Source: a virus. Taken from it: a DNA stretch of 64,000 nucleotides. Below the pieces are notes generated by a model. That model was not told the origin of the DNA, made no database searches, and worked only from the letters and a program-made list of their open reading frames with translations. Location of the stretch: IMG/VR virus record IMGVR_UViG_3300048930_001424, positions 1-64,000 of that record; one strand, given 5' to 3'. Of this stretch, positions 1 to 64,000 are shown piece after piece. How positions within the stretch are numbered: the stretch's first letter is position 1; each line of letters opens with the position of its first letter. Made by a program: the position numbers and the translations under genes.

Positions 1-768
1 ATGCCGCTCAAAAACCCCTTCCCCATAGCCACACTGCCGGAGCTCAAGCAGCCTCCGATTGAGTTGATCATCGGCCAAATTCGAGTGCCGATGATCGTGG
101 CTCTTTTGGAGCCAGGTGGTATCGCCGCATTCCAGAAACTGGCAAAGGCCGACTATCCGCACCTGCGGCGGGAGGAGCAAGTAGCGATTCGTCTGAGCGC
201 CGAAGAGTCGCCCAAGAGTCAATCTGTCGGGCTGTGGCGTCTTGAGGACGCCAACCACGCATGGACGGTCACTGTCGCACCTGACTTCGTCGCCCTTGAA
301 GCTCGTGAGTACAAGAACTTCGGCGAGTTCCGCGATCGCCTCGTCACGATCTCGGAGTGGTTCCGAATCGCGTATGACGAATCTCTAAGGGTTCGAGTTG
401 GCTTGCGGTACGTTGATCGGTTCGACTCGAAGAAGTACCCCTCGCTAGGAGCGAATTGGATCGAGAAGGCCAATCCAGCCCTCCTGACGTTTGTACGAAT
501 GGCCGCTGGCCATGAACATCGGACCTTTTGGGAGCACCGGTTCTCGCTCGGGGACGGCTGGGGCATGACCTTTCGGGCGAGCCTAGGCGTAGCCTCAACT
601 GAGGGGACTGGAGACACCGAGTTGCTGCTTGATGTAGATGCGTTCAACAATGAAGAGTCCGATTTCAGCGGGCTAGCGAACATTCTCGATTCACTGAAGC
701 AGGTTGATTATGGAGCGTTTGCCTGGGCCACTGCATCGCTGCTCGACCTACTGGAGAAGAAGACGTGA
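1..768 (+). CDS. TIGR04255-like family protein
   Basis: 255-aa protein of unknown biochemical role. Its general pattern resembles the TIGR04255 family: an opening with a proline-rich PPIELIIGQIRVP stretch and a central RVGLRYVDRF segment near residue 130, typical of that sporadically distributed family. No catalytic motif, signal peptide or membrane segment is visible. The ATG is the first base of the window, so an upstream start cannot be excluded. The stop overlaps the GTG of the next gene (GTGA), which implies co-translation with the downstream unknown protein and HNH nuclease. Family members are often found in accessory or defence neighbourhoods, and that is the likeliest setting here. 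The family call is from remembered patterns, not a search. Confidence 0.6.
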   Translation: MPLKNPFPIATLPELKQPPIELIIGQIRVPMIVALLEPGGIAAFQKLAKADYPHLRREEQVAIRLSAEESPKSQSVGLWRLEDANHAWTVTVAPDFVALEAREYKNFGEFRDRLVTISEWFRIAYDESLRVRVGLRYVDRFDSKKYPSLGANWIEKANPALLTFVRMAAGHEHRTFWEHRFSLGDGWGMTFRASLGVASTEGTGDTELLLDVDAFNNEESDFSGLANILDSLKQVDYGAFAWATASLLDLLEKKT

Positions 769-1268
769 GTGCACTCGCAACGCGGCCGTGGTCGGTGACT
801 AGTACTGGTCCCGAAGAGGGGCCGAGTGACCATTTCGCCGTTCTCAATGATGAGCGCACAACCGATTCAGAATCAATGAGGCTCCAGTCCAATGACGGGA
901 CGTCTGGCGTACGGCTTCGTGCGATGGGGCAACGCCGCGAGTGGTATCTGCACCTACAAGGTGCGCCTGCTGAGTTGATGCGCCTCGCATCCGTTCGCGT
1001 AGGCAACGAAACAGTTGGCTCTCGCCTCCGGCCAACGCAAGTCCACATGGATGAATTGTGGGGCATCCAGAATCGTCGCCGTGGCGAGTTGCTATTCAAG
1101 CGTGTGACCTGCGCACTCACCATCGCCGAGCGCAGAGAACTCGACGTGCTGGAGACGATCGCCGAACAGAGGTTGATCCCCATTGCCCAAAGATCGATGT
1201 CGCGTCTGAGAGACTTCCCATCGCCCCCAAGCCACATCGTGAACATCGTCTCGCCCCCGTCGCCATGA
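765..1268 (+). CDS. Unknown protein between TIGR04255-like and HNH genes
   Basis: 167-aa protein that I do not recognise. It starts with GTG inside the stop of the preceding gene and ends inside the ATG of the following HNH gene (ATGA), so the three genes form one tightly coupled unit. The product is soluble in appearance, rich in Arg and Glu, and ends in a Pro/Ser-rich tail. No motif could be assigned. The strict coupling on both sides is the main evidence that it is a real gene. Confidence 0.6.
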   Translation: MSALATRPWSVTSTGPEEGPSDHFAVLNDERTTDSESMRLQSNDGTSGVRLRAMGQRREWYLHLQGAPAELMRLASVRVGNETVGSRLRPTQVHMDELWGIQNRRRGELLFKRVTCALTIAERRELDVLETIAEQRLIPIAQRSMSRLRDFPSPPSHIVNIVSPPSP

Positions 1269-1906
1269 CTTCCGTGCAGTCCCGTCCACCCTGGCCCTTC
1301 GCGTTCGATCACGGCCCTGCCTCTAACCGGAGGCATGGCCCGAAGGGATATGCTGACTACACGGGATTCAAGGACTGGCTGCGCGACGAGTTCTCGTTTC
1401 GATGCGTGTACTGTCTTGCCAGAGAACAGTGGGAGCGCGATCCGCGGGCCTCTTTTGGAATAGAGCACCTCACCCCGCAGGCAGTCGATCAGTCCAAATC
1501 GCTTGACTACGACAATTTGGCATTTGCCTGCAATAGCTGCAACTCCGCTCGCAGGCAGTGTCCGTTGCCACCGGAGCTGCTGAACTCAACCATGGGCGAC
1601 CACGTCAGGCTCGATGGCAACGGCACGTACTCGCATCTCACTGAGGTGGGCCGTTCGATGATCGACCTGTTGAAGCTCAACCTGAACTTCTTCGTAGAGG
1701 CAAGACGGCGAGTCTTGTTCGCTTACGGTCGGGCCATCGGCGAGTTCCCTGGCGTGCAGGGGGTCGACTTCGACCTATTCAGGTTTCCAAACGATCTACC
1801 GGATCTCTCTACTCTGAGGCCCCCTAACGGCAATGATCGGCCGGCAGGGCTGACCGAAACTGCATTTCGGCGGCGCACCGAAGGTCGATTGCCAGAGTTC
1901 TATTGA
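1265..1906 (+). CDS. HNH endonuclease family protein
   Basis: 213-aa predicted nuclease. The HNH/zinc fold is visible as CVYC at residues 47-50, the catalytic-type EHLTP at 67-71, and CNSCN at 89-93, followed by a helical C-terminal half. The ATG at 1265 is preferred over longer in-frame starts because it overlaps the upstream stop as ATGA and places the HNH core near the N terminus. HNH proteins coupled to TIGR04255-type genes suggest a small nuclease-based accessory module, possibly anti-phage, but no named system can be assigned. It is the last gene before a stretch of nearly 300 bp without a clear gene that leads into the first integration cassette. Confidence 0.8.
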   Translation: MTSVQSRPPWPFAFDHGPASNRRHGPKGYADYTGFKDWLRDEFSFRCVYCLAREQWERDPRASFGIEHLTPQAVDQSKSLDYDNLAFACNSCNSARRQCPLPPELLNSTMGDHVRLDGNGTYSHLTEVGRSMIDLLKLNLNFFVEARRRVLFAYGRAIGEFPGVQGVDFDLFRFPNDLPDLSTLRPPNGNDRPAGLTETAFRRRTEGRLPEFY

Positions 1907-2068
1907 GTAGGGCGTGCTTGTCGTCGCGATTCAGCTCGCCGATCAGGATGACAAGCCTCGCCTGAGAGAACATACCGCCACTGGGTTGCTCTCGCTCCCC
2001 TCGCGCGCGACTTCGGAATCCCATCGCGTAGGCATTCAGTAGCTAGCGGCGGCGTGCAGCAACAGACC

Positions 2069-2101
2069 GTTCCGATCGGTCCCTCCGCCACGATCGGAAC
2101 C
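2069..2101. promoter_or_regulatory. Inverted repeat, candidate operator of cassette 1
   Basis: A perfect 10-bp inverted repeat, GTTCCGATCG at 2069-2078 and CGATCGGAAC at 2091-2100, with a 12-nt spacer. The right arm lies inside the spacer of the candidate promoter at 2082-2114, and the two arms bracket its upstream block. A bound protein would block transcription of the recombinase cassette. Similar half-sites recur at 4933-4955, just after the cassette's HTH gene, which makes that HTH protein the first candidate ligand. Nothing T-rich follows, so a terminator is less likely. Confidence 0.5.
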
Positions 2102-2114
2102 TTTCGCGTAGATG
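2082..2114 (+). promoter_or_regulatory. Candidate element-specific promoter, copy A
   Basis: Two-part motif: CCTCCGCCAC at 2082-2091, 11 nt, then TTCGCGTAGATG at 2103-2114. The same 12-mer with the same 11-nt gap behind a CCGCCAC-type block recurs at 8919-8951 and 17964-17996. Copy A lies upstream of the small ORF, DUF2924 and recombinase genes. It does not resemble a sigma70 promoter. The layout is like an alternative sigma factor site. Confidence 0.55.
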
Positions 2115-2195
2115 GTGGTTGACGCCCCCTCGGAGGGCGGAACCGACCCACCATCGCAGGCTCGCAAAAGCGCGGGCACGCTCACGGATGCACCT

Positions 2196-2402
2196 ATGAC
2201 GAATGGCCCCGACGAGGCGGTCGAGCGCGATGATCTCGCGCCGACCAAGCGGCTGCACATCATCGCCGAACTTCTGGCCGAAGGCATCCGCCGTCAGCGT
2301 GCCGACGCTCGCCGCATGGGCGAGAATCCGCAGCATCAAGAAAGAGAGGCCGATGGACTTGAATCGTTTGAGCCGGTTCGCCTTGATCGTCCGCTTGGTT
2401 GA
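2196..2402 (+). CDS. Small cassette ORF upstream of DUF2924
   Basis: 68-aa predicted protein with a helical core (RLHIIAELLAEGIRR) and many charged residues. The reading frame is open from an ATG at 2112, but that ATG lies inside the conserved promoter-like motif, so the internal ATG at 2196 is the better start. A short ORF with a comparable helix (ARAIELLAAG) sits in the same place before DUF2924 in the second cassette at 57.7 kb. That positional agreement is the main support. Function is unknown; an accessory role in recombination is a guess. Confidence 0.4.
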   Translation: MTNGPDEAVERDDLAPTKRLHIIAELLAEGIRRQRADARRMGENPQHQEREADGLESFEPVRLDRPLG

Positions 2403-2426
2403 CGCCTTGCGAACCGGAGAGTCCAC

Positions 2427-2936
2427 ATGCCCGATGACACCAACTCGACGGTCCTGGCCCTTGGCCGATTGACCGTGCCCGAACTGAAGCAACGCTACGC
2501 CGAGGTCTTCGGCGAGCCCACGCGAACGAACCACAAGCAGTACCTCGTCAAGCGGATCGTCTGGCGGATGCAGGCGCTCCGCGAAGGCGGCCTCTCTGAA
2601 CGGGCACGCCGTCGGGCGGTCGAGTTGGCCGACGATGCCGAAATCCGGCTGAGCGCCCCGAAAGCGCCGCTCAAGGGGCCGGGCACGGTGATCACAGCAG
2701 CGTTCGACGCGGGACGCCCCGCCGCGTTCCCCAAGCCGGGCAGCGTCATCCGCCGCGAATACAAGGGGAAGGTGATCGTCGTGCGGGTGTTGCCCCGCGG
2801 GTTTGAGTACGAGGGGGAGGTCTATCGCTCGCTCACCGCCATCGCCCAGAAGGTGACCGGGGCGCACTGGAACGGGGTCAGCTTCTTCGGGCTGCCGTCC
2901 GCACGCGGCAAGAAGGGATCGGAGGCGGACGAATGA
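2427..2936 (+). CDS. DUF2924 domain protein
   Basis: 169-aa protein covering the whole DUF2924 domain. The N-terminal part has LPELKQRYAEVFGEPT-like and WRMQAL segments and the C-terminal part ends with YRSLTAIAQKVTGAHWNG, the usual family signature. DUF2924 genes commonly sit directly upstream of large serine recombinases. Here the ATG of the recombinase overlaps this stop (ATGA). A DNA-binding or recombination-accessory role is plausible, since its central basic segment (residues 95-125) resembles a nucleic-acid contact surface, but biochemistry is not established. A second, divergent copy lies at 58.0 kb. Confidence 0.9.
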   Translation: MPDDTNSTVLALGRLTVPELKQRYAEVFGEPTRTNHKQYLVKRIVWRMQALREGGLSERARRRAVELADDAEIRLSAPKAPLKGPGTVITAAFDAGRPAAFPKPGSVIRREYKGKVIVVRVLPRGFEYEGEVYRSLTAIAQKVTGAHWNGVSFFGLPSARGKKGSEADE

Positions 2937-4498
2937 GCAAGCGACCGGAGCCAAAGCCAACCACGCGGGTGCGGTGCGCCATCTACACCCGCAAGAGCAC
3001 GCAGGACGGCCTCGAGCAGGAGTTCAACTCGCTCGACGCGCAGCGGGAAAGCGCCGAGGCGTACATCGCCAGCCAGAAGGCCGAGGGGTGGCAGTGCCTT
3101 CCCGATCGGTACGACGACGGCGGATTCACGGGCGGCAACATGGACCGCCCCGCCGTGGCCCGTTTGATGGCGGACATCGAAGCGGGCAAGGTGGACTGCG
3201 TGGTGGTCTACAAGGTGGACCGGCTCAGCCGCTCGCTGATCGACTTCGCCCGGATGATGGAGTTGTTCGAGCGCAAGAAGATTTCGTTCGTCTCTGTCAC
3301 GCAGCAGTTCAACACCACGCAGTCGATGGGGCGGCTCACGCTCAACATCCTGCTCTCGTTCGCGCAGTTCGAGCGAGAAATCATCTCTGAGCGCACGCGG
3401 GACAAGATCGCGGCGGCGCGACGGAAGGGCAAATGGTCGGGGGGCCGCTCTGTGCTCGGTTATGACGTAGACCCCGTCACGAAGAAGCTCGTGGTCAATG
3501 CCGCCGACGCAGAGTTGGTCCGCGACATCTTCCGAATGTACCTCCAGCGCCGTTCGCTCCTGGATGTGTGCCGCGAGTTGAACCGTCGCGGCCTGAAGAC
3601 CAAGGCGGTCCAGACGCGGAAGGGCGCGGCGTACGGCGGGCGCGTGTGGGACAAGCCCGCCGTGCTCAAGGTCCTCGCCAACGTCCTCTATCGCGGGAAG
3701 GTGCGGTACAAGGCCGAAACGTTCCCGGGCGAGCACGCCGCCATCGTTGAAGAAGGGCTCTGGACGAAGGTCCACGAGTTGCTGCGGTCGAACGGGCGCG
3801 CGGGTGGGATGCTCGTGCGGAACAAGTACGGCGCGCTGCTGAAGGGGCTCGTTCACTGCGGCCCGTGTGGCCTCTCAATGGGGCACACCACCGCCAACAA
3901 GGGCAAGGACCGCGTCTACCGCTACTACGTCTGCTACAAGGCCCAGAAGCAGGGCTGGGACGCGTGCCCGTGTCGGTCCCTTCCCGCCGAGCAGATCGAG
4001 GGCTTCGTGGTCGAGCAGATCAAGCGGATCGGCAAAGACCCGGCGCTGCTGTCGCTCACGCTTTCGAAGTGCCGCCAGCAACTGACGCACCAGCGGGCCG
4101 AGGCCGAACGTGAGTTGGGCGTGGTCGAGCGGGAACTCGCCCGCCTTCACGCCGACCTTGGCCGCACGGCGGGGGACGCCGCAACCGACGGTCACGCCGC
4201 CGCCCGTCTGGCCGATCTCCACCAGCGGGTCCAGGCGGCGGACGACCGAGCGGCCGCGCTCCGGCGCGATATCACGGACGCCGACGCCGCCCAAATCACG
4301 AAGGCCGAGGTCGATGCCGCGCTCGGGGAGTTCGACGGGGTCTGGTCGCGGCTGTCTCCGAAGGAGCAGGCCAAACTCATGCGGATGTTGGTCCAGCGCG
4401 TTGACTACGACGCCGCGAAGGGGTCGGTTTCGATCACGTTCCATCCGCTGGGCCTGCGGTCGATCGGCCAGCACGCGAATGAGGAGGTGTCGGTATGA
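2933..4498 (+). CDS. Large serine recombinase (integrase), cassette 1
   Basis: 521-aa site-specific recombinase that would cut and rejoin attachment-site DNA through a 5'-phosphoserine link. The resolvase-type catalytic domain spans about residues 13-160, with catalytic Ser22 in TRKST, and the conserved DRLSRSL and FAQFERE segments. A Recombinase domain follows, then a zinc ribbon with CGPCG and a later CYKAQ...DACPC region near residues 305-345, and a coiled-coil C-terminal segment rich in Ala, Glu and Arg near 380-470. Length fits the family. It is the middle gene of a coupled DUF2924-recombinase-HTH set. Its catalytic domain closely matches the recombinase at 58.5 kb while the C-terminal DNA-binding half differs, as expected for different target sites. 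Confidence 0.95.
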   Translation: MSKRPEPKPTTRVRCAIYTRKSTQDGLEQEFNSLDAQRESAEAYIASQKAEGWQCLPDRYDDGGFTGGNMDRPAVARLMADIEAGKVDCVVVYKVDRLSRSLIDFARMMELFERKKISFVSVTQQFNTTQSMGRLTLNILLSFAQFEREIISERTRDKIAAARRKGKWSGGRSVLGYDVDPVTKKLVVNAADAELVRDIFRMYLQRRSLLDVCRELNRRGLKTKAVQTRKGAAYGGRVWDKPAVLKVLANVLYRGKVRYKAETFPGEHAAIVEEGLWTKVHELLRSNGRAGGMLVRNKYGALLKGLVHCGPCGLSMGHTTANKGKDRVYRYYVCYKAQKQGWDACPCRSLPAEQIEGFVVEQIKRIGKDPALLSLTLSKCRQQLTHQRAEAERELGVVERELARLHADLGRTAGDAATDGHAAARLADLHQRVQAADDRAAALRRDITDADAAQITKAEVDAALGEFDGVWSRLSPKEQAKLMRMLVQRVDYDAAKGSVSITFHPLGLRSIGQHANEEVSV

Positions 4499-4902
4499 AC
4501 GACGGCGTGACGCTCGATTTCACGGTTCACTTCACCACGGGGCGCACCGGCCAGCGGGTTTTGAACGCCGGTGAGAAGCCGCCCCCGACCCCCGTGCCCG
4601 ACGGGAGGGTGCCGCGCGTCTCGCGGTTGATGGCTCTGGCCATCCGGTTCGACAACCTCGTCCGACTCGGGGAGGTTGCCGACTTTGCCGACATCGCAGA
4701 ACTGGGGCAGGTCACCCGCGCCCGCGTGAGCCAGATCGTGAACCTGCTCAATCTCGCCCCGGACATTCAGGAGGACATTCTCTTCCTGCCGCCGGTAGCG
4801 GGTGACCGGGACGCCGTGTCGGAGCGCGAGGTCCGGAGCATCGCCGGGGAGCCCGATTGGGGTCGGCAACGTGCCCTTTGGCAGCGGGCCGGGAAAGCCT
4901 GA
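4495..4902 (+). CDS. HTH protein of integration cassette 1
   Basis: 135-aa protein overlapping the recombinase stop by ATGA. Residues 60-100 (FADIAELGQVTRARVSQIVN) read as a helix-turn-helix of the KorB/ParB type, followed by LNLAPDIQEDILFLPP. The C-terminal 30 residues are charged and end in a WGRQRALWQRA motif. A homologous protein with the same order of motifs follows the second recombinase at 60.1 kb, so it is a standard cassette component. Likely roles are recombination directionality or repression of the cassette. The inverted repeats at 2069-2101 and 4933-4955 are candidate targets. No experimental function is known to me. Confidence 0.75.
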   Translation: MNDGVTLDFTVHFTTGRTGQRVLNAGEKPPPTPVPDGRVPRVSRLMALAIRFDNLVRLGEVADFADIAELGQVTRARVSQIVNLLNLAPDIQEDILFLPPVAGDRDAVSEREVRSIAGEPDWGRQRALWQRAGKA

Positions 4903-4932
4903 TCGCCCGGAGCGGTCGCCGTAAACTTGATC

Positions 4933-4955
4933 ATCGGAACCCCGGTTCCGACCGG
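4933..4955. promoter_or_regulatory. Inverted repeat with half-sites shared with 2069-2101
   Basis: CGGAACC (4935-4941) and GGTTCCG (4944-4950) form a 7-bp inverted repeat with a 2-nt spacer, 20 bp before the ATG of the 1023-aa gene. ATCGGAACC occurs here and at 2093-2101. GTTCCGACCGG here corresponds to GTTCCGATCGG at 2069-2079. The same regulator could therefore act on the cassette and on the cargo gene. A small terminator is possible, but no T-tract follows. Confidence 0.4.
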
Positions 4956-4969
4956 AGCCGCCCCGTCCG

Positions 4970-7900
4970 ATGAGCAAATGGATCGTTTTCATCACTGTCG
5001 TTCACGAGGAACTGACCTTCAGCGCCGACCTGCGCTCCGAGGGTGAACGCTCCGTGGCGACCTATCCGCTGCTCGCCGCACCGACGAACGCCATCGCCGA
5101 GCTCGTGGTCGCTCGGCTCAACCATCAACACGGATTGCCGGAAGAGGCCGGGGCGGACGACTGGCAGGAGTTCTCATTCAAGGCAGAGACGGAACTGACG
5201 CCCCAAGAGGTGGCGATGGCTCTGGACCTGAATGATCCCGCATACCCCAAGAACGGACGGCACCCTTCCTGGCTCTCCGGGATGGTGACCGCCGCGAAGA
5301 CGGCGATGGCCGACGTGGTTAAGCATCGCGCCTCTTCCCCGAAACACGATGATCCTGCGTACCTGTTCGTTGGGACGGGCGCGACGGCGACGCCATCGAC
5401 CGTGTTCCATCGCGCTGGCACCGCGGGCGCTGCCGCAACGCTTCGCGGGTTGTTCGCCAAGGAGTACTCGGCAAACGGCTCGCCTGCGTTCAACTTTCAA
5501 GCCGCGGGCGCTTTGCCACCGGACGAACGTCTGTTGCTGGACGAGGCGATCGATGAGTTGGCGATATACGACGACCCAGACCCGGGGGTCTACGACCCGC
5601 CAGCATCGAAGGCTTTGCTTGCACGGGCGGAGTATGCGAGACGGGCGGATCGGTGGGAGGCGATGCTGCTCAACAAGGCGTCAGCCGCCACGGGCGTTGC
5701 GTCGGTGACCGATCGCGTGAACGATCTTCTCCGCGCCGTCGAGCGTCATCGTCTGATGTTCCTGTACTGGGCCGCCGCCTGCCGTCGCAACCCGCTTGCG
5801 GTGAGGAGCCGTACCGGCATCAATGAGCGCGTTTCGCGCGACGACGTTCGCGGCTGGAAGGAGATGGTGGAGGCGATCGACGCGGAAGGCGCGTTCCTCT
5901 GGACGCATCGAAGCGTGCTCGACCGATACGCACAGGAAGCCATCGGCATGTTCGGCCCGGGCGAGGGATCGCGGCCCGGTGAGCCCGACGAAAGCGGCCG
6001 CAGTGTTCCTGTGGATGGCGGCACCTACCCCTACTGGTCGATCGATGAAGGCAGCACGAGCTACCTCGAAGAGTCGAGCGACGCGATTCTTGAAGCATGC
6101 CGCTCACTGGCTGAGGCCGGACAGCACGAGGTTGTCTTCGCGTTGGTGAAAGACGCAAGCGCCGCGGCGCGACCTGAACATCACGACCGTTGGTACGCCA
6201 ACGTCGTAGTGAAGTGGTCCTACCTCTCGGCGCTCGATTCACTCATCTCTCGCATCAAGGCGGTCCGTGTGGAGTTGGCGCTACCGCCCCGCTCCGAGAA
6301 GGCAGGGCCGTCCAAGCCGGAGGTCGTCAAACCCGATCCCCAAAGCGTGGCCGACGTGGTCGTGCTGTTCATGGTCACCCGCGATCTCGTTCGGATCGGC
6401 CGCGACTACCCGGACGCGATGCCTCAGGCCGACCACAAGGCCTGGGTTGACGAGGTCACCGCCCACGCCAACCTTATCTTGAAGCGGCCCGGCTTCGAGG
6501 GCATCAAGAAGCTGATGAAGGAGCCGACGCTCCTAGAAATGAATGTCCCTGAGCGATTCGGCATGCTGATGTCTGCCGCGATGATGGCGCACCCAGCGAT
6601 GGCAGCACCCGCGGGAACACCTGCCGAGATTCAAGCGGCGGTCGAGAAGGCCATGAGCGCCTGCCAGGAAACGGCGTCCCCTCACATCAAGGAACAGATG
6701 TCTCGCCTCGCCAACCTGATGGTGGTGTCGTGCCGCTGCCCGACCGGTACGGCTGTGAAGGACTTCGCTGACCCCGCACGGTTCTTGCAGATGCTCCACC
6801 GGTACTGGATGCTGGCAAGCGCGATGGTGCAAGCGCAGGCCACGGTTCACGTTGGCTTCAACCCGCATCCTCTGCTGCATCTGATCGAGAACGTGCGAGA
6901 TCGCCTGAGCACCTGCTTCTCGCGTGTTGTCCACCTCGATGGCGCTGGTGAGGCGCAGCAGGCGTGCGACCAGCTTGTTGGCATGCTCACGGAAGGCGAC
7001 ATTGACGATCTGTCAGCGGTGCCGGAGTGGACCAACGGCGAACTTCAGAGGGTGGAACGGTTCATCGCGAGGGCAAGGCTGAAGACTGGTCCTCGCGTGT
7101 TTGAGTTGACGGCCGCGGAAGAGTTCTTCATCAAACAGTCCGAGCACCTCATCGCAGAGCACGAGAAGCGCTGCCGTGCGGCATGGAAGCAGATGCTGGC
7201 CCGAGCAGACGCGCAGGCGGCGGCACGCAGGCCCGCCGATAGTTCGCCAACAACGCCGCCCGGTTCCGGGGCTGCGGCGCAACCGGCAGGGACGCCGGAG
7301 CAACGGATAGAGCGGATCGGTCCTCTCTTGTCTTCCCTTGTTGCGGCGGACAACGGGATCATGTCGCTGGGCGCGAGATTGCGTTCGCTGTCTACGCGCG
7401 GCACTGCCGCGAACACGCACGCCCTCACCGTGAAGGTGCAGGAGCAGCTTCACAAGTGGATTGACCCAATCGTTCAGCATCTGAAGGACGCCGAGACGGC
7501 CAGCAGTGGCGTCGGGCCGCATCTCGTTGGCCTCATCGCCGAGCCTGTCGCCTGGGAGGTTGACACGCGACTCGCGATCCGCACACTCAAAGATCAACTT
7601 GTCGGTCTCATTTACTCGAACGGCGGCGAGAACGAGGAGTCATTCGTCGTGGGCGCAGCAAGCAGCCTGTGTGACAGAGGACAACGCCTCCAAGCGGCAT
7701 TCGAGGCGCTCAATGCGCAGGCGGTGCCCCATCAACCCCATGCGTCCTCGAACGGGACGAAACCTGCTCCAAACGTCCAGCCGACTCCAATGGTGGTGCT
7801 GGGCCGCGCGGGCGATCCTTGCACCGTGAAAGGCAAGCCGAAGAAGGCGCTGACGGACGGTCAACACGCTGTTGTGGCCGCATTGATCGAGGCCGGCGAT

Positions 7901-8041
7901 GAAGGTCTCACCAAGGACGCCATCGAGGCAGTGCGTTCGAGCGCCCGCCGCATGCTTGACGATCTTCGCAAGGACAGTGATTGGGCGGGCGTGATCATCA
8001 TGCCCGGGCAGACGAACGGGCGCTATCGCGTTCGGACGTGA
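4970..8041 (+). CDS. Large protein of unknown function, 1023 aa
   Basis: I do not recognise this family. The N terminus (about 1-120) looks like a small alpha/beta domain. Residues 200-700 are mostly helical with many aromatic and charged positions. An Ala/Pro linker lies near 740-770. The last 70 residues (LTDGQHAVVAALIEAG onward) look like a winged helix, with a final GRYRV strand. No Walker, nuclease or membrane motifs are seen. It occupies the slot between an integration cassette and a sigma-like gene, the same slot that holds the unknown/QueC-like pair in the second element. It is therefore inferred to be variable cargo, possibly defensive. The ATG at 4970 follows a candidate operator. 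Confidence 0.6.
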   Translation: MSKWIVFITVVHEELTFSADLRSEGERSVATYPLLAAPTNAIAELVVARLNHQHGLPEEAGADDWQEFSFKAETELTPQEVAMALDLNDPAYPKNGRHPSWLSGMVTAAKTAMADVVKHRASSPKHDDPAYLFVGTGATATPSTVFHRAGTAGAAATLRGLFAKEYSANGSPAFNFQAAGALPPDERLLLDEAIDELAIYDDPDPGVYDPPASKALLARAEYARRADRWEAMLLNKASAATGVASVTDRVNDLLRAVERHRLMFLYWAAACRRNPLAVRSRTGINERVSRDDVRGWKEMVEAIDAEGAFLWTHRSVLDRYAQEAIGMFGPGEGSRPGEPDESGRSVPVDGGTYPYWSIDEGSTSYLEESSDAILEACRSLAEAGQHEVVFALVKDASAAARPEHHDRWYANVVVKWSYLSALDSLISRIKAVRVELALPPRSEKAGPSKPEVVKPDPQSVADVVVLFMVTRDLVRIGRDYPDAMPQADHKAWVDEVTAHANLILKRPGFEGIKKLMKEPTLLEMNVPERFGMLMSAAMMAHPAMAAPAGTPAEIQAAVEKAMSACQETASPHIKEQMSRLANLMVVSCRCPTGTAVKDFADPARFLQMLHRYWMLASAMVQAQATVHVGFNPHPLLHLIENVRDRLSTCFSRVVHLDGAGEAQQACDQLVGMLTEGDIDDLSAVPEWTNGELQRVERFIARARLKTGPRVFELTAAEEFFIKQSEHLIAEHEKRCRAAWKQMLARADAQAAARRPADSSPTTPPGSGAAAQPAGTPEQRIERIGPLLSSLVAADNGIMSLGARLRSLSTRGTAANTHALTVKVQEQLHKWIDPIVQHLKDAETASSGVGPHLVGLIAEPVAWEVDTRLAIRTLKDQLVGLIYSNGGENEESFVVGAASSLCDRGQRLQAAFEALNAQAVPHQPHASSNGTKPAPNVQPTPMVVLGRAGDPCTVKGKPKKALTDGQHAVVAALIEAGDEGLTKDAIEAVRSSARRMLDDLRKDSDWAGVIIMPGQTNGRYRVRT

Positions 8042-8393
8042 CGGCAGCCCTTGCGGCCTGTCCACCTTTGATCACCTCGACGTGCACGAACATGCACCAC
8101 CCACGCGCGGAAACTCTGGTCCTCATCGTGATAGTGCGATGACGAACCAGAAAGGCCGACGCCGTGATACCACGCCCCCGACCACCCGATCCGTCGCTCG
8201 CCGCTGCCCCGAACGCGGAGCGCGGTCCGTAGCGCCCGACACCTTGCACACCGACCTCTGCCGCGCCGACACCGAGCCTGATCGGTCGTCAGCAGGCGCG
8301 GCTCTCATCTCGTAATCGCCCGTCAACCCCGACCGCTCTCAACGTGGCCCCGCGCCCCGGCGCTGTGGCTGCGCCCATGAAGGACTCGCCAGC
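8042..8393. other. Intergenic stretch before sigma-like gene
   Basis: About 350 bp without a convincing gene. A 77-codon open frame (8082-8315) has Arg/Pro/Thr-rich composition typical of out-of-frame GC-rich DNA and no clear ribosome binding site. A short inverted repeat GTGCA/TGCAC with a 6-nt gap is at 8082-8097. The stretch presumably holds the start signals of the sigma-like gene, but no recognisable promoter was found. Confidence 0.5.
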
Positions 8394-8915
8394 ATGCAAA
8401 TCGACCCCAAGGACCTCCAGTTCACCAACATCGTCATCTCCGCAGAAATGAAGAAACTCCACCTCCGCGGCATCCTGCGCAGCGACGAGATGGAACCGTT
8501 CGCCAGCGAAGTGCTGGCACGCCTCCTGGCCGTGTGGGACTCCTTCGACTCCGCTCGCGGGCCGCGCGAGGCGTTCATCAACACCGTCGTGAGCAACCTG
8601 ATCGCCTCCCTCCTGCGCGAGCGGTACGCCCAGAAGCGCCGGGGAACGACCCAGCCGCTGGATGGCGTCGCCGACGTGCTTGTGGATCGCGCGACCTCCG
8701 ACGGCAGGCAGGAACACATCATCAACCTGCGGATCGACCTCGCCAACGCCTTGCCGCGATTGACGCCCTTCCAGCGCCAGATCGTGGACCTCCTCCAGCG
8801 GGACGCGTTGACGCCAGTGGCGGAGCAGTTGGGTATCCCCCGCCGGACTCTTCGTGACCAGTGCGCCCGCATCCGGGATGTCTTCCGCGACGCTGGGCTG
8901 GAGGAGTACCTGTGA
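8394..8915 (+). CDS. Sigma-70-like (ECF-type) phage protein
   Basis: 173-aa protein with an ECF-sigma layout. A region-2-like helix pair lies near residues 20-85 (LLAVWDSFDSARGPREAFIN through LLRERYAQKRRG). A region-4-like HTH lies near 120-165 (LPRLTPFQRQIVDLL, VAEQLGIPRRTLRDQCARIR). It is short but near normal for minimal ECF proteins. It opens the phage replication module and lies just before one copy of the repeated promoter-like motif, which suggests it directs that promoter class. A related protein begins at 63631, after the second cassette. Region 2 is degenerate enough that a non-sigma regulator of similar fold cannot be ruled out. Confidence 0.7.
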   Translation: MQIDPKDLQFTNIVISAEMKKLHLRGILRSDEMEPFASEVLARLLAVWDSFDSARGPREAFINTVVSNLIASLLRERYAQKRRGTTQPLDGVADVLVDRATSDGRQEHIINLRIDLANALPRLTPFQRQIVDLLQRDALTPVAEQLGIPRRTLRDQCARIRDVFRDAGLEEYL

Positions 8916-8918
8916 TCG

Positions 8919-8951
8919 CCTCCGCCACTCGTTTCCCCGTTCGCGTAGATG
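8919..8951 (+). promoter_or_regulatory. Candidate element-specific promoter, copy B
   Basis: CCTCCGCCAC at 8919-8928, 11 nt, TTCGCGTAGATG at 8940-8951. It fills the short gap between the sigma-like stop (8915) and the next gene, whose AGGAGG (8957-8962) and ATG (8969) follow directly. If the right-hand block acts as a -10, the transcript would start almost at the ribosome binding site. It would drive the small gene and the primase-helicase. Confidence 0.55.
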
Positions 8952-8968
8952 TGCTCAGGAGGCTCAAC

Positions 8969-9292
8969 ATGACCACCAAGGACGAACGCTCTGGCCGTTC
9001 CGTGTATCGCATTCAGTTCAACGAGACGACCGACATGGGCGCGGTCGAAGACACCCTGCTGCTTGCCATTCTCTCCGTGGGCTGCCTGCACGGGGAATCC
9101 GCCGTCCGCCTGGAGGCCGGTTACGCCATCAACGCCGAGGAACGGCTCGTCGTCCTCGACGCCGGTGCCCCGCTCGCGCTCGCCGTGGCACGAGTGTTCG
9201 TCGGCATGTGCTCGCACGAACTCGGGAACGACGCTTTCCGCGTCCTTCGTGGCGAGGGAACTGTCCCGAAGGAGGTTGCGGTTGCATCGTGA
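8969..9292 (+). CDS. Small phage protein upstream of primase
   Basis: 107-aa protein of unknown function. It begins at the ATG at 8969, preceded by a strong AGGAGG, rather than at in-frame GTGs upstream that would overlap the sigma-like gene and the promoter motif. Its sequence (YRIQFNETTDMGAVEDTLLLAI, then AVRLEAGYAI) suggests a compact alpha/beta fold. The stop overlaps the primase GTG (GTGA), so the two are translated together. A replication-associated role is inferred only from position. Confidence 0.6.
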   Translation: MTTKDERSGRSVYRIQFNETTDMGAVEDTLLLAILSVGCLHGESAVRLEAGYAINAEERLVVLDAGAPLALAVARVFVGMCSHELGNDAFRVLRGEGTVPKEVAVAS

Positions 9293-11739
9293 CCACCGAA
9301 TCTTCCGGCGACGCGGAGCCCAATGACCCGACGGCGGGCCGCGAGACATCCTCAACCCTCGCGGCCCTCGACCCGACCCGCATCCCCGCAGCCCTGCGTG
9401 AACGTTCGCAGTGGGTGTGCTGGAAGTACATCACCCGGGGCGGGAAGCAGACCAAGTGCCCCGTCAACGCGCGGGGGGGCGGGCGCGCGGATTCGACTGA
9501 TCCGGCAACCTGGGCCTCATTCGATGAGGTGGTCGCGGCGTGGAAGACGGGTGGGTACGCCGGTATCGGTTACGTCTTCACTGCCGACGGCCCGTTCGCC
9601 GGGATCGACCTGGACGGGTGTATCGACGACGCCGGGAACATCGTCTCGGCCGCACGCCAGATCATCGACTCGCTGAACTCCTACACCGAGATCTCGCCCA
9701 GCGGGCGCGGCGTGAAGGTGTTTATCGCCGGGCGCAAGCCGGATGGCGTCGGCTGCAAGTCCAAGGCCATCGCAGGATTCAAGGAATCCGAGGTTTACGA
9801 CCGGGATCGGTTCTTCACCGTTACGGGTCAGCGCGTGCCGGACACGCCGGATGGCGTTGAGGAGCGGCAGACCGCACTCAACACGCTCTGCACGCGGCTT
9901 TGGCCGAAGAAGCCGAAGCCGCATCTGAATGGAGCAGTCGTCGGCACAGGCTTCGGTGGTGACGACGCCGCGCTGATCAAGCGTGCCAGCGCCGCGAAGA
10001 ACGGCGATCGCTTCGGAAAACTGTGGGCGGGCGACACGTCTCTGCACGGCGACGACGCCAGCGGGGCCGATCAGGCGCTGTGCAACTCCCTCGCGTTCTG
10101 GACCGGCAAGGACGCCGACCGGATGGATCGCCTGTTCCGTGGCTCGGGCCTGTTCCGTGAGAAATGGGACGAGAAGCGCGGTGCCCGAACCTACGGACAG
10201 ATGACAATCGAGAAGGCGATTGCGGACTGCCAGGAGACATATGCACCGCGCCGCCGTGCCGCGTCAACGACCGCCGCGCCCGATGGCAGCGCAGAACCCG
10301 AGCCCGGCGAGGGCGGTGATTCGCTCGTGCCACTCGGCCAGCACGACCCCGCGACCGGCCGGTTGGTGCTCTCGCCCCGGCGCACGCTTCCGACGGCCGA
10401 GGCATACGCCCGCGAGTTCAACCAGCACGCCGAAGGCCGAACGCTGCACGGCTATGGCGGCCTGCTCATGGAATGGCGCGGCAACCGCTACTGCCAAGTG
10501 GAGGAGGAATGGCTCAAGCAGCGGCTCCAGCCGTGGCTGCACAAGGCGCTGCGGTATGTGCTCAACAAGCAGACGGGCGAGATGGAACTGGTGGACTTCG
10601 AGTCCAACCCGACGACGGTCAAGCAGGCGCTCGACACCATCCGAGCGTTCGTTCACCTCCCCGCTTCGACGGTGTCTCCATCATGGCTCGGCAGCGGCAA
10701 GGACCGTCCGCCCGCGCTCGAACTGCTGCCCTGCAAGTCGCTGAATCTGCATATCCCGACCGGGCGCGTGTTGGCCCCGACGCCCGCGCTGTTCACCATC
10801 AACGCGCTCGACTTCGACTACGAACCCAACCCCGAGCCGCCCGAGCGGTGGATCAAGTTCCTCGAGCAGTTGTTCGGGGACGACCTCGAATCCGTGGACC
10901 TGCTCCAGGAATGGATGGGCTACTGCCTCACGGGCGACACGAGCCAGCAGAAGATGCTGCTCCTCGTGGGGCCGAGGCGGTCGGGCAAGGGCACGATCGG
11001 CCGCATCGTCACACGCCTGGTCGGCGCGGGCAACGTCGTGGGGCCAACGACCAGCAGTCTGGCCGGGAACTTCGGCCTCCAGCCCCTGATCGAGAAGTCC
11101 CTGGCCATCGTCAGCGACGCTCGCTTCGGCGGCGACAACGTCGGCACCGTCGTCGAACGCCTGCTGTGCATTTCTGGCGAGGACACCCTGACCATCGACC
11201 GCAAGTTCCTCGGGTCCGTCAGCATGAAACTGGCGACGCGGTTCATGTTCCTGACGAACGAACTGCCCCGCCTCAACGACGCCAGCACGGCGTTGGCCGG
11301 GCGATTCCTTGTGCTGCGGCTTTCCAACACGTTCTACGGCACCGAGGACGTGACGCTCACCGACCAACTGCTCGCCGAGTTGCCGGGAATCCTGCTCTGG
11401 GCGATTGAGGGGTGGAAGCGGCTGCGGGCGCGCGGTCGGTTCATCCAGCCCAAGAGCGGCGAGGACGCCATCCGCGACATGGAGGACCTCGGCTCCCCTG
11501 TCGGCGCCTTCATCCGCGACCGCTGCGTTGTCGGCGTGGGCCATCGAGCATGGGTGGACAACCTCTACGACGCCTGGAAGGGGTGGTGCGAGCAGGACGG
11601 GCGCAATGCAGTCAGCACGAAGCAGGCGTTCGGACGCGACCTCATGGCCGCCGCGCCGGGCGTTGCGCGCCGTCGCGGAACAGGCATGGTCTCGTTCTAC
11701 GAGGGCATCGGGCTACGCGGGGAGGTGCCGCCCGTATGA
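9289..11739 (+). CDS. Phage primase-helicase (Prim-Pol plus SF3 helicase)
   Basis: 816-aa replication protein from a GTG that overlaps the previous stop. Residues about 25-190 look like a primase-polymerase N-terminal domain (QWVCWKYI, GIGYVF, FAGIDLDGCID with an acidic D-x-D pair, and the SPSGRGVKVFI segment). A linker near 320-360 precedes a D5/SF3-type helicase with Walker A GPRRSGKGT near residue 562, a Walker B/B' region (LAIVSDARFGG), and a late FLTNELPRLNDAS segment with FVVLRL-like sensor features. This fusion is typical of phages and satellites that initiate their own replication. The GC-rich repeat-bearing region just downstream could contain the origin. Confidence 0.9.
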   Translation: MTTESSGDAEPNDPTAGRETSSTLAALDPTRIPAALRERSQWVCWKYITRGGKQTKCPVNARGGGRADSTDPATWASFDEVVAAWKTGGYAGIGYVFTADGPFAGIDLDGCIDDAGNIVSAARQIIDSLNSYTEISPSGRGVKVFIAGRKPDGVGCKSKAIAGFKESEVYDRDRFFTVTGQRVPDTPDGVEERQTALNTLCTRLWPKKPKPHLNGAVVGTGFGGDDAALIKRASAAKNGDRFGKLWAGDTSLHGDDASGADQALCNSLAFWTGKDADRMDRLFRGSGLFREKWDEKRGARTYGQMTIEKAIADCQETYAPRRRAASTTAAPDGSAEPEPGEGGDSLVPLGQHDPATGRLVLSPRRTLPTAEAYAREFNQHAEGRTLHGYGGLLMEWRGNRYCQVEEEWLKQRLQPWLHKALRYVLNKQTGEMELVDFESNPTTVKQALDTIRAFVHLPASTVSPSWLGSGKDRPPALELLPCKSLNLHIPTGRVLAPTPALFTINALDFDYEPNPEPPERWIKFLEQLFGDDLESVDLLQEWMGYCLTGDTSQQKMLLLVGPRRSGKGTIGRIVTRLVGAGNVVGPTTSSLAGNFGLQPLIEKSLAIVSDARFGGDNVGTVVERLLCISGEDTLTIDRKFLGSVSMKLATRFMFLTNELPRLNDASTALAGRFLVLRLSNTFYGTEDVTLTDQLLAELPGILLWAIEGWKRLRARGRFIQPKSGEDAIRDMEDLGSPVGAFIRDRCVVGVGHRAWVDNLYDAWKGWCEQDGRNAVSTKQAFGRDLMAAAPGVARRRGTGMVSFYEGIGLRGEVPPV

Positions 11740-11762
11740 GCCCCGCTGCCCCGCACTGTCAC

Positions 11763-11870
11763 GAACTGTCGCGTCAGTCGCCATCGTTGCCGACCGCACC
11801 CCGCGTGCGTGCGTGCGCGTGCGATGGCGCGCCCGCGTGCATAGGTATCAATAGGAACTGTCGCGTCAGT
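11763..11870. repeat. Direct repeat in GC-rich intergenic region
   Basis: The 16-mer GAACTGTCGCGTCAGT occurs at 11763-11778 and again at 11855-11870. Both copies lie in a roughly 610-bp gap (11740-12349) that holds no convincing gene and has very strong GC bias. The repeats follow the primase-helicase gene directly, a common place for phage replication origins, so they may be initiator binding sites. The rest of the gap shows only short GC-rich palindromes and spurious long open frames on both strands. Confidence 0.5.
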
Positions 11871-12349
11871 GCGCGGCAGTGCGCCGCAGCACCGCCCCCT
11901 TGCGGGCTCCCGCCCGTGGGCCACGACGTTGGCCCGGGTCGCGGCGTTGCGGACGGCTCGGGGCGTTGCCCCGCCGTCGCGCTCGCGGCCCACGGCCCAA
12001 CGTCGCCCAGCAGGGCGCGACGGGGCGGATTGTGGGTAACAGGGTCGGGTGGGCGCGGGTTAGGTACTTCCCGAGGGGGGACCGGCCCCCTACGCCCGCG
12101 GGAACAGCCGCGCTTGGCGACTGAGTTTGTTTGCGCGTCCGAGCGCCGGGCGGGGGGCGTCGCGGCGTTCTCCGCCCGCTCCGGCCAGGCCGCGACGTGG
12201 GCCAACGTGGGCGAATCCGTGGCCAACGGGCGGGGCCGGGAACGGGCAACCCGACGCCAATCCGACGCAGATCCAACAGCAAACCGACAGGTCCGGCCGC
12301 GCGTGCGGCGGGGCATGAACGGAATCGCAATCGCCGCAAGGAGCGAGGC

Positions 12350-13717
12350 ATGAAGATCGAGATGTGGCCGCTGGCCAAGGTCAAGCCGTACGAGAAGAAC
12401 CCGCGCAAGAACGAGGGCGCGATCGACGCGGTCGCCAAGAGCATCCAGGAGTTCGGGTTCCGCGTCCCGATCGTCGTCGATGGCGATGGCGTCGTCATCG
12501 CCGGACACACCCGGCTCAAGGCCGCTGAGAAACTCGGGCTGGAAAAGGTGCCCGTGCATGTCGCGCGGGAACTCAGCGCCGACAAGGTGCGGGCGCTGCG
12601 CATCGCCGACAACAAACTCCACGAACTCTCGTCGTGGGACATGGAGCTGCTGCCGATCGAACTGGGCGACCTTCAGAGCGCCGACTTCGATCTGTCGCTT
12701 CTGGGATTCAGCGAAGAGGACCTGAGCGCGCTCATGGCCCCAGCCGGGAACGATGGGCTCACCGATCCCGACGATGTTCCCGGTCCACCCGACGCCGCGA
12801 CGACCGTGCCCGGCGACATCTGGGTGCTCGGCAACCACCGACTCATGTGCGGCGATAGCAGCAAGCCTGCGGACCTCGACCGTCTGCTCGGCGGCCAGCA
12901 GATCCATCTCGTCAACACGGACCCACCGTACAACGTCAAGGTCGAGCCGCGCTCGAACAACGCCATCGTCGCGGGCCTGAGTTCATTCGCGTTGCCCGGC
13001 AAGTCCGACCAGCACGACCAGCAGAGTGCCGACCTCAACCGCTACCCCGAGAAGAGCAGGGCCACGCACAAGAAGCTCCGCGCGAAGGACCGCCCGCTCA
13101 TGAACGACTTCATGACTGACGAGGCGTTCGACATGCTGCTCGACGCCTGGTTCGGCAACATCGCCCGCGTCCTGATTCCCGGCGGCGGGTTCTACATCTG
13201 GGGCGGCTACGCCAACTGCGGCAACTACCCGCCCGTGCTGAAGCGTCACGAGCTCTACTTCGCGCAGGCGGTCATCTGGGTGAAGGAGCACCCCGTGCTC
13301 ACGCGCAAGGACTTCATGGGCAACCACGAATGGTGTTTCTACGGCTGGAAGGAGGGCGCTGCCCACCGCTTCTTCGGCCCCGCCAACGTTCCGGATGTGT
13401 GGTCGATCAAGAAGGTCAACCCGCAGAGCATGGTCCACCTCACGGAGAAGCCCGTCGAGTTGGCGCGTCGCGCCATTGAGTTCTCGTCGCGCCCCGGCGA
13501 AAACGTGCTCGACCTCTTCGGCGGGAGCGGCAGCACGCTCATTGGCGCAGAGATGACCGGGCGGCGCGCCTTCCTCATGGAACTCGACGCGCTCTACTGC
13601 GATGTCATCGTGCAGCGGTGGGAGAAGTTCACGGGCCGGAAGGCGGAGCGGCTGGGCTCAAACGCTGTGGCCGAAGAGAAAGCCGCGACCCGTGTCGCGG
13701 CAAAGGGGAAGGCGTGA
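12350..13717 (+). CDS. ParB-like domain fused to DNA adenine/cytosine methyltransferase
   Basis: 455-aa protein. A ParB/Srx-type N-terminal domain (residues 1-100: VKPYEKNPRKN, GFRVPIVVD, GHTRLKAAEKLG) leads into an N4/N6 DNA methyltransferase with catalytic DPPY at about 191-194 and the SAM-binding FGGSGST near residue 390. The motif order (catalytic before SAM site) is that of the beta class. The ATG at 12350 has AAGGAG upstream; longer in-frame starts give low-complexity sequence. There is no restriction partner beside it, so it is an orphan phage methyltransferase that probably protects phage DNA or tunes regulation. Such ParB-MTase fusions are common in phages. Confidence 0.93.
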   Translation: MKIEMWPLAKVKPYEKNPRKNEGAIDAVAKSIQEFGFRVPIVVDGDGVVIAGHTRLKAAEKLGLEKVPVHVARELSADKVRALRIADNKLHELSSWDMELLPIELGDLQSADFDLSLLGFSEEDLSALMAPAGNDGLTDPDDVPGPPDAATTVPGDIWVLGNHRLMCGDSSKPADLDRLLGGQQIHLVNTDPPYNVKVEPRSNNAIVAGLSSFALPGKSDQHDQQSADLNRYPEKSRATHKKLRAKDRPLMNDFMTDEAFDMLLDAWFGNIARVLIPGGGFYIWGGYANCGNYPPVLKRHELYFAQAVIWVKEHPVLTRKDFMGNHEWCFYGWKEGAAHRFFGPANVPDVWSIKKVNPQSMVHLTEKPVELARRAIEFSSRPGENVLDLFGGSGSTLIGAEMTGRRAFLMELDALYCDVIVQRWEKFTGRKAERLGSNAVAEEKAATRVAAKGKA

Positions 13718-13725
13718 TGCACCCC

Positions 13726-13971
13726 TCAGTTCTCGTCGCTGGCGGGGAGCGGCCCGTCGCTCGCCTCGTCCCATTCGAGGGCGTAGCGCTCGGCGATGTC
13801 CGCAAGGTCATGCTCCGTCAGGTAGTCCGCCGTCTTGCGGTCTTGGCAAGCGGCAACCGCTCGCGCGAGGTCAGCCCACTCTTCGATGGTCAGCATCTGG
13901 TCCTGCCGTGCGCCGAGCACATAGAGAGCGGCTTGAAGAACGGCTTCGAGTTGGGCGGGCGTCGCGGTCAT
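13726..13971 (-). CDS. Small phage protein, unknown
   Basis: 81-aa acidic helical protein (MTATPAQLEAVLQAALYVLG, then EEWADLARAVAACQDRKTADYL). Last gene of a three-gene minus-strand block inside the otherwise plus-strand prophage. It lies immediately after the HARE-HTH gene and its 3' end meets the methyltransferase 3' end. Composition and coding pattern look genuine. Function is unknown; location suggests a small regulatory or accessory (moron-type) gene. Confidence 0.65.
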   Translation of the reverse strand: MTATPAQLEAVLQAALYVLGARQDQMLTIEEWADLARAVAACQDRKTADYLTEHDLADIAERYALEWDEASDGPLPASDEN

Positions 13972-13974
13972 AGT

Positions 13975-14439
13975 TCAAGCCCCCTTTCCCGCGACGAAGA
14001 CGCCGCGCTCGTGCTTCTTGAAGCGGGCCGCGTTTCCCTTGGCGGCGATCTCGCGGATGATGGCGGCGTAGAGCGTGGCCTCGGGTGTCTTGCCGCCGGG
14101 GCTCTTCCAGAGTCCCTTGGCCTCCATCTCCGCGATCATGTCCGTCGCCCGCATGGGCTTGGTGGCCTTGGCGAGCACCTGCGCGGCGGCGTCGAGGGCG
14201 CTCACGCGCTTGGGCTTCTTCTCCTTCGCGGGCTTCGGGGCCTTGGGCGTTTTGGGGGCCTTGCCGCCCGTGGCCTTCGCGGCGGGCTTCCCGTCCAGGC
14301 GGTTCTGAATCTCGGCGATCGCCTCCTTGCGGGCCTTGTCCGTCGTGGCGGACATCGCGTGCTTCTGCTTCTGGGCAGCGATGGCGCGGGCGGCGCTCTT
14401 GGACATCCGGGCGGGCTTCTTGGTCGTCTTCGTACTCAT
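13975..14439 (-). CDS. HARE-HTH domain protein
   Basis: 154-aa basic protein. A Lys/Ala/Pro-rich, histone-tail-like N-terminal half (residues 1-75) is followed by a HARE-HTH (winged-helix) domain at about 76-150: [39 protein letters not shown], and [17 protein letters not shown] domains occur in bacterial DNA-binding and restriction proteins and are thought to sense DNA methylation or modification. The methyltransferase encoded next door makes that idea attractive here. The start chosen is the second Met, which has GGAGAT upstream; a Met four residues earlier is possible. Confidence 0.8.
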
Positions 14440-14529
14440 GCTGATCTCCAAACTACAGGTGCGGAATCCCGCCGCACACTGCGGCGGGGAATCGCGTGCG
14501 GCGCGGTGTCCCGCGTCGTCGCGTGCTGG

Positions 14530-15066
14530 TCACTTCCCGAAGATGTGTTCGGCGAGGCCCGCGGCGAGCAGGCCGACGATGGCCTTGGCCGCGTCGGTCG
14601 TGGGCTTGCGATCCCAGCCCCGGTCGAAGCACGCGACCTCGGTGTGCGTGAAATGCTCCTGCAACCAGAGCTTCGAGATGCGGCTGTCGTCGAGTTCGTA
14701 GGCGGCGTCGGTGGCGTGCTCGGGGAAGACCAGCGCCTCGAAGGCGTGGCCCGCGATGTTCCCCTTGACCCAGGTTCCGCCCGTCGGGCGTCCGGTCTTC
14801 TTGGTGATCTCCAGCGTGTCGAGCATCTCGCTGGGGTCCGTCGGCGTGGTCGGGATGGGCTTCCCGCTCGCGGCGGCGAATCCGGCCTCGAAGGCAAGCG
14901 CGATCGCGTCGCGGATGCTGGCCACCGAGATGTCGTGGAAGTCGAGCGCGTCGCGCTTGCGGTCCTTGAGCGTCTCCAACCCGAGCCGGTTGCGGACCGC
15001 TTCCGTCGCCATGTGGAGGGCCTTGGCCTTGTTCGTCGTCGTCTTCGTGCTCTTTTTCGCGTTCAT
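14530..15066 (-). CDS. DUF6900-like phage protein
   Basis: 178-aa protein with a basic, Thr/Lys-rich start (KKSTKTTTNKAK). A helical segment near residues 40-65 (DFHDISVASIRDAIALAFEA) resembles DUF6900. A second domain near 95-160 is marked by GNIAGHAFEALVFPEH and FTHTEVACFDRGWD. The start at 15066 follows an AAAGGAG-type site; the longer open frame lacks one. It heads the minus-strand trio and is divergent from the terminase genes. The domain assignment is by memory of the pattern and function is unknown. Confidence 0.65.
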   Translation of the reverse strand: MNAKKSTKTTTNKAKALHMATEAVRNRLGLETLKDRKRDALDFHDISVASIRDAIALAFEAGFAAASGKPIPTTPTDPSEMLDTLEITKKTGRPTGGTWVKGNIAGHAFEALVFPEHATDAAYELDDSRISKLWLQEHFTHTEVACFDRGWDRKPTTDAAKAIVGLLAAGLAEHIFGK

Positions 15067-15235
15067 GTTCGTGTTCTCCTTTGCGGGGTTCCGCCCCGCG
15101 TTGTGACACATGAAGCCATGACACTCGCCAACCGGCAAGGCAAAGCGGCGAGGATTCGCCGTGAATCTCGCTGTTGTGGGCAACTACGCGAACGATGTGG
15201 GCAACTGGCGGGACGTGCAGGTCCGGGAGGTGGGC

Positions 15236-15475
15236 ATGACTCCCGAACACGCGCCTAGTCCCGGGCCAGCACAGGGGATGTCCCGGCTCAACCCGGCCGC
15301 GTTGCCCGTGGCGGATGCGGCCCGCGTCCTGTCCCGGCTCGGCGGCAAAGCCGTCACCGAAGCGATGCTGCGCGCTGACATCGATGCGGGCGCTCCCGCA
15401 AACGCCGACGGCAGCATCAACCTCGTGCACTACGCCGCATGGCTCGTGAAGGAGTTGTCCGCCGGTGGCGATTAA
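15236..15475 (+). CDS. Small terminase-like protein
   Basis: 79-aa protein encoded directly before and overlapping the large terminase. Its segment LNPAALPVADAARVLSRLGG through HYAAWLVKEL matches, position by position, the first 65 residues of the large terminase (INPRKLKPGELARLLNST through RYVAWLVTSR). Both are therefore copies of one small winged-HTH-like DNA-recognition domain. This, and its place, support a small-subunit role in packaging-site recognition. An in-frame ATG at 15161 would lengthen it, but the ATG at 15236 has a GGGAGGTGGG region upstream. A classical TerS family was not recognised. Confidence 0.6.
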   Translation: MTPEHAPSPGPAQGMSRLNPAALPVADAARVLSRLGGKAVTEAMLRADIDAGAPANADGSINLVHYAAWLVKELSAGGD

Positions 15476-17750
15476 CCCGCGCAAACTGAAGCCCGGCGAA
15501 CTTGCGCGACTGTTGAACTCCACGCCCCTGGGCGACGTGATCAACGAGCGGCAGTTGCTTCGTCACCGCACGAGCGCGGGGTTCCGCGTCGCTGCGGACG
15601 GCGACGCTGGCAAGGTCGATCTCTTCCGATACGTCGCGTGGCTGGTGACCTCGCGCCAGGAGGCCATCGCCGAGGCGGAGAAAGATGCGTGTGGTCTGAC
15701 CGGCTATGAGGCGCTCAAGGAGCGTGCCCGGCAGCGCAACGCCACGCTCTCCCTGTCCGGCCGCGACATCGGCGAACTCCCAGCCGTCGCCGACGCTGAC
15801 CGGCGGGCGAAGGCCGAGCGGGACTTCCGTTTCTTCTGCGAGGCGCACTTCCCGCAGACGTTCCATCTCAAGTGGTCGGACGACCACCTGAAGGTGATTG
15901 CCAAGATCGAGCAGGCCGTGCTAGAGGGCGGGCTGTTTGCGATGGCGATGCCGCGTGGTTCGGGCAAGACTTCGCTCTGCGAGACGGCGTGCTTGTGGGC
16001 ATTGCTCTATGGCCACCGAGAGTTCGTCACGCTGATCGGCTCGGACGAGGAGCACGCCTCCGGCATGCTGGAGAGCATCAAGGCGGAGCTGGAGAACAGC
16101 GAGCTACTCGCGGGAGACTTCCCCGAGGTCTGCCACCCCATCCGTTCTCTCGAGGGCATTCACCAGCGGGCGGCGGGGCAGCTCTACCTGGGCGAGCAGA
16201 CGCATATCGGCTGGACCGCGAAGGAGATCGTGCTGCCGACCATCGCCGGCTCGCGGGCATCGGGCGCGATCATCCGCGTGGCGGGCATCACGGGACGCAT
16301 CCGTGGCATGAAGCACAAGCGAGCCGACGGCGCAAGCGTGCGCCCATCCCTCGTGCTGATCGACGACCCGCAGACGGACGAATCGGCGCGATCGCCGTCA
16401 CAGTGCGCTACCCGCGAACGCATCCTCGCGGGAGCGATCCTGGGTTTGGGAGGACCGGGGAAGAAGATCGCGGGGTTGATGACGCTCACCGTGGTGCGGC
16501 CAGACGACATGGCCGACCGCATTCTCGATCGGGACAAGCACCCGCAATGGCAGGGCGAGCGGACGAAGATGGTGTACTCGTTCCCCGTGCGCGATGCGAT
16601 ATGGCAGCAGTACGCCCAACTGCGCGCCGATGGCCTCCGCAACGACAGGGGCATCGTCGAGGCGACCGCGTTCTACGGCCAGCACAAGACCGCGATGGAC
16701 GAAGGCGCTCGGATCGCGTGGCCCGAGCGATTCAATCACGACGAACTGTCTGCCATCCAGCACGCGATGAACCTGCGTCTCCAGGATGAGCACGCCTTCT
16801 TTGCCGAGTATCAGAACGAGCCCCTGCCTGAGGTCGCGGCCGACGACGACCTGCTCAGTGCAGACCAGATCGCGGCCAAGGTCAGCGGGCACGCCCGCGG
16901 GGAACTCCCCATCGGTTGCACGCGCCTCACCATGTTCGTGGACGTGCAGGGGAAAGCCCTCTTCTACTTGGTCGCGGCGTGGGAGGACGACTTCACCGGC
17001 TACGTCATCGACTACGGCACCGAGCCCGACCAGAAGGCTCCGTATTTCACGCTGCGAGATGTGCGACGCACTCTCGCGGCGGCAACTCCCCGCGCGGGGG
17101 TTGAGGGCGCGATCTTCGCCGGGCTCGAACGCCTGACCGGGGCGTACCTGGCCCGCGAGTGGCGACGCGACGACGGCGCGATGGTCCGCATCGACCGCTG
17201 CCTGATCGACGCGAACTGGGGTTCATCGACGGACGTGGTCTACCAGTTCTGCCGCCAGTCACCCCACGCTGGTGTGCTCACGCCCAGCCACGGTCGGTAC
17301 GTCGGCGCATCGAGCATCCCGTTCTCGGAGTACAAGCGGAAGCGAGGAGATCGCGTCGGGCTCAACTGGCGCATTCCTGTGGTGACCGGGAAGCGGGCCG
17401 TCCGTCATGTGATCTTCGACACGAACTACTGGAAGTCGTTCTCGCACGCACGGCTCGCCGTTCCGATGGGTGATCCAGGCTGTCTCTCCCTGTTCGGCAG
17501 CAAGCCGGAGCCGCATCGCCTGCTATCCGAGCATCTGACCAGTGAGTACCGGGTGAAGACCGAGGGGCGCGGTCGGACGGTGGACGAGTGGAAGCTCCGC
17601 GTCGAGGGTCTTGACAACCACTGGCTCGACTGCCTCGTGGGTTCGGCCGTTGCGGCGTCGATGCAGGGCGCGATTCTGTTCGGAACAGACCGGCTGGCCG
17701 TCGCGCGTCCGCGGGTCAAACTGTCCGAGCTTCGGGGAGGGCGACGCTGA
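15465..17750 (+). CDS. terL: Phage terminase large subunit
   Basis: 761-aa DNA-packaging motor ATPase-nuclease. Residues 1-70 form an extra N-terminal domain similar to the preceding small gene. The ATPase follows, with Walker A MPRGSGKTS near 162-170 and Walker B LVLIDDP near 295-300. A C-terminal nuclease-like region has acidic positions at FVDVQGKALFY and RCLIDANWGSS (near 490 and 585). The GTG start overlaps the upstream small gene. It lies directly before a zinc-ribbon gene and the portal, the standard packaging order. Length is somewhat above average because of the extra N-terminal domain. Confidence 0.93.
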   Translation: MAINPRKLKPGELARLLNSTPLGDVINERQLLRHRTSAGFRVAADGDAGKVDLFRYVAWLVTSRQEAIAEAEKDACGLTGYEALKERARQRNATLSLSGRDIGELPAVADADRRAKAERDFRFFCEAHFPQTFHLKWSDDHLKVIAKIEQAVLEGGLFAMAMPRGSGKTSLCETACLWALLYGHREFVTLIGSDEEHASGMLESIKAELENSELLAGDFPEVCHPIRSLEGIHQRAAGQLYLGEQTHIGWTAKEIVLPTIAGSRASGAIIRVAGITGRIRGMKHKRADGASVRPSLVLIDDPQTDESARSPSQCATRERILAGAILGLGGPGKKIAGLMTLTVVRPDDMADRILDRDKHPQWQGERTKMVYSFPVRDAIWQQYAQLRADGLRNDRGIVEATAFYGQHKTAMDEGARIAWPERFNHDELSAIQHAMNLRLQDEHAFFAEYQNEPLPEVAADDDLLSADQIAAKVSGHARGELPIGCTRLTMFVDVQGKALFYLVAAWEDDFTGYVIDYGTEPDQKAPYFTLRDVRRTLAAATPRAGVEGAIFAGLERLTGAYLAREWRRDDGAMVRIDRCLIDANWGSSTDVVYQFCRQSPHAGVLTPSHGRYVGASSIPFSEYKRKRGDRVGLNWRIPVVTGKRAVRHVIFDTNYWKSFSHARLAVPMGDPGCLSLFGSKPEPHRLLSEHLTSEYRVKTEGRGRTVDEWKLRVEGLDNHWLDCLVGSAVAASMQGAILFGTDRLAVARPRVKLSELRGGRR

Positions 17751-17935
17751 TGCCCAGACCCAAGCGAGACATGCCAGTCCAGGGAGGCCAGAAGGTCGGC
17801 CTCGTGTGCAGAGAGTGCGGGTGCCAACACTTCCGTGTGGTGTACCTGAAGCGTCGCCCCGGTGGGATCGTGGTGCGTCGGCGCGAGTGCCGCAACTGCG
17901 GACGGTGGACGCTCACCCGCGAGACGCAGGTTTAG
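17750..17935 (+). CDS. Zinc-ribbon small protein
   Basis: 61-aa protein with two Cys pairs, CRECGC near residues 21-26 and CRNCGRW near 47-53, spaced like an NrdR/TFIIS-type zinc ribbon. Its start overlaps the terminase stop. Such small zinc ribbons are frequent beside phage terminases and may bind DNA or aid packaging or transcription; the exact role is unknown. Confidence 0.75.
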   Translation: MPRPKRDMPVQGGQKVGLVCRECGCQHFRVVYLKRRPGGIVVRRRECRNCGRWTLTRETQV

Positions 17936-17963
17936 GTCGATCTATCGACCGACATCGGCCCGC

Positions 17964-17996
17964 AGCCCGCCACATCGCGGAGGCTTCGCGTAGATG
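17964..17996 (+). promoter_or_regulatory. Candidate element-specific promoter, copy C
   Basis: AGCCCGCCAC at 17964-17973, 11 nt, then TTCGCGTAGATG at 17985-17996. It lies in the only sizeable gap between packaging and head genes, 38 bp before the ATG at 18035, and would drive the portal and downstream structural operon. The left block differs from copies A and B at the first three positions; the right block is identical. Confidence 0.55.
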
Positions 17997-18034
17997 ACTC
18001 ATGGACGCACACGCCACTGCGTCGCGGAGCATCG

Positions 18035-18247
18035 ATGCCGGACCCCACCCCAGATCTCGAACAAGCGATCCGCGACAACGCGGCCGGACCCGCCAAGGCG
18101 GCGGGTGACTCCGGCAGCGTCGAGCAGCATTCGCTGCACGACCAGATCGAAGCGGATCGGTATCTCGCCTCCAAGCAGGTGGCAAAGACGCCCACAAGGT
18201 CATTGCGCCTGACGCGGCTCATCCCGCCCGGCGCGGATGGAGGCTGA
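18035..18247 (+). CDS. Small head-module protein
   Basis: 70-aa protein with an acidic N terminus, a central EQHSLHDQIEADRYLASK segment and a basic C-terminal tail ending in LIPPGADGG. The stop overlaps the portal ATG. A small gene of this kind commonly lies between terminase and lambda-type portal genes and may be a head-tail joining or gpW-like protein, but the family is not certain. Confidence 0.65.
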   Translation: MPDPTPDLEQAIRDNAAGPAKAAGDSGSVEQHSLHDQIEADRYLASKQVAKTPTRSLRLTRLIPPGADGG

Positions 18248-19704
18248 TGTTCGGATTGTTCCGATCCAAATCGACCGGCCCGAAGCCCTTGGCACCCGCC
18301 AAGGGTGGTGTCATTCATCGGCTGATCCGCGCGGGCTTTGACTCCGCCGTGACCAACGATGGCAACCGCAAGCACTGGGCAGGCGCTGACGGTCTCAGCG
18401 CCGACGCAGCAGCGTCGCCCGAGGTGCGGCGAACCCTCCGCAATCGCGCCCGATACGAGGCCGCGAATAACTCCTATGCCAAGGGCATCGTGCTCACGCT
18501 CGCCAACGACGTGATCGGCACCGGCCCGCGTTTGCAGTTGCTGTCGGACGACGATGGTGGCAACGAGCGGATCGAGCAGGCGTTCATGGCGTGGGCGAAG
18601 GCCATCGGGCTCCCCGAGAAGCTCCGCACCATGCGTGCGTCCCGCGCTACCGACGGCGAAGTGTTCGCGGTACTGGTGAACAACCCCCGCTTGCCGACGC
18701 CCGTCAAACTCGACATCCGCCTGGTCGAGGCCGATCAGGTGACCACGCCGGACCTTTCGTTCTTCGACGCCAACGCCGTGGACGGCATCGTGTTCGACGA
18801 CGTTGGCAACCCGTCGGAATATCACATTCTCAGGGGCCATCCGGGCGACACCCGCACTGGCTTCATGGGCCTCGAGTACGACCGCGTCCCCGCCGAAGCC
18901 GTCATCCACTACTTCCGTGCGGATCGGCCCGGCCAGAGCCGTGGCGTTCCGGACATCACCCCGGCGCTCCCGCTCTTCGCGCAGCTCCGCCGGTTCACGC
19001 TGGCCGTGCTCGGCGCGGCGGAAACCGCCGCGGACTTTGCGGGCATCCTCTATACCGACACCCCTGCGAGTGGCGAGGCCGAAAGCGTCGAGCCGATGGA
19101 CGCCATCGAACTCGAGGCCCGCTCGCTGCTCACCATGCCGGGCGGCTGGAAGATGGCGCAGGTCCAGGCCGAGCAGCCCGCGACCACCTACGCAGAGTTC
19201 AAGCGCGAACTCCTCAACGAGATCGCACGCTGCCTGAACATGCCGTTCAACGTCGCGGCGTGCAACTCGTCCGGGTACAACTACGCCAGCGGTCGCCTAG
19301 ACCACCAGACCTACTTCAAGAGCATCCGCGTCGATCAAGACCAGTTGGCGTGCGCCGTGCTGGACCGCCTTCTGCTGGCGTGGCTCCGCGAGGCGGTGCT
19401 GGTCTCCAACCTGCTTCCGCTCCGCGTTCGCACGCTCATCGCCAACGGCGAGGCCCTCCCCCACCAGTGGTTCTGGGATGGCAACGAGCATGTGGACCCC
19501 GCCAAGGAAGCGACCGCGCAGCAGACGCGGCTCGCATCGCACACGACGACGCTGGCCAGCGAGTACGCCAAGCAGGGCCGCGACTGGGAATCCGAACTTC
19601 GGCAGCGGGCCAAAGAGGTCGCGCTGATGAAGGAACTCGGGCTCCAGCCCGAGGAGGCCCAGCCGCTCCAGCCCGCGGGCAAGGAGGGCGGCAGTGGCGA
19701 CTAA
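18247..19704 (+). CDS. Phage portal protein, lambda type
   Basis: 485-aa portal, the ring protein through which DNA enters and leaves the capsid. Recognisable lambda-type segments are ANDVIGTGPRLQL near residue 90, the receptor-like GIVFDDVGNPSEYHI near 180, IHYFRADRPGQSRGVPDITP near 220, and NVAACNSSGYNYASGRLDHQ near 340. The C-terminal tail is charged. Its 3' end overlaps the protease-capsid gene. Length is typical. Confidence 0.93.
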   Translation: MFGLFRSKSTGPKPLAPAKGGVIHRLIRAGFDSAVTNDGNRKHWAGADGLSADAAASPEVRRTLRNRARYEAANNSYAKGIVLTLANDVIGTGPRLQLLSDDDGGNERIEQAFMAWAKAIGLPEKLRTMRASRATDGEVFAVLVNNPRLPTPVKLDIRLVEADQVTTPDLSFFDANAVDGIVFDDVGNPSEYHILRGHPGDTRTGFMGLEYDRVPAEAVIHYFRADRPGQSRGVPDITPALPLFAQLRRFTLAVLGAAETAADFAGILYTDTPASGEAESVEPMDAIELEARSLLTMPGGWKMAQVQAEQPATTYAEFKRELLNEIARCLNMPFNVAACNSSGYNYASGRLDHQTYFKSIRVDQDQLACAVLDRLLLAWLREAVLVSNLLPLRVRTLIANGEALPHQWFWDGNEHVDPAKEATAQQTRLASHTTTLASEYAKQGRDWESELRQRAKEVALMKELGLQPEEAQPLQPAGKEGGSGD

Positions 19705-21796
19705 ACGCATTCTCAACCTGTGCGCTCCCGTTGATGGCTGGCTCGAAGCGTCGGCCGACGGTGCCGCGCCCGCGGATGGCAAGCCCGTGCTTCGCCGCTT
19801 CGCCATGACGGCGTACACCGGCGGCCCCATGACGCTGGCGGGTTGGTCGCATCCCGTGGTCGTGGACCTCGCGGGGCTTCAGGTCTCCGCGAAGAGCCGT
19901 CCCATCCTCAAGGACCACAACCGCTCGCTCATCGTCGGGCACACCGAATCGGTCAGCGTGCAGGGTTCGCGGCTGCTGGTGTCCGGGGTGATCTCCGGCG
20001 CTGGCCCCGTCGCCCGCGAGATCGTGGATAGCAGCCGGAACGGATTCCCGTGGCAGGCATCGCTCGGCGCGGTCGCCAATCCCGGCGCGATGGAGTTCGT
20101 GGCCAAGGGCCGCACGGCGGCAGCCAACGGGCAGCAGTTCGAGGGGCCGGTTCACATCGCTCGCCGCAGCGTGCTGGGCGAGGTGAGCTTTGTGGCGCTC
20201 GGAGCAGACGACAACACGACCGCGAACGTCGCGGCGGCAGCGATCAAGGAGGACGACATGACCTTCGACCAGTGGCTTGCGGCAAAGGGCTTCGATCCCG
20301 CTTCTCTCAACGACACCCAGAAAGCCAGCCTCCAGGCGATGTTCGATGCCGCGACGCAGGAGCCCAAGCCTGGCGCGGTGACCGCAACGGCGACTGATGT
20401 CGATCCCGGCTCCGGCGGTGACACCGATGTTGTCGCCCGCATCCGGGCCGAGACCGCCGCCGAGACCAAGCGGATCGGCGAGGTCCGACGGGTGTGCGCG
20501 GTGGGCGGCGGCAGGCACACCGACCTCGAAGCCAAGGCCATCGCCGAGGGCTGGGACGTGAACAAGACCGAACTGGAGGTGCTCCGTGCCGATCGTCCGG
20601 TCTACACCGGAGTCCGCCGTGACGCGGATGCCGCTCAGTCCGCTCGCGCGGTCGAGGCGGCGCTCTGTATCTCGGCGGGCCTCCCCGACACGCAGGTCAG
20701 CAGGTGGTATGACGAGCGCACCATGAACGCGGCGCTCGCCCGCGACCTGCGGGGTGCCGGTCTGCACACCCTCCTCTATGAAACCATCCGAGCCAGCGGG
20801 GAGTACATCCGCCCCGGCCGCGTGGACAACGACACCATCAAGGCAGCGTTCTCAGCCGACCGTCGCCTCATCCAGGCGTCGGGCAGCGGCGGGAGCAGTT
20901 TCAGCACGATCTCCCTTTCGGGCATCCTCTCCAACGTCGCCAACAAAACCATGCTCGCCGCGTACACCGCCGTCGAGAGCGTGGTCGCCATGTTCTGCGC
21001 CGAGACGGACGTGAACGACTTCAAGGAAGTGACCCGCTATCGGCTGACCGGCACGGGCATCTTTGAGAAGGTCGGTCCCGATGGCGAACTCAAGCACGCA
21101 GGACTGTCCGAGCAGGCGTACACGAACAAGGTCGAGACCTTCGGACGCATGATTGCCCTGACCCGGCAGATGATGATCAACGACGACCTGGGGGCCTTCC
21201 TCCAGATCCCTCGCATCATCGGCCGCATGTCCGCGCTCAAGCGCGAGGAAGCGGTGTTCGAGTTGCTTCTGTCGAACCCGGCCTCGTTCTTCAGCGTCGG
21301 CAACAAGAACTTCATCTCGGGCGCGGCCACCAACCTCAGCATCGACTCGCTCACGCAGGGCGAACAGTTGTTCCTCGACCAGACGGACACCGACGGCAAG
21401 CCCATCCTGCTCTCGCCCGCCGTGTTGCTGGTGCCGTCGGCCCTCAAGGTCACGGCCCAGGTGCTGATGACCGAGACGCGGATCAACGAGACCACGTCCA
21501 CGGACAAGGGCAAGCCCGCCACCAACCCGCACGCGGGCAAGTGGAAGCCCGTCGCCACGCCCTATCTCAACTCGCAGGGCTTCAGCGGTTCCAGCGCCAA
21601 AGCGTGGTATCTCTTCGCCAACCCGGCGGACGTGGCCGCGCTTGAGATCGCGTACCTGCGCGGCAAGCGCACCCCCACCATCGAAAGCGGGGACACAGAT
21701 TTCAACACGCTCGGCATGCAGTGGCGCGGCTACTTCGACTTCGGTGTGGCCATGCAGGACTCGCGCGCGGCGATCAAGAGCAAGGGTGAGGTCTGA
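19694..21796 (+). CDS. Prohead protease-major capsid fusion
   Basis: 700-aa polyprotein starting with GTG inside the portal gene. Residues about 1-185 look like an HK97/S49-S78-type prohead protease (LKDHNRSLIVGHTESVSVQG, then FPWQASLGA, and VLGEVSFVALGADDNT). Residues 190-290 form a linker or scaffold rich in Ala, Glu and Thr. Residues 300-700 are the capsid subunit, with RPVYTGVRRDAD, GRMIALTRQMMINDDLGAF and a C-terminal QWRGYFDFGVAMQDSRAAI resembling Mu-like major head proteins. The fusion would release capsid subunits by self-cleavage near residues 185-300. The cleavage site is not identified. Confidence 0.88.
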   Translation: MATKRILNLCAPVDGWLEASADGAAPADGKPVLRRFAMTAYTGGPMTLAGWSHPVVVDLAGLQVSAKSRPILKDHNRSLIVGHTESVSVQGSRLLVSGVISGAGPVAREIVDSSRNGFPWQASLGAVANPGAMEFVAKGRTAAANGQQFEGPVHIARRSVLGEVSFVALGADDNTTANVAAAAIKEDDMTFDQWLAAKGFDPASLNDTQKASLQAMFDAATQEPKPGAVTATATDVDPGSGGDTDVVARIRAETAAETKRIGEVRRVCAVGGGRHTDLEAKAIAEGWDVNKTELEVLRADRPVYTGVRRDADAAQSARAVEAALCISAGLPDTQVSRWYDERTMNAALARDLRGAGLHTLLYETIRASGEYIRPGRVDNDTIKAAFSADRRLIQASGSGGSSFSTISLSGILSNVANKTMLAAYTAVESVVAMFCAETDVNDFKEVTRYRLTGTGIFEKVGPDGELKHAGLSEQAYTNKVETFGRMIALTRQMMINDDLGAFLQIPRIIGRMSALKREEAVFELLLSNPASFFSVGNKNFISGAATNLSIDSLTQGEQLFLDQTDTDGKPILLSPAVLLVPSALKVTAQVLMTETRINETTSTDKGKPATNPHAGKWKPVATPYLNSQGFSGSSAKAWYLFANPADVAALEIAYLRGKRTPTIESGDTDFNTLGMQWRGYFDFGVAMQDSRAAIKSKGEV

Positions 21797-21873
21797 GTGT
21801 GTCGGGTGATTCCCAAGCGGCAAGCGGCGTCGAAGAAGAGTCCGGGATCGACCCCGGCAACGGAGATTCAGAC

Positions 21874-22221
21874 ATGGCGGCATACACAGTCAAGTTCGTT
21901 CACGAGGGCGCGGCGATCGATTACACCCCGGGTGCGGACGCGACCGCGGGCACCGTGGTGGTCCAGGCCGACCTCGTGGGCATCACGCGCGTCGATCTGA
22001 AGGCGGGCCAACTGGGGTCCCTTGCCGTCACGGGCGTGTTCGACTTCCCGAAGGCGGGCGGCGTCGGGAGCGCGATCCCGGTGGGCACGTTGACCTACTG
22101 GGACGCGACCAACACCGTCGCCACGAAGAACGCTGCCGCGGGCGCAAACAAACTCATCGGCAAAGCGGTCAAGACCACGGTGGACGCGGACGCCATTGTC
22201 CGCGTGCGCCTCCAGCAGTAA
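21874..22221 (+). CDS. DUF2190-type capsid decoration protein
   Basis: 115-aa beta-rich protein (MAAYTVKFVHEGAAIDYTPG, then KAGQLGSLAVTGVFDFPKA and GKAVKTTVDADAIVRVRL). The pattern matches DUF2190, small capsid-stabilising or decoration proteins encoded just after the major capsid gene. A longer open frame starts at 21799, but the ATG at 21874 begins at the conserved N terminus. Confidence 0.75.
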   Translation: MAAYTVKFVHEGAAIDYTPGADATAGTVVVQADLVGITRVDLKAGQLGSLAVTGVFDFPKAGGVGSAIPVGTLTYWDATNTVATKNAAAGANKLIGKAVKTTVDADAIVRVRLQQ

Positions 22222-22232
22222 GGAGGCGGCGC

Positions 22233-22613
22233 GTGGCAGACCTGCTCGAACAAGGCGCGGCTTTTCTGGATGATCAGCGGCACCGGCACATGAGCCGGAC
22301 GGTGGTCTACCGGCGCGGTGTCGAGACGAAGGAGGTCTTGGCCACGATCGGGAAGACAGAGTTCGAGCAGGCCGACGATGCGGGCCTGATCCACCGCACG
22401 GAGTCGCGCGACTTCCTGATCCGGACTGCGGACCTCGACCTGGGCTCCGGTCCCATGCTCCCTCGGGCAGGCGATCAGATCCGCGAGGCCGTCGGCGTGA
22501 CGGTGCTCGTGTACGAGGTGAATGCACCGGGCGGCCAACCGCCGTTCAGGTACAGCGACCCGTACCGCAAGGCACTGCGGATTCACACCAAGCACATCGA
22601 CACGGAGTCATGA
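22233..22613 (+). CDS. Head-tail connector-like protein
   Basis: 126-aa protein from a GTG with AGGAGG at 22221-22226. Sequence features are an N-terminal amphipathic helix (LLEQGAAFLDDQRHRHM) and a beta-rich rest with RTVVYRRGVE and REAVGVTVLVYEVN. Position between capsid decoration and tail-completion genes argues for a head-completion or head-tail joining role. The family itself is not recognised with certainty. Confidence 0.65.
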   Translation: MADLLEQGAAFLDDQRHRHMSRTVVYRRGVETKEVLATIGKTEFEQADDAGLIHRTESRDFLIRTADLDLGSGPMLPRAGDQIREAVGVTVLVYEVNAPGGQPPFRYSDPYRKALRIHTKHIDTES

Positions 22614-22632
22614 ACATGGCTGGAGCCCACCC

Positions 22633-23055
22633 CTGAGCACGATCCTCGCCATCGCCGATGCCGTCGCCGCCCACGTCAACGCTGGCACCTTCAGCCAATC
22701 GGTGGCTGCGGTGCGGATGTTTCAACCTGCGTTCACGCTTGAGGACCTCAAGGAGCTCCGCGTGTCCGTGGTCCCCCGCACGACGGGAATCTCGACAGCG
22801 AGCCGGGACAGCAGCACGTTTGAGTGCGCGATCGACGTGGGCGTGCAGAAGAAGGTGGCGGATGAGTCGGAGATAGACGGCCTGCTTGACCTGGTCGAGG
22901 AACTCGCGGATCACATTCGGCTCACGCGCCTTCCCGGTATGCCGGACGCCGCATGGGTTGGAATCACCCACGATCCCGTGGTGTCCAGTGAGGCCCTTGA
23001 ACAACACCGTGCGTTCACGAGCGTTCTGAGTGTCACCTACCGAGTGCGGAGATAG
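22633..23055 (+). CDS. Tail completion-like protein with unusual start
   Basis: About 140 aa from LSTILAIADAVAAHV onward, with segments FTLEDLKELRVSVVPRTTG and TFECAIDVGVQKK, as in minor tail or tail-completion proteins. No ATG, GTG or TTG is suitably placed in this frame. The only in-frame ATG (22522) lies 92 bases inside the preceding gene and would add an N terminus of out-of-frame character. A CTG at 22633 with GGAG a few bases upstream, 20 bp after the preceding stop, is the best start. Start position is uncertain; the reading frame is well supported. Confidence 0.6.
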   Translation: MSTILAIADAVAAHVNAGTFSQSVAAVRMFQPAFTLEDLKELRVSVVPRTTGISTASRDSSTFECAIDVGVQKKVADESEIDGLLDLVEELADHIRLTRLPGMPDAAWVGITHDPVVSSEALEQHRAFTSVLSVTYRVRR

Positions 23056-23058
23056 CCC

Positions 23059-23313
23059 ATGAGGAACCTCGTACTTCTCAAGGTGGAGTTGACGGACGAG
23101 TTCAAACCGCTCTCCGAGGACCGGCTCATCGCGACGTTTTCACTCGTGGCATCAGAGAAGAACACGGCCGACGCGATCTTGTCGGACGGCAAGGGAGCGG
23201 AGATCGATCTGCCCGCGGGAATGCAGTTTCGGTTCGAGCGCGTGGACCTGTCTGAACTGGTCGTCAAGAGCAAGGTCGGTGAGGTGGTTTTTGTGGTCGG
23301 GCATACGGCCTGA
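23059..23313 (+). CDS. Small tail-module protein
   Basis: 84-aa protein, predicted beta-rich, with MRNLVLLKVELTDEFKPLSE at the start and SKVGEVVFVVGHTA at the end. It lies 3 bp after the preceding gene and before the tail tube gene, in the structural operon. Function is unknown. Confidence 0.65.
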   Translation: MRNLVLLKVELTDEFKPLSEDRLIATFSLVASEKNTADAILSDGKGAEIDLPAGMQFRFERVDLSELVVKSKVGEVVFVVGHTA

Positions 23314-23337
23314 TCTGGCAGCTCAAGGAGTACGGCG

Positions 23338-23766
23338 ATGGCAATCAAACTCGGCATGGAAGCCAAGCTGCTCTACAAGGTTGGCGGCCAAGGCGGCGGC
23401 GGGGCGTGGACCGCGCTGGGCAACACGCGCGATGTGACGCTCAACCTCGAGGCGGGCGAGGCGGACGTGACGACCCGCGCCAATGCGGGATGGCGAGCCA
23501 CCGTCGCCACGCTCAAGGAAGCCAGCGTCGAGTTCGAAATGGTGTGGGACACGGCCGATGCGGGCTTCACCGCGATCAAGAACGCCTTCTTCGGTAACGA
23601 CCCCATCGGCTTCCAGATCCTCGACGAAACCGCCGGGCAGGGCCTTCAGGCGGACTTCTCTATTACCAACTTCTCTCGGAACGAGGCGCTGGAGGAGGCC
23701 ATCACGGTCTCCGTCACGGCGAAGGTCACCTACTCGATCACAGCACCATCGTGGATCGGCGGCTAA
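23338..23766 (+). CDS. Major tail tube protein
   Basis: 142-aa protein with a typical phage tail-tube pattern: ALGNTRDVTLNLEAGEADVT at residues 25-45, a variable core with RANAGWRATVATLKEASVEF, and a C-terminal VSVTAKVTYSITAPSWI. The protein polymerises to form the DNA conduit of a siphovirus tail. It is followed by the assembly chaperone and tape measure genes, as expected. Confidence 0.8.
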   Translation: MAIKLGMEAKLLYKVGGQGGGGAWTALGNTRDVTLNLEAGEADVTTRANAGWRATVATLKEASVEFEMVWDTADAGFTAIKNAFFGNDPIGFQILDETAGQGLQADFSITNFSRNEALEEAITVSVTAKVTYSITAPSWIGG

Positions 23767-23778
23767 GCGGAGGCACGC

Positions 23779-24264
23779 ATGCGGTCATTCAAAGACAACG
23801 CGGGCAGGCAGTGGTCGGTCGAGATCAACGTGGCCGCGCTCAAGCGCGTCCGCGGGCTCACCGGCACGGACCTGATGCAGGTCATCGAGGGGACGCTGAT
23901 CGAGAAGTTGATCCGCGACCCCGTCCTGTTGTGCGACGTGGTCTACGCCCTCTGCAAGCCCGAGGCTGACACACGCAGTGTCTCCGACGAGGACTTCGGC
24001 AAGGCGATGGCGGGTGACGCCATCGAAACCGCGACGACGGCGGTGCTGGAGGAACTCGTGGGTTTCTGCCCGAGCCCGAGGGACCGGGCCAACCTCGGGC
24101 GGGTGCTGCAGGCCACGACAAAGGTGATGGAACGGGCGCGGGATCTGGTGGAGAAGAAGCTGGACAGCGGGGAACTGGATCGGCTCGCGGATCAGTTGCT
24201 GGAGACTGCTGGCGCCTCATCTATCAGTGCGCCGGAGCCCTCGGCATCGACCCGGGACCCCTGA
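23779..24264 (+). CDS. Tail assembly chaperone (upstream frame)
   Basis: 161-aa protein in the slot of the tail assembly chaperone (lambda gpG-like), between tail tube and tape measure. It begins RSFKDNAGRQWSVEINVAAL. The C-terminal 20 residues (ASSISAPEPSASTRDP) look non-conserved. The -1 frame over the same bases (about 24207-24278) encodes a more protein-like run (WRLIYQCAGALGIDPGPLTL) that continues into the next ORF. This is the pattern of a programmed frameshift giving a longer G-GT-like product. Confidence 0.75.
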   Translation: MRSFKDNAGRQWSVEINVAALKRVRGLTGTDLMQVIEGTLIEKLIRDPVLLCDVVYALCKPEADTRSVSDEDFGKAMAGDAIETATTAVLEELVGFCPSPRDRANLGRVLQATTKVMERARDLVEKKLDSGELDRLADQLLETAGASSISAPEPSASTRDP

Positions 24265-24278
24265 CGCTCCGCGAGCTG

Positions 24279-24503
24279 GTGGCCATGCTCGACGGCAGGC
24301 AGCGCCACGACTGGTCGATCGCGGCCACGGTCATGTCCGTGCTGGCCAACATCCACCGTGATCCGAAGCGGTCCCGGCAGATGAAGCCCAGCGACTTCGA
24401 TCCCTTCGCCAAGCAATCCCGACCCGTCAAGGTTGACGTTTCGGTCCTCAAAGACGTGTTCATCGATCGGCGAGTGCCGCCGGTCGTGAAGGAAGCCCAG
24501 TGA
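24279..24503 (+). CDS. Tail assembly chaperone, frameshift partner
   Basis: 74 aa from the first in-frame ATG, but coding character extends upstream in the same frame to about 24207. The motif ending in LRELVAMLDGRQRHDWS is the type seen in the T part of G-GT chaperones. It probably has no start of its own and is made by ribosomes shifting -1 from the upstream gene. I could not find a canonical X-XXY-YYZ heptamer in the right phase, so independent initiation at GTG 24273 or ATG 24279 is the alternative. Confidence 0.6.
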   Translation: MAMLDGRQRHDWSIAATVMSVLANIHRDPKRSRQMKPSDFDPFAKQSRPVKVDVSVLKDVFIDRRVPPVVKEAQ

Positions 24504-24943
24504 TGATCACCATGCGGATCAAGGACATGTTCTTCGACCGTGCCACGGTGGTTCGCGCCGTTGATGGGGCCAAGCGCAAGGTGCTCAGCAAGGCCGGCGC
24601 GTTTATCCGCACCGCCGCGCGGACGAGCATCCGCAAGCGCAAGGCGTCCGCTCCAGCGGGCATGCCCCCGCACTCGCACGAGGGGAGTCTGCGGAGGTTG
24701 ATCCTCTTCGGGTATGACCGTGCCGCCGACTCTGTGGTCGTCGGCCCCGTCGGGTTCAAGAAGAGCGTCGCCCCCAACGTGCTTGAGTACGGCGGCGAAA
24801 CCGTCGTGCTCTCGCGGCGCGGCGGACGGCTGACATCGCGGAAGGTCAAGGTCGCCCCCCGGCCCTACATGGCCCCAGCGCTGGAGAAGGAACGGCCAAA
24901 GTTGCCGTTGTTGTGGCGGAACTCGATCAGGAAGGGTGCTTGA
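24500..24943 (+). CDS. HK97 gp10-like tail protein
   Basis: 147-aa basic protein whose ATG overlaps the preceding stop. The sequence has KAGAFIRTAARTSIRKRK and PAGMPPHSHEGSLRRLIL in the first half and ends with APRPYMAPALEKERPKL, the signature arrangement of HK97 gp10/minor tail (tail terminator-like) proteins. Role: tail completion or joining. Confidence 0.7.
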   Translation: MMITMRIKDMFFDRATVVRAVDGAKRKVLSKAGAFIRTAARTSIRKRKASAPAGMPPHSHEGSLRRLILFGYDRAADSVVVGPVGFKKSVAPNVLEYGGETVVLSRRGGRLTSRKVKVAPRPYMAPALEKERPKLPLLWRNSIRKGA

Positions 24944-24955
24944 TAGGAGACGTTC

Positions 24956-26941
24956 TTGGCGGACACGAAGGGCATCAGGGCTGGACGAGCGTTCGTCGAA
25001 CTCGGAGTGAGCGACAAGCTCAGCGCCGGGCTTCGCCGCGCACAGAAGCAGCTCGAAGCCTTCGGCGCTGGGCTGCGATCGGTTGGCATCCGCATGGCGG
25101 GGATCGGGGCGGCGGCGGTAACTTCCCTGTTCGGGGCGGCGCGGATGTTCGCCACGGTCGGTGACGACCTCGAGGAGATGAGCCAGCGCACCGGCGTGAG
25201 CGTGGAGGCCCTCTCCGAACTGGGCTTTGCGGCCGACATTGCGGGCAGCGACCTGGAGACGCTGGAAACCGGCATCAAGCACATGCAGCGCGCCATCGTC
25301 GAGGCTGCTGGCGGGTCCGAGTCCGCACAGCAGGCGCTGGCGAAGCTCGGCCTCTCCGCAGCGGACCTGACGGGCCTGTCCCCGGACGAGCAGTTCAAGC
25401 GGATGGCCGACGGAATCGCAAGGATCGAGGACCCGGCGTTGCGGGTCGCGGTGGCGATGCAGATCTTCGGGCGCTCGGGCACGAAGCTGATCCCGCTCCT
25501 CGCGGAAGGGTCGTCAGGAATCGAGGCGCTCCAGGAGCAGGCGCGGCGGCTCGGCCTCACGATCAGCGCCGAAACCGCCCATGATGCCGCAGAACTCAAC
25601 GATGCTCTCGACAGCCTCTGGCGTGTGGTCAGGCAGGGCGTGTTCACCATCGGCTCGGCCCTCGCGCCCACGCTTAAGGAACTCGTCGAGCGGATCACCC
25701 GCATCATCGTCACCGCCACGGATTGGATCAAACGCAACCGCGAGGTCGTGGTGTGGGCGTTGAAGGTGGCGGCGGCCGTCGCGGCCACGGGCATCGCGAT
25801 GATCGTGCTCGGCGTCGCCGTCTCCGGCATCGGTGCGGCGCTTGGCCTATTGGCCGGAGTCATCTCCGGCGTCGGCACGGTCTTCGGCATCATCGGCGCT
25901 GCGATCGGCGCGCTGCTCTCCCCCATCGGCCTGGTAGTTGCCGCCGTGGTCGGCCTGGGCGGGGCGCTACTGATCAGCAGTGGCGCGGGCGGCGAGGCGC
26001 TGTCGTGGCTCATGGCCCAGTTCACCCGCCTGCGGGATTGGGTGGGCAAGGTCGTGGGCGGCATCTCCGATGCCCTTGCCGCCGGAGACATCGCCCTCGC
26101 GGCACAGGTGCTCTGGCTCAGCCTCAAGGTCATCTGGCAACAGGGTGTTGCGGCTCTCAACAAGGCGTGGCTCGGGGCCAAGGAGTTCTTCGTATCGACC
26201 GCGTACTCCATGTGGTACGGCGCGCTTGCGGCGGCAGAGATCGTCTTTCACGCCCTCGAAGTCTCGTGGATCGAGACGACATCGTTCCTCAGCAAGACCT
26301 GGACTCGGTTCACCAGCGGCTTCCAGAAAGTCTGGGAGTCGGCCTCATCATGGGTCGCCAAGCGCATGCTGGAGATTCAGGGGGCGTTCGACTCAGGGCT
26401 CGATGTGGAGGCCGCCAAGCGGGCGGTGGACCAGCAGCTCGAAGCGCGGTTCGCGGAGATCGATCAGGGGTCGCAGCGCGACCTCGCCGAGCGAGAGAGC
26501 CGCCGCGTCAGCGAACGCGATCAGGCGGCCGCGATTCACGAAGCGACGCTCGCGGAGATCGGCCAGAGCTTTGAGGACGCACAGGCTGCGCTCAAGGCCA
26601 ACACCGAGGCGGGCATCGCGGAGTCCCAGGCCGCGCTCGATGAGGCCAAGCAACGGTTGGAACAGGCGCTCGCCGAAGCCCGCGCCAAGCGTGAGGCGGC
26701 GGAAGCGGCGGGTGGACCTTCGCGGCTGCCCGGCGACCTGCTTCACGACCAGATTGAGGGGCTAGGCGATTTGATCGCCAAGGGGATCAGTGTGCGCGGC
26801 ACGTTCAACGCTCTTGCCACTCAGGGGCTGGAGTCCGACGGCGGCGCGGCAGAGCGCACAGCCCGCGCCACCGAACAGACCGCCAAGCACACCAAGCGCC
26901 TTGTAGACGCCGCTCAGAGCGGCGGGCTGACGTTCGCCTAA
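24956..26941 (+). CDS. Tail tape measure protein
   Basis: 661-aa protein from a TTG with AGGAGA upstream. Residues 1-60 contain the common KLSAGLRRAQKQLEAFGAGL opening. A hydrophobic Gly/Ala-rich transmembrane-like stretch spans about 260-345 (AAAVAATGIAMIVLGVAVSG and LGLLAGVISGVGTVFGIIGA). Residues 480-600 are long coiled coil (EAQAALKANTEAGIAESQAA). It sets tail length and may insert in the host membrane during DNA entry. At 661 aa the tail would be short to medium, if the usual proportionality of length holds. Confidence 0.9.
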   Translation: MADTKGIRAGRAFVELGVSDKLSAGLRRAQKQLEAFGAGLRSVGIRMAGIGAAAVTSLFGAARMFATVGDDLEEMSQRTGVSVEALSELGFAADIAGSDLETLETGIKHMQRAIVEAAGGSESAQQALAKLGLSAADLTGLSPDEQFKRMADGIARIEDPALRVAVAMQIFGRSGTKLIPLLAEGSSGIEALQEQARRLGLTISAETAHDAAELNDALDSLWRVVRQGVFTIGSALAPTLKELVERITRIIVTATDWIKRNREVVVWALKVAAAVAATGIAMIVLGVAVSGIGAALGLLAGVISGVGTVFGIIGAAIGALLSPIGLVVAAVVGLGGALLISSGAGGEALSWLMAQFTRLRDWVGKVVGGISDALAAGDIALAAQVLWLSLKVIWQQGVAALNKAWLGAKEFFVSTAYSMWYGALAAAEIVFHALEVSWIETTSFLSKTWTRFTSGFQKVWESASSWVAKRMLEIQGAFDSGLDVEAAKRAVDQQLEARFAEIDQGSQRDLAERESRRVSERDQAAAIHEATLAEIGQSFEDAQAALKANTEAGIAESQAALDEAKQRLEQALAEARAKREAAEAAGGPSRLPGDLLHDQIEGLGDLIAKGISVRGTFNALATQGLESDGGAAERTARATEQTAKHTKRLVDAAQSGGLTFA

Positions 26942-26953
26942 GGAGACACGTTC

Positions 26954-27763
26954 GTGCCGATCACGGTGACGGAGAAGTTCGAGAGCCGCAAGTCCACCAA
27001 GGGCGACAACCCTTCGGCGGAGTTGGTCTACACCGTGCGCGGCACCAACGACGACCTCGCCGCGCGTGCCCAGGCAGAGACGACCAGCCCTGCGACCTAC
27101 GACAACCTGCCGCGACAGTCGGTCTCAGTCGAGCCCGTGGGCGATGAGTTGTGGGAGGCGATTGTCCGCTATGCGAAGAACCAGGCCGGGTCGCTGCCAG
27201 AACCTGGGGAGAGCATCTTCTCTTTCGATACCGGCGGCGGCACTCAGCACATCACCCAGAGCAAGGACACCGTCTCGACGCATGCGGCATCGGGCGCGAC
27301 GGCTCCCGACTTCGAGGGAGCGATCGGCGTCACTGCCGACGGGGTCGAGGGCGTGGACATCACCGTCCCCGTCTACCAGTTCTCCGAGACGCATTACTTC
27401 ACCAACGACCAGGTGACGCCCTCGTACAAGGGCACGCTGTTCTCGCTCACCGGCAAGGTCAACTCGGGCGCGTTCAAAGGATTTCAACCCGGCGAGGTGC
27501 TTTTCCTCGGCGCATCCGGCTCGAAGCGTGGCACGGACCCCGACGACGACTGGGAAATCACCTTCCGGTTCGCGGCCAGCCCCAATGCCACTGGCATCAC
27601 GGTCGGCTCGATCAACGGGATCAGCAAGAAGGGGTGGGAATACCTCTGGGTGCGGTACGCCGACCAAGAGGACACCGGGTCGCACGCGATCGTGAAGCGC
27701 CCCGTCGCGGCGTATGTCGAACGCGTGTACGACGAGGGCAGCTTCGCCGGATTGGGAATCTGA
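26954..27763 (+). CDS. Phage tail-associated protein
   Basis: 269-aa protein of unknown family. The N-terminal part (FESRKSTKGDNPSAELVYTV) and the sequence near residue 175 (FTNDQVTPSYKGTLFSLTGK-like) suggest a beta-structured tail or baseplate component. It follows the tape measure by 13 bp. Its C terminus (HAIVKRPVAAYVERVYDEGSF) is consistent with a structural protein. No enzymatic motif was found. Confidence 0.6.
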   Translation: MPITVTEKFESRKSTKGDNPSAELVYTVRGTNDDLAARAQAETTSPATYDNLPRQSVSVEPVGDELWEAIVRYAKNQAGSLPEPGESIFSFDTGGGTQHITQSKDTVSTHAASGATAPDFEGAIGVTADGVEGVDITVPVYQFSETHYFTNDQVTPSYKGTLFSLTGKVNSGAFKGFQPGEVLFLGASGSKRGTDPDDDWEITFRFAASPNATGITVGSINGISKKGWEYLWVRYADQEDTGSHAIVKRPVAAYVERVYDEGSFAGLGI

Positions 27764-27766
27764 ACG

Positions 27767-28795
27767 ATGGGTGACGTGTTCCGCAAAGTCCGGTCCGGCC
27801 AACCGCTCCGCATCCCCGCTGCGGCGTACAACGCCTTCGTCGATGCGGCGGTCGATCTGCGCCGACGCGAGCGTAACGCGAACGCCGGGCCAGCGATGGA
27901 ACCCGCGCAGCGCGGCATCGTGCTGGTTCGCAACGACTCCGATGACGACATCGAGCCGTACCACGCGCTGGCGATAACGGGCGTGCTTGTCCAGCCCGAC
28001 AACGAGGATCAGGAGCGAACGTTTCATAGTCGGACACCGCTGACGGGCGAGATTGCCACCGAGGAGTCCCCGTCGCTCTCGTTCGTGCTGGCCCTCCAAC
28101 CGATCAAGCCGGGCGACCTCGGACGGTGCGTGCTCACGGGTGTGACGCCCGCGCGGGTCTTCATCACCAACGAGACGGATACGACGTGCGAGCTGGCTCC
28201 CGAGGAGTCCATGCTGGCCAGCACGCCCATGGGCGGCATCCCGATCCTATGGAAGGAAGAGGGCACCGGCGAGAAGTGGGCGGTCATCGAGATGGGTCAG
28301 CCTTCGCCCGGCCGCGTCACGGCGATCCTCGGGGCAGCGCAGCCCATTCCCACCGAGAACAACCGCTGGCGCTATCCGTGGGTCGAGGCCCGGATCGACG
28401 GCGACCCCGGCAGCGACACCTACCTCCGCTATGTCCCCGTGCCCGAGGGACTTTCGTCGCAACTGGCCGGTGGCGGCGAGGACCCGACGCGGCTGGCGAT
28501 CAACCGCTTCGAGGCTCATCACATGAACGACTTCGACCCGGGCTCCGGCTTTGGAGGGCTGCTCGGCCTGGGGCCGGTGTGCGAGTTGCCCGGCGTGCTT
28601 CCGAAGTGCCCGCCCGCGCGGTCGCTCAAGCCCAGGCTCGTTCCCATCCCCGAAGGGGTTTGCGTGCAGCTCACCTGCGAGCGCAACAGCAAGGGCAGGC
28701 CGGTGTGGGTGTTCGAGGCGATGAGCCTGATCGAGATCGCCGACCCGGCCGACGAGGACCGCAAGTTCAACATCTACATCGAGGGGGGAGCATGA
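27767..28795 (+). CDS. Phage structural protein, unknown
   Basis: 342-aa protein. It opens with RKVRSGQPLRIPAAAYNAF, a pattern I associate with phage tail or baseplate genes of uncharacterised role. A second half with Pro/Gly-rich loops contains Cys residues around 265-278 (PVCELPGVLPKCPPARS). It overlaps the next methyltransferase by ATGA and precedes the Hint protein block. No specific family can be claimed. Confidence 0.6.
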   Translation: MGDVFRKVRSGQPLRIPAAAYNAFVDAAVDLRRRERNANAGPAMEPAQRGIVLVRNDSDDDIEPYHALAITGVLVQPDNEDQERTFHSRTPLTGEIATEESPSLSFVLALQPIKPGDLGRCVLTGVTPARVFITNETDTTCELAPEESMLASTPMGGIPILWKEEGTGEKWAVIEMGQPSPGRVTAILGAAQPIPTENNRWRYPWVEARIDGDPGSDTYLRYVPVPEGLSSQLAGGGEDPTRLAINRFEAHHMNDFDPGSGFGGLLGLGPVCELPGVLPKCPPARSLKPRLVPIPEGVCVQLTCERNSKGRPVWVFEAMSLIEIADPADEDRKFNIYIEGGA

Positions 28796-29391
28796 CCACG
28801 ACCTCCCCGACTAAGCCCACACTCGACGCCCGCCGCGAGCACGAGCGGAAGAAGTACGTCGCCCTCGCCGCGCGACACGCCGCGCCCGGAACTGGGTACG
28901 GCGCAACCAACCACGGAGCGGCGGCTTTCCCGCTGGTGCAGCGGATGAAGCCCCGCTTCGTGGTGGACTTCGGGTGCGGGCGGAACGCTTTCATCGGCGC
29001 GCTGCGGCGGATCGGCGTGGACGGGCTTGGTATTGACTTCGCCTTTCCCGAAGCGGACATCCCGCGGGCGATGCACAAGACCGGCGTGCTCGACGACGTT
29101 GCCGATGTGGTGACGAGCTTCGATGCCCTGGAGCACCTACTTCCGGAGGATGTGGACGCGGTGCTTGCCGAGATGCGCCGGGTGGCACGCCCGCGGGCGC
29201 ACTTCGTGTTCTCGATCTGCACGCGCCCGAGCCGGACCACCGTCGCAGGCGAGGGTCTGCACCCGACAGTGCGACCGCTGGCGTGGTGGCTGGATCGCAT
29301 CGGTCAGGTTGGAACGGTGACGGCACCGAAGGCCGAGGGGCGGTACATCGTCGGACGCTTCGCTGCCAAGGAGGGCTGCGGCTGTGCGTGA
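28792..29391 (+). CDS. Class I SAM-dependent methyltransferase
   Basis: 199-aa protein with the SAM-binding motif VVDFGCGRNAFI near residues 62-72, an acidic DGLGIDF loop and the post-I segment VTSFDALEHLLPED near 105-118. No DPPY-type motif is present, so it is not an amino DNA methyltransferase; a small-molecule, sugar or protein substrate is more likely. It is coupled to both neighbours and sits in the tail end of the phage module. Together with the DUF115-like gene it could decorate a tail or surface glycan; this is inference. Confidence 0.8.
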   Translation: MTTTSPTKPTLDARREHERKKYVALAARHAAPGTGYGATNHGAAAFPLVQRMKPRFVVDFGCGRNAFIGALRRIGVDGLGIDFAFPEADIPRAMHKTGVLDDVADVVTSFDALEHLLPEDVDAVLAEMRRVARPRAHFVFSICTRPSRTTVAGEGLHPTVRPLAWWLDRIGQVGTVTAPKAEGRYIVGRFAAKEGCGCA

Positions 29392-30286
29392 GAACCAGTC
29401 GGACATCGCGGCGCTCCAGGCGGGGCTCAAGGCGCGGAAGCCCGCGCGGGACGGTCTGCGCCTCTACACCGCCGACTTCGACTCGGTGTCGCTGGCGGGG
29501 TTCTACCGCGGGCGTTCGGCGTTCCTGATCTTGTCGGGGCCGTCACTCACGCAGGTGGATCTGTCGCAGCTCAACAAGCGAGGCATCGTCACGATGGGGG
29601 TGAACAACTCCTGGTCCGTGCATAGGCCGACGCTTTGGACGTGCGTGGACGATCCCGGCCGCTTCATCGACACAGGCTGGAAGGACCCCGGCATCCTGAA
29701 GTTCGTGCCGACGTGCTGCGTGGACAAGCGGCTCCGCATCCAGAACCCCGACGGCACCATGCGCAACAGCGCGTTCCGCGTCCGGCAGATGCCCAGCGTC
29801 CTGTTCTTCCGCCGCGCCGATCACTTCGACCATGAGCGGTTCCTGACGGGCGACTCGGTCCCGTGGGGGAACGACGCCAAGCACGCGGACTCGCTCGGGA
29901 TCACCGGTAAGCGGAGCGTGATGCTCGTGGCGCTGCGGCTCCTGCACCATCTCGGGTTCGGCACGGTGTACCTGCTCGGGTGCGACTTCAAGATGGCCGC
30001 TGACCGCAGGTACGCGTTCGATGAGCACCGGGCACCCAACGCAATCCGGCACAACAACGTCCTGTACGATTCGCTGGCCCGGCGATTCGAAGCCCTGCGG
30101 CCACACTTCGACAAGCACCGCTTCCGAGTCATCAACTGCTCGCCGGGAAGCGAGCTCCAGGCGTTCGACCGCTTGGACTTCGACGTGGCGGTGAAAGCCG
30201 CGTCCGCCGAGTGCGGCAAGCCCGTGAGCACGCAGGGCTGGTACGAACCCAATCCGAAGCCGACCCCGCAGGAGGCCGCCCGATGA
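29384..30286 (+). CDS. DUF115/glycosyltransferase-like protein
   Basis: 300-aa protein from a GTG overlapping the previous gene. The segment AFLILSGPSLTQVDLSQLNK followed by GIVTMGVNNSW resembles the nucleotide-binding start of DUF115/MptE-like and sialyltransferase-like folds. The segment GFGTVYLLGCDFKM near residue 195 fits the second half. Likely a sugar- or nucleotide-handling transferase. It ends at ATGA with the Hint protein gene, so the two are coupled. Substrate unknown. Confidence 0.6.
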   Translation: MRENQSDIAALQAGLKARKPARDGLRLYTADFDSVSLAGFYRGRSAFLILSGPSLTQVDLSQLNKRGIVTMGVNNSWSVHRPTLWTCVDDPGRFIDTGWKDPGILKFVPTCCVDKRLRIQNPDGTMRNSAFRVRQMPSVLFFRRADHFDHERFLTGDSVPWGNDAKHADSLGITGKRSVMLVALRLLHHLGFGTVYLLGCDFKMAADRRYAFDEHRAPNAIRHNNVLYDSLARRFEALRPHFDKHRFRVINCSPGSELQAFDRLDFDVAVKAASAECGKPVSTQGWYEPNPKPTPQEAAR

Positions 30287-31719
30287 GCGACGGCCCGACC
30301 CGATACTACTTATACATCCCCGTGTGGGCGACGGGCCGCCCGCCCACGGGAGGCGGGTCGAGCAACTACTCCACACCGTCGGGATCGACGCCCGAGAGCA
30401 CCTACTCGACGCCGACCAGCACCCCGAGCATGCCGCCGAGCTACTCGACGACCGGAGATGTCATCTACACGACCGGCCCGAGCGGAACGCCCACGCTCAC
30501 GTTTTACACCACCGGCGCCTTCACGAGCAACACGTCGGGGACGACCCACACTCCGTCGAGCAGCGGGTCGAGCGACTCCATGTCTTCAGGGTCGTCTGGT
30601 TCGAGCAGCGGTACGCCCACTTCCTCGTCGGGAAGTTCGTCATCGGGATCGATGTCGTCCAGCGGATCGTCCTCCGGATCATCTTCGAGCGGGTCGTCCG
30701 GCAGCGGGTCCGGCTCTTCAAGCGGATCGGGTTCGTCCAGCGGATCGGGGTCGTCTGCCTCGGGGAGCAGCGGTCAGAGCAGCGGCATGTCCAGCGGTGC
30801 TTCCTCGGGTGCCAGCAGCGGCATGAGTTCCGGAGGATCATCCGGCGGCGGATCGTCTGGTGGAGGCTCGTCCGGCGGCGGTGGTTCCAGCGGGGGTGGC
30901 TCCGGCCCAGGTGGGTCCGGCCCCGGCGGCTCGGGACCGGGCGGGAGCGGGCCGGGTTCCGGCCCCGGCAGCAACTGCCTCCTCTTCGGCACCCTCGTGC
31001 GCCTCGAGGACGGCCGCCTTACGCCCATCGAGAACCTCAAGCCCGGCGATCGCGTGGCATCCATCCAGGTGCCCGGCCTCGAGGTCGATGTTCCCTACCG
31101 CGCCCAATACAACTGGCTCTCGCACCACGGTCTGCACGGCGCGACACCCGTCACGGCCCGGGTGGCCAGCATCCGCCTGGGCGAGCACAACGGCTTCGTG
31201 GTCATCAACCGTCGCCTCAAGGCGACACCCGAACATCCATGCTTGATCCGCCGTGGCGACGAGTGGGGCTTCGCGTCCGCCGAGTTCATCCAGCCCGGCG
31301 ATTTCCTGATCGACGAGCACATGAACGAGGAAGAGGTCGAGTCGGCCGTGCGCATCGACGCCCCGACCCGCACCGTCGCCATCCACATCCCTGGCACGAA
31401 CACCCTGCTCGCCGAAGGTGTGTGGATCCACAACGACATGCCGGCGAACCAAACTGCCGTGAGCGGGTCATCGACGCTGACCAGTGGCTCCGGGTCCGGA
31501 AGCGCCTCGTCTGCGGACTCCGAGTCGGGCAGCGGATCGATGTCCGGATCGACCAGCGGCTCCTCGAGCAGTGGGTCGTCGTCAGGAAGCAAGTCGAGCG
31601 GGTCGTCGTCGTTCTCGACTTCGGGATCGACCTCCGGGTCAACATCCGGTAGCGGATCGGGCAGCATCATCCGAACGAGTCTGACGGGATCGGGAGGCAC
31701 AGGAACATACTCCCTGTAA
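30283..31719 (+). CDS. Ser/Gly-rich phage protein with internal Hint domain
   Basis: 478-aa protein. Residues 25-230 are Ser/Gly/Thr-rich low complexity ending in GSGPGG-type repeats. Residues 232-384 form a Hint (hedgehog/intein-type) autoprocessing domain, with Cys232 in CLLFGTLVRL, a block B-like TPEHP at 315-319, and a terminal HN at 383-384. Residues 385-478 are again Ser/Gly-rich. The residue after HN is Asp, not Cys/Ser/Thr, so full protein splicing is unlikely and cleavage at one or both ends is more probable. It ends the structural operon, suggesting a secreted or virion surface protein released by self-processing. Confidence 0.85.
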   Translation: MSDGPTRYYLYIPVWATGRPPTGGGSSNYSTPSGSTPESTYSTPTSTPSMPPSYSTTGDVIYTTGPSGTPTLTFYTTGAFTSNTSGTTHTPSSSGSSDSMSSGSSGSSSGTPTSSSGSSSSGSMSSSGSSSGSSSSGSSGSGSGSSSGSGSSSGSGSSASGSSGQSSGMSSGASSGASSGMSSGGSSGGGSSGGGSSGGGGSSGGGSGPGGSGPGGSGPGGSGPGSGPGSNCLLFGTLVRLEDGRLTPIENLKPGDRVASIQVPGLEVDVPYRAQYNWLSHHGLHGATPVTARVASIRLGEHNGFVVINRRLKATPEHPCLIRRGDEWGFASAEFIQPGDFLIDEHMNEEEVESAVRIDAPTRTVAIHIPGTNTLLAEGVWIHNDMPANQTAVSGSSTLTSGSGSGSASSADSESGSGSMSGSTSGSSSSGSSSGSKSSGSSSFSTSGSTSGSTSGSGSGSIIRTSLTGSGGTGTYSL

Positions 31720-31732
31720 CCCACGGTTGCGT

Positions 31733-32788
31733 TCACATTGAGAGTCGCAGTTCGCCGGGCTTGCGTTCGAATCGGCTGACAAAATCAGCCTCATGCAAGC
31801 AGAGCAATTGCGCCAGGCTCTCCGTAGTGTGCCCCGCCGAATCACGCAGTTCTCGGAGCAGATCATCGACCAGTACTGGCTCCTCGCCCGCTATTTCAAC
31901 GAGTTCCTTCTTCCGCTGGCCCGTCACGCTGAGGCGACGGAACATGTGCTCGAAGTCGTTGTCCGAAATCCGACCAAGATCGCGAGCGCGATACACAAGT
32001 GAGGCCATCGAGACGCGCCACACAGGCTTGAGGCTCGCCGCACGGGTGAGAGTCAAACCCGAGAGCTCTGAACCGATAAGGCTCTCAGGCATGAGAAACT
32101 CCGAGGCGAAGCGGTTCGCTTCGTCCTCCATCGTCTCCGTCGCCGTCTCGTGCATCACGACGTGTCCGAGTTCGTGGCACAACGAGAACCTCACGCGATC
32201 CGCTGGTGCCTCGGCATTGATGAAGAACAGGGGCGGAGTGTCCTTTGGCCACATGCTGATCGCGTCGATGTCGCGTGTGCCGAACGCAAATTTGAAGACG
32301 ATGCCGCCAGCCGCCTCAATGACGCGGACGAGATTCTGCACCGGGCCGCTGGGCAGCTGCCAACTGGCGCGAACCAGAGCCGCAATCTTCTCGGGATCGT
32401 GACCATGCTCGTCGATGTCGAGAAACTCGACGCTGTGGGGGGTCGAAATATCCACTTCACTGATCAATCGACGGACCAGCATCCGCCGAATATTGACCTC
32501 TGCTTCCAGACGATGGATGTCCGCGGCTTTGGTGGCCGCTTTCTTCCGGTAGAACATGACGCTGAGGCCGAGACCACGCCGCTCGTCCTGCTGGAAAAAG
32601 AATGAACGTGGATACCCGAGAGTGGTGCAGATTCGATCCAGAACTTCTTCGGATGGCTCGCGGTGGCCTCCCTCCATGTGGCTGACGTAGGGCTGAGAGA
32701 CTCTGAGTCGCTCGGCAAGCTCTGTTCGATTCATGGCACGCGATTCTCGCGCGAGCACAAGCATGTCGTGGTTGAACGTGCCGGTCAT
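31733..32788 (-). CDS. XRE-ImmA/IrrE metallopeptidase regulator
   Basis: 351-aa protein with an XRE helix-turn-helix at about residues 8-60 (LAERLRVSQPYVSHMEGGHR) and an ImmA/IrrE zinc peptidase core with HELGH at 205-209 and a downstream E-rich EDEANRFASEFLMP segment. Such proteins cleave repressors or act as the antitoxin-like half of stress modules. The ATG overlaps the end of the upstream partner gene (ATGA), a typical two-gene toxin-antitoxin-like layout. It converges with the phage operon, 14 bp from the end of the Hint gene. Confidence 0.88.
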   Translation of the reverse strand: MTGTFNHDMLVLARESRAMNRTELAERLRVSQPYVSHMEGGHREPSEEVLDRICTTLGYPRSFFFQQDERRGLGLSVMFYRKKAATKAADIHRLEAEVNIRRMLVRRLISEVDISTPHSVEFLDIDEHGHDPEKIAALVRASWQLPSGPVQNLVRVIEAAGGIVFKFAFGTRDIDAISMWPKDTPPLFFINAEAPADRVRFSLCHELGHVVMHETATETMEDEANRFASEFLMPESLIGSELSGLTLTRAASLKPVWRVSMASLVYRARDLGRISDNDFEHMFRRLSVTGQRKKELVEIAGEEPVLVDDLLRELRDSAGHTTESLAQLLCLHEADFVSRFERKPGELRLSM

Positions 32789-33426
32789 GCGGATTCAACA
32801 CCCTTCCTCCGCGCCGACTTGGCGCGAACCGTGATCTTCGATCGCAAATCATCTGCAGCGACCGCGGGTTGCAGCAGTGGCGTCGCGTCGGTCTTCGGCT
32901 CTTCGATGGCCTCGACCCAGTGATTCTCGTCCCAGCTCTTCGGGCAGGTGAGGTAGCGTCCTGCGATCTCCGTACCCACCGAGTTGACGCGATATCCGAA
33001 AATCAATCGCGTAGGCGAGCTCGGCTCCAGTCCTTCGATAAACATCTGGCCCTGGAAGTAGTCGCGCTCCTGGCTGGGCGTGCGGATGTTGCGGGCACAC
33101 AGATCAGAGCCCAACTTCTTGAAACGCACCGCGACGCGGCCGTCGATCAACAGAAGCAGCATCCGCCCGCGCCTCCCGATGCGCACACGGTGATCACCAT
33201 CAAATCGCGCGGCCGCCAACTGGCTCCAGCGATCATGGAGCATGCTCGCCTTGGTGATATCGTTGAATGCCACGCGGCGCGTCGCGTCGTCCGCGTAGAC
33301 GGACTCGACGTACTCCCACGCTTCGTCAAGCAGCTCGTCGAACTGGGGCATGTAGTCAGTGAGGAGCGCGAGTGCGTCTTCTCGGCTGACGATCCGGCGT
33401 TGGATGATGCGGTTTGTCAAGTTCAT
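32785..33426 (-). CDS. Unknown partner of ImmA/IrrE gene
   Basis: 213-aa protein, first gene of the minus-strand pair. Features are an N-terminal helical DYMPQFDELLDEAWEYVESV, a beta-rich middle (GRRGRMLLLLIDGRVAVRFK) and a basic C-terminal tail ending in KSARRKGVES. No nuclease motif was identified. Coupling to an XRE-ImmA gene suggests it is either the effector half of a toxin-antitoxin-type pair or a regulated repressor. An upstream ATG (33477) is possible, but the Met at 33426 precedes the more protein-like sequence. Confidence 0.6.
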   Translation of the reverse strand: MNLTNRIIQRRIVSREDALALLTDYMPQFDELLDEAWEYVESVYADDATRRVAFNDITKASMLHDRWSQLAAARFDGDHRVRIGRRGRMLLLLIDGRVAVRFKKLGSDLCARNIRTPSQERDYFQGQMFIEGLEPSSPTRLIFGYRVNSVGTEIAGRYLTCPKSWDENHWVEAIEEPKTDATPLLQPAVAADDLRSKITVRAKSARRKGVESA

Positions 33427-33461
33427 GGATGTGAGTGTAGGCAGCCAATCGAGCAAACGGA

Positions 33462-33473
33462 GTATTTCAATAC
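33462..33473. promoter_or_regulatory. Small palindrome in divergent promoter region
   Basis: GTATT-TC-AATAC is a 5-2-5 inverted repeat in the 185-bp region between the minus-strand XRE-ImmA pair and the plus-strand defence operon. It lies in an AT-rich patch unlike its surroundings. Size and place suit an operator for the XRE protein, but no second copy was found. Confidence 0.4.
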
Positions 33474-33539
33474 ACAAATCATTACAGACGGGTCACGGGG
33501 GCACCAGAGGTCCCCGCCTAATCTCATCAGCCGCCGACA

Positions 33540-33567
33540 TTGACGGCACTATCGCATGTGCTATACT
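33540..33567 (+). promoter_or_regulatory. Sigma70-like promoter of the defence operon
   Basis: TTGACG (33540-33545) and TATACT (33562-33567) with a 16-bp spacer, close to the sigma70 consensus and conspicuous in a GC-rich setting. The predicted start near 33574 leaves a leader of about 38 nt before the ATG at 33612, which has AGGA upstream. The TTG of the -35 box is also an in-frame start codon, but then the coding sequence would begin within the promoter. Confidence 0.7.
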
Positions 33568-33611
33568 CGTTCCAAGTGAAGCACGCGATAGACTCCAATC
33601 AGGAACTGCCG

Positions 33612-36600
33612 ATGCCTCCTGCCCGTCCAAGCAGCCCGGTCCCTGCGGACTACGGTGCGAAGATCAAGGAACTGCGCGGCCGCCTCGGCCTCACGCAGGT
33701 CAGGTTGTCTGAGCGTTTAGGAGTCTCGTTCGCCACCGTGAACCGGTGGGAGAACGCCCAAAGCCGTCCCTCTCCCTTGGCGTGGCAACAGATCCTGGAA
33801 CTGGGTGGCGACGAAGAAGCCGTCGCCGAGGTACCCGAGGATCGCCCACGTTCAGCGGTCATGGATTTCACTGGCCGCCCTGATGCGATCAGGGCGCTGG
33901 CGGAGGGGGAGCGGCTCTCGTTTGGCCACATGACGAATCCCGTGTTCGCCACCGAAATCGCTCAGATCGACCCGCTGCCGCACCAGCGCATCGCCGTCTA
34001 CGACCACATGCTCAAGCAGCCTCGGCTCCGATTCCTGCTCGCCGACGACGCGGGCGCGGGCAAGACGATCATGTCGGGACTCTACATCCGCGAGATGTTG
34101 TCCCGGCGACTGCTGCGGCGCATTTTGGTGGTGCCGCCAGCCGGGCTCGTGGGGAACTGGCGGCGCGAACTCTCGACGCTTTTCAGCCTGTCGTTCCGAA
34201 TCGTCGAAGGCTCCGAAGCCGCGTCGGGCAATCCCTTCATTGGCGACGACAGTGACCGCGTCATCGTGAGCGTGGACACCTTGTCCGGCCCGCGCGTGTT
34301 CGGCCGTCTCCGCGAACCAGAGGTGCAGCCCTACGACCTCGTGATCTTCGACGAGGCCCACAAGCTCGCCGCTGATCGCGGCGGCGACCTTAGGGTCCGC
34401 AGAACTGAGCGTTACCGACTGGCCGAGGCGTTGGCGGGCGTGCCAGATCTTGACGAGGCGTGGACGCTTCCCTGGAGCGCGGCCAACCTGCTGCTGCTGA
34501 CGGCGACGCCGCACATGGGTAAGGACTATCCGTACTTTGCGCTGTGGCGGCTGCTCAATCCTTCTGTCATCTCCACGCCTGAAGCGTTCAACGAGTATCC
34601 CCCGGACCAGCGGGGGCTCCACTTCATCCGGCGCACCAAAGAGGAAATGGTCACGCTGACGGGTCGTCCGCTTTACCCAACGCGAATCTCCGACACGCTC
34701 GGCTACGCCCTGTCGCAGGGTGAAGTCAGCGAGCAGGCACTCTACGACGGCACCACGGAGTACCTGCGATTCATCTACAACAAGGCGAAAATGCTGAACC
34801 GCTCGGCTGCTCGCCTGGCCATGAGCGTGTTCCAGCGCCGCTTGGCGAGTTCCACATTCGCACTCCTGCGGTCCTTCGAGCGGCGGATAGAACGCTTGAC
34901 GACGCTCATCGAGGATGTTCAGGCGGGCAAGATCACGATGGAGCAAATCATCACGCTCCAGCGCCGCATCTCTGACGATGACGACGTGTTCGACTCAAAG
35001 ACGGCTGACGACGAACGGTCCCCGGTAGACGGCGGCGAGGAGAATGAAAAGGCCGAGCAGTCGCTGCTGCAGGGGGTGATCGCCGCGTCGATCGCCGACC
35101 TCATCGCCGAGCGCGACCAGGTGCAGGAACTCCGCGATCTCGCCCAGCGGGTGTACGACAAGGGCGTCGAGTCCAAGTTCGAGAAGCTCCGGGAAGTCAT
35201 CCTCGAGGACCGCTTCGCGCATGAGAAACTGATCGTCTTTACCGAGCACCGCGACACACTCACATTTCTTGTCCGACGCCTCAATGGCATGGGGTACACC
35301 GGCCAGGTCGCTCAAATCCACGGCGGGATGCACTACAGCGAGCGCGAGGAACAGGTTGAAAAGTTCCGCAAGCCCATCGCCGAAGGCGGGGCACGGTTCA
35401 TGATCTGTACCGACGCGGCCGCTGAGGGCATCAACCTTCAGTTCTGTTGGGTGATGATCAACTACGACGTGCCCTGGAATCCCGCGCGGCTCGAACAGCG
35501 CATGGGCCGCATCCACCGCTACGGTCAGCAGCACGATCCCGTGATCATCATGAACCTCATCGCCCCCGAGACGCGCGAGGGCAAGGTGATGGAGACGCTC
35601 CTAGAGAAACTGGAGCGCATCCGTAAGCAGCTCAAGTCCGACAAGGTCTTCGACGTGATCGGACGGCTGTTCCAGGGTGTTTCGATCAAGCAGTACATGG
35701 AGGCCGCCGTCGAAGAGGATGACGCCGCAGCTGTCGCCGCCAAACTCGGTGGTATCCTGACCGCCGAGCAGGTCGAAGCGTTGGCCGAGCGAGAGAAGTC
35801 GCTCTTTGGGGATGGCGGCGATGTGAAGCGGGAACTGCCCCGTATCCGTGCTGAGATCGACAACGAGGCATATCGCCGACTGCTGCCCGGCTATGTCCGC
35901 CAATACATCGAGAACGCCGCCCCGCTCGTGGACATCGAGATCGACGGAGATGCACGCTCGTTTTTTTCGTTCAAGCCCGCTCGTCGCGGCGCGATCGACC
36001 GCATCTTGCCCACGTTGGACTTCTACCCCACGCGCCTTCACGAACTCCTGACGGTCTCCCGCCCGCCCAGCAAAGCGGACGGTATCTGGGTGCATCCCGG
36101 CGAGCCCGTCTTTGAGCAGTTCCGGGCCATCGTGTCCGACCGGCTGAGCGCCGAGGCCGCGAAGGGCGGGGTGTTCGTCGATCCCGACGCGGAGCGCCCG
36201 TACCTATTCCACCTCGCGCTTGTGTCGGTCGTCCGCGACGCCGATCCGCAGATGCCCGAGCTCGGTGCAGCATCCACGTTTGAATCCCGTCTCGTCGGCG
36301 TCAAGCAGTTCGAAGGGACTGAACTTCAGGTCTGTCCCGTCGAGCACTTGCTGTTGCTCAAGGGAGGCACAGGGCTTCCAGCAGCGGCGCAACGGCTGGC
36401 GGTCGCGGCACCGGGACTCCGAGATCAGGCGGCCGCGTTCATCGTCGAACGCGTCGCCCGGCAGTTGGCCATCGACCGCAAGAACCGACTGCTCTCCACG
36501 ATCGAGGAACGCGAAGCCTTCCTGCGGCGGGGCTTCAGCTACCAGGAGGCCGAACTCGCCGCCGCCCGCGGCAAGCAGGCCGAAAAGGCGCGATCAGGCA

Positions 36601-37181
36601 ACCGCACCGCCGCGAAAGAACTGGAGGAGATCAAGCGGGCGCAGCGTGATCTCACGGCCCGCCGTGACCGAGCCATCGCGGTCATCCGCCGCGAGCCGGA
36701 ACTGATCGGTCTTGCCCCGATTCATTTCGTCGCTCACGCTCTCGTGGTGCCATCCTCAGACCCGCTCGATCGCGAGCGACACGACGCTGATGTTGAGCAT
36801 GTCGCCATGCAGATCGCTTGGGCATGGGAGGAATCAGAGGGAGCCGTCGTCAAGGACGTGCATACGCCAGAACTCGCGCGGGCGGCGGGCTTGCCGGATT
36901 ACCCGGGCTTCGATCTGTTGTCGGTGCGGCCGAGCGGTGAGAAACGGGGCATCGAGGTCAAGGGCCGTGCCGCGACCGGCGACGTGGAGTTGTTCTCCAA
37001 CGAGTGGGCCAAGGCGTGCAACATGGGGCCGTCTTACTGGCTTTATGTGGTCTACGACTGCGCCACTCCAACGCCGCGACGTGCGCGCGTCCGCGACCCA
37101 TTCAATCGTCTGCTCGCCAAGGCAAAGGGCAGCATCCTCATCAGCGCTAAGCAGATTCTCTCTGTGGAAGGCGATGCCTGA
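33612..37181 (+). CDS. HTH-SNF2 helicase-DUF3883 defence protein
   Basis: 1189-aa protein. An XRE-type HTH (residues about 16-64: IKELRGRLGLTQVRLSERLG and TVNRWENAQSRPS) precedes an SNF2/SF2 helicase with Walker A DDAGAGKT near 145-152, DEAH near 246-250 (VIFDEAHK) and helicase C-terminal segments (FTEHRDTLTFLVRRL, later MGRIHRYGQ). A coiled region and a DUF3883 domain close the C terminus (near 1095-1175, FDLLSVRPSGEKRGIEVKG). DUF3883 resembles restriction-endonuclease-fold modules, and the EVKG fits a PD-(D/E)xK-like motif. It would translocate on and possibly cut non-self DNA. It is the first gene of the operon. Confidence 0.88.
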   Translation: MPPARPSSPVPADYGAKIKELRGRLGLTQVRLSERLGVSFATVNRWENAQSRPSPLAWQQILELGGDEEAVAEVPEDRPRSAVMDFTGRPDAIRALAEGERLSFGHMTNPVFATEIAQIDPLPHQRIAVYDHMLKQPRLRFLLADDAGAGKTIMSGLYIREMLSRRLLRRILVVPPAGLVGNWRRELSTLFSLSFRIVEGSEAASGNPFIGDDSDRVIVSVDTLSGPRVFGRLREPEVQPYDLVIFDEAHKLAADRGGDLRVRRTERYRLAEALAGVPDLDEAWTLPWSAANLLLLTATPHMGKDYPYFALWRLLNPSVISTPEAFNEYPPDQRGLHFIRRTKEEMVTLTGRPLYPTRISDTLGYALSQGEVSEQALYDGTTEYLRFIYNKAKMLNRSAARLAMSVFQRRLASSTFALLRSFERRIERLTTLIEDVQAGKITMEQIITLQRRISDDDDVFDSKTADDERSPVDGGEENEKAEQSLLQGVIAASIADLIAERDQVQELRDLAQRVYDKGVESKFEKLREVILEDRFAHEKLIVFTEHRDTLTFLVRRLNGMGYTGQVAQIHGGMHYSEREEQVEKFRKPIAEGGARFMICTDAAAEGINLQFCWVMINYDVPWNPARLEQRMGRIHRYGQQHDPVIIMNLIAPETREGKVMETLLEKLERIRKQLKSDKVFDVIGRLFQGVSIKQYMEAAVEEDDAAAVAAKLGGILTAEQVEALAEREKSLFGDGGDVKRELPRIRAEIDNEAYRRLLPGYVRQYIENAAPLVDIEIDGDARSFFSFKPARRGAIDRILPTLDFYPTRLHELLTVSRPPSKADGIWVHPGEPVFEQFRAIVSDRLSAEAAKGGVFVDPDAERPYLFHLALVSVVRDADPQMPELGAASTFESRLVGVKQFEGTELQVCPVEHLLLLKGGTGLPAAAQRLAVAAPGLRDQAAAFIVERVARQLAIDRKNRLLSTIEEREAFLRRGFSYQEAELAAARGKQAEKARSGNRTAAKELEEIKRAQRDLTARRDRAIAVIRREPELIGLAPIHFVAHALVVPSSDPLDRERHDADVEHVAMQIAWAWEESEGAVVKDVHTPELARAAGLPDYPGFDLLSVRPSGEKRGIEVKGRAATGDVELFSNEWAKACNMGPSYWLYVVYDCATPTPRRARVRDPFNRLLAKAKGSILISAKQILSVEGDA

Positions 37182-37217
37182 GATTGTCCTGGTCGGATTC
37201 TCGTGGGAAGCTCCCTT

Positions 37218-38288
37218 ATGGCAGACACACACTCCAAGTCCATTTGTGCAACTCTGGCAGACTACCGGCATGGCGAGATCGCTGCTCGAACGCCAGCCGA
37301 TGTCGATCGATGGATTAATCAGTTTGACAAGGGCGATCGAGACGTGGTCCTTCAGGAGACGGACCGGTTATTGCAAAAGCACTACGTCAGCGGAAAGGCC
37401 GCCAGGGCGTTCATCGACAGCATCTGGGCGACACAGAAGCTGATGGGAGCGTCGGCCGCATCAACAGTTGGCGGGTTCAAGTTCTTGGAGGTTGCCCGTA
37501 AGGGGGCAAGCCAAGGCGCCATGATCGAGTTGGCGAGATCTAGCCTCAAGCAGGCTCTCCGACTTGATCTCGATGCGTGCGGCAAGAGCCCTACGGCATA
37601 CGTCTATTTAGATGACTGCCTTTTTTCCGGCAACACCGTTGTGCACGATCTCAAGGATCACGTTGACGACCTGGCCAAGAACTCGACTGTCCACATGGTG
37701 TTCCTCGGCGGACACAACGGCGGGGTCAGGTACATCACGAAAGCTCTCGCACCCATCCTCGCCAAGCGTGGGATCAAGCACAACGTATGGACGATCCCCA
37801 CTCACACCTTTCAGAATCTACCCTGGGAGCCGGAGTCCTTCCAGCCGATGTGGCCCACCGAGGTGAAGGGTGACAAGCTGGTCGATGCCTACCTGGCTCG
37901 CGTGCAGAAAGCGTGTGAGGGCAAGTCCTTCACGCCCAGGCTGTTCCGGCCTCAGGCACGGACCAAAGAGGACGTGTTCTCTTCCCCTGCGGCGCGTCAA
38001 GCTGTTGAGACCGCGTTTCTGCGCAAGGGAGCATTCATTGTCGCGCAGTGCCAGAACCCGAAGGACAGCATGCGTCCGCTCGGCTACGAGTATCTGAGCT
38101 CACTCGGGTTTGGGGCGTTGATTGTGACCTACCGCAACATCGCGAACAACTGCCCCTTGGCGCTGTGGTGGGGCGATCCGAATGCCGCCAAGTCACATCC
38201 GCTCTCGAAGTGGTTCCCGTTGATCCCCCGTAGAAGCAATCAGGAGACTGCGAGCTCATCCTTCAGTGCTGACGATTACGACTTCTGA
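37218..38288 (+). CDS. PRTase-CE-like phosphoribosyltransferase-fold protein
   Basis: 356-aa protein matching the phosphoribosyltransferase conserved-effector pattern. It has an N-terminal helical part with RWINQF at residues 31-36, a PRPP-loop-like YVYLDDCLFSGNT at 128-140 (two acidic residues followed by SGNT), and a C-terminal HPLSKWFPLIPRR typical of the family. Known PRTases move phosphoribose between PRPP and bases. In conflict systems this variant is predicted to act on nucleotides or nucleic acids, with unproven chemistry. It lies between the helicase and the NADAR-methyltransferase. The Met at 37218 is chosen; a GTG five codons earlier is possible. Confidence 0.75.
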   Translation: MADTHSKSICATLADYRHGEIAARTPADVDRWINQFDKGDRDVVLQETDRLLQKHYVSGKAARAFIDSIWATQKLMGASAASTVGGFKFLEVARKGASQGAMIELARSSLKQALRLDLDACGKSPTAYVYLDDCLFSGNTVVHDLKDHVDDLAKNSTVHMVFLGGHNGGVRYITKALAPILAKRGIKHNVWTIPTHTFQNLPWEPESFQPMWPTEVKGDKLVDAYLARVQKACEGKSFTPRLFRPQARTKEDVFSSPAARQAVETAFLRKGAFIVAQCQNPKDSMRPLGYEYLSSLGFGALIVTYRNIANNCPLALWWGDPNAAKSHPLSKWFPLIPRRSNQETASSSFSADDYDF

Positions 38289-38301
38289 ATCGAACACCCA
38301 C

Positions 38302-41300
38302 ATGGCCAGAACACCAGAAACCCGCACCTACGACCGCGCGACCTCTGTGGTCTTCCTGAAGACCAAAGAGCGATTCGGTGGGCTGTCGAACATGGCGGGA
38401 GGGTTTCCATTGCAAGTTTGTGGCCGTCGCATCTTGACATCTGAGGCGTTGTACCAAGCGTGCCGGTTCCCGCACATGCCGGACATTCAGGAACTCATCG
38501 TCGATCAGTCGAGCCCGATGACTGCGAAGATGAAGAGCAAGCCCTACCGGAGTCAGTCCCGGGCGGATTGGGATGCTGTCCGCGTCACCATCATGCGCTG
38601 GTGTTTGCGCGTGAAGCTGGCTCAGAACTTCAAGTCGTTTAGCCGACTCCTGCGAGAGACGGGTGATCGGCCGATTGTCGAGGAGTCCCGCAAGGACGAC
38701 TTCTGGGGCGCGAAGCCCTCCACGCCAGACCGGCTTGAAGGCAAGAACGTCCTCGGTCGCTTGCTTATGGAGCTTCGCCAACTCGTTCTGGCGACGGCGG
38801 ACGACACGCTTCAGTCCGTCGACCCACCGGCCTTGCGTGAGTTTCTGATTTTTGGTCAACCGATCGGGCGGATTGGCGCGGGCGCGGCGGCACCCGCGCC
38901 CATGTCTGTCGCGGCGCTGTTCGCCGACGCTCCCGAGACATTGGAAGAAGCAAAGCCCATCACGGCCTCATCCGCTGGTCTCATCTCGCCCCCTGTGCCT
39001 GCTGTCGTTCCCGTGAGCATCACAATGACCGACCACCCACGCCTCATCGAACACGCCTTCCCATTGAAACAGGCGTCATTGGACTCCGTTCATGAGAAGA
39101 ACGTGCGCCATGGCCACATTTCTACGATCCATCTCTGGCCAGCACGGCGACCCCTCGCTGCTTGCCGGGCGGCACTGATCGCCACTCTACTGCCGGACCC
39201 CGGCACGCCCGAAGGCCGTCTGGCGCTGTGTGAGAAGATTGGCGGACGAGTGGTCAAGCGGATCGAGAAGAAGAAAATGCCGAACGGCTCCACGGTCGAG
39301 CGAGAAAAGCTCGACACTGAAGGGGGCATCCTCCACTGGGGGCGAGAAGTTGAGAACGTGGAGGCGATGGAGTGGTTCCGCCAGGAGATTCGCAAGGCCC
39401 ACGGCGGCCGCGCTCCAAAGGTGCTTGACCCTTTTTCGGGTGGTGGCGCAATCCCGCTCGAAGCCATGCGACTGGGATGCGAAGCGACGGCCGTGGACAT
39501 CAACCCGGTCGCATGGTTCACGCTCAAGTGCACTCTTGAATACCCGCAAAACCTCGCTGGTCAGACGTGTAGGCTCCCCGCATTCATTCTGCGCAATGAG
39601 GCCTTCATGTTCGAGTTCTTCACGAAGGCAAAGGGGATGAGCAAGGGCCAGGCCGCCAAGGCGATGGAACGGCTGGGACGGAAGCTCAAAGACGGAGAGC
39701 AGACTAACTTGGATTTCGGAGCCGCCGCGGGCGAACTCGACGCAGACATGGCATGGCACGTGCGGGCGTGGGGGCGATGGGTCCTAGAACGCGCCCGGCA
39801 CGACCTATTCAAGTACTACCCGACTTACGCTGACTTCGAACCGCTTAAAGACAGCGGTAAGGTCTACGAGCGCCAGCCGATGCGCCTCGTTCCTGCGAAT
39901 GAGAGCGGCGTTGCCGATTGTGATTCGCTCAACAGGGAGTTCTCAAAGGACTACCTGGCAGTCGCGGGCAATCCGCGGTGGTTGTCCAAACCGACAGTGG
40001 CGTATCTCTGGGCCCGCACAGTCACCTGCAAGAACTGTCGGGCAACGGTCCCATTGCTAAAGACACGCTGGCTTTGCAAGAGCGACAGAAAGCGGGTCGT
40101 TCTGACGATGACGCCACGTGCAGACGGGACTGGCGTTGTGTTCGGTATCGACAGCCAGGTTGAGAGCAAGGGTGGCAACGCAGCGCAGAAGAGGGAGCAC
40201 GACAAAAAGGTCGGCGCGGGCACCATGAGCCGCGCCGGTGCCAAATGCCCCTGCTGTCCGAGCATCATGACGATGGAGGACATTCGCTTGGAGGGACAGG
40301 CCGGGCGACTCGGAAGTGTGATGACCGCAGTCGTCGCGGATGAACCTCAGGGCAAGACTGGAAAGTCGTATCGCTTGCCGACTCGAGAGGAGCTCGAAGC
40401 GGCATCACTTGAGGAAGAGGCGATCAAGTCTGCATTCGCGGCCGTGCCGTTTGGCGTGCCTGAAGAGCCGACGCCCAGCGCTGATGCACTGGGCATGCGC
40501 ATCCCGCTCTACGGATTCAACAAATGGAGAACGCTTTTCACTCCTCGGCAGTTGCTTGCCCTTGGTGTTTTCGTCACCGACACGCGCGACGCTCGCAACG
40601 AAATGACCACTCACGGATACTCAGAAGAGTGGGTCGAAGCGGTTGGGGCTTACCTAGCGTGTGGCATCGATCGCCTATTGGATTTCGCCAACTGCGGCAC
40701 GCAATGGAAGCTCGACGCGAGCACCATCAACCACTCGTTCGTCCGCTTCGCTTTACCGATTACCTGGGACTACGCAGAGGGGAATCTCCTCGGCGAAAGC
40801 GCGGGAAGTTATCTGATTTGCCAAGATCGGATCGCCACGGCCTTGGACACGTTTTGCGAGTGGAAGTTCAGGTCTCCGGCACCGAAGATCATCCGCCAGT
40901 CATCTGTGCAGCCCACGCGAGGCGAATTTGATCTCATCCTGACAGATCCACCGTACTACGACGCAATCCCCTATTCGGATCTCATGGATTTTTTCTATGT
41001 GTGGCTTCGTCGAATGGTCGCCGGAGTAAGCAAGGACATCGATCTGGCATTTCAGGGCGACCTGTCGCCAAAATGGAGCGATGACGAGAACGATGGCGAG
41101 CTCGTTGACGACTCCAGCCGCCACAAGGGCGATGCGGCGAAGAGCAAACAAGTCTACGAGGACGGCATGGCCCGCGTCTTCACTCAATGCGCGGCCGTCC
41201 TCAAACCACAAGGCCGCCTGGTAATCGTTTTCGCCAACAAACAGCCCGACGCCTGGGAAACGCTCGTCTCAGCGATCATTCGTGCGGGGTTCACAGTGGA

Positions 41301-42348
41301 CGGAACCTGGCCCATCCAGACGGAGCAGGCGAGCCGAATGCGAGCGATTTCCTCTGCCGCCCTCGCGTCTTCCGTTTGGCTTGTGTGCAAGAAGCGTTCT
41401 GCGACCGCCACTGCGGGATGGGACAACCGCGTCGTCGAAGAGATGCGGACAAACATCGGCAGGCGACTTCAAGAGTACTGGGATGCGGGGATCAAGGGGC
41501 CGGACTTCATCTGGGCAGCGACTGGCCCGGCTCTTGAAGCATTCAGCAAACATCCGGTCGTCAAGAAGGCCAACGGCCCCGGCACCATGAGTGTCACCGA
41601 GTTCCTCACGCACGTCCGTCGCCTCGTGGTGGACTACGTCGTCGGCCAGGTGCTTTCGGGCACGGATGGTGCCAGCGGAGTAGTTGGGAGTGGTGCGGCC
41701 GCCGACAGGTTGGATGAAGCCACGGCCTACTACTTACTTCACCGCAACGATTTTGGTCTCGGTGAAGCTGCCGTGGGCACCGTCATCCTCTACGCCGTCT
41801 CGTGCGGACTCTCCGACCGCGACTTGGTTGATACTTGGGAATTGGCCGTCATGGTCGGTGATGACACTGTCACAGCCGATGATGCAGAAGACGAAGCTCA
41901 AGACGGTGGTGACGGACCTTCCGAGGATGAGTCAGGTAGCAAGGGGAGCACCATCCGCCTAAAGCGATGGAGTGAACGCACAGGTCGGAGCAGCGCCTCC
42001 ATCGGCTACGAAGCCCCCGGCGGACGACCCGTGCCGCTCATCGATCGTGTCCACCGCGTGATGCAGTTGTACAAGGCTGGCGACATCGGTAAGGTTGACG
42101 AGTATCTTGACGAGCACGGTCTGCGCCGTCACGAACTGTTTAAGCGTGTAATCCAGTCACTGATCGAGGTGTCGCGCCGGGAGCGAGGGACGGCCGCGGG
42201 CGGTCGTGATGATCACGGCGACGAGACGACGCTACTCGAAGCTCTCAGCAACCACATCGGGGCCAAGGGTGCGAAGCGGCAGACAGGCCAGCGCGAACTA
42301 AGCGAGACCACCGACAATTGGACGCCGACCTCGGCGTCGGCGGAGTAA
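38302..42348 (+). CDS. NADAR domain fused to DUF1156 DNA methyltransferase
   Basis: 1348-aa protein with two parts. Residues 1-165 are a NADAR (YbiA/DUF1768) domain: FGGLSNMAGGFPL, the key Glu48 in LTSEALYQA, RKDDFWGA near 130-137 and NVLGRLLMELR near 149-159. NADAR enzymes remove ADP-ribose from guanine. A Pro/Ala linker spans 190-240. Residues 245-1100 are a DUF1156-type adenine methyltransferase: DPFSGGG near 376-382, zinc-ribbon CKNCRA and CPCCP segments, and DPPYYD near 882-887. The C terminus is acidic and then helical. I know of no standard system with this fusion. An ATG at 38266 would overlap the upstream gene; 38302 starts at the domain. Confidence 0.88.
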   Translation: MARTPETRTYDRATSVVFLKTKERFGGLSNMAGGFPLQVCGRRILTSEALYQACRFPHMPDIQELIVDQSSPMTAKMKSKPYRSQSRADWDAVRVTIMRWCLRVKLAQNFKSFSRLLRETGDRPIVEESRKDDFWGAKPSTPDRLEGKNVLGRLLMELRQLVLATADDTLQSVDPPALREFLIFGQPIGRIGAGAAAPAPMSVAALFADAPETLEEAKPITASSAGLISPPVPAVVPVSITMTDHPRLIEHAFPLKQASLDSVHEKNVRHGHISTIHLWPARRPLAACRAALIATLLPDPGTPEGRLALCEKIGGRVVKRIEKKKMPNGSTVEREKLDTEGGILHWGREVENVEAMEWFRQEIRKAHGGRAPKVLDPFSGGGAIPLEAMRLGCEATAVDINPVAWFTLKCTLEYPQNLAGQTCRLPAFILRNEAFMFEFFTKAKGMSKGQAAKAMERLGRKLKDGEQTNLDFGAAAGELDADMAWHVRAWGRWVLERARHDLFKYYPTYADFEPLKDSGKVYERQPMRLVPANESGVADCDSLNREFSKDYLAVAGNPRWLSKPTVAYLWARTVTCKNCRATVPLLKTRWLCKSDRKRVVLTMTPRADGTGVVFGIDSQVESKGGNAAQKREHDKKVGAGTMSRAGAKCPCCPSIMTMEDIRLEGQAGRLGSVMTAVVADEPQGKTGKSYRLPTREELEAASLEEEAIKSAFAAVPFGVPEEPTPSADALGMRIPLYGFNKWRTLFTPRQLLALGVFVTDTRDARNEMTTHGYSEEWVEAVGAYLACGIDRLLDFANCGTQWKLDASTINHSFVRFALPITWDYAEGNLLGESAGSYLICQDRIATALDTFCEWKFRSPAPKIIRQSSVQPTRGEFDLILTDPPYYDAIPYSDLMDFFYVWLRRMVAGVSKDIDLAFQGDLSPKWSDDENDGELVDDSSRHKGDAAKSKQVYEDGMARVFTQCAAVLKPQGRLVIVFANKQPDAWETLVSAIIRAGFTVDGTWPIQTEQASRMRAISSAALASSVWLVCKKRSATATAGWDNRVVEEMRTNIGRRLQEYWDAGIKGPDFIWAATGPALEAFSKHPVVKKANGPGTMSVTEFLTHVRRLVVDYVVGQVLSGTDGASGVVGSGAAADRLDEATAYYLLHRNDFGLGEAAVGTVILYAVSCGLSDRDLVDTWELAVMVGDDTVTADDAEDEAQDGGDGPSEDESGSKGSTIRLKRWSERTGRSSASIGYEAPGGRPVPLIDRVHRVMQLYKAGDIGKVDEYLDEHGLRRHELFKRVIQSLIEVSRRERGTAAGGRDDHGDETTLLEALSNHIGAKGAKRQTGQRELSETTDNWTPTSASAE

Positions 42349-42354
42349 TCGAAC

Positions 42355-45300
42355 ATGGCAAAACTACCCTGGAAACCCTGGCACGAAGTGGTCAAGCTGC
42401 GGGACGATCTCAAGTCAGGCGAGCTGCCTCTGCACATGTTCGCTGCGGACCTCTACGAGGTCCTGATGCAGAACGGCAAACGGCCGATCTACGAAAAACC
42501 GGAGAACTTCTTCGCGCTGACTTTCCCGACGCACAACCTGCGCGCCCTGGTTCGTGACGTGGTGCTTCGCGTCGCAGGCAAAAATGACAAGGCTGTGCGC
42601 CAGTTGGAGCTCACATACGGCGGTGGCAAGACGCACACGCTCATCACACTCCGCCATCTCGTGCATGATCCGTCGGCACTGCCGGACGTGCCCGCCGTCG
42701 GCGAGTTCGAGCAAGCGATTGGGATGAAGCCACCGAAGGCCCGCGTCGCTGGCCTGTGCTTTGACAAGCTCGACGTTGAGACGGGAATGGATGTTCGGTC
42801 GCCGGACGGCAAGGTCCGGCGGCTGAAGCAGCCCTGGAGCGTGCTCGCGTACCAGATCGCGGGCGATGACGGGCTCAAGCTCCTGCACGCCGACAAGAAG
42901 GCCGAGGAACGCGAGTCAGCCCCCGCCGAGAACGTCCTCACCGAGTTGCTGGAGATCCCGGTCAAGCAGGGCTTCGGCGTGCTCATCCTCATCGATGAGG
43001 TGCTGATGTATGTGCGCGAGAAGGTCGCCCTCGCGCCCGACTACCGGGCGCGTATGGTGAACTTCTTCCAGTACCTGACGCAGGCGGCTACAAAGGTGGA
43101 CCGCTGCTGCATCGTGGCCTCGCTTCTGGCCAGCGACCCCAAGAAGAATGACGCCTTCGGCAACGAACTCAAGGCCGAGCTCTACGACATCTTCCAACGC
43201 CAACGAGAAGAGGCCGTCGAGCCGGTCGTAAAGGAGGACGTGGCCGAGGTGCTTCGGCGGCGGTTCTTCACGACCGAGTCCATCAAGACCCCCGGCGACT
43301 TCAAGCAGCATGTGATCGCCGCAATCAAGGGCATCGCCGACCTAGACGAGCAGACCGCCAAGCAGGGACTCGCGACGGAGGACCGCTACCTCAAGAGCTT
43401 CCCCTTCCACCCCGAACTGACGGAAGTCTTCTACAGCAAGTGGACCCAACTGGATGGCTTCCAGCGCACCCGTGGCGTGCTGCGGACGTTCGCGCTCGCG
43501 CTCCGCGAAGCGGAGAAGTGGGATACCAGCCCCCTCGTTGGTCCTGCGGCGTTCCTGACCGCGCCGGGCAAGAGCGGTCTTTCAGAGGCGGTGGGCGAAC
43601 TCGTCACGGTGGCCGACACCGGCGGAGGCGACGGCGGCCGCCGCCAGGCGTGGACTGGCATCCTCGTGGGCGAGTTGGCGCAGGCCCAGAACATCCAGTT
43701 GGAGTCGGTCGGCCTGAGGTTCCGTGAGATCGAGGAGGCCGTGATCGCCACGTTCCTTCACTCTCAGCCCATCGGTCAGACAGCCAAGACGCGGGAACTC
43801 ATGCTCCTGCTGGGGCCGACCCGCCCGTTCCGAATCGATTTGGAGAAGGGCCTCACCCGCTGGGCACAAACGAGTCATTGGCTCGACGACCGCCTCGCAC
43901 CCGGAGGGAACGACCTGCCCGCCCAGTGGCGGCTGGGCAACCGCCCGAACCTCAACCAGATGCACTCCAAGGCTGCGGGCGAGATCTCCGATGATGTAGC
44001 TCGCGCCCGCCTGATCGATGAGATCGGCAAGACTAAGGCCCTGACCTCCGGCGCCTCAGCCGCTGGTGTGCGCGTTCACACGCTCCCTGCCAAGCCAAAG
44101 GAAATCGACGATGACGGCGTGTTCCGGTACGCAGTGCTGGGACCGAGCGCGGCCTCGGAATCGGGCAAGCCGAGCGCCGAGGCCAAACGGTTCCTTGACG
44201 AGACCACAGGCGCGGAAAAGCCCCGCGTGTTTCGCAACTCCGTGCTGCTGCTGACCCCGTCAAAGGACGGGCTCGAAGTGGCGATGGCCCGCGTGCGCGA
44301 GCTCATGGCGTGGGACGTGGTCCAGAAGGACCTCAAGGAGCAGGAGAAAGAGGGGAACGTCGATGCGTCGCGGTTGGCGACGTTGGCCATGAACATCGAC
44401 AAAGCCAAGGGCCGCATTCCCGAAGCGGTGAAGCAGGCGTACTGCATCGTCGTGACCGTGAACGACAAGGACGATGTCCACGCCTTCAAGATCACGGTCA
44501 CCGACGATCCAATCTTTCAGACAATCAAAGAGGATCAGCGGTCACGCATTCAGGACACGGCGATCACCGCAGAGGCCCTCCTCCCCGATGGTCCGTATAG
44601 CCTCTGGAAAGAGGGCGAAACCAGTCGTCGCGTGAAGGACCTCGCCGGGGCGTTTGCGCAGATGCCGCACCTTCCGAAGATGCTCAAGTCGCAGGCGATC
44701 GTGGACACGTTGGTGGAAGGCTGCGCACAGGGTGCGTTCGTTTTGCGCCTGATGCGCCCCGACCGGACGTTCCGTACCTGGTGGAGGAGTCGCCCCGACG
44801 AGGCGGCGCTTAACGATCCCGCGCTCGAACTCGTGTTGCCGAAGGCAGCTGAACTCACAGACGTGGATTCTGATCTGCTGCGGCAAGGCGCGCTGCCGAG
44901 CCTCTGGGCTGGCACTCAGATCACGGTTGCGGATGTGAAGTCGTATTTCAACGGCTCCAAGGTCGTTCAGGTTCAACGGGATGGGTACGAGGAACCCGTG
45001 CTGATTCCCAAGGCATCGAGCGAGGCGATCGAGCGGGGGGTGACGGAGGCAGTTGAGGCAGGGGCCATCTGGCTCACGTCTGGCCCGGCGAGCCTTTTGG
45101 GCGAACCGATCCCAGCAGGAATCCTCACCGACGCTGCGACGCTGCTCCCACCACCCGCGGCGATCACCGCTCCCGAAATCCTGCCCGAAAATCTGCCGTC
45201 GGCGTGGCAGGGCGGCGAAGCAACCGCCCTGGCGCTGGCCACCGCGCTGTCGCAGAACGTGGGGAGGACGCTGCCGTGGAAAACCGTTCGAGACGTGATC

Positions 45301-45669
45301 GGCGGCGCGATCGCAGCGAGGTTTGTGTCCGTTGGTTCCGGGACATGGCCATGTGACTTGGCCGGTGCGGGAGTCGTGCGGCTCAAGGTTGTCGCCGCTT
45401 CTGGCGGCGGAGGCGGAGGCGGGGGTGGCCCCGGCGAAGGCCGCAAGCAGAACGTTGCCATCGCCGCTGCGGACTTCGAGCCGTCTGAGATTCAGGACCT
45501 GAGCGACCACATGGCGCGGCTGCTTGAGATTCGTGCAAAGGCCAACGTGCCGATTCGCTTCCATGTCCGCGTGGAGCTTGGCGATGGGGCCAAGCCCCTG
45601 GACAAGAAACTCCTCGCGGAGTTCAACCAGGAACTGGCATCCCTCAAGGACGGGTTCTCTGTTCAATAA
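42355..45669 (+). CDS. DUF499 AAA+ ATPase
   Basis: 1104-aa ATPase. Walker A is GGGKT at residues 89-93, within YGGGKTHTL, and Walker B is VLILIDEVLMY near 207-217, the DUF499 arrangement. A middle region with a helicase or adaptor look (LLGPTRPFRIDLEKG near 485) and a C-terminal Ala/Pro-rich and Gly-stretch segment (GGGGGGGGGP near 1020) follow. DUF499 proteins are genetic partners of DUF1156 methyltransferases in defence islands and are thought to couple ATP hydrolysis to DNA transactions. Only 6 bp separate it from the methyltransferase gene, so they belong to one operon. Confidence 0.88.
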   Translation: MAKLPWKPWHEVVKLRDDLKSGELPLHMFAADLYEVLMQNGKRPIYEKPENFFALTFPTHNLRALVRDVVLRVAGKNDKAVRQLELTYGGGKTHTLITLRHLVHDPSALPDVPAVGEFEQAIGMKPPKARVAGLCFDKLDVETGMDVRSPDGKVRRLKQPWSVLAYQIAGDDGLKLLHADKKAEERESAPAENVLTELLEIPVKQGFGVLILIDEVLMYVREKVALAPDYRARMVNFFQYLTQAATKVDRCCIVASLLASDPKKNDAFGNELKAELYDIFQRQREEAVEPVVKEDVAEVLRRRFFTTESIKTPGDFKQHVIAAIKGIADLDEQTAKQGLATEDRYLKSFPFHPELTEVFYSKWTQLDGFQRTRGVLRTFALALREAEKWDTSPLVGPAAFLTAPGKSGLSEAVGELVTVADTGGGDGGRRQAWTGILVGELAQAQNIQLESVGLRFREIEEAVIATFLHSQPIGQTAKTRELMLLLGPTRPFRIDLEKGLTRWAQTSHWLDDRLAPGGNDLPAQWRLGNRPNLNQMHSKAAGEISDDVARARLIDEIGKTKALTSGASAAGVRVHTLPAKPKEIDDDGVFRYAVLGPSAASESGKPSAEAKRFLDETTGAEKPRVFRNSVLLLTPSKDGLEVAMARVRELMAWDVVQKDLKEQEKEGNVDASRLATLAMNIDKAKGRIPEAVKQAYCIVVTVNDKDDVHAFKITVTDDPIFQTIKEDQRSRIQDTAITAEALLPDGPYSLWKEGETSRRVKDLAGAFAQMPHLPKMLKSQAIVDTLVEGCAQGAFVLRLMRPDRTFRTWWRSRPDEAALNDPALELVLPKAAELTDVDSDLLRQGALPSLWAGTQITVADVKSYFNGSKVVQVQRDGYEEPVLIPKASSEAIERGVTEAVEAGAIWLTSGPASLLGEPIPAGILTDAATLLPPPAAITAPEILPENLPSAWQGGEATALALATALSQNVGRTLPWKTVRDVIGGAIAARFVSVGSGTWPCDLAGAGVVRLKVVAASGGGGGGGGGPGEGRKQNVAIAAADFEPSEIQDLSDHMARLLEIRAKANVPIRFHVRVELGDGAKPLDKKLLAEFNQELASLKDGFSVQ

Positions 45670-45701
45670 ATCCAGATGACGGGCATCGCTAAAGGAGCCC
45701 C

Positions 45702-46496
45702 ATGCCAGCTAATGCACGAGATACATTCCGGATCGACATCGCCCGCGCTCAGGCTTTGGTAGATCATGCGGCGTCGCTCCCGAGTGGCTCAGACCCGGAA
45801 CATCTGTTGCGGGACGATGTGCTGCGTTCCGGCTGGATGTTCGCGGTTGGGGCGATGGATGCCTATTTCTGCGATGCCTATGCAGACGTGATTGCCGCGA
45901 CACTGATTTGCAAAGCGAGAGAACCGGGGGTCGTATTACCTGCCTTCGTGCTGAAGATCCAAGTGCCAGTGGCGACGATCCTCGAGGCCTACACGGCTCG
46001 CCCGAACTGGAAGTGGCGCATGGCTGCCCGGGCCATGCTCGAGGAGGAAAACGCCTTGCAGATCGAGACGATTCGGAAGTGGTTCAACCCCTTCTTTGAC
46101 AAGCCCGCAAAAGTGTTCTTTGAAGTCGTTCCAGCATGGCTCGCAGTTGCCCCAGCACCTGACAGGCTCTTTGGCACGACCAATGCTGTCTTTTCCGCAT
46201 TGGTCGGGAAGGCTCGTTCAGATGCCCACACGGAGGCCCGAGACGCGTTTCATGGTCGGTTGACTGAGATGGTCCAGCGGCGGCACGACTGCATCCATGC
46301 CTGCGACCGTCCCGGCAACTCGCCGCAGCCAATTGCGGGGCCGGGCACCGTTGGAAACGTCATTCGCGACATTACCTTTGTGGTCGAGCAGTTCAACACC
46401 CATCTCGATACCGAGTTCCGGCGCTGGCTCGCCTGCGGCGGTGTGCCGGGGTCCACGGGCTTTTCAAACGCCGCGATTCAGCAGGTGGGGTATTGA
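45702..46496 (+). CDS. HEPN (RiboL-PSP-like) nuclease candidate
   Basis: 264-aa, largely helical protein. RHDCIHACDRP near residue 194 fits the HEPN R-X4-H motif (Arg194, His199), the hallmark of many RNA-cleaving HEPN domains, and the surrounding pattern resembles the RiboL-PSP-HEPN family. It follows the DUF499 gene by 32 bp and precedes a strong hairpin terminator, so it is probably the last gene of the same operon. The expected role is an RNase effector triggered when the upstream machinery detects invasion. Family assignment rests on the motif and helicity only. Confidence 0.7.
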   Translation: MPANARDTFRIDIARAQALVDHAASLPSGSDPEHLLRDDVLRSGWMFAVGAMDAYFCDAYADVIAATLICKAREPGVVLPAFVLKIQVPVATILEAYTARPNWKWRMAARAMLEEENALQIETIRKWFNPFFDKPAKVFFEVVPAWLAVAPAPDRLFGTTNAVFSALVGKARSDAHTEARDAFHGRLTEMVQRRHDCIHACDRPGNSPQPIAGPGTVGNVIRDITFVVEQFNTHLDTEFRRWLACGGVPGSTGFSNAAIQQVGY

Positions 46497-46627
46497 CAGC
46501 GAGGGCTTGCGATTTGATCGGGCGACGTGAGGTACGGGCAGTGCTGTTAACCAGAGAATCGCCCCTCAGAACGCCCCTGGTGGCCCGGATTCGACGGTTT
46601 GAACCCGTTACGATCGGGGAGCTTCAA

Positions 46628-46652
46628 GGGCCGCGGCCAAGTGCCGCGGCCC
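46628..46652 (+). terminator. Hairpin terminator after defence operon
   Basis: GGGCCGCGGC (46628-46637) pairs perfectly with GCCGCGGCCC (46643-46652) across the loop CAAGT, then TGTTCGTTT follows. A 10-bp GC stem with a T-rich tail marks the end of the 33.6-46.5 kb operon. The surrounding 46497-46914 gap holds no convincing gene. Confidence 0.7.
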
Positions 46653-46914
46653 TGTTCGTTTACGGCTCGGGTAGCCCCTGGCCCCTCTGGCACCGCGCCA
46701 GTTCCACGCGGGAATCCGCGAAGTTTGGCGGCCCACGGCAAGCCGAACCGCGTTCTCCGGTTTGCCACCTTTGCCTAGACGGCATCGTTGAACGCGGCTT
46801 CAGGTCGCGCGTGGCGCGCCAAACTCTCGACTCTCGGTAGAGAGCGGTCGAGCGGGTTTACAGGTTGGTTGCCGATAGCCCCGAACGCCCGAGCCGGTTC
46901 GCAACGCGGCCGCG

Positions 46915-48810
46915 TCAGCGCACGGCCTGCTCGCCGGCGAGGATGCGATCGAGCCAGGCAACGTCCCAGATGCGGTCGGCGATCCGGCGGTAGAGCGCCT
47001 GCCGTTCGTCGAGGTCCGCCTTCTTGAACTGACCATGCGCCCGGAACGGAAGTTCCTGATCCCGGACAAAGCGGACGAATCCGGGGTTGTGCTCGTAGGC
47101 GCGAGGGTGCAGCGACTTGGCCAGCGCGTTTTGTCCGAAGTAGTGCTCCAGCTTGTCGGCATAGGGCCGATCCCCGTAGGAGGCGTTGAACGACTTGGGG
47201 AGCAGCAGGAGGCCGCCAAACCGGTTGCGGTAGTCTTCGAAGTCGGTCTTGTGCTGAAACTCGTCGCGGAAATCCTCCGGGTGGTTCGGCCAGATGTGCT
47301 CGACCTCGAATCCCTTCTTCCCCCGAAGCGTGATGTACTCCGCGTAGCGAGACTGGCCGCCGCCGCTCACATCGATGTAGTCCGCCATGCGAGCCAGTAG
47401 ACGCTTGATCGGCTTGTGGCTCCACTGGTTCAGATAAAACCCATCGAACCCCGTGAGCCTCTCGGTTTGCTCTTCGAGCCGCTTGCGCAACGCCGCGGCG
47501 ATCTCCTTCGGGCTGCCGCCCCGGATGTCGCGCACGACGGTGAAGACGTTGTACTGCAGCGAGTTGTAGTCGCAGTTGCGGAAGTTGCACAGTCGGCGCG
47601 ACAGATAGATGTCTGCGTACTTGGCGACGAGCCGCATCTTCAGCCGGATCACGTCGTCGGAATCGCTCCGTGACAGGGCAGCCAGCAACAGCGTCGGCTG
47701 GTGGGTGAACTGGTGCGTGGCGTTGTGGTAGACGTTCTCCAGCCCAGGCGTTGGCTGCATTTCCGCTCGGCGGATGACCATGTACCACTTCGCGTAGAAG
47801 GCCATCTCCGCCGTAATGAAATCCCGGTACGCGGGCGAATGCGGCTGGCTGTTCTTCGCCAGGCCAACACGATCTGCCTGCTCTCGCACCCAGCGGTGGA
47901 ACTCCGTGCCGATCCGGTCCCACGCCTCGGGCCGAGCATCCTTCTTGCGGATGCGGATGTTGTCGGCGTACTGGCTGCGGAGCCACGCCTTGAAGAAGTC
48001 GGAGTCGTACTCCTGGTTGTCGGGCGCCAGCGCCCTCATCTCGGCCAGCATCCTCTTCCACTCGGCGCTCGCAGCGTCGCGGGAACGGGTATCCGCGATG
48101 TTCGCCAGCAGGTACCCCTTGAGCATGTCCGTCGGCGACAGTGATAGGCCGCGGTCATTCATGGTCTCGAAGATCGTGTAGGCGACATCATCGGAGTAGG
48201 CGGTGATCTCGACCAGGTGAACGTTCTTGGTGAGCCAATCCACGAAATAAGGGAGGGCGGCATCATCGATCTCGTCGGGCCAGAGCTCCTCAATCTCGTT
48301 GTACCGGGCCACGATGTTTCTCGACGACTCGGGCAGGTCCTCGTCGTCGATGTCGGTCCCGTCGAATAGCGCCTGCATGATGGCCCGCCGCTCCGGCACA
48401 TCGACGTTGAACGACTTCTCGCCGTACTCCTCTGAGTAGATCATCTCCCCGACGCTGTTCTGTTGTTTCGCGGCCTGCTGCCGCTTCATCAAGAACAGCA
48501 GGACCAGCGTGAGCGTCGTCAATCGCTGCTGGCCGTCGATGATGTAGTCGCGGCCGTCCTTCTGGCTCACGATGATCGAGCCCAGGAAGTACCGGTCATA
48601 GCCGGCGACGGCGCGACGCTCGTGCCCGGGCTCGTAGCTCCGGAAAAACACGTCGGTCAGGTCGCTGATCAACTCCTCCAGCTGCTTGGTCTGCCACTTG
48701 TACTCGCGCTGGTAGTAGTCGATGTAGAACTTCCGGCCGAACAGGATCTCGCGGAGCGTCTTGCCCTTGCCGTCGATGTTCTTCCGCTGGATGGATTGGT
48801 CGTTGCTCAT
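46915..48810 (-). CDS. GmrSD-like type IV restriction protein (DUF262-DUF1524)
   Basis: 631-aa single-chain protein. The N-terminal DUF262 (GmrS-like) part carries the family motif DGQQR at residues 92-96 (IIDGQQRLTT), preceded by DYYQREYKW at 31-39. The C-terminal DUF1524 (GmrD-like) nuclease has an HNH-type VEHIWPN at 503-509. GmrSD enzymes cut DNA carrying modified cytosines such as glucosylated hydroxymethylcytosine, using nucleotides. It reads opposite to the neighbouring modules and its start is divergent from hsdR, with 145 bp between. Confidence 0.92.
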   Translation of the reverse strand: MSNDQSIQRKNIDGKGKTLREILFGRKFYIDYYQREYKWQTKQLEELISDLTDVFFRSYEPGHERRAVAGYDRYFLGSIIVSQKDGRDYIIDGQQRLTTLTLVLLFLMKRQQAAKQQNSVGEMIYSEEYGEKSFNVDVPERRAIMQALFDGTDIDDEDLPESSRNIVARYNEIEELWPDEIDDAALPYFVDWLTKNVHLVEITAYSDDVAYTIFETMNDRGLSLSPTDMLKGYLLANIADTRSRDAASAEWKRMLAEMRALAPDNQEYDSDFFKAWLRSQYADNIRIRKKDARPEAWDRIGTEFHRWVREQADRVGLAKNSQPHSPAYRDFITAEMAFYAKWYMVIRRAEMQPTPGLENVYHNATHQFTHQPTLLLAALSRSDSDDVIRLKMRLVAKYADIYLSRRLCNFRNCDYNSLQYNVFTVVRDIRGGSPKEIAAALRKRLEEQTERLTGFDGFYLNQWSHKPIKRLLARMADYIDVSGGGQSRYAEYITLRGKKGFEVEHIWPNHPEDFRDEFQHKTDFEDYRNRFGGLLLLPKSFNASYGDRPYADKLEHYFGQNALAKSLHPRAYEHNPGFVRFVRDQELPFRAHGQFKKADLDERQALYRRIADRIWDVAWLDRILAGEQAVR

Positions 48811-48955
48811 CAGGTATCCCAGACAGATGGCGGACAGGGGCCAGGGAGCCGCAGGCGTCCATCGAAGTCGGATGGTACAGGACCCCGCCCTCCTGGGCAG
48901 GAAGGGCCATCAGCCCGTACCATGTCGATTCCCGCATAGCCAGCAACCCTTCCCA

Positions 48956-51337
48956 ATGCCGAACGAAGCCGACACATGCCGCAAGTTCGTCGTCCCCAAG
49001 CTCCAAGCGGCTGGGTGGGACACGGAACCGCACAGGCTGAATGAACAGGTCACGTTCACCGACGGGCGCATCATCGTCGCTGGCCGTCGCGGACGTCGGC
49101 GGCCGGGCAAGCGAGCCGATTACCTCCTCCGGTATCGCACCGACGTATCGATCGGAGTGGTCGAGGCAAAGGCGAGCTATGCCACGCCGGGGCATGGTTT
49201 GCAGCAGGCCAAGGAGTATGCCGAGATTCTCGGCCTGAAGTTTGCTTTCGCCACCAACGGGCACGGCATCCTCGAGTTCGACTTCATCACCGGTCTCGAG
49301 CGCGAGATCGAGACGTTTCCTACGCCGGATGAGCTTTGGCAGCGGCTGACCGCGGGGGAGCAGCTCACACCGGAAGCCGCTGCTCGAATTCTGGCCCCGG
49401 CGAACCGTGTCAGCGGCCGTGTGCCCCGGTACTACCAGGAGATCGCCATCAACCGGGCGATCCAAGGCGCAGTGCAGGGACGAGACAGGTTGTTGCTGAC
49501 AATGGCGACCGGCACCGGCAAGACGGTTGTCGCCTTTCAGATCTGCTGGAAGCTTTGGTCATCGCGATGGAACCGGACGGGCGACTATCGCCGTCCGAGG
49601 ATGCTGTTCCTGGCGGATCGCAGCGTGCTGGTCGACGATCCCATGGGCAAGGACTTTGCCCCGTTCGGCGATGCACGGTGGAAGATCGAGAACGGCGAGG
49701 CGAGCCAAGGGCGAGAGATGTACTTCGCACTCTACCAGGCGATTGCCGAGGACGAGCGGCGTATCGGGCTCTACAAGTCCTACCCGCCCGACTTCTTCGA
49801 CCTCATCGTGGTCGACGAGTGCCATCGTGGCAGCGCCGACGCCAACGGCAGTTGGCGGGAAATCTTGGAGCACTTCAGCGGCGCCTGCCAGATCGGAATG
49901 ACCGCGACGCCCCGTCGCGATGATAATGCTGACACATATGACTACTTCGGCGATCCTATCTATACATACAGCCTCCGACAGGGCATCGAGGACGGCTTCC
50001 TCGCGCCCTACCGCGTCCACCGCGTTGTGACCACATGGGACGCGGCGGGCTGGCGTCCGTCCCAGGGCGAACTGGATCGCTTCGGACGCGAGGTCCCCGA
50101 CGAGGAATACCACACGAACGACTTCGAGCGCCGCGTAGCGCTCCGCGCCCGCACGGAGGCCGTCGCCAAGCACTTGACCGAGTACCTCAAGAAGACCAAT
50201 CGCTACGCCAAGACCATCGTGTTCTGCGTGGATCAGAACCATGCCGATGAGATGCGCCGTGCGCTGAACAACGCCAATGCGGACCTCGTGCAGCAGCACC
50301 CCGACTATGTGTGCCGTGTCACCTCAGATGAGGGAGACACCGGGCGCACGCACCTGAGCAAGTTCCAGGATGTCGAGCGACCAACGCCCGTGATCCTGAC
50401 GACCTCCCAGATGCTCACGACGGGGGTTGATGCGCCAACCGTGCAGAACGTCGTGCTCGTGCGCGTGATCAACTCGATGACCGAGTTCAAACAGATCATC
50501 GGTCGCGGGACGCGCGTGCGCGACGATCACGACAAGCTGTTCTTCAGCATCATGGACTACACGGGCTCTGCGACGCGGCTGTTTGCGGACCCGGACTTCG
50601 ACGGCGGCCCGGTGGTCGAGATCGAGCAGTCCATCAACCAGGAAGGCGAGCCCACCGATGAGGAGGTAGTCGTTACACCCGAGGAGCCCCCGCCGGACGA
50701 CACGATCGTGGACGTGTTCCCACCCGACGTAGACATCGACGACGACGAGGATGACGGACCGAAGCGTGAGCGGTACTTTGTCGACGGCGGGCACGTCGAG
50801 ATTGCTGCCCACCTCGTTTACGAGCTCGATCCCGACGGCAACCAGCTTCGGGTCGTCCAGTTCACCGACTACACCGCAGACAAGGTTCGAACCCTGTTCC
50901 GCTCCGCTGGTGAGCTGCGGGCCGAGTGGGCCGACCCCGACAAGCGTCGCGAGGTGATCGACAAACTCGAAGACCGTGGCATCCGCTTCGAGGACCTGGC
51001 GGAGTTCGCCAACCAGCCCGACGCGGACCCGCTGGACCTGCTGTGCTACCTCGCGTTCAACGCTCCGCTGCGCACTCGCCGCGAGCGCGCACGTCGACTG
51101 CGGTCGGAGAAGAAGGACTTTTTCGAGCAATACGCCCCCGAGGCGAGGGCGATCCTCGACGAACTGCTCGACAAGTACACCGATCATGGACTCGCTGAGT
51201 TCTCGCTGCCCGAAGTGCTCAAGCTCCCGCCGATCAACGCGCACGGAAACACACTTCAGATCGCCCGCCTGTTCGGAGGCGAAGATCGGCTCATGGACGC
51301 CGTCCGTGAGTTGCAGTCCCTTCTCTATGCCGCGTAG
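48956..51337 (+). CDS. hsdR: Type I restriction enzyme, R subunit
   Basis: 793-aa motor-nuclease. Residues 1-80 include a PD-(D/E)xK nuclease with Asp55 and the Glu70-Ala-Lys72 pair (DYLLRY, GVVEAKA). The SF2 motor has Walker A ATGTGKT near 182-190, DECH near 285 (VVDECHRGS) and TATP (GMTATPRRD). The final third is acidic then helical. Start at the ATG at 48956 follows the NEADTCRKFV opening of the family; longer frames are shadows. It is compact relative to classical HsdR (about 1000 aa), as in the EcoEI-like or truncated R proteins. Precedes hsdM by 74 bp. Confidence 0.92.
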   Translation: MPNEADTCRKFVVPKLQAAGWDTEPHRLNEQVTFTDGRIIVAGRRGRRRPGKRADYLLRYRTDVSIGVVEAKASYATPGHGLQQAKEYAEILGLKFAFATNGHGILEFDFITGLEREIETFPTPDELWQRLTAGEQLTPEAAARILAPANRVSGRVPRYYQEIAINRAIQGAVQGRDRLLLTMATGTGKTVVAFQICWKLWSSRWNRTGDYRRPRMLFLADRSVLVDDPMGKDFAPFGDARWKIENGEASQGREMYFALYQAIAEDERRIGLYKSYPPDFFDLIVVDECHRGSADANGSWREILEHFSGACQIGMTATPRRDDNADTYDYFGDPIYTYSLRQGIEDGFLAPYRVHRVVTTWDAAGWRPSQGELDRFGREVPDEEYHTNDFERRVALRARTEAVAKHLTEYLKKTNRYAKTIVFCVDQNHADEMRRALNNANADLVQQHPDYVCRVTSDEGDTGRTHLSKFQDVERPTPVILTTSQMLTTGVDAPTVQNVVLVRVINSMTEFKQIIGRGTRVRDDHDKLFFSIMDYTGSATRLFADPDFDGGPVVEIEQSINQEGEPTDEEVVVTPEEPPPDDTIVDVFPPDVDIDDDEDDGPKRERYFVDGGHVEIAAHLVYELDPDGNQLRVVQFTDYTADKVRTLFRSAGELRAEWADPDKRREVIDKLEDRGIRFEDLAEFANQPDADPLDLLCYLAFNAPLRTRRERARRLRSEKKDFFEQYAPEARAILDELLDKYTDHGLAEFSLPEVLKLPPINAHGNTLQIARLFGGEDRLMDAVRELQSLLYAA

Positions 51338-51411
51338 TCGCCCTACAACCCGCCCCTGTCCCTCGTCTCCACCCCCGCTCCCCTGACCTCACAGATGAAC
51401 TGAACCCCGCG

Positions 51412-53343
51412 ATGGCAAAGAAGACTCGAAAGCCCGAATCAGCAACTCACGCCAGCGCGAACGATTCGTCCGCGACGAAACGCGGCCGCAAGCCGAAGAC
51501 CCCGAAGACGCCGCCGACGACAGCCGAGCGATTGGGCAGTGTCGTGAAGTCCTGCCGCAAGATCATGCGGAAAGACAAGGGCCTCAACGGTGACCTCGAT
51601 CGGTTGCCGATGCTCACCTGGATCATGTTCCTGAAGTTCCTCGACGACATGGAGCAGATCGAGGAATCCGACGCCAAGATGAAGAAGGCCCGGTACCACT
51701 CGGCGATCGAATCGCCATATCGCTGGCGGGATTGGGCGGCGAAGGAGAACGGGATCACCGGCCCTGAGCTGCTGTCGTTCATCACACAGGAGAAGACCAG
51801 GCGGCCCGACGGCACGGAGGGACCCGGACTACTCAAGTACCTTGGCACGCTCCAGAACGGCAAGGGCAGCCGTCGGCAGGTCATCGGCACGGTGTTCGGT
51901 GGCGCGGACGGCACCGGTGGCGGCATCACCAGCCGGATGCAGTCTGGCTACCTCCTCCGTGACGTGATCAACGCTGTCAACTCGATCAACTTCCTCCAGC
52001 AGGATGAACTCTTCACGCTCGGCTTCCTCTACGAATCCATGTTGCGAGAGATGCGGGACGCCGCCGGCGACTCTGGCGAGTTCTACACGCCGCGCCCAGT
52101 GGTTCGTTTCATGGTCGAAGCGGTGGACCCTCGCCTCGGTGAAGTGGTGCTCGACCCCGCGTGCGGCACCGGCGGCTTTCTTGTTGAGGCGTTCAGCCAC
52201 CTCCAGAAGCAGGCCAAGAGCGTTCAGCAGCGTGAGACCCTCCAGTCCACGTCGATCCGAGGCGGCGAGCCCAAGTCGCTGCCGTACCTGCTCTGCCAGA
52301 TGAACTTGTTGCTGCATGGCGTCGAGCGCCCGCAGATCGACCCCGCCAACTCGCTGGACGTGAAAGTCACGGAGCTGGGCGACAAGGACCGCGTCGATGC
52401 CATCCTCACCAATCCGCCATTCGGCGGTGAGGAAGAACGCGGCATTCTCTCGAACTTCCCGGCGGACATGCAGACGACCGAAACGGCGATGCTGTTCCTG
52501 CAGCTCATCATGCGGAAGTTGCGGCGAGCGCCCAAGCCTGGGCGGGCGGCGGTCATCGTTCCCAACGGCACGCTCTTTGGCGACGGCGTGTGCGCGAAGA
52601 TCAAGGAAGACCTGATCCTCAACTACAACCTGCACACGGTGGTACGCCTGCCGCAGGGTGTGTTTGAGCCATACACGCCTATCCCCACCAATGTTCTCTT
52701 CTTCGAAGCGGGCGAGCCAACACGGACGATCTGGTACTACGAGCTCGCGCTGCCCGAGGGCCGCAAGAAGTACACCAAGACGCAGCCCATGCAGTTCGAG
52801 GAATTCGCGGCCTGTCTGAAGTGGTTCAAGCAGGCGCGGCGGACGGAATCGACCACAGCAGAGAACGGCAAGGGCTGGGCGTGGAAGGTGGACATGGCGG
52901 CGAAGGTGGCGGAGGCGAAGAAGAAGGCCGCTCCGCACTGGAAGGAAGCCGACGCTGCCCGCGAGCGCGCGAGCCTGTGCGAGAAACAGGCCCGCGAGGC
53001 GGCGGCCGACGCCGTCGCGCTGCGAAAGACCGGAGGAGCATCCTCCGCGATCGATGCGTTGTGGGATCGGGAGAAGGCGCTGAAGGACAAGGCCAAGGCC
53101 GAACTCGTGACGGCGAAGACAGAGCAGGAGGCGGGCGACGCGATCTATTGGCCGATCTTCAACCTGGACATCAAGAACCCGTTCAGCGCGGAGGCGCTGG
53201 AGCACCTGCCGCCGGAGACGCTGGCCGACAGCATCGCGCAGAAGTCCATGCGAATCTCCGCGATCATGGATGAAGTGAAGGGGATTCTCGGTATCTCGTC
53301 CGATACTGCTGCTGGCCTCGCGACGGCGGGGGCGGGTACATGA
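51412..53343 (+). CDS. hsdM: Type I restriction-modification M subunit
   Basis: 643-aa DNA methyltransferase. Helical HsdM N terminus (LPMLTWIMFLKFLDDMEQIE near 65-85), SAM motif DPACGTGGF near 248-256, and NPPF near 333-336 (ILTNPPFGGEEERG). A long Ala/Lys/Glu-rich segment near 490-580 is a coiled coil, larger than in typical HsdM (about 500-540 aa), and may help bind HsdS. Its stop overlaps the hsdS start by ATGA. Expected to methylate adenine at the sequence chosen by HsdS. Confidence 0.95.
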   Translation: MAKKTRKPESATHASANDSSATKRGRKPKTPKTPPTTAERLGSVVKSCRKIMRKDKGLNGDLDRLPMLTWIMFLKFLDDMEQIEESDAKMKKARYHSAIESPYRWRDWAAKENGITGPELLSFITQEKTRRPDGTEGPGLLKYLGTLQNGKGSRRQVIGTVFGGADGTGGGITSRMQSGYLLRDVINAVNSINFLQQDELFTLGFLYESMLREMRDAAGDSGEFYTPRPVVRFMVEAVDPRLGEVVLDPACGTGGFLVEAFSHLQKQAKSVQQRETLQSTSIRGGEPKSLPYLLCQMNLLLHGVERPQIDPANSLDVKVTELGDKDRVDAILTNPPFGGEEERGILSNFPADMQTTETAMLFLQLIMRKLRRAPKPGRAAVIVPNGTLFGDGVCAKIKEDLILNYNLHTVVRLPQGVFEPYTPIPTNVLFFEAGEPTRTIWYYELALPEGRKKYTKTQPMQFEEFAACLKWFKQARRTESTTAENGKGWAWKVDMAAKVAEAKKKAAPHWKEADAARERASLCEKQAREAAADAVALRKTGGASSAIDALWDREKALKDKAKAELVTAKTEQEAGDAIYWPIFNLDIKNPFSAEALEHLPPETLADSIAQKSMRISAIMDEVKGILGISSDTAAGLATAGAGT

Positions 53344-55355
53344 GTGACGCTGGGCCACAGACGCCGCTTGGCGAGTGCATTCGGCATCGCTCGGAGATCA
53401 TCCGGCTCGATGATCGAGAGACCTACCTGCGCTGCCGTGTTCAGTTGAACGGCCGTGGCGTCGTTCTCCGCGATCGCGTCCTGGGGGTGGATGTCAAGAC
53501 GAAGGAGCAACAGGTCTGTCGTGCTGGCGAGTTGCTGGTAGCCGAGATCGACGCGAAGATGGGCGGCGTCGGGATCGTGCCCGACGACTTGGCAGGCGCG
53601 ATCGTGAGCAGCCACTACTTTCTGTTTCAAATAGATGAGTCGAAGTTGCGGCGCAAGTTTCTGGACTACTACCTGCGCACTCCAGACTTCCAGACGCAGG
53701 TGAAGGCACGCGGTTCGACCAACTACTCGGCGATCAGACCATACCACGTCCTCGCGTACACGATACCGCTGCCGTTGCCCGACGAGCAGGACCGCATCGT
53801 GGCGACGTTAGATGCCGCCGCGGCGCGAGTCACGGAAGCGCAGCGATTGTGCCGCGAGATCGACGAGGAGGCGGATGCGCTTTGCCGGTCAATCCTCTCA
53901 GATCCTCGGCACCCCACCGCGCCTACCCCGATGCGTGAGCTTGTGACCCTGCGCCCGCCTGATGTCGATGTCAAAGCCGCAGAGTCGTACCACTTCGCGG
54001 GAATCTACTGTTTCGGCAAGGGCATGTTCCGCGGGCAGACGCGGCTCGGCGCGGAGTTCTCATACGACACGCTCTCGCGCGTCCGCGCCGGCGAATTCAC
54101 CTATCCGAAGTTGATGGCGTGGGAGGGTGCTCTGTGCGTTGTCCCGCCCGAGTGCGATGGCCTCTATGTCTCCACCGAGTACCCGGTGTTCGAGATCAAC
54201 ACAGACCGCGTGCTGCCTGATGTGCTCGACGTGTACTTCCGCTCGCCCGAAGTCTGGCCGAAGTTGTCCGGCACGAGCAAGGGCACCAATGTCCGCCGTC
54301 GCCGCTTGAATCCACAGCAGTTCCTGAGCTACATCATGCCGCTGCCCAAGCGGGAAGTTCAGGGGCGCGTCGCAGCGGTTCGCGCGAAGCTCGCGGGTAT
54401 CAAGGCGCAACACGCAGGGCTCGTGACCGAACTCGAGGCCCTCATGCCCGCGATCCTCGACCGCGCCTTCAAGGGAGAGTTGGCGGGGATGGCGGCGGCC
54501 ACTCAATCTGGACGTGTCTTCGCGGCTGCCGACCCTTCGGCGACGATCATCAAAGGGTCTACGGTCGCCGTCGAGGGTTCGGCAAGGGTTGTCGAGCCTT
54601 CCTTTGTTCCCGTCGAAGGGTCGAACACGAGCATCGAAGGGTCATCGGCAACGGTCGAAGGTTCTTCAACGGGTGGGCACGCGACGAGAACGGCAGACTC
54701 TGCGCGTTCCGTGGTGTCCATCACCGTGCAGACCTGGAACATCCCGGAGCTCGCCGCGATCCAGGCCGAGTTGGTCCGCCGCAACGGCGGCAGCGCCACG
54801 CTGGGCCGCAAGAAGATCTCCAAAGGGGCCTATCTCGCCGCCGCCTTGCTTGGCGCGAGACAGAATCCGCCGCCGCTTCGCAAAGCGGCCGGACCGTTCA
54901 ACACCCAGGGGCAGAACGAGGTCGAGGCATATGCCACGCAGGCGGGCTGGTTCCGCGACTTCGCGCCGCCATCCGGGCAGCGATCGTCATCACGCTATCG
55001 CGCGGGCGACCGCATCGCAGAAGCCGCAGCGAAGGCGAAGGGGCTGGTCGCGGCCCGGGCCGCGGAGTTCGAACGGTTCATCGGCGTCTTCGTCAAATGG
55101 GACTCAGACACAGCGGAACTGCACGCGACGGCGCACGCCGCGTGGAACGGCCTGATCGCGGCGGGCAAGCCGGTGAGCGAGACTGCCATCATCGAGACGT
55201 TCTTTGAGTGGAGCGAGGAGAAGGCCAAGTTCAAAACGACGCAGATCCGCTCTGCACTGGCGACGCTGCGCTCCCTCGGCTTGGAACCGAACGGTGGCGG
55301 GCCCGTGGTGTCGGGGGTAGGCGAGTCGAACCTGTTCAGCGGTGCGAGTCGATGA
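53340..55355 (+). CDS. hsdS: Type I specificity S subunit with C-terminal extension
   Basis: 671-aa protein. Two target-recognition halves are seen in residues 1-185 and 190-380, each ending in the usual coiled spacer (IPLPLPDEQDRIVATLDAAA near 140-160, PLPKREVQGRVAAVRAKLAG near 340-360). Residues 400-447 hold repeated VEGS/VEPS-like units. Residues 460-671 form an extra, unrecognised C-terminal domain (SVVSITVQTWNIPELAAIQAE onward, and a FERFIGVFVKWD segment). Standard HsdS proteins are about 400-450 aa, so roughly 220 residues are additional. The extension may tether the complex or have been fused from a separate small protein. It is followed within 4 bp by the ATPase gene. Confidence 0.9.
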   Translation: MSDAGPQTPLGECIRHRSEIIRLDDRETYLRCRVQLNGRGVVLRDRVLGVDVKTKEQQVCRAGELLVAEIDAKMGGVGIVPDDLAGAIVSSHYFLFQIDESKLRRKFLDYYLRTPDFQTQVKARGSTNYSAIRPYHVLAYTIPLPLPDEQDRIVATLDAAAARVTEAQRLCREIDEEADALCRSILSDPRHPTAPTPMRELVTLRPPDVDVKAAESYHFAGIYCFGKGMFRGQTRLGAEFSYDTLSRVRAGEFTYPKLMAWEGALCVVPPECDGLYVSTEYPVFEINTDRVLPDVLDVYFRSPEVWPKLSGTSKGTNVRRRRLNPQQFLSYIMPLPKREVQGRVAAVRAKLAGIKAQHAGLVTELEALMPAILDRAFKGELAGMAAATQSGRVFAAADPSATIIKGSTVAVEGSARVVEPSFVPVEGSNTSIEGSSATVEGSSTGGHATRTADSARSVVSITVQTWNIPELAAIQAELVRRNGGSATLGRKKISKGAYLAAALLGARQNPPPLRKAAGPFNTQGQNEVEAYATQAGWFRDFAPPSGQRSSSRYRAGDRIAEAAAKAKGLVAARAAEFERFIGVFVKWDSDTAELHATAHAAWNGLIAAGKPVSETAIIETFFEWSEEKAKFKTTQIRSALATLRSLGLEPNGGGPVVSGVGESNLFSGASR

Positions 55356-55358
55356 ATC

Positions 55359-56819
55359 ATGCGCTTCTACGTCGTTCCATATCGCCACACGCTCCCGCCC
55401 AACGCCAAGTTCCCGTGCGTTCAGCTCACGCGTGACAGTTGGAACGACTTCGGGTACGTCACGCTCTTCACGATGGCGTATCACGCCACCAAGAAGAAAC
55501 AGGTGGAGGTTGGCTCGGTTAAGATCCTTCGTCGCGGCGAATCAGCGCCCAAGCTGGACAGCCCGTTCAACGAGGTAGCCGAAGACTGTTGCTCGCTCGG
55601 GCAGAGTCTGGAGTACTACAAGACGTTGAGCACGATCCCGCAGGACCGGAGAACGGCGATTCTCCGTGGACTACGCGACGTCGTGCATGATCCCACGCTG
55701 GTGCCGCTATTCGAGTCCGAGGAGGGGTGGAAGAAATCCGTGCTGCGATTCAGTGAAGCGGAGCTGGCACTGAAGGAGGGACGCGCTGCCCTAGACGCCA
55801 ACGAGGTGCAGGAGCAGCCCATCTTGTTCACGTTCCAGGCCGTGCTCAAGGGAGCCAGTGCGCCTTTCGTGACCAACTTTCGCTTCAGCGACACCCCGAC
55901 CGTCCCGAGCCGGATCATGGCCCTCGTCGGGAAGAACGGCGCTGGCAAGACCTGGTTCCTGTCGCGATTGGCGGCAGCCGTGAGTGGCGATGACCCAAAG
56001 GGCAGCAGCTTTGGCAGCGGAGACCAGCAGGAAGGGGAGGTCGACGCCGGACGCCCTCGGTTCAGCCGGGCGATAGCCGTCTCCTACAGCGCGCTGGACC
56101 GGTTCCGACGTCCTGGCAAGGAACGCACCTTCAGCTACCGCTACTGCGGGATCTACGACGACACCGGCCGCATCGCCCCGCGCGCACAGATGTTCCGCAA
56201 AATGCGGTCAGCCTTTGAGACTGTAAAGAAGTTGGAGCACGAAGACATTTGGAGCGAAGTGCTCGCCGACGTGCTCGACGATGGCGCGTTCACGCTCGTC
56301 ACCGACTACCTCAAGGCCGGCGGGGACGATCCCAAGCCCAAGGCCCCGGCACTGAGTTCTGGCCAGCTTGTGCTCGCCTCAACACTGACGGGTGTGATCG
56401 CTGTCATCGAGCCTGCATCCCTGTTGTTGTACGACGAGCCGGAACTTCACCTTCACCCCAATGCGATCGCGGGGCTGATGAGGGCGATCGAACGGCTGCT
56501 CTCGCACTTCCGGTCATATGCCGTGATCGCCACGCACTCGCCGATGATCCTGCAGCAGGTGCCGGCACGGTACGTTCGCGTCTTCACGCGGCTGGATCGG
56601 ATGACGAACATCGAGCCACTCGGGATTGAGTCATTCGGCCAGAACCTGACCGTGCTGACCGAGCAGATCTTCAAAGCCGGCGACACGCCGAGCCGCTTTC
56701 GCGATTGGTCACAGCGGGTCGCCCCAGGACGACCGCTGGAAGAGATTCAGGCGGGCTTCGAGTACCCGCTCAGCTTCGAGGCGAAGATGTTCTTGCGTGC
56801 TGATCGAGGGGACGTCTGA
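55359..56819 (+). CDS. Septu-like (PtuA-type) ATPase
   Basis: 486-aa ABC/AAA-type ATPase. The N-terminal 150 residues are a variable domain. Walker A is GKNGAGKT near 190-197, a signature-like ALSSGQLVLAST lies near 330-342, Walker B is LLLYDEPELHLHP near 354-366, and an H-loop ATHSP follows. With the HNH gene overlapping its stop, the pair matches the two-gene Septu layout (PtuA ATPase, PtuB HNH nuclease). The gene begins 4 bp after hsdS, so it is probably in the same operon. Other ATPase-HNH defence pairs remain possible. Confidence 0.8.
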   Translation: MRFYVVPYRHTLPPNAKFPCVQLTRDSWNDFGYVTLFTMAYHATKKKQVEVGSVKILRRGESAPKLDSPFNEVAEDCCSLGQSLEYYKTLSTIPQDRRTAILRGLRDVVHDPTLVPLFESEEGWKKSVLRFSEAELALKEGRAALDANEVQEQPILFTFQAVLKGASAPFVTNFRFSDTPTVPSRIMALVGKNGAGKTWFLSRLAAAVSGDDPKGSSFGSGDQQEGEVDAGRPRFSRAIAVSYSALDRFRRPGKERTFSYRYCGIYDDTGRIAPRAQMFRKMRSAFETVKKLEHEDIWSEVLADVLDDGAFTLVTDYLKAGGDDPKPKAPALSSGQLVLASTLTGVIAVIEPASLLLYDEPELHLHPNAIAGLMRAIERLLSHFRSYAVIATHSPMILQQVPARYVRVFTRLDRMTNIEPLGIESFGQNLTVLTEQIFKAGDTPSRFRDWSQRVAPGRPLEEIQAGFEYPLSFEAKMFLRADRGDV

Positions 56820-57646
56820 TGCCCCGGTTGGTGCCCGTGGAGATCGGCGAGACCGTTCACCTCGATGCCATTATCAAGGGCAAGCACGTCGCCACTCGTG
56901 CCCGGCTTCGGCTGCTCAAGCCGACCTTGGATGCTCGGTACACCGAGTATTCCGGCACCACGGCGGCGTTTGAGGCGCTCGCGGCCAGCACGCTGGTCGG
57001 CACGGCTATAGATGATTGTGTGGACTGCTACAACCTTGATCGCAAGCCCGTCGCGGCGCTGAAGCAGGCGATTCTGGACGCGAGACCTGCGAATCGCAGG
57101 TCGCTGTGCCAGTGGTGCCTGATCGACACCTGGAGTGATCTGGATCACTTCGTGCCAAAGGAAACGTTCCCGGAGTTCTCGGTGATGGCCCGTAATCTTG
57201 CGCCGTGCTGCTCCAAGTGCAACAAGGCGAAGGGTGACTACTGGCCCCCGGTTGGCGTCGTACCCGAGGTGCTGAGCCTCTACTACTCGTCGCTGCTCGA
57301 TCGACCCTATCTCGCCGCGACCGTGACGCATGCCTTGGGTGGTTCGTCCGCGATCCAGTTTGCAATCCGGCGGGACGTCGGGCTGACCGCCGCAGAGATT
57401 GTGACCCTGGAGACCCACTACTCACGGCTGAAGCTGATGCCACGACTACAAGATGCCGGCATTAGCGCATTGTCGCGATTCCGTGAGACTCTTCGCGCAC
57501 ATGGGGTACAGAGGGCAAATGCAGTTCAGTTCCTCAGCGACGAGGCTGTCGGCTTGACGACCGCCTTTGGTGCAAATCACTATGAAGCATTGACGGCGAC
57601 AGCGCTTGCGGCGGCTCCGGCGGCGTTGGATGACTATCTGGCATGA
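56819..57646 (+). CDS. Septu-like (PtuB-type) HNH endonuclease
   Basis: 275-aa predicted nuclease. CQWC near residues 97-100, DHFVPK near 107-112 (the D-H of the HNH core) and CCSKCNKAKGDYW near 129-141 give the four-Cys zinc frame and catalytic loop seen in PtuB proteins. The ATG overlaps the ATPase stop. In Septu-type systems the ATPase licenses the nuclease to cut phage DNA or other nucleic acids. The C terminus is helical and Ala-rich. It is the last gene before the second integration cassette. Confidence 0.85.
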   Translation: MPRLVPVEIGETVHLDAIIKGKHVATRARLRLLKPTLDARYTEYSGTTAAFEALAASTLVGTAIDDCVDCYNLDRKPVAALKQAILDARPANRRSLCQWCLIDTWSDLDHFVPKETFPEFSVMARNLAPCCSKCNKAKGDYWPPVGVVPEVLSLYYSSLLDRPYLAATVTHALGGSSAIQFAIRRDVGLTAAEIVTLETHYSRLKLMPRLQDAGISALSRFRETLRAHGVQRANAVQFLSDEAVGLTTAFGANHYEALTATALAAAPAALDDYLA

Positions 57647-57738
57647 GTGTCGCCCTACGCAGCGAGCCGTCGATGTTGGGCGCGACAAACCCGGCTGGTT
57701 AGCAGAGGGGTATGGTCGAGGGCTGCGTCCCTCGCCAT

Positions 57739-58008
57739 ATGCCACGACACAAATCGCAGAACAACCCGACGCTGGCGGGCACGCCGTGCGTTCCGGCCCG
57801 CGCCATCGAACTCCTCGCGGCGGGGACGGCCCGGCTGATCGACGCGAGCGCCCACGATTCGAGCGTCATCATTGAACACGCCGGTTCCCTTCGGGCGGGA
57901 CTTGAACTCGCGGATCATGCCGCCCTCAGTGTGCCTACGGGTGAACGCCACCGTCCCGAACCGGAGAACCCGGGACGATGCTGCCCGAAGGAGCCTGAAG
58001 GACGATGA
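57739..58008 (+). CDS. Small cassette ORF upstream of second DUF2924
   Basis: 89-aa predicted protein (starting MPRHKSQNNPTLAGTPCVPA) whose stop overlaps the DUF2924 ATG (ATGA), an arrangement that supports genuine translation. A short helix ARAIELLAAGTARLIDAS corresponds in place and character to that of the small ORF in cassette 1. An in-frame ATG at 57712 is also open. No domain is recognised. Confidence 0.4.
   Translation: MPRHKSQNNPTLAGTPCVPARAIELLAAGTARLIDASAHDSSVIIEHAGSLRAGLELADHAALSVPTGERHRPEPENPGRCCPKEPEGR
57952..57977. promoter_or_regulatory. Inverted repeat upstream of second DUF2924
   Basis: CGTCCCG (57952-57958) and CGGGACG (57971-57977) with a 12-nt spacer, ending 27 bp before the DUF2924 ATG. 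The spacer equals that of the inverted repeat before cassette 1 (2069-2100), although the arms differ in sequence. It may be the operator of this cassette, bound by its own HTH protein. Confidence 0.4.
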
Positions 58009-58517
58009 GGACCACCGCAACCATCCAGCAACAGATCGACGAGCTGCGAGACATGCCCGTGTCGCGGCTCCGCGAGCGCTACGCGGAAGTATTCGGCGAG
58101 CCGACAGCCTCCGGAAATCGCCAGTGGCTTTTCCGGCGGGTGGCCTGGCGAATCCAGTCCTTGGCCGAAGGGGACCTCTCCGAGCGGGCGCGGCGTCGGG
58201 CCGCGGAGTTGGCCCGGGACGTCGACGTCCGGGTCCGGCCGCCGGGGGAACGGGAATCCGACAAAGTCCGCTCCGGCGCGCGGCTCGTGACAATCACTGG
58301 ACGGCTCGCGTCGGCGGGAACCGACCGCCTGCCCGCGCCCGGCACCGTCCTGCGGCGCACGTTCAAGGGCGCTGAGCACGAGGTGACGGTTCTCCCCTAC
58401 GGCTTCGAGTACGAGGGGAAGGCGTACCGATCCCTGTCGGCGGTGGCGACGGCGATCACAGGGTCGCACTGGAACGGGTTCCTGTTCTTCGGGCTGACCA
58501 AGAAGGGAACAACATGA
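58005..58517 (+). CDS. DUF2924 domain protein, second copy
   Basis: 170-aa DUF2924 protein, similar to the one at 2427. It shares RLRERYAEVFGEPT, WRIQSLAEGDLSERARRRA, the LPYGFEYEGKAYRSLSAVA block and ITGSHWNGFLFFGL. Upstream neighbour ATGA overlap and a recombinase overlap on the right repeat the cassette-1 layout. Divergent sequence shows that the two cassettes are not a recent duplication. Confidence 0.9.
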   Translation: MRTTATIQQQIDELRDMPVSRLRERYAEVFGEPTASGNRQWLFRRVAWRIQSLAEGDLSERARRRAAELARDVDVRVRPPGERESDKVRSGARLVTITGRLASAGTDRLPAPGTVLRRTFKGAEHEVTVLPYGFEYEGKAYRSLSAVATAITGSHWNGFLFFGLTKKGTT

Positions 58518-60106
58518 GCTCCGCCGTCACCAAGCGTCCCGCCGCTTCGCGCCGCGCCGCCGCGGACGCCGCGCTGGGAAGCTCCTCGCCGTCTAAGTCG
58601 GGCCCGCGGACCATCCGCTGCGCCATCTACACGCGCAAGAGCACCGAGGAGGGCCTCAACCAGGAGTTCAACAGCCTGGACGCCCAGCGCGAGAGCGCCA
58701 TCGCGTACATCGCCAGCCAGAAGAACGAGGGGTGGCTGTGCATCTCCGAGAAGTACGACGACGGTGGATTCACCGGCGGGAACATCGAGCGTCCTGCGCT
58801 CAAGCGGCTGATGGCCGACATCGAAGCGGGGAAGGTCGACTGCGTGGTGGTCTACAAGGTAGACCGGCTCAGCCGATCGCTGATGGATTTCGCGCGGCTG
58901 ATGGCGCTCTTCGACCGCAAGGGCGTGTCGTTCGTCTCCGTCACGCAGCAGTTCAACACGACCCACTCGATGGGCCGCCTGACGCTGAACATCCTGCTGT
59001 CGTTCGCACAGTTCGAGCGGGAGATCATCTCCGAGCGAACGCGGGACAAGATCGCCTCCGCGCGGCGCAAGGGCAAGTACCAGCACGGCAAGCCAATCTT
59101 GGGGTACGACTTCGTGCCCGCGCCGGCTCCATTCACGGGGCGGCGCCTGGTCGTCAACCAGGTCGAGGCGGGTCGCGTCCGGCGCATCTTCGAGTTGTAC
59201 CTCGAGGTCGAGAGCATCCTGCGAGTTGCCGACGAGTGCAACACCCGCGGTTGGACCACGAAGTCGTGGACGACCACCGCTGGGCGCACGGTCGGCAACC
59301 GGGAGTTCGACAAAACCATCATCTCGCGGCTCCTTCGCAACCCGCTCTACCTCGGGAAGGTGCCGCACAACGGTGCGGTGTACGACGGCGAGCACGAAGC
59401 GATCATCGACGAGGATCTGTTCCGCCGCGTCCAAGCCCAACTCAAACTCGCCGGCGAGCGCGGCGGGGCCGGCGTGAAGAACTCGACAGGGTCGCTCCTG
59501 GGCGGGTTGGTCCGGTGCAAGGGGTGCGAGTGCGCGATGTCCCCGAGCAGTGCATCGAAGAAGAAGTCCGACGGGTCACGCACCCGATACCGCTACTACG
59601 TCTGCTGCAACGCGGTGAAGCGCGGGCGGCAGCACTGCGCCGCCCCGTCCTTGCCCGGGCCGGCGCTCGAAGCGTTCGTCCTTGACCAGGTGAAGGCCAT
59701 TCTGGCCGACTCCCCGCAGATGACGGCTGTCGTTGGCCGTGCGATCGATCTCCTCCGCGAGGCCGCCAGCGCTCGGATCGCGGAGCAGACGCGGCTCCGT
59801 GCCGTGCTCGAACGGCTCTCCGGCGAGGAGCCAACGGCCGCCACGCGCCGCGAGATCGAGCGTGTGCGGCGAACGCTCGCGGCGGTTTCCGCGCAGGTGG
59901 CGGCGGACGCCGACCGCCTCATCGACGAGGACGAGGTGGCCGGAGCGGTGGAGGCTTTCGACGGGGTCTGGAACGCGATGACGCAGGCCGAACGCGCCGA
60001 GTTCCTGCACGTCGTGATCGCGTCAGTTGAGTACGACGGCCAGACGCAGGACGTCTCGATCACCTTCAACCCCGAACTCAATCCAGCGGAGACACCCAGC
60101 GAATGA
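58514..60106 (+). CDS. Large serine recombinase, cassette 2
   Basis: 530-aa serine recombinase. The N-terminal 30 residues are an Ala/Arg-rich extension before the resolvase domain with catalytic Ser43 in TRKST. DRLSRSL and FAQFERE are conserved. A zinc-ribbon region has CKGCECAM and YYVCCNAV near 335-370, followed by an Ala/Arg/Glu coiled coil near 410-470. The catalytic half is nearly the same as in the 2.9-kb recombinase while the C-terminal half differs. It is expected to integrate this element at a different attachment site. Confidence 0.95.
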   Translation: MSSAVTKRPAASRRAAADAALGSSSPSKSGPRTIRCAIYTRKSTEEGLNQEFNSLDAQRESAIAYIASQKNEGWLCISEKYDDGGFTGGNIERPALKRLMADIEAGKVDCVVVYKVDRLSRSLMDFARLMALFDRKGVSFVSVTQQFNTTHSMGRLTLNILLSFAQFEREIISERTRDKIASARRKGKYQHGKPILGYDFVPAPAPFTGRRLVVNQVEAGRVRRIFELYLEVESILRVADECNTRGWTTKSWTTTAGRTVGNREFDKTIISRLLRNPLYLGKVPHNGAVYDGEHEAIIDEDLFRRVQAQLKLAGERGGAGVKNSTGSLLGGLVRCKGCECAMSPSSASKKKSDGSRTRYRYYVCCNAVKRGRQHCAAPSLPGPALEAFVLDQVKAILADSPQMTAVVGRAIDLLREAASARIAEQTRLRAVLERLSGEEPTAATRREIERVRRTLAAVSAQVAADADRLIDEDEVAGAVEAFDGVWNAMTQAERAEFLHVVIASVEYDGQTQDVSITFNPELNPAETPSE

Positions 60107-60573
60107 CCTCACCCTCCAAACAGGCAGGCCGCGCTTCGGGTTTCGTCCCGATCACGACGACGGCGAGATTCGTCGTGCCGGGACGGGAACGAGCGGTGGC
60201 GCCTTACGGGGTTGCGCAGAAGCCCGTATCACCCGGTCGGGTGCCGCGGGTCGCGCGGTTGATGGCGCTGGCGATCCGGTTCGATGCCCTGGTTCGGGAG
60301 GGAGCGGTGAGCACGCAGGCCGAGCTAGCTGCGGTCGGCCATGTCACGCGGGCGCGTGTGACCCAGATCATGAACCTCCTCCACCTCGCGCCAGACCTGC
60401 AGGAGGCCATCCTTTTTATGCCTCCTGTCGCGCGCGGCCGAGACCCGGTGACCGAGCATGAACTTCGGCCCATCGCGGCTGAGGTCGATTGGGGCCGTCA
60501 GCGTCACTTGTGGCGACGTGCTTATCAGACGTTTTGCGGCGAAACACCTCATCTTGCGGCCAATCCCGGGTGA
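60103..60573 (+). CDS. HTH protein of integration cassette 2
   Basis: 156-aa homologue of the 4495 protein. It has RVPRVARLMALAIRFDALVREG and an HTH in STQAELAAVGHVTRARVTQI, followed by LLHLAPDLQEAILFMPP. The end has DWGRQRHLWRRAY. Its start overlaps the recombinase stop. Candidate repressor or directionality factor for this cassette. Confidence 0.75.
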   Translation: MTSPSKQAGRASGFVPITTTARFVVPGRERAVAPYGVAQKPVSPGRVPRVARLMALAIRFDALVREGAVSTQAELAAVGHVTRARVTQIMNLLHLAPDLQEAILFMPPVARGRDPVTEHELRPIAAEVDWGRQRHLWRRAYQTFCGETPHLAANPG

Positions 60574-60664
60574 AGATGTGCCTCTCGGCGGTCGATGCCA
60601 ATAACAGCGACCAGACGCCAGCGCGGGCGTGTTTCCCGGAACGGCGGTCGTCGAGGCCGACCGC

Positions 60665-61450
60665 ATGGGACACACCCGATTTGGCAACTTACCGAGATCG
60701 CGGAAGTGGAAAGAGGTGATCGGCCTCATCGCCGCCGGCGCCGGCGCTGATCAGATCGCCAACGCGATTATCCGCGCGGCCGAGTCCGGCCTCATGGCCG
60801 CGGCGCATCATACAGGTCTCGTCGAGGCATTCTGGTCGCTCACGCAGCTCACACAGGCGGCGCGAGAGAAGGACTTTGCCGCCGGCCTTCGAGCCCGTGG
60901 CTTTGATGTCCCTGACAACCCCAGCTTGCCGGCAATCATGAGCGCCGTGTCGGCCGCGATCGACCGCAGCATGCCCAACAACAAGGGCCGTACCGATCTG
61001 GGCGAGATGGCACACGCCGCAGCGATCGAGACCACGAACCGGATCGTAACCGAGCGGGTCTCGTCGTCCCTCTTTGGGGTCTCCGCTCAAGACGTTCAGC
61101 GCGCCTTCCACGACCTCGGCACGGTCAAGAACTTCGGCGACCTCGGCAAGCGGTTCTTCGGCCAGTTGACCAACAAGGTTCTCCAGTCATACGCGAGCCG
61201 CGAGTGCGCGAATCACGTCGGTCAGGGGCAGCGGTTTGCCAACCTCGCCGCGAAGGCCGCCTTCGATGAGGCGATGAACGTGCACTGCAGGCAGGCCGCC
61301 GTGATCGTCCAGAAGTTTGCCGGGGAGTGGCAGTCGAAACAAAACTGGACGAACAAGGACATCGGCGGGATCACGCGCAAGCACGCCGAGGGGTTTGCTC
61401 ACCAGGCGATGAAAAAGATGGTGGCCGAACTAAAGGAGGGGAACAAGTGA
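60665..61450 (+). CDS. Unknown protein coupled to QueC-like gene
   Basis: 261-aa, largely helical protein from the ATG at 60665 (MGHTRFGNLPRSRKWKEVIG). Its GTGA overlap with the next gene makes the pair obligately linked. It could be the partner of the PP-loop protein in a Qat-like module. It does not match QatB as I remember it, so the name is withheld. Notable features are an Ala-rich N-terminal half and basic Lys-rich C terminus. No enzymatic motif is seen. Confidence 0.6.
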   Translation: MGHTRFGNLPRSRKWKEVIGLIAAGAGADQIANAIIRAAESGLMAAAHHTGLVEAFWSLTQLTQAAREKDFAAGLRARGFDVPDNPSLPAIMSAVSAAIDRSMPNNKGRTDLGEMAHAAAIETTNRIVTERVSSSLFGVSAQDVQRAFHDLGTVKNFGDLGKRFFGQLTNKVLQSYASRECANHVGQGQRFANLAAKAAFDEAMNVHCRQAAVIVQKFAGEWQSKQNWTNKDIGGITRKHAEGFAHQAMKKMVAELKEGNK

Positions 61451-63474
61451 ACCCTCCCGAGATGCTGTTCGCGTGCAATGAGGCCGCTTCGTCCCATCCT
61501 GGTACGGTTGCCGGCGTGTCCAAGCTCCGCACCGCGGGGCCGGGAAAAAACGTCACCGTCGAGATCAACGACATCGGCCGGCAGCTCAACCAAAACATCC
61601 CCGCGCCGCTCATCGACCTGGTCGAGATCGCCGCGCTCGTGTTTGTCGCCGATCAGATGCAGCGTCGCGGCGAGGACGATGTCGAATCGATGGGTGCGTC
61701 CTGGCGTCGCCGCATGCGGTTCGAGATTCCCGTCCGCGTTCCGAAGCTCTGGAGCTCCGCCGAGGTCGGCGATGCGCTTCAGGCACTTCTGAGTTTCCTC
61801 TCGGAGGATGAGTACGAGTTCACGTTCACCCAGTACAAGCATCCTCCCACGCTCGACGCGTACTTGAACTTCGGCTCGCTCATCTCGGCCGACCCTGCCG
61901 AGTCGGTGGTCCTGTTCTCGGGCGGCTTGGATTCTCTGGGCGGCACCCTCGAAGAAGTGGTTCAGGACAAACGATCCACGCTGCTGGTTACGCATGCGTC
62001 GGCCAGCACGAAGCGAGAGCGCCACAAGACCCTGCGGGGCATGATCGCTAGCGCCGCGCCGGGCCCCAAGCCCCAATTCATCAGGATTCGCGCCGACAAG
62101 AAGCACCGATCTGAGCGGGAGTACACGCAGCGGGCTCGGTCCTTTCTCTACGCGTCGTTCGCCGTGGCAGTGGCTCGCATGGCCGGGCTGGACGCCATCC
62201 GGTTCTACGAGAATGGCGTCGTGAGTCTGAATCTGCCCCTCTCACCCCAGGTCGTCGGCTCGCGCGCGACCCGCACGACCCATCCCAGGGTGCTCGCTTG
62301 CATGCAGACGTTCTTTTCGCTCATCACGGGGACATCGTTCAGCGTGGAGAACGGGTTCCTCTGGAAGACCAAGAGCGAAGTGGTCAGCGACATCATTAAG
62401 CTCGGCCACGGCGCGATGATTGACTACTCCACGAGCTGCACGCACACCCGCAAGTACCGCACCGATCAGCCCCACTGTGGCGAGTGTTCCCAATGCATCG
62501 ATCGACGGTTCGCGGTCTTGTCCAGTGGCGGTGAACAGTTCGAGCCCGCGGACCGGTACCGCCACAAGCTGCTGACCGAAGCGCGCGGCGAGGGCGAGTC
62601 ACGGATCATGTTGGCGTCGTACCTGGAGACGGCTCAGCAGGTCGCGGAGATGGACATCACCGCATTCTACAACCGGTATGGAGAAGCAGCCCGCGCGTTC
62701 CCCCACATCAAACTACCTGTGGATGAAGCGGCGAAGCGGATCTTCGAGCTCTACCAGCGCCACGGGAAGCAGGTCGCGTCGGCTATCGACGCAGCCGGCA
62801 AGGCGTACATGTCCGAGATCCGGAAACGCACCCTGCCCGAGACGTGCACGTTGCGCCTCGTGCATGATCCGAACCCCAACACGACGATTGCGAGCGCCCC
62901 GTCGGCGTCGGGCATAGCCGAACCGCCGCCGCCGTCGCACCAGCTCGTTCAGGAGGGCCAGGGCTGGCTGCTGCGGTTCGACGGAATCGACAAGCGATTC
63001 GAGCTCAGCGTGGGCATGGTCTATCTGCAGGCCATGCTGTATCGGCCAAACAAGCGGTTCACGGTGGCCGAGCTCTACTCCATCGCCCGTCCGCACATGA
63101 AGGACATCCCGAGCGCCCGGGCAGAGGCGCAGTTGGATGCGAAGGGAGCGCGTTTAGTCTGGGTGAGGATCACCGAGGTCAACGACGCGATCGCCGCCGC
63201 CATCAAGGCCGGCGATACCACCGCCCAGAAGGTCGCAGAGAACGAGAAGGAGAAACTGCTCGCGTACCTGCGTGAGCACAACTTCGCCGGACGCATGAAG
63301 GTGGAAAGCGCCGACCACAAGCGTCTCAGGGACCGTGTCCGCAATCGGGTGAACGACGCGATCGGAATCATCAAGAAGTATCACGCCACCGCCGGCGACC
63401 ACATCGACGGAGCCATATCTCGTGGCTCTGTCATGGCTTACGCGCCCGTCGACCTGCCGCCGTGGGAGTTCTGA
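61447..63474 (+). CDS. QueC/QatC-like PP-loop protein
   Basis: 675-aa protein. The PP-loop ATP pyrophosphatase motif SGGLDS at residues 158-163 and a zinc-binding CTHTRKYRTDQPHCGECSQC near 331-350 identify a QueC-like domain (7-cyano-7-deazaguanine synthase fold). The first 150 and last 200 residues are extra: an N-terminal variable domain and a C-terminal part with LRFDGIDKRFELSVGMVYLQ that resembles a winged helix. QueC itself is about 220 aa, so this is a defence-type derivative as in QatC. It may modify a protein or nucleic acid with a nitrile or related group. The GTG overlaps the preceding stop. Confidence 0.82.
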   Translation: MNPPEMLFACNEAASSHPGTVAGVSKLRTAGPGKNVTVEINDIGRQLNQNIPAPLIDLVEIAALVFVADQMQRRGEDDVESMGASWRRRMRFEIPVRVPKLWSSAEVGDALQALLSFLSEDEYEFTFTQYKHPPTLDAYLNFGSLISADPAESVVLFSGGLDSLGGTLEEVVQDKRSTLLVTHASASTKRERHKTLRGMIASAAPGPKPQFIRIRADKKHRSEREYTQRARSFLYASFAVAVARMAGLDAIRFYENGVVSLNLPLSPQVVGSRATRTTHPRVLACMQTFFSLITGTSFSVENGFLWKTKSEVVSDIIKLGHGAMIDYSTSCTHTRKYRTDQPHCGECSQCIDRRFAVLSSGGEQFEPADRYRHKLLTEARGEGESRIMLASYLETAQQVAEMDITAFYNRYGEAARAFPHIKLPVDEAAKRIFELYQRHGKQVASAIDAAGKAYMSEIRKRTLPETCTLRLVHDPNPNTTIASAPSASGIAEPPPPSHQLVQEGQGWLLRFDGIDKRFELSVGMVYLQAMLYRPNKRFTVAELYSIARPHMKDIPSARAEAQLDAKGARLVWVRITEVNDAIAAAIKAGDTTAQKVAENEKEKLLAYLREHNFAGRMKVESADHKRLRDRVRNRVNDAIGIIKKYHATAGDHIDGAISRGSVMAYAPVDLPPWEF

Positions 63475-63476
63475 CT

Positions 63477-63520
63477 CCGCTACGCCGAATGTAGCGGCCC
63501 GCTACGCCGCGTGTAGCCCC
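63477..63520. repeat. Tandem 22-bp repeats, each with an inverted repeat
   Basis: Two adjacent 22-bp units, 63477-63498 and 63499-63520, both starting CCGCTACGCCG. In unit 1 CCGCTAC and GTAGCGG pair around gccgaat; in unit 2 GCTAC and GTAGC pair around gccgcgt. They lie in the 156-bp gap between the QueC-like gene and the sigma-like gene. Could be an operator pair or transcription terminator; no T-tract follows. Confidence 0.5.
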
Positions 63521-63630
63521 GGACGTGCCGGAGCGGCTGCCCGGCAGGACGTCCTCCACGTTTCCTGATCCACATCTCGCACCGAGCTGCTGCCGGGCCC
63601 TGCGGGCGATGTCTGGCACGAGGAGGCATC

Positions 63631-64000
63631 ATGCCTTCGATCGCAGCAGACCGGGCGCTGACGTGCGCCGATCGTAGCGGCTTTGCCGCTTTCCCTTCCC
63701 TCACCGTCCGGCAGATGGAGTTCCGCACCGAGCGTCTCGGACGGCTGTACTCCCTCTTCCCCGACCAGGTCGCCGATCTCCGGCAGGAGTTGGCGGCCGA
63801 GATCGTGCGCGCGCTGCGGCGGTTCGATCCGACGATCGCCTCGCGGACGACGTTCATGAAGGGCGTCATGAACCTCTGGTACCGGCAGAAGTGCAAGCAG
63901 CTGCGCCGCGAAGCGGCGGAACGCGACCGGCTCGTTCCTCTGCCGCCGCTGGGGACCGAGGGCAGGGACTTCGCAGACCGCCGCCTCGGTGGCGTGGCCG
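63631..64000 (+). CDS. Sigma-like protein of second element (partial)
   Basis: 123 codons open to the window end, starting ATG at 63631 with AGGAGG at 63621-63626. The segment LYSLFPDQVADLRQELAAEI through RFDPTIASRTTFMKGVMNLW, then YRQKCKQLRREAAERD, has the same order and character as the sigma-like protein at 8394 (RLLAVWDSFDSARGPREAFI, LLRERYAQKRR). It would open a second replication module beyond this window. The region-4 HTH is not reached. Confidence 0.65.
   Translation, partial: MPSIAADRALTCADRSGFAAFPSLTVRQMEFRTERLGRLYSLFPDQVADLRQELAAEIVRALRRFDPTIASRTTFMKGVMNLWYRQKCKQLRREAAERDRLVPLPPLGTEGRDFADRRLGGVA

What the first reader, a model, noticed from the sequence alone, without database searches (positions are those of the whole stretch)
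33612..46496. Five-gene operon with NADAR-methyltransferase fusion, PRTase-CE, helicase, ATPase and HEPN: candidate new defence system
Seen: five plus-strand genes with short gaps, one sigma70-like promoter and one terminator. DUF1156 methyltransferase plus DUF499 ATPase plus helicase-DUF3883 is a recognised defence-island grouping. Added here are a PRTase-CE-type gene and a NADAR domain fused to the methyltransferase. NADAR enzymes remove ADP-ribose from guanine, and PRTases move phosphoribose. Inference: the system adds or removes a ribosyl-type mark on nucleic acid as part of self/non-self marking, with the HEPN protein as RNA-targeting effector.
Basis: partly seen in the sequence, partly recalled or inferred. 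Interest (0 to 1): 0.93.

Follow-up and report, generated by a model that had tools for sequence, protein, structure and literature searches.

The report
Toxin–antidote cassette wired into restriction system
A known two-gene anti-phage unit (a probable toxin of the phosphoribosyltransferase kind plus its NADAR antidote) has been spliced into a restriction-like defence operon, with the antidote fused to the DNA methyltransferase; the same unit is joined to restriction enzymes in many unrelated bacteria, which suggests that restriction systems are booby-trapped with it.

Summary
The five ORFs exist. The core is an ordinary Hma (BREX-related) operon: helicase HmaA, DUF1156 methyltransferase HmaB, DUF499 ATPase HmaC. 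A PRTase-CE gene plus a NADAR domain is inserted between HmaA and HmaB, the NADAR fused in frame to HmaB. The closest relative found (L165, 61–66% identity) has the same operon without the insert, its HmaB starting at the Met still present in the fusion. The pair is not unique to this window: 79 of 80 bacterial PRTases of this kind (the exception ends at a contig edge) and 33 of 33 in viral contigs have NADAR next to them. Including the window, 40 loci are stand-alone pairs, 37 have NADAR fused to a type I HsdS subunit and 7 to HmaB, by several independent fusions. Both components pass NCBIfam cut-offs for 'DS32' anti-phage proteins, so the pair is known; I found no description of its wiring into restriction systems. 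NADAR catalytic residues and the PRPP loop are intact. Most likely mechanism: PRTase is a toxic effector, NADAR its antidote held by the restriction complex, so phage attack on that complex triggers toxicity. Many NADARs also carry a sliding-clamp-binding-like motif. The HEPN gene is an orphan, probably peripheral.

The parts
33612..37181 (+). HmaA: XRE HTH + SNF2/DEAD helicase + NOV_C (DUF3883)
   Evidence: Pfam; PADLOC HmaA 4.6e-150; GAGKT, DEAH, QRMGRIHR motifs; 66% identical to HmaA of L165
37203..38288 (+). PRTase-CE gene (ATG at 37218), probable toxic effector; PRPP loop YLDDCLFSGNT
   Evidence: PF24390 1e-48; NCBIfam DS32_1 322 bits against cut-off 250; D137, D138, G143 invariant in 85 rows; AF2 pLDDT 90, pTM 0.88
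38302..42348 (+). NADAR::HmaB fusion protein (1348 aa)
   Evidence: Pfam; PADLOC HmaB 1.9e-112; DPFSGGG and DPPY motifs
38302..38817 (+). NADAR domain (residues 1-172): E48, R55, W90, R94, E127, W135
   Evidence: PF08719 1.9e-23; DS32_2 272 bits against cut-off 240; conservation
38866..39024 (+). Flexible Ala/Pro-rich linker with degenerate clamp-like SVAALF
   Evidence: sequence; comparison with other tails
39025..42348 (+). HmaB DUF1156 DNA methyltransferase part, from its original start Met
   Evidence: aligns with L165 HmaB residue 1 (MTDHSRLIEH), 61% identity
42355..45669 (+). HmaC DUF499 AAA+ ATPase
   Evidence: PF04465 1.3e-20; PADLOC HmaC 4.4e-72; GGGKT
45702..46496 (+). Orphan HEPN-like protein (RHDCIH), probably peripheral
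   Evidence: Pfam E=0.02 below cut-off; no homologues; not kept in other Hma-fusion loci

Best explanation
An Hma (BREX-related, restriction-modification-like) operon has taken up a PRTase-NADAR two-gene cassette, the pair NCBIfam calls DS32. Shown here: the two genes are almost never apart; in the window the cassette lies between HmaA and HmaB; NADAR is joined in frame to the complete HmaB; the same cassette is joined to HsdS in type I restriction loci; both predicted active sites are conserved. Inferred: PRTase-CE is a toxic effector that attaches a phosphoribosyl-type group to a nucleic-acid target, most likely DNA near replication forks. NADAR, an N-glycosidase, removes it and so acts as antidote, as in the DarT-NADAR and YarT-YbiA pairs. 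Fusing the antidote to the methyltransferase or specificity subunit ties protection to an intact restriction complex. A phage that inhibits, titrates or destroys that complex, or takes over replication, leaves the PRTase unchecked and the cell stops growing (abortive infection), comparable in logic to PrrC held silent by a type I restriction enzyme.
For: PRTase beside NADAR: 79/80 bacterial loci, the exception ending at a contig edge and one NADAR being cut by an edge; 33/33 viral contigs; 3/3 plasmids. Fusion to HsdS in 37 loci, nearly all with M and R in the locus, and to HmaB in 7. At least 7 changes for HsdS and 5 for HmaB are forced on the PRTase tree, and at least 3 on the HmaB tree. Empty-site relative L165. 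Catalytic residues kept in stand-alone, HsdS- and HmaB-fused classes alike. PRTase-CE occurs as N-terminal domain of a NACHT/nSTAND3 protein and beside ORC/CDC6-like ATPases, is weakly similar to the type III-A retron PRTase, and retron PRTases are regarded as effectors (PMC12548924; PMC9122126). NADARs are antitoxins of ART toxins (PMC11543638; PMC11125620). The gap before HmaB also hosts toxin modules in other Hma operons: RelE/ParE-HigA, Fic. Clamp-like motif in 34/54 stand-alone tails and 31/38 HsdS fusions against 4/1104 other ORFs. PrrC precedent: PMC2610378 abstract.
Against: No toxicity, target or release trigger was tested; PRTase-CE activity is unknown and could be metabolic. NADAR carries Arg55 where E. 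coli C7 NADAR has Lys95, and K95R was active in vitro but failed as a DarT1 antitoxin. The clamp motif is absent in strict form from all 7 HmaB fusions, including this one, and the stand-alone pair exists without any restriction system. NADAR may be needed for defence rather than for restraint. I could not read the source behind the DS32 models.
Confidence: 0.55

Rival explanations
1. Self/non-self ribosyl mark: PRTase writes a phosphoribosyl mark on DNA or RNA and NADAR, steered by the methyltransferase, erases it from self.
For: Writer and eraser chemistries match; NADAR is tied to DNA-recognising subunits; YbiA-type NADARs cleave N-glycosides.
Against: The pair is self-sufficient in about half of loci without any recognition subunit or conserved third partner, which suits a toxin-antidote; unmethylated foreign sites, not self, would hold an HsdS-borne eraser longest (inference).
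Confidence: 0.13
2. Passenger addiction module: the pair only stabilises the operon; the fusion keeps antidote dosage tied to the operon and senses nothing.
For: Other toxin-antitoxin modules occupy the same gap in Hma operons; stand-alone pairs lie in prophages and plasmids.
Against: Repeated fusion specifically to target-recognition or methylation subunits and the NCBIfam anti-phage naming of the pair suggest a functional link.
Confidence: 0.17
3. Small-molecule signalling: PRTase makes a PRPP-derived nucleotide signal on infection and NADAR degrades it.
For: Classic PRTases make nucleotides from PRPP and a base; the NADARs score close to the riboflavin-intermediate N-glycosidase family (69-73 bits, cut-off 73.7).
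Against: No conserved receptor/effector gene next to stand-alone pairs; the clamp-like motif and HsdS/HmaB fusions point to DNA.
Confidence: 0.1
4. NADAR as a site-directed base-removing restriction enzyme, brought to unmethylated sites by HsdS/HmaB, with PRTase as helper.
For: NADAR is an N-glycosidase and is fused to recognition subunits; base-excision restriction enzymes exist (PMC10273834, abstract).
Against: Characterised NADARs remove ADP-ribose from guanine rather than unmodified bases; stand-alone NADAR has no recognition subunit; HsdR is kept in most type I loci.
Confidence: 0.05

Closest known systems
DS32 anti-phage pair (NCBIfam NF053875 + NF053876)
   Same: Both window components exceed the equivalog cut-offs (322 vs 250; 272 vs 240 bits); same order, PRTase then NADAR
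   Different: Here NADAR is fused to HmaB and lies inside an Hma operon; no strict clamp-like tail
Hma / DUF499-centred BREX-related system (PMC12839542)
   Same: HmaA, HmaB, HmaC in order with intact motifs
   Different: PRTase and NADAR inserted between HmaA and HmaB; that survey's text has no mention of NADAR or PRTase
DarT1-NADAR and YarT-YbiA toxin-antitoxin pairs
   Same: NADAR-family antidote next to a glycosyl-transfer enzyme; catalytic Glu kept
   Different: Partner is a PRTase, not an ADP-ribosyltransferase; Arg55 replaces the catalytic Lys; YbiA-type Glu rather than Asp
Type III-A retron PRTase effectors
   Same: Weak but significant sequence similarity over the C-terminal part (E about 1e-6)
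   Different: No retron gene identified here; partner is NADAR
PrrC silenced by a type I restriction enzyme (EcoprrI)
   Same: Effector gene embedded in a restriction locus and possibly held in check by it
   Different: Different toxin fold; here the antidote itself is fused to the restriction subunit

Membership tests
Hma (BREX-related) | Helicase HmaA, DUF1156 methyltransferase HmaB, DUF499 ATPase HmaC in one operon | tested here: met
DS32 pair | PRTase above the NF053875 cut-off | tested here: met
   322 bits against 250
DS32 pair | NADAR above the NF053876 cut-off, directly downstream | tested here: met
   272 bits against 240
DS32 pair | NADAR as a separate protein | tested here: not met
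   fused to HmaB; so this is a fused variant, not a plain DS32
DS32 pair | Protects against phage | not testable with these tools
   needs phage challenge
DarTG1 (DarT-NADAR) | DarT ADP-ribosyltransferase beside NADAR | tested here: not met
   neighbour is PRTase-CE
DarTG1 (DarT-NADAR) | Catalytic Glu, Lys and Asp of C7 NADAR | tested here: not met
   Glu48 kept, Arg55 in place of Lys, Glu127 YbiA-type
Type III-A retron | Reverse transcriptase gene and msr-msd RNA | tested here: inconclusive
   no reverse transcriptase among the neighbouring genes scanned; no RNA search made
NADAR enzymes | Conserved catalytic pocket | tested here: met
   E48, W90, E127, W135, G136, N149 kept in all rows with a residue there

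The most novel reading that the evidence does not exclude
PRTase-CE phosphoribosylates DNA bases, a DNA modification not known before, and NADAR, docked on the replication clamp or on the restriction complex, strips it; phages that disable the clamp or the restriction complex unleash the damage.
Probability: 0.25. Interest if true: 0.92.

Novelty: new variant of a known kind. Interest (0 to 1): 0.72.

Why it matters
It would show that restriction systems are repeatedly wired to a reversible toxin by fusing the antidote to the subunit that recognises or methylates DNA, a molecular tripwire against anti-restriction. It gives a testable role for PRTase-CE, an effector-like domain also seen in NACHT proteins and related to retron effectors but without known chemistry, and suggests a physiological target of NADARs at the replication fork.

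Tried and rejected
A single-protein PRTase scan of viral contigs found nothing; the alignment query found 33. Searches for papers combining NADAR with DUF1156, HsdS or type I restriction gave only chance co-mentions; 'PRTase-CE' gave none. The preprint I recalled as a possible source of DS32 is not held. PDB sequence search found no true PRTase homologue; Foldseek gave only weak matches to uracil/orotate phosphoribosyltransferases (E 0.03 at best, probability up to 1.0 over about 73 residues), consistent with the fold but not decisive. HEPN as a conserved part was rejected.

Full report
Observation. The window is the first 64 kb of a 90,256-base IMG/VR virus record with prophage-like genes (integrase, primase, terminase, portal, head protease) followed by a defence island. 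The five ORFs are real. Pfam and PADLOC identify HmaA, PRTase-CE, NADAR::HmaB, HmaC and a weak HEPN-like protein. Promoter and terminator matches are at chance level.

The core is Hma. HmaA/B/C score 4.6e-150, 1.9e-112 and 4.4e-72 and keep the helicase, methyltransferase (DPFSGGG, DPPY) and Walker motifs. PMC12839542 groups such loci as DUF499-centred BREX-related systems; its text has no mention of NADAR or PRTase.

The insert. The closest relative found, viral contig L165, has HmaA (66%), HmaB (61%) and HmaC (64%) directly adjacent, with no trace of PRTase, NADAR or the HEPN protein. Its HmaB begins MTDHSRLIEH; the window fusion reads ...SIT-MTDHPRLIEH, so the original start Met is retained inside the fusion. 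The window therefore looks like an ordinary Hma operon plus a PRTase–NADAR cassette joined in frame to HmaB. Other Hma operons carry other modules in this gap: a RelE/ParE toxin with HigA antitoxin, Fic, and various others.

How general. Plasmid homologues of the PRTase all precede a stand-alone NADAR gene. A scan of 84,980 species genomes found 187 relatives, of which the best 80 were kept by PRTase similarity, not by context. NADAR lies directly downstream in 79; the exception, and one partial NADAR, are at contig ends. All 33 viral-contig hits have it too; some of these repeat genome loci. Counting window, L002 and plasmids, 40 are stand-alone, 37 fused to HsdS and 7 fused to HmaB. HsdM and HsdR were labelled in 32 of 37 HsdS loci; three more have ORFs of fitting size that my gene picking left unlabelled, two are cut by contig ends. 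In 17 the locus also has a GmrSD-like (DUF262) gene. On the PRTase tree HsdS fusion needs 9 changes (7 forced by well supported branches) and HmaB fusion 7 (5 forced); on an HmaB tree fusion needs 4 (3 forced). Several rows have long branches, so exact numbers are uncertain. Plasmid Hma methyltransferases show no NADAR: among the 40 best matches listed none begins before residue 226 of the fusion, and none of the 215 records has a place covering 80% of it.

Already known part. NCBIfam has equivalog models DS32_1 (PRTase-like anti-phage protein) and DS32_2 (NADAR family anti-phage protein); the window's two components pass both cut-offs, as does the NADAR of HsdS-fused P0010. In E. coli, 62 of 5,426 genomes match the pair and 19 hold most of it at 95-99% identity; the one examined lies in a lambdoid prophage. 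I could not read the publication behind the models.

Chemistry. The PRTase keeps the PRPP-loop signature (Y-x-DD-xx-F-[ST]-G; D137, D138, G143 invariant in 85). AlphaFold2 gives a confident model (pLDDT 90, pTM 0.88) whose best recognisable solved relatives, weakly, are uracil and orotate phosphoribosyltransferases. NADAR keeps Glu48, Trp90, Glu127, Trp135-Gly136 and Asn149 in all three classes (Arg94 in nearly all rows), with Arg55 where E. coli C7 has Lys95. The adenine- and ribose-recognising positions of the Phytophthora ADP-ribosyl NADAR (Tyr84, Asp86 as given in PMC11543638) align with Gln85 and invariant Arg87; E. coli YbiA also has Arg there (alignment-based). This hints at a phosphoribosyl rather than an ADP-ribosyl substrate, but YbiA also removes ADP-ribose from guanine in vitro.

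PRTase-CE as effector. In one phylum sample, other PRTase-CE genes sit next to ORC/CDC6-like ATPases or are fused to a NACHT/nSTAND3 domain, the usual place of an immune effector (established knowledge of STAND proteins). Retron III-A PRTases are regarded as effectors (PMC12548924; PMC9122126) and are weakly similar to this one.

Clamp-like motif. Stand-alone NADARs often end in QPALF, QSDMF, QINMF, QGDLF or QSLSLF, resembling the bacterial sliding-clamp-binding consensus QL[SD]LF (from memory). 34 of 54 distinct tails carry it in the last 12 residues (shuffled mean 1.4, maximum 7 in 2000 rounds); HsdS fusions keep it in the linker (31 of 38; shuffled mean 1.0); strict matches are 0 of 7 in HmaB fusions. 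Only 4 of 1,104 other ORFs and 0 of 81 PRTases have it; by 70% identity clusters 10 of 24 have it. It suggests docking at replication forks, hence DNA as target. Binding itself is untested.

Reading. The facts fit a toxin–antidote pair, with the antidote tied to the restriction machinery: shown are the pairing, insertion, fusions and conserved sites; inferred are toxicity, target and release. Stand-alone pairs show no conserved third partner and sit among other defence genes and integrases. The window's HEPN-like gene is not shared by other Hma-fusion loci.

Noticed in passing
C-termini of stand-alone NADARs (e.g. L005, L032, L142) and linkers of NADAR::HsdS (e.g. L056): Recurrent sliding-clamp-binding-like motif Qxx[LM]F, far above the background of other ORFs.
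   Followed up: partly
gap between HmaA and HmaB in L157-L159, L169, L173, L187: This gap hosts different modules in other Hma operons (RelE/ParE-HigA, Fic, AAA ATPase, unknown proteins).
   Followed up: partly
window 31733-33477 (-): XRE plus M78 peptidase gene matching PADLOC RmrA (2.5e-67) with a 230-aa partner; a similar XRE-M78 pair lies upstream of the type I locus in L002.
   Followed up: partly
window 48956-57646 (+): Type I restriction system (R, M, S) followed by a PDC-M01A/B (PtuA/PtuB-like) pair.
   Followed up: partly
window 46915-48810 (-): 631-aa protein matching HEC-06 (PADLOC) between the Hma operon and the type I system; a GmrSD-like (DUF262) gene also lies in 17 of the PRTase-type I loci.
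   Followed up: partly
window 61327-63474 (+): 715-aa QueC-like protein matching QatC (PADLOC 6.9e-51) over only part of its length.
   Followed up: no
L091, L092, L095, L093: Other PRTase-CE genes paired with ORC/CDC6-like ATPases or fused to NACHT/nSTAND3, a separate group of probable PRTase-effector systems.
   Followed up: partly
L003, L004: Viral-contig NADARs 41-46% identical to the antidote, without PRTase and without the clamp-like tail; possible phage counter-defence.
   Followed up: no
window 30211-31719 (+): Ser/Gly-repeat protein with an internal Hint-like domain (weak Pfam match) at the border between phage genes and defence island.
   Followed up: no

What the first reader, a model, noticed from the sequence alone, without database searches (positions are those of the whole stretch)
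38302..42348. NADAR domain fused to a DNA methyltransferase
Residues 1-165 keep the NADAR landmarks (TSEALYQA, DDFWG, LGRLLMELR), and DUF1156 begins at about 245. NADAR proteins are known as reversers of guanine ADP-ribosylation opposite DarT-like toxins. Their covalent attachment to a modification methyltransferase suggests that DNA bearing both adenine methylation and ADP-ribosyl guanine is part of the biology, or that the protein protects against phage DarT-like attack.
Basis: partly seen in the sequence, partly recalled or inferred. Interest (0 to 1): 0.88.

Follow-up and report, generated by a model that had tools for sequence, protein, structure and literature searches.

The report
Anti-phage pair wired into a methyltransferase operon
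The reported enzyme fusion is real, but it is half of a known two-gene anti-phage pair (a phosphoribosyltransferase plus a sugar-removing NADAR enzyme) that has been inserted many times into DNA-methylating defence operons, with the NADAR half fused to the subunit that reads or methylates DNA, which suggests a 'guard the guard' arrangement that can be tested directly.

Summary
Confirmed: window 38302-42348 encodes one 1348-aa protein, NADAR (residues 8-188) fused to a DUF1156 DNA methyltransferase. The methyltransferase is HmaB of a helicase-methylase-ATPase (HMA) operon (HmaA 33540-37181, HmaC 42355-45669).

PRTase and NADAR both pass NCBI's curated cut-offs for DS32_1 and DS32_2, a two-gene anti-phage system. 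In 79 of 80 bacterial PRTase loci, found without using NADAR, a NADAR gene follows directly, usually overlapping; the 80th contig ends first. NADAR stands alone (32), is fused to the type I specificity subunit HsdS (36), to HmaB (7), or has another extension (3); one is cut off. HmaB-fused loci fall in 8 separate places on the PRTase tree.

These NADARs form a distinct subfamily: Arg replaces the usual active-site Lys in 107 of 107 complete copies. No DarT-like toxin gene was found in the operon, so the DarT/ADP-ribose reading is not favoured.

Best mechanism (inferred): the PRTase is the toxic effector, NADAR erases its product, and tying NADAR to the DNA-recognition subunit makes the module a guardian of the host system, as PrrC guards EcoprrI. 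The architecture is firm; the chemistry is untested.

The parts
33540..37181 (+). HmaA: HTH + SNF2/DEAD helicase (DEAH at residue 271) + NO VEIN C-terminal domain
   Evidence: PADLOC HmaA 499.7 bits; Pfam Helicase_C, NOV_C; motif
37203..38288 (+). PRTase-CE phosphoribosyltransferase, DS32_1 (proposed effector/toxin)
   Evidence: Pfam PF24390 166.9 bits; NCBIfam NF053875 DS32_1 322.2 bits, cut-off 250; AF2 pLDDT 89.7, nearest solved folds uracil PRTases, E 0.016, prob 0.96
37605..37631 (+). PRPP-binding motif YLDDCLFSG (PRTase residues 135-143)
   Evidence: D137 and G143 invariant in 108 PRTases, D138 in 107, S/T142 in 107; profile aligns it with PyrR DDVLYTG
38302..42348 (+). NADAR-HmaB fusion, 1348 aa
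   Evidence: single open frame; recurs in 7 other loci
38323..38865 (+). NADAR domain (residues 8-188), DS32_2 subfamily
   Evidence: NCBIfam NF053876 271.9 bits, cut-off 240; AF2 + Foldseek to YbiA and 8bau
38443..38445 (+). E48, equivalent of the conserved NADAR Glu (P. nicotianae E43, E. coli C7 E88)
   Evidence: alignment to 2b3w/8bau; E in 107/107 PRTase-linked NADARs with the column filled
38464..38466 (+). R55, in place of the NADAR active-site Lys (K50/K95): signature of the PRTase-linked subfamily
   Evidence: R in 107/107 PRTase-linked, K in 18/20 other NADARs; one exception is itself PRTase-linked
38680..38682 (+). E127, YbiA-type catalytic Glu (P. nicotianae E125)
   Evidence: E in 108/108 PRTase-linked NADARs
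38866..39054 (+). linker between NADAR and DUF1156 (residues 189-251)
   Evidence: domain limits
39055..41643 (+). HmaB: DUF1156 (252-302) + amino-methyltransferase (FSGGG 378-382; DPPY 882-885)
   Evidence: PADLOC HmaB 374.9 bits to residue 1114; Pfam DUF1156; motifs
42355..45669 (+). HmaC: DUF499 AAA+ ATPase (GGGKTH at residue 89), no N-terminal HEPN extension
   Evidence: PADLOC HmaC 241.6 bits; Pfam DUF499; Walker A position
45702..46496 (+). 264-aa protein right after HmaC, not conserved in the other loci; weak HEPN_RiboL-PSP match below cut-off
   Evidence: Pfam E 0.02; no convincing similarity to neighbours in L050, L077, L087
31733..32788 (-). RmrA-like HTH + IrrE-type peptidase, divergent neighbour (possible regulator)
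   Evidence: PADLOC RmrA 225.3 bits; Pfam HTH + Peptidase_M78

Best explanation
The locus is an HMA (DUF499-centred, BREX-related) restriction-like operon in which the two-gene anti-phage module DS-32 (PRTase + NADAR) has been inserted between HmaA and HmaB, with the NADAR half fused to the N-terminus of the methyltransferase HmaB. Proposed working: the PRTase is the toxic effector. With PRPP it makes a phosphoribosyl N-glycoside, most likely on a purine base of nucleic acid or of a nucleotide. NADAR, an N-glycosidase, hydrolyses that product and so keeps the effector harmless. Because the eraser is part of the DNA-recognising/methylating subunit, erasure depends on an intact, correctly placed HMA complex. 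When a phage blocks, displaces or degrades that complex, erasure fails and the PRTase stops the infected cell. Shown by sequence: the operon, the fusion, intact active-site motifs, the near-obligate PRTase-NADAR pairing, and repeated fusion to HsdS or HmaB. Inferred: which half is toxic, the chemistry, and the trigger.
For: Both halves pass NCBI's curated DS-32 anti-phage cut-offs. 79/80 bacterial PRTase loci, selected on PRTase alone, have NADAR directly downstream, 62 of 79 with overlapping frames. In 296 Rhodobacterales genomes the 4 strong PRTase matches are exactly the ones next to the 4 NADARs in long frames, while weaker PRTase-CE relatives and 25 other NADARs are unpaired; in 320 Burkholderiales the same 3 genomes carry both, adjacent. 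(One genome in each sample is the seed.) Of 46 NADARs with a C-terminal fusion, 43 are fused to HsdS or HmaB. HmaB-fused rows fall in 8 places on the PRTase tree (at least 7 changes forced by well-supported branches); HsdS-fused rows need 8 changes (at least 5); fused HmaBs also fall in several groups of the HmaB tree. PRPP-motif residues and the NADAR catalytic Glu pair are essentially invariant. Precedents: PrrC is embedded in a type I R-M operon, sequestered in the enzyme and released when T4 Stp inhibits it (PMC3874165); NADAR is the antitoxin of DarT1 (PMC11543638); YbiA cleaves the N-glycosidic bond of riboflavin intermediates (PMC11543638), which are 5-phosphoribosyl amines (own knowledge).
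Against: No experiment here shows toxicity, enzyme activity or a trigger. The PRTase fold match is weak (E 0.016), so the acceptor cannot be read from it. NADAR might be a required second effector rather than an antidote: the published text available says nothing on which part of DS-32 does what. About 40% of the loci are stand-alone pairs, so the module does not need a host system. Changes counted on trees mix gains, losses and transfer.
Confidence: 0.52

Rival explanations
1. Metabolite pair: PRTase and NADAR are both effectors. PRTase couples PRPP to a free base or analogue and NADAR hydrolyses the product, so together they drain PRPP or make a toxic or signalling nucleotide; NADAR is not an antidote.
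For: PRTases normally act on free bases; both active sites fit a 5-phosphoribosyl N-glycoside; near-strict co-occurrence fits obligate co-action as well as toxin-antitoxin.
Against: Does not explain why NADAR, and not PRTase, is the part fused to HsdS/HmaB (43 of 46 fusions), nor why jumbo phages keep this NADAR type without PRTase.
Confidence: 0.25
2. One reading: the NADAR removes ADP-ribosyl-guanine from DNA at or near methylation sites, against a DarT-like toxin of host or phage.
For: NADAR fold and catalytic Glu residues intact; YbiA-type NADARs can act on guanine-ADPr DNA (PMC11125620).
Against: No ART gene recognised in the operon; constant partner is a PRTase; invariant R55, and K95R fails to rescue from DarT1 (PMC11543638); adenine-side ligand residues not kept.
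Confidence: 0.1
3. The fusion is a neutral stop-codon loss between overlapping, translationally coupled genes; the module just rides in the operon for expression.
For: Frames overlap in 62 of 79 loci for PRTase and NADAR, so tight packing that makes read-through fusion easy is common; L025 has HmaB adjacent but unfused.
Against: Fusion recurs on many branches and almost always joins NADAR to the DNA-recognition/modification subunit.
Confidence: 0.1

Closest known systems
DS-32 two-gene anti-phage system (NCBIfam NF053875/NF053876; DS numbering as in DefensePredictor, PMC13092281)
   Same: Both proteins above curated cut-offs; same gene order; PRTase directly before NADAR.
   Different: E. coli and plasmid pairs are stand-alone; here the pair sits inside an HMA operon and NADAR is fused to HmaB. 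No such fusion is mentioned in the main text read.
Hma (PMC8565338) / DUF499-centred BREX-related systems (PMC12839542)
   Same: Helicase, DUF1156 methyltransferase and DUF499 ATPase in one operon.
   Different: Extra PRTase gene and N-terminal NADAR on HmaB; NADAR, PRTase and phosphoribosyl do not occur in the main text of PMC12839542.
DarT1-NADAR (DarTG1)
   Same: Base-modifying enzyme partner next to a NADAR hydrolase.
   Different: Partner is a PRTase, not an ART; NADAR has Arg at the Lys95 position and Glu, not Asp, at the D171 position.
PrrC in EcoprrI (type I R-M guardian)
   Same: Suspected toxic effector embedded in a restriction-modification operon.
   Different: PrrC is an anticodon nuclease and is not fused; here the predicted eraser is fused to the DNA-recognition/modification subunit.
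PRTase effectors of type III-A retrons and the DprA-PRTase system (PMC9122126)
   Same: Same broad PRTase-CE group; weak retron PRTase_III-A hits in the C-terminal part (24-26 bits).
   Different: Those partners are reverse transcriptase/WH or DprA, not NADAR.

Membership tests
DS-32 anti-phage pair | PRTase scoring over NF053875 cut-off | tested here: met
   322.2 bits, cut-off 250
DS-32 anti-phage pair | NADAR scoring over NF053876 cut-off, directly downstream | tested here: met
   271.9 bits, cut-off 240; 13 nt gap
DS-32 anti-phage pair | protects against phage | not testable with these tools
   needs plaque assays
HMA / DUF499-centred BREX-related system | HmaA helicase, HmaB DUF1156 methyltransferase and HmaC DUF499 ATPase in one operon | tested here: met
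   PADLOC 499.7, 374.9 and 241.6 bits
HMA / DUF499-centred BREX-related system | catalytic motifs intact (DEAH, DPPY and FxGxG, Walker A) | tested here: met
NADAR superfamily, YbiA-type | NADAR fold | tested here: met
   AF2 + Foldseek to 2b3w and 8bau
NADAR superfamily, YbiA-type | catalytic Glu pair (E43 and E125 equivalents) | tested here: met
   E48, E127
NADAR superfamily, YbiA-type | active-site Lys (K50/K95 equivalent; common but not universal in the superfamily) | tested here: not met
   Arg55; Arg in 107/107 PRTase-linked members
DarT1-NADAR toxin-antitoxin | ART (DarT) gene next to NADAR | tested here: not met
   no ART family match in the operon proteins
DarT1-NADAR toxin-antitoxin | Asp at the D171 position | tested here: not met
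   Glu127
type I phosphoribosyltransferase | PRPP-binding motif (DD..[ST]G) | tested here: met
   YLDDCLFSG, near-invariant in 108 sequences
type I phosphoribosyltransferase | overall fold matches solved PRTases | tested here: inconclusive
   best hits are uracil PRTases, prob 0.96 but E 0.016, TM 0.39
PrrC-like guardian of R-M | gene lies inside an R-M-like operon with intact partners | tested here: met
   window HMA; HsdM-PRTase-NADAR::HsdS-HsdR order in most HsdS-fused loci
PrrC-like guardian of R-M | effector silenced by the R-M complex and released by an anti-restriction protein | not testable with these tools
   needs experiment

The most novel reading that the evidence does not exclude
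PRTase and NADAR are a writer-eraser pair for a previously undescribed nucleic-acid lesion, base phosphoribosylation from PRPP (the PRPP counterpart of DarT/NADAR ADP-ribosylation). Restriction-like systems have repeatedly fused the eraser to their DNA-recognition or methylation subunit, so that any attack on the restriction system releases the lesion.
Probability: 0.28. Interest if true: 0.9.

Novelty: new variant of a known kind. Interest (0 to 1): 0.72.

Why it matters
DS-32 is catalogued as anti-phage, but I found no mechanism for it in the papers searched. The repeated fusion of its NADAR half, and not its PRTase half, to HsdS or HmaB is a natural experiment: it points to which half must be localised to the DNA-recognition complex and makes a toxin/eraser model directly testable. 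If right, it gives a PRTase effector family a defined counter-enzyme, extends the 'guarded restriction system' idea beyond PrrC, and predicts that NADARs of the same subtype in jumbo phages are counter-defence enzymes.

Tried and rejected
(1) DarT-type reading: no ART found among the operon proteins. (2) That PRTase-NADAR replaces the HEPN suicide domain known on DUF499 ATPases: the window and five loci lack an N-terminal extension, but HmaC of L077 and L087 has about 160 extra N-terminal residues with RNKWAH/RNDWAH (HEPN-like), so they are not mutually exclusive. (3) That the 264-aa gene after HmaC is a conserved part: not similar to the downstream genes of other loci. (4) That NADAR-HmaB is the common HmaB form: among about 40 Planctomycetota genomes (of 246) with HmaB, only the seed genome G003 is fused, and no plasmid DUF1156 match covers the NADAR part in the rows listed. 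(5) A PRTase-NADAR single-chain fusion that could be folded to see an interface: none found. (6) Literature search for the term 'PRTase-CE' gave nothing.
Full report
Observation. The frame 38302-42348 (+) is one uninterrupted protein of 1348 aa. Pfam finds NADAR at residues 18-160 (83.9 bits) and DUF1156 at 252-302 (61.5 bits); PADLOC calls the rest HmaB (374.9 bits). AlphaFold2 of the N-terminal 213 residues is confident (mean pLDDT 93.1) and its only significant PDB matches are E. coli YbiA and the P. nicotianae NADAR with ADP-ribose.

Surroundings. The fusion is the third gene of an operon: HmaA helicase (33540-37181), a PRTase-CE phosphoribosyltransferase (37203-38288), NADAR-HmaB (38302-42348), HmaC DUF499 ATPase (42355-45669). 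The window is part of a 90256-base IMG/VR record. Bases 1-31 kb hold phage genes: large serine recombinase, helicase-primase, gpA-type terminase, portal, capsid, tape measure. From about 32 kb G+C falls from 65-67% to 61-63% and defence genes follow: HMA with PRTase-NADAR, GmrSD, a type I R-M set, a PtuA-like ATPase with an HNH protein, a second large serine integrase, and QatC.

What the extra gene is. NCBIfam has curated models for exactly this pair: NF053875 DS32_1 (PRTase; window 322.2 bits, cut-off 250) and NF053876 DS32_2 (NADAR; window 271.9 bits, cut-off 240). The DS numbering is that of DefensePredictor (PMC13092281), whose figure 4 legend lists a PRTase among validated systems; its main text does not describe DS-32 further, and linking the two rests on the shared name. 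An E. coli prophage pair also passes both models; a search with such a pair finds it in 63 of 5426 E. coli genomes, and in one of them it sits in a lambdoid prophage between replication gene P and ninE.

How tight the pairing is. A genome scan with a PRTase-only alignment gave 80 bacterial loci; 79 have NADAR directly downstream and the remaining contig ends 96 bases after the PRTase. In 62 of 79 the two frames overlap. In 296 Rhodobacterales genomes, the four PRTase-CE matches above 190 bits are each next to a NADAR, and those four NADARs are the only ones in frames over 700 aa; 12 genomes with weaker PRTase-CE relatives and 25 other NADARs show no pairing. In 320 Burkholderiales, the same three genomes carry both DS-32 proteins over cut-off, adjacent. 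One genome in each sample was the seed. The 80 loci are the best of 187 by similarity to the query, so they describe this PRTase subfamily, not all PRTases.

Fusion partners. Among the 79 loci NADAR is alone (32), fused to HsdS (36), fused to HmaB (7), otherwise extended (3), or cut off by the contig end (1). HsdS-fused loci mostly have HsdM upstream and HsdR downstream, for example L002: HsdM, PRTase, NADAR::HsdS, HsdR. HmaB-fused loci have HmaA and HmaC in place and come from Planctomycetota, Gaiellales, Thermodesulfobacteriota, Chloroflexota and an unclassified MAG. On a tree of 108 PRTases the eight HmaB-fused rows occupy eight places (at least seven changes forced by well-supported branches) and the 39 HsdS-fused rows need eight changes (at least five). 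The window's nearest PRTase relatives (42-43% identity) are pairs in Anabaena, Dolichospermum and Pseudanabaena. In a smaller HmaB tree fused and plain proteins interleave in several groups. These counts mix gain, loss and transfer, and several branches are long. Among about 40 Planctomycetota genomes with HmaB only the seed is fused, so the fusion is a minority form.

Active sites. The PRPP motif Y-x-D-D-x-x-F-[ST]-G is essentially invariant (D137 108/108, D138 107/108, G143 108/108), as is a C-terminal RN[CI][PA]NNxPL motif; the profile aligns the first with PyrR's PRPP loop. The fold match to uracil PRTases is only moderate (E 0.016). In NADAR, E48 and E127 (catalytic Glu pair) are invariant, but the active-site Lys is Arg in all 107 PRTase-linked copies with that column filled, against Lys in 18 of 20 other NADARs; one of the two exceptions (L203) proved to be PRTase-linked itself. 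From the alignment to 8bau and the contacts in PMC11543638, the adenine-stacking Tyr84 and the adenine-ribose contact Asp86 correspond to Q85 and R87 here, while phosphate and distal-ribose contacts are kept. YbiA also lacks those two, so this alone does not prove a new substrate.

Mechanism. Shown: a complete HMA operon, a complete DS-32 pair, intact active-site motifs, obligate-looking pairing and repeated fusion of the NADAR half to the DNA-recognition/methylation subunit. Established knowledge: NADARs hydrolyse N-glycosidic bonds, of ADP-ribosyl guanine (PMC11543638, PMC11125620) and of riboflavin intermediates; PRTases use PRPP to make phosphoribosyl N-glycosides; PRTases are suspected effectors in retrons and DprA-PRTase (PMC9122126); PrrC is held silent inside a type I R-M complex and released when a phage inhibits that complex (PMC3874165); some DUF499 ATPases carry a HEPN domain as a proposed suicide effector (PMC12839542). 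Inference: PRTase writes a damaging phosphoribosyl mark, NADAR removes it, and attachment to HmaB or HsdS makes removal depend on a healthy restriction complex. The main rival is a metabolite mechanism in which both enzymes act together on free nucleotides.

Phage side. NADARs of the same R55 type occur without PRTase in large phage contigs and a 45%-identical NADAR occurs in the isolate Dolichospermum phage Dfl-JY45, while the window PRTase finds nothing in 50,697 phage records. Dolichospermum and Anabaena genomes carry PRTase-NADAR (L008, L009). This fits a phage-borne eraser, but is not proof.

Verdict. The interpretation should move from 'NADAR-methyltransferase against DarT' to 'DS-32 PRTase-NADAR module built into an HMA operon with the eraser fused to the methyltransferase'. 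The components are known; the recurrent fusion architecture was not found in the papers searched, though supplementary files and subscription papers could not be read.

Noticed in passing
L003, L004, L129, L147, L149, L150; Dolichospermum phage Dfl-JY45 (L240:2498-3136): Large phages carry NADARs close to the PRTase-linked subfamily (Arg at position 55 in 11 of 13 contig rows) without any PRTase; possible counter-defence erasers.
   Followed up: partly
L206:6959-8592: E. coli lambdoid prophage carries a stand-alone PRTase-NADAR pair between replication gene P and ninE; a search with a near-identical pair hits 63 of 5426 complete E. coli genomes.
   Followed up: partly
L207:2959-5792: In E. coli ETEC1732 an IS5-type element splits the PRTase while NADAR stays intact, as expected if the PRTase is the burdensome half; a single event, so only anecdotal.
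   Followed up: no
L077:14633-18001 and L087:14786-18082: HmaC proteins with an extra N-terminal region containing RNKWAH/RNDWAH (HEPN-like), together with a PRTase-NADAR module in the same operon: two candidate suicide effectors in one system.
   Followed up: partly
window 48761-57646: Type I R-M set (HsdR, HsdM, S-like protein) followed directly by a PtuA-like ATPase (PDC-M01A 460 bits) and an HNH protein (PDC-M01B), a Septu-like pair apparently linked to R-M.
   Followed up: partly
window 61327-63474: 715-aa QatC/QueC-like protein just beyond the second serine integrase, suggesting a Qat-type system extending past the window.
   Followed up: no
window 2933-4498 and 58514-60106: Two large serine recombinases, one at the phage end and one inside the defence island; the island has lower G+C than the phage genes and may be a separate mobile unit.
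   Followed up: partly
window 30211-31719: 502-aa protein with a weak Hint/intein-like (PT-HINT) match at the end of the phage structural region.
   Followed up: no
L008, L009, L010 (NADAR ORFs of 323-326 aa); L098 (350 aa): NADARs with a 133-162 aa C-terminal extension that matches no Pfam or NCBIfam family (tested for L008 and L098).
   Followed up: partly

What the first reader, a model, noticed from the sequence alone, without database searches (positions are those of the whole stretch)
60665..63474. Two-gene QueC/QatC-like cargo without the rest of Qat
The PP-loop protein has an N-terminal and a long C-terminal extension beyond QueC. Its partner is unknown, and no ATPase (QatA) or TatD nuclease (QatD) lies beside it. 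Coupling by GTGA suggests a self-contained pair.
Basis: partly seen in the sequence, partly recalled or inferred. Interest (0 to 1): 0.68.

Follow-up and report, generated by a model that had tools for sequence, protein, structure and literature searches.

The report
Prophage-borne stripped-down Qat pair
Next to the integrase gene of a prophage sits a two-gene unit that is a cut-down relative of the Qat anti-phage system: a QatC-type enzyme with a swappable extra tail domain, and a QatB-shaped partner whose unusually conserved start (Met-Gly-His) is probably the place the enzyme chemically marks.

Summary
A 261-aa gene (60665-61450) and a 675-aa PP-loop gene (61447-63474) overlap by GTGA. The large protein is QatC in fold over residues 4-472 (Z 33 to QatC). 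It keeps the QatC-specific active site in all 49 relatives aligned. A further ~190-aa domain follows. The "unknown" partner has no detectable sequence match, but its predicted fold matches QatB: Z 12.6 over 207 of 215 residues, next chain Z 4.0. Its N-terminal tail is about 55 aa shorter than QatB's. That tail (MGHxRLGxLP) is the least ordered yet most conserved stretch of the protein, like QatB's essential MGTS and CdnD's MGGS. The pair is a family of its own. All 10 full-length partners found by a partner-only genome search have the enzyme next door. No QatA-type ATPase was found in the window's record or in 50 others. 14 canonical QatC loci all have QatB and QatD and never the MGH partner. 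dN/dS is about 0.1, so it is not a remnant. In 32 of 41 representative loci a serine recombinase lies just upstream. The enzyme's C-terminal module is swapped between relatives (winged helix, DpnII-MboI nuclease, window type). Verdict: a new variant of a known kind, a QatBC-only system. Modification of Gly2 and phage defence are inferred, not shown.

The parts
60665..61450 (+). Partner gene, 261 aa, QatB-like fold; N-terminus MGHTRFGNLPRSRKW
   Evidence: co-occurrence
60665..60694 (+). Conserved N-terminal tail (residues 1-10, MGHxRLGxLP): predicted disordered, most conserved 10-residue stretch of the family; G2 invariant in 49/49 aligned
61447..63474 (+). QatC-like gene, 675 aa, GTG start overlapping the partner's stop (GTGA)
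61432..61439 (+). Shine-Dalgarno-like AGGAGG in front of the GTG start
   Evidence: sequence
61456..62862 (+). Part of the protein (residues 4-472) that superposes on QatC (N-terminal extension, QueC core, QatB-binding C-terminal helices)
   Evidence: Z 33.2, rmsd 3.1, 404 of 427 residues
61918..61935 (+). PP-loop SGGLDS (residues 158-163), invariant except the x position in 49 relatives
62269..62277 (+). T275-R276-T277, equivalent to the QatC-specific T278/T280 pair that replaces QueC's Tyr/Asp
   Evidence: PMC13279940
62437..62496 (+). Zinc cysteines C331, C344, C347, C350 (49/49)
62914..63474 (+). Extra C-terminal domain (residues 490-675, class A), absent from QatC and swapped for winged-helix or nuclease domains in relatives
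58005..60106 (+). Prophage integration module just upstream: DUF2924 (58005-58517) and large serine recombinase (58514-60106); a small recombinase-associated ORF follows (60103-60573)
   Evidence: linkage
63631..63999 (+). Start of the sigma-factor-like gene of the prophage early region (continues past the window; then Sak4-like, SSB, helicase)

Best explanation
The pair is a minimal, self-standing QatBC-type anti-phage system carried as prophage cargo. The large protein is a QatC-type PP-loop ATP-pyrophosphatase. The 261-aa protein is its QatB counterpart. The two are translated coupled and should form a complex. After removal of Met1, Gly2 of the short disordered tail (GHxRLGxLP) enters the QatC-type active site. 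There the enzyme uses ATP to activate a small carboxylate and conjugates it to the Gly2 amine; this may be a 7-deazaguanine, or another base given the Thr pair in the pocket. The modified or armed complex then blocks phage growth. The fused C-terminal module (winged helix, DpnII-MboI nuclease, or the window-type domain) supplies the DNA-binding or effector role that canonical systems get from QatA and QatD. Shown here by computation: the QatC fold and intact QatC-specific active site, the QatB fold of the partner, the invariant MG(H) start, strict pairing, absence of QatA/QatD, purifying selection, and linkage to a recombinase. Inferred: complex formation, Gly2 modification, phage defence, and the role of the C-terminal module.
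For: Enzyme: QatC profiles E 3.8e-57 and 6e-51. Model superposes on QatC 9y02_B with Z 33.2 over 404/427 residues, against Z 13.3 for QueC and 12.6 for Cap9. SGGxDS, H183, R229/R231, T277 and the four zinc Cys are invariant in 49 relatives; T275 is Thr in 44 and Ser in 5. Partner: AF2 pLDDT 86.7; QatB 9y01_A Z 12.6, 207/215 aligned, next unrelated chain Z 4.0. MGH start in 79 of 80 partner genes; residues 1-10 are the most conserved 10-residue window of 252 although pLDDT there is lowest. Pairing: coupled or near-coupled starts at all 80 loci; 10/10 full-length partners found by partner-only genome search have the enzyme downstream. The one orphan partner, without the enzyme, starts MDH (G2 lost). 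No KAP in 50 records/genomes nor in the window's record; TatD only elsewhere in 4 bacterial genomes. Literature: QatB+QatC alone protect against lambda-vir, and QatB G2D or loss of QatC Thr/PP-loop residues abolishes defence (PMC13279940). The pair sits beside a rich defence island.
Against: No phage assay or chemistry was possible. The partner-QatB relation is structural only: hhalign probability 4% against five QatB sequences, and Foldseek alone did not rank QatB in its top 50. The partner's tail is ~10 residues, whereas the tested QatB has 65, so whether it can reach the active site in cis is unproven. The reaction of QatC itself is unresolved even in canonical Qat. DNA-binding or effector activity of the window's own C-terminal domain is a guess; it has no Pfam or PDB relative. 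Prophage cargo could also serve phage needs other than defence.
Confidence: 0.62

Rival explanations
1. It is a decayed remnant of a full qatABCD operon.
For: QatA and QatD are absent, and in canonical loci the QatC gene is flanked by QatB and QatD.
Against: dN/dS 0.06-0.17 for both genes. Intact catalytic residues in 49 of 49. The pair forms its own clade (SH-aLRT 98, quick tree), and no member examined has QatA/QatD beside it.
Confidence: 0.03
2. The enzyme makes a free nucleobase (a preQ0-like product) for phage or host nucleic acid modification, and the partner is an accessory or regulator.
For: QueC fold core. Phages do use 7-deazaguanines, and the PHROG match is labelled QueC-like queuosine biosynthesis.
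Against: The substrate-recognising Tyr/Asp of QueC is replaced by the QatC Thr pair. Canonical QatC cannot make queuosine precursor (PMC13329287). A QatB-fold partner with an invariant MGH start is always coupled.
Confidence: 0.07
3. It is an immunity or superinfection-exclusion and lysogeny-control module of the prophage: the winged-helix-type C-terminal domain makes QatC a DNA-bound regulator, and the modification controls prophage genes rather than attacking invaders.
For: Consistent position between integrase and early region (32/41 loci). Trans_reg_C-type domains over cut-off in some relatives.
Against: Another relative carries a DpnII-MboI nuclease at the same place, which suits attack better than regulation. 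The close canonical relative is a tested defence system. Some pairs are not next to a recombinase (9 of 41).
Confidence: 0.15
4. It is a toxin-antitoxin-like pair: the QatB-like protein is toxic when modified or unmodified, and the prophage uses it for maintenance.
For: Tight translational coupling and mobile-element setting. QatB has no known enzymatic site, so abortive toxicity is possible.
Against: No toxin fold. In the orphan case the partner persists without the enzyme and has lost Gly2, which fits loss of function better than addiction. Nothing of the kind is reported for QatBC in the papers read.
Confidence: 0.08

Closest known systems
qatABCD (Qat) anti-phage system, QatB and QatC (structures 9y01/9y02; PMC13279940)
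   Same: QatC fold over residues 4-472, QatC-specific Thr pair, PP-loop and zinc site; QatB fold of the partner; disordered N-terminus starting MG; coupled B-C gene order.
   Different: No QatA or QatD. Partner not recognisable by sequence, tail ~10 instead of 30-90 aa, motif MGH instead of MGTS. An additional swappable ~120-190-aa C-terminal domain on QatC. QatC score 194 bits, under the NCBIfam cut-off of 280.
Type IV CBASS Cap9-CdnD deazaguanylation
   Same: QueC-family enzyme paired with a protein substrate that presents an N-terminal glycine (MGGS there, MGH here).
   Different: No CD-NTase fold in the partner (it is QatB-like); Cap9 lacks both extensions and keeps QueC's Tyr/Asp substrate site.
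Canonical QueC (PF06508)
   Same: PP-loop Rossmann core and zinc site.
   Different: Substrate-recognition residues replaced, long extensions, no link to queuosine genes.
A third QatC-like cassette seen here (L143, L144, L176)
   Same: QatC-like enzyme with an overlapping small helical upstream gene; sister clade in the tree.
   Different: Partner is shorter and starts M[ST]DGPHRSLP in two of three; PP-loop SDGMDS in two; an HTH plus ImmA/IrrE (Peptidase_M78) gene follows (shown by Pfam for L143).

Membership tests
qatABCD | QatC with QueC core and N- and C-terminal extensions, SGGxDS, zinc Cys, Thr pair | tested here: met
   Z 33.2, 404/427; 49/49 for SGGxDS, zinc Cys and T277; T275 44 Thr, 5 Ser
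qatABCD | QatC above the NCBIfam NF041925 equivalog cut-off | tested here: not met
   194 bits against 280; full-length family members 180-220 bits against 304-547 for canonical
qatABCD | QatB recognisable by sequence or profile | tested here: not met
   no PADLOC/NCBIfam match; hhalign probability 4%
qatABCD | QatB fold | tested here: met
   Z 12.6, 207/215 residues, next chain 4.0
qatABCD | QatA (KAP-family NTPase) in the operon | tested here: not met
qatABCD | QatD (TatD nuclease) in the operon | tested here: not met
N-terminal-glycine substrate of a QueC-family conjugase (QatB/CdnD-like) | Invariant Met-Gly start on a disordered tail, coupled to a QueC-family gene | tested here: met
   (start choice used the MG motif, but the first start codon gives it in most loci)
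N-terminal-glycine substrate of a QueC-family conjugase (QatB/CdnD-like) | Demonstrated nucleobase or other conjugate on Gly2 | not testable with these tools
   needs intact-mass spectrometry
Type IV CBASS | CD-NTase, Cap9 and Cap10 in one operon | tested here: not met
   Partner has the QatB fold. PADLOC, NCBIfam and Pfam scans of the two genes show no CD-NTase. The genes on either side are a recombinase-associated ORF and a sigma-like gene.
Canonical QueC | Tyr/Asp substrate motif (YPDC) and queuosine neighbourhood | tested here: not met
   T-R-T at that place in 44 of 49, S-R-T in 5; prophage/defence neighbourhood

The most novel reading that the evidence does not exclude
A separate branch of QueC-based immunity in which substrate and enzyme stand alone, and a swappable C-terminal module fused to the conjugase (winged helix, DpnII-MboI nuclease, or the uncharacterised window-type domain) takes over the DNA-sensing or effector work of QatA and QatD. 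The short MGH tail would be a new modification site, possibly with a chemistry different from deazaguanylation.
Probability: 0.35. Interest if true: 0.78.

Novelty: new variant of a known kind. Interest (0 to 1): 0.63.

Why it matters
In 2026 it was shown that QatB+QatC alone can protect, but the reaction could not be reconstituted and the roles of QatA/QatD are open. Here is a natural QatBC-only lineage, with a ~10-residue tail instead of 65. That should make the N-terminal modification easier to see by mass spectrometry and structure. The swapped C-terminal modules, including a restriction-nuclease type, hint at what the armed complex does. The pair also falls below the curated QatC cut-off and its partner matches no PADLOC model, so current defence-finding models are likely to miss it.

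Tried and rejected
Remnant of qatABCD: rejected. Partner as a known family: no match in Pfam, PADLOC, NCBIfam, PHROGs or PDB by sequence; Foldseek alone also gave nothing, and the QatB match came only from the second-look aligner. Named phages and plasmids: tblastn of the partner finds none at 1e-5, but the enzyme search led to a Leptospira noguchii plasmid pair. Class A and class B C-terminal domains as one family: hhalign probability 0.2%, not supported. Class A domain in PDB: only weak coiled-coil-like hits. Class B in PDB: weak response-regulator hits above 0.04. The careful maximum-likelihood tree did not finish; only the quick tree is used.

Full report
What is there. Two + strand genes overlap by GTGA: 60665-61450 (261 aa, MGHTRFGNLPRSRKW...) and 61447-63474 (675 aa). 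The second has a good Shine-Dalgarno in front of its GTG.

The large protein. QatC models match residues about 48-378 (PADLOC 6e-51; NCBIfam NF041925 3.8e-57, 194 bits, below its 280-bit cut-off); the solved QatC chains match at about 1e-28. The AF2 model (49 relatives, pLDDT 84.5) superposes on QatC over residues 4-472 with Z 33.2 and 404 of 427 residues, far better than on QueC (13.3) or Cap9 (12.6). So the N-terminal extension and the first part of the C-terminal one are the QatC extensions, the latter being the part that binds QatB in the crystal structure (PMC13279940). By numbering through the PDB alignment, window T275/T277 equal QatC T278/T280, the pair that replaces the Tyr/Asp of QueC and Cap9 and is essential for defence. 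T277, SGGxDS, H183, R229/R231 and C331/C344/C347/C350 are invariant in 49 relatives, and T275 is Thr in 44 and Ser in 5.

The partner. By sequence it matches nothing, and hhalign against five QatB sequences gives 4%. Its AF2 model (pLDDT 86.7) matches QatB 9y01_A with Z 12.6, rmsd 3.6, 207 of 215 residues at 9% identity. The next unrelated chain is at Z 4.0. For a helical protein a Z of 12-13 alone would be only suggestive. The large gap to the rest, the near-complete coverage and the QatC neighbour make common descent or at least the same role very likely. Foldseek by itself did not list QatB in its top 50. Model residue 8 aligns with QatB residue 64, so the tail is some 55 residues shorter than that of P. 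aeruginosa QatB.

The N-terminus. Of 80 partner genes, 79 read MGH and one MGN. The start was picked with the MG motif, but in most loci it is simply the first start codon, and in L008/L009 no other start is available upstream in the open frame. Residues 1-10 are the least ordered part of the model (mean pLDDT 45) and yet the most conserved 10-residue window of the family, rank 1 of 252. QatB has MGTS and CBASS CdnD has MGGS at this place; the Gly is modified in CdnD and essential in QatB (PMC13279940). The only partner found intact without an enzyme next to it (L010) begins MDH, and no QatC-like frame follows it. This is one case only, but in the direction the model predicts.

The family. A viral-contig scan with the enzyme gave 128 loci, 80 kept. 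The 80 partner genes I could place (viral contigs plus the first genome loci) lie directly upstream, nearly all overlapping the enzyme's start, mostly by 4-11 nt. A partner-only search of 294 and 385 genomes found 8 and 5 positive genomes. All 10 full-length partners there have the enzyme next door; the remaining hits are truncated or frame-broken. QatC-profile searches in the same groups split cleanly. 14 of 14 loci over the QatC cut-off have QatB upstream and QatD downstream and no MGH partner. The 10 MGH-type loci have neither. KAP (QatA) is absent from 50 records and genomes and from the window's record. TatD occurs only in four bacterial genomes, away from the pair. Viral records are fragments, so absence there is weaker evidence than in the four genomes. 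In a quick tree the pair enzymes are one clade (98) within QatC, sister to a third cassette type (the careful search did not finish, and support is SH-aLRT only). dN/dS of 0.06-0.17 excludes a remnant.

The extra C-terminal domain. Residues about 490-675 have no counterpart in QatC. Among 49 relatives this part falls into classes with no detectable similarity to each other. The window type (class A) is in 27. An OmpR/PhoB-like winged-helix type (class B) is in 14. The rest are others. Some members, such as L074, pass the Trans_reg_C cut-off; that class B as a whole is winged-helix rests on its pattern and on weak matches, and is inference. A Leptospira noguchii plasmid pair (partner MGHERLGILPKTRSW) carries a DpnII-MboI restriction-endonuclease domain there, E 1.2e-9, over the cut-off. 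The window-type domain is also found at the C-terminus of many other proteins in 21 of 149 Planctomycetota genomes and has no Pfam family. A swapped module that includes DNA-binding and nuclease types fits a targeting or effector role; this is inference.

The setting. The window belongs to a virus record of 90 kb. The pair sits between a DUF2924/serine-recombinase module and an early region with sigma-like, Sak4-like, SSB and helicase genes. A serine recombinase lies within 3 kb upstream in 32 of 41 representative loci, against 1 of 40 for the 3 kb downstream. The virus collection is biased to such places, but 5 of 10 independent genome loci show it as well within their short flanks. Just upstream, 33.5-57.6 kb is a dense defence island (HmaA/HmaC-like, GmrSD, type I RM, Septu-like PDC-M01AB).

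Mechanism. Most likely the enzyme conjugates an ATP-activated small acid to Gly2 of the partner, as Cap9 does with CDG on CdnD and as is proposed for QatC on QatB, and the complex then acts against phage. In canonical Qat, QatB and QatC alone suffice against lambda-vir (PMC13279940), so a QatBC-only lineage is biologically plausible. Shown: folds, residues, pairing, conservation, absence of QatA/D, linkage. Inferred: modification, defence, and the role of the module.

What is known. The two papers on the family (PMC13279940, PMC13329287) describe qatABCD. The second notes that only about a third of its QatC cluster has qatA or qatD nearby, but in the parts I read neither describes an MGH partner, a short tail or fused C-terminal modules. 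I found no other paper on it in the held library; subscription papers and most preprints are not covered.

Noticed in passing
L143 779-3899; also L144 and L176: A third QatC-like cassette: ~200-aa helical upstream gene (M[ST]DGPHRSLPMRRxWK in two), 460-491-aa QatC-like enzyme (PP-loop SDGMDS in two), then an HTH + ImmA/IrrE (Peptidase_M78) gene; sister clade of the pair.
   Followed up: partly
L092 4072-6716 (Leptospira noguchii plasmid): MGH pair whose QatC-like protein ends in a DpnII-MboI restriction-endonuclease domain; annotated as two hypothetical proteins.
   Followed up: partly
window 62914-63474; loci L115, L117-L131: The window-type C-terminal domain is a portable module at the end of many unrelated Planctomycetota proteins (21 of 149 genomes) and has no Pfam entry.
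   Followed up: partly
window 33540-57646: Dense defence island: HmaA/HmaC-like, PRTase-CE, a NADAR + DUF1156 methylase fusion (38266-42345), GmrSD, type I RM (R, M, S), Septu-like ATPase + HNH (PDC-M01AB).
   Followed up: partly
window 4970-8041: A second recombinase module (2427-4902) is followed by a 1023-aa ORF of no known family and then a sigma-like gene: the same cargo slot as the pair, with a different, unidentified cargo.
   Followed up: no
L010 8001-8762: Orphan partner gene without the enzyme, start MDH instead of MGH, followed by pentapeptide-repeat-like DNA.
   Followed up: partly
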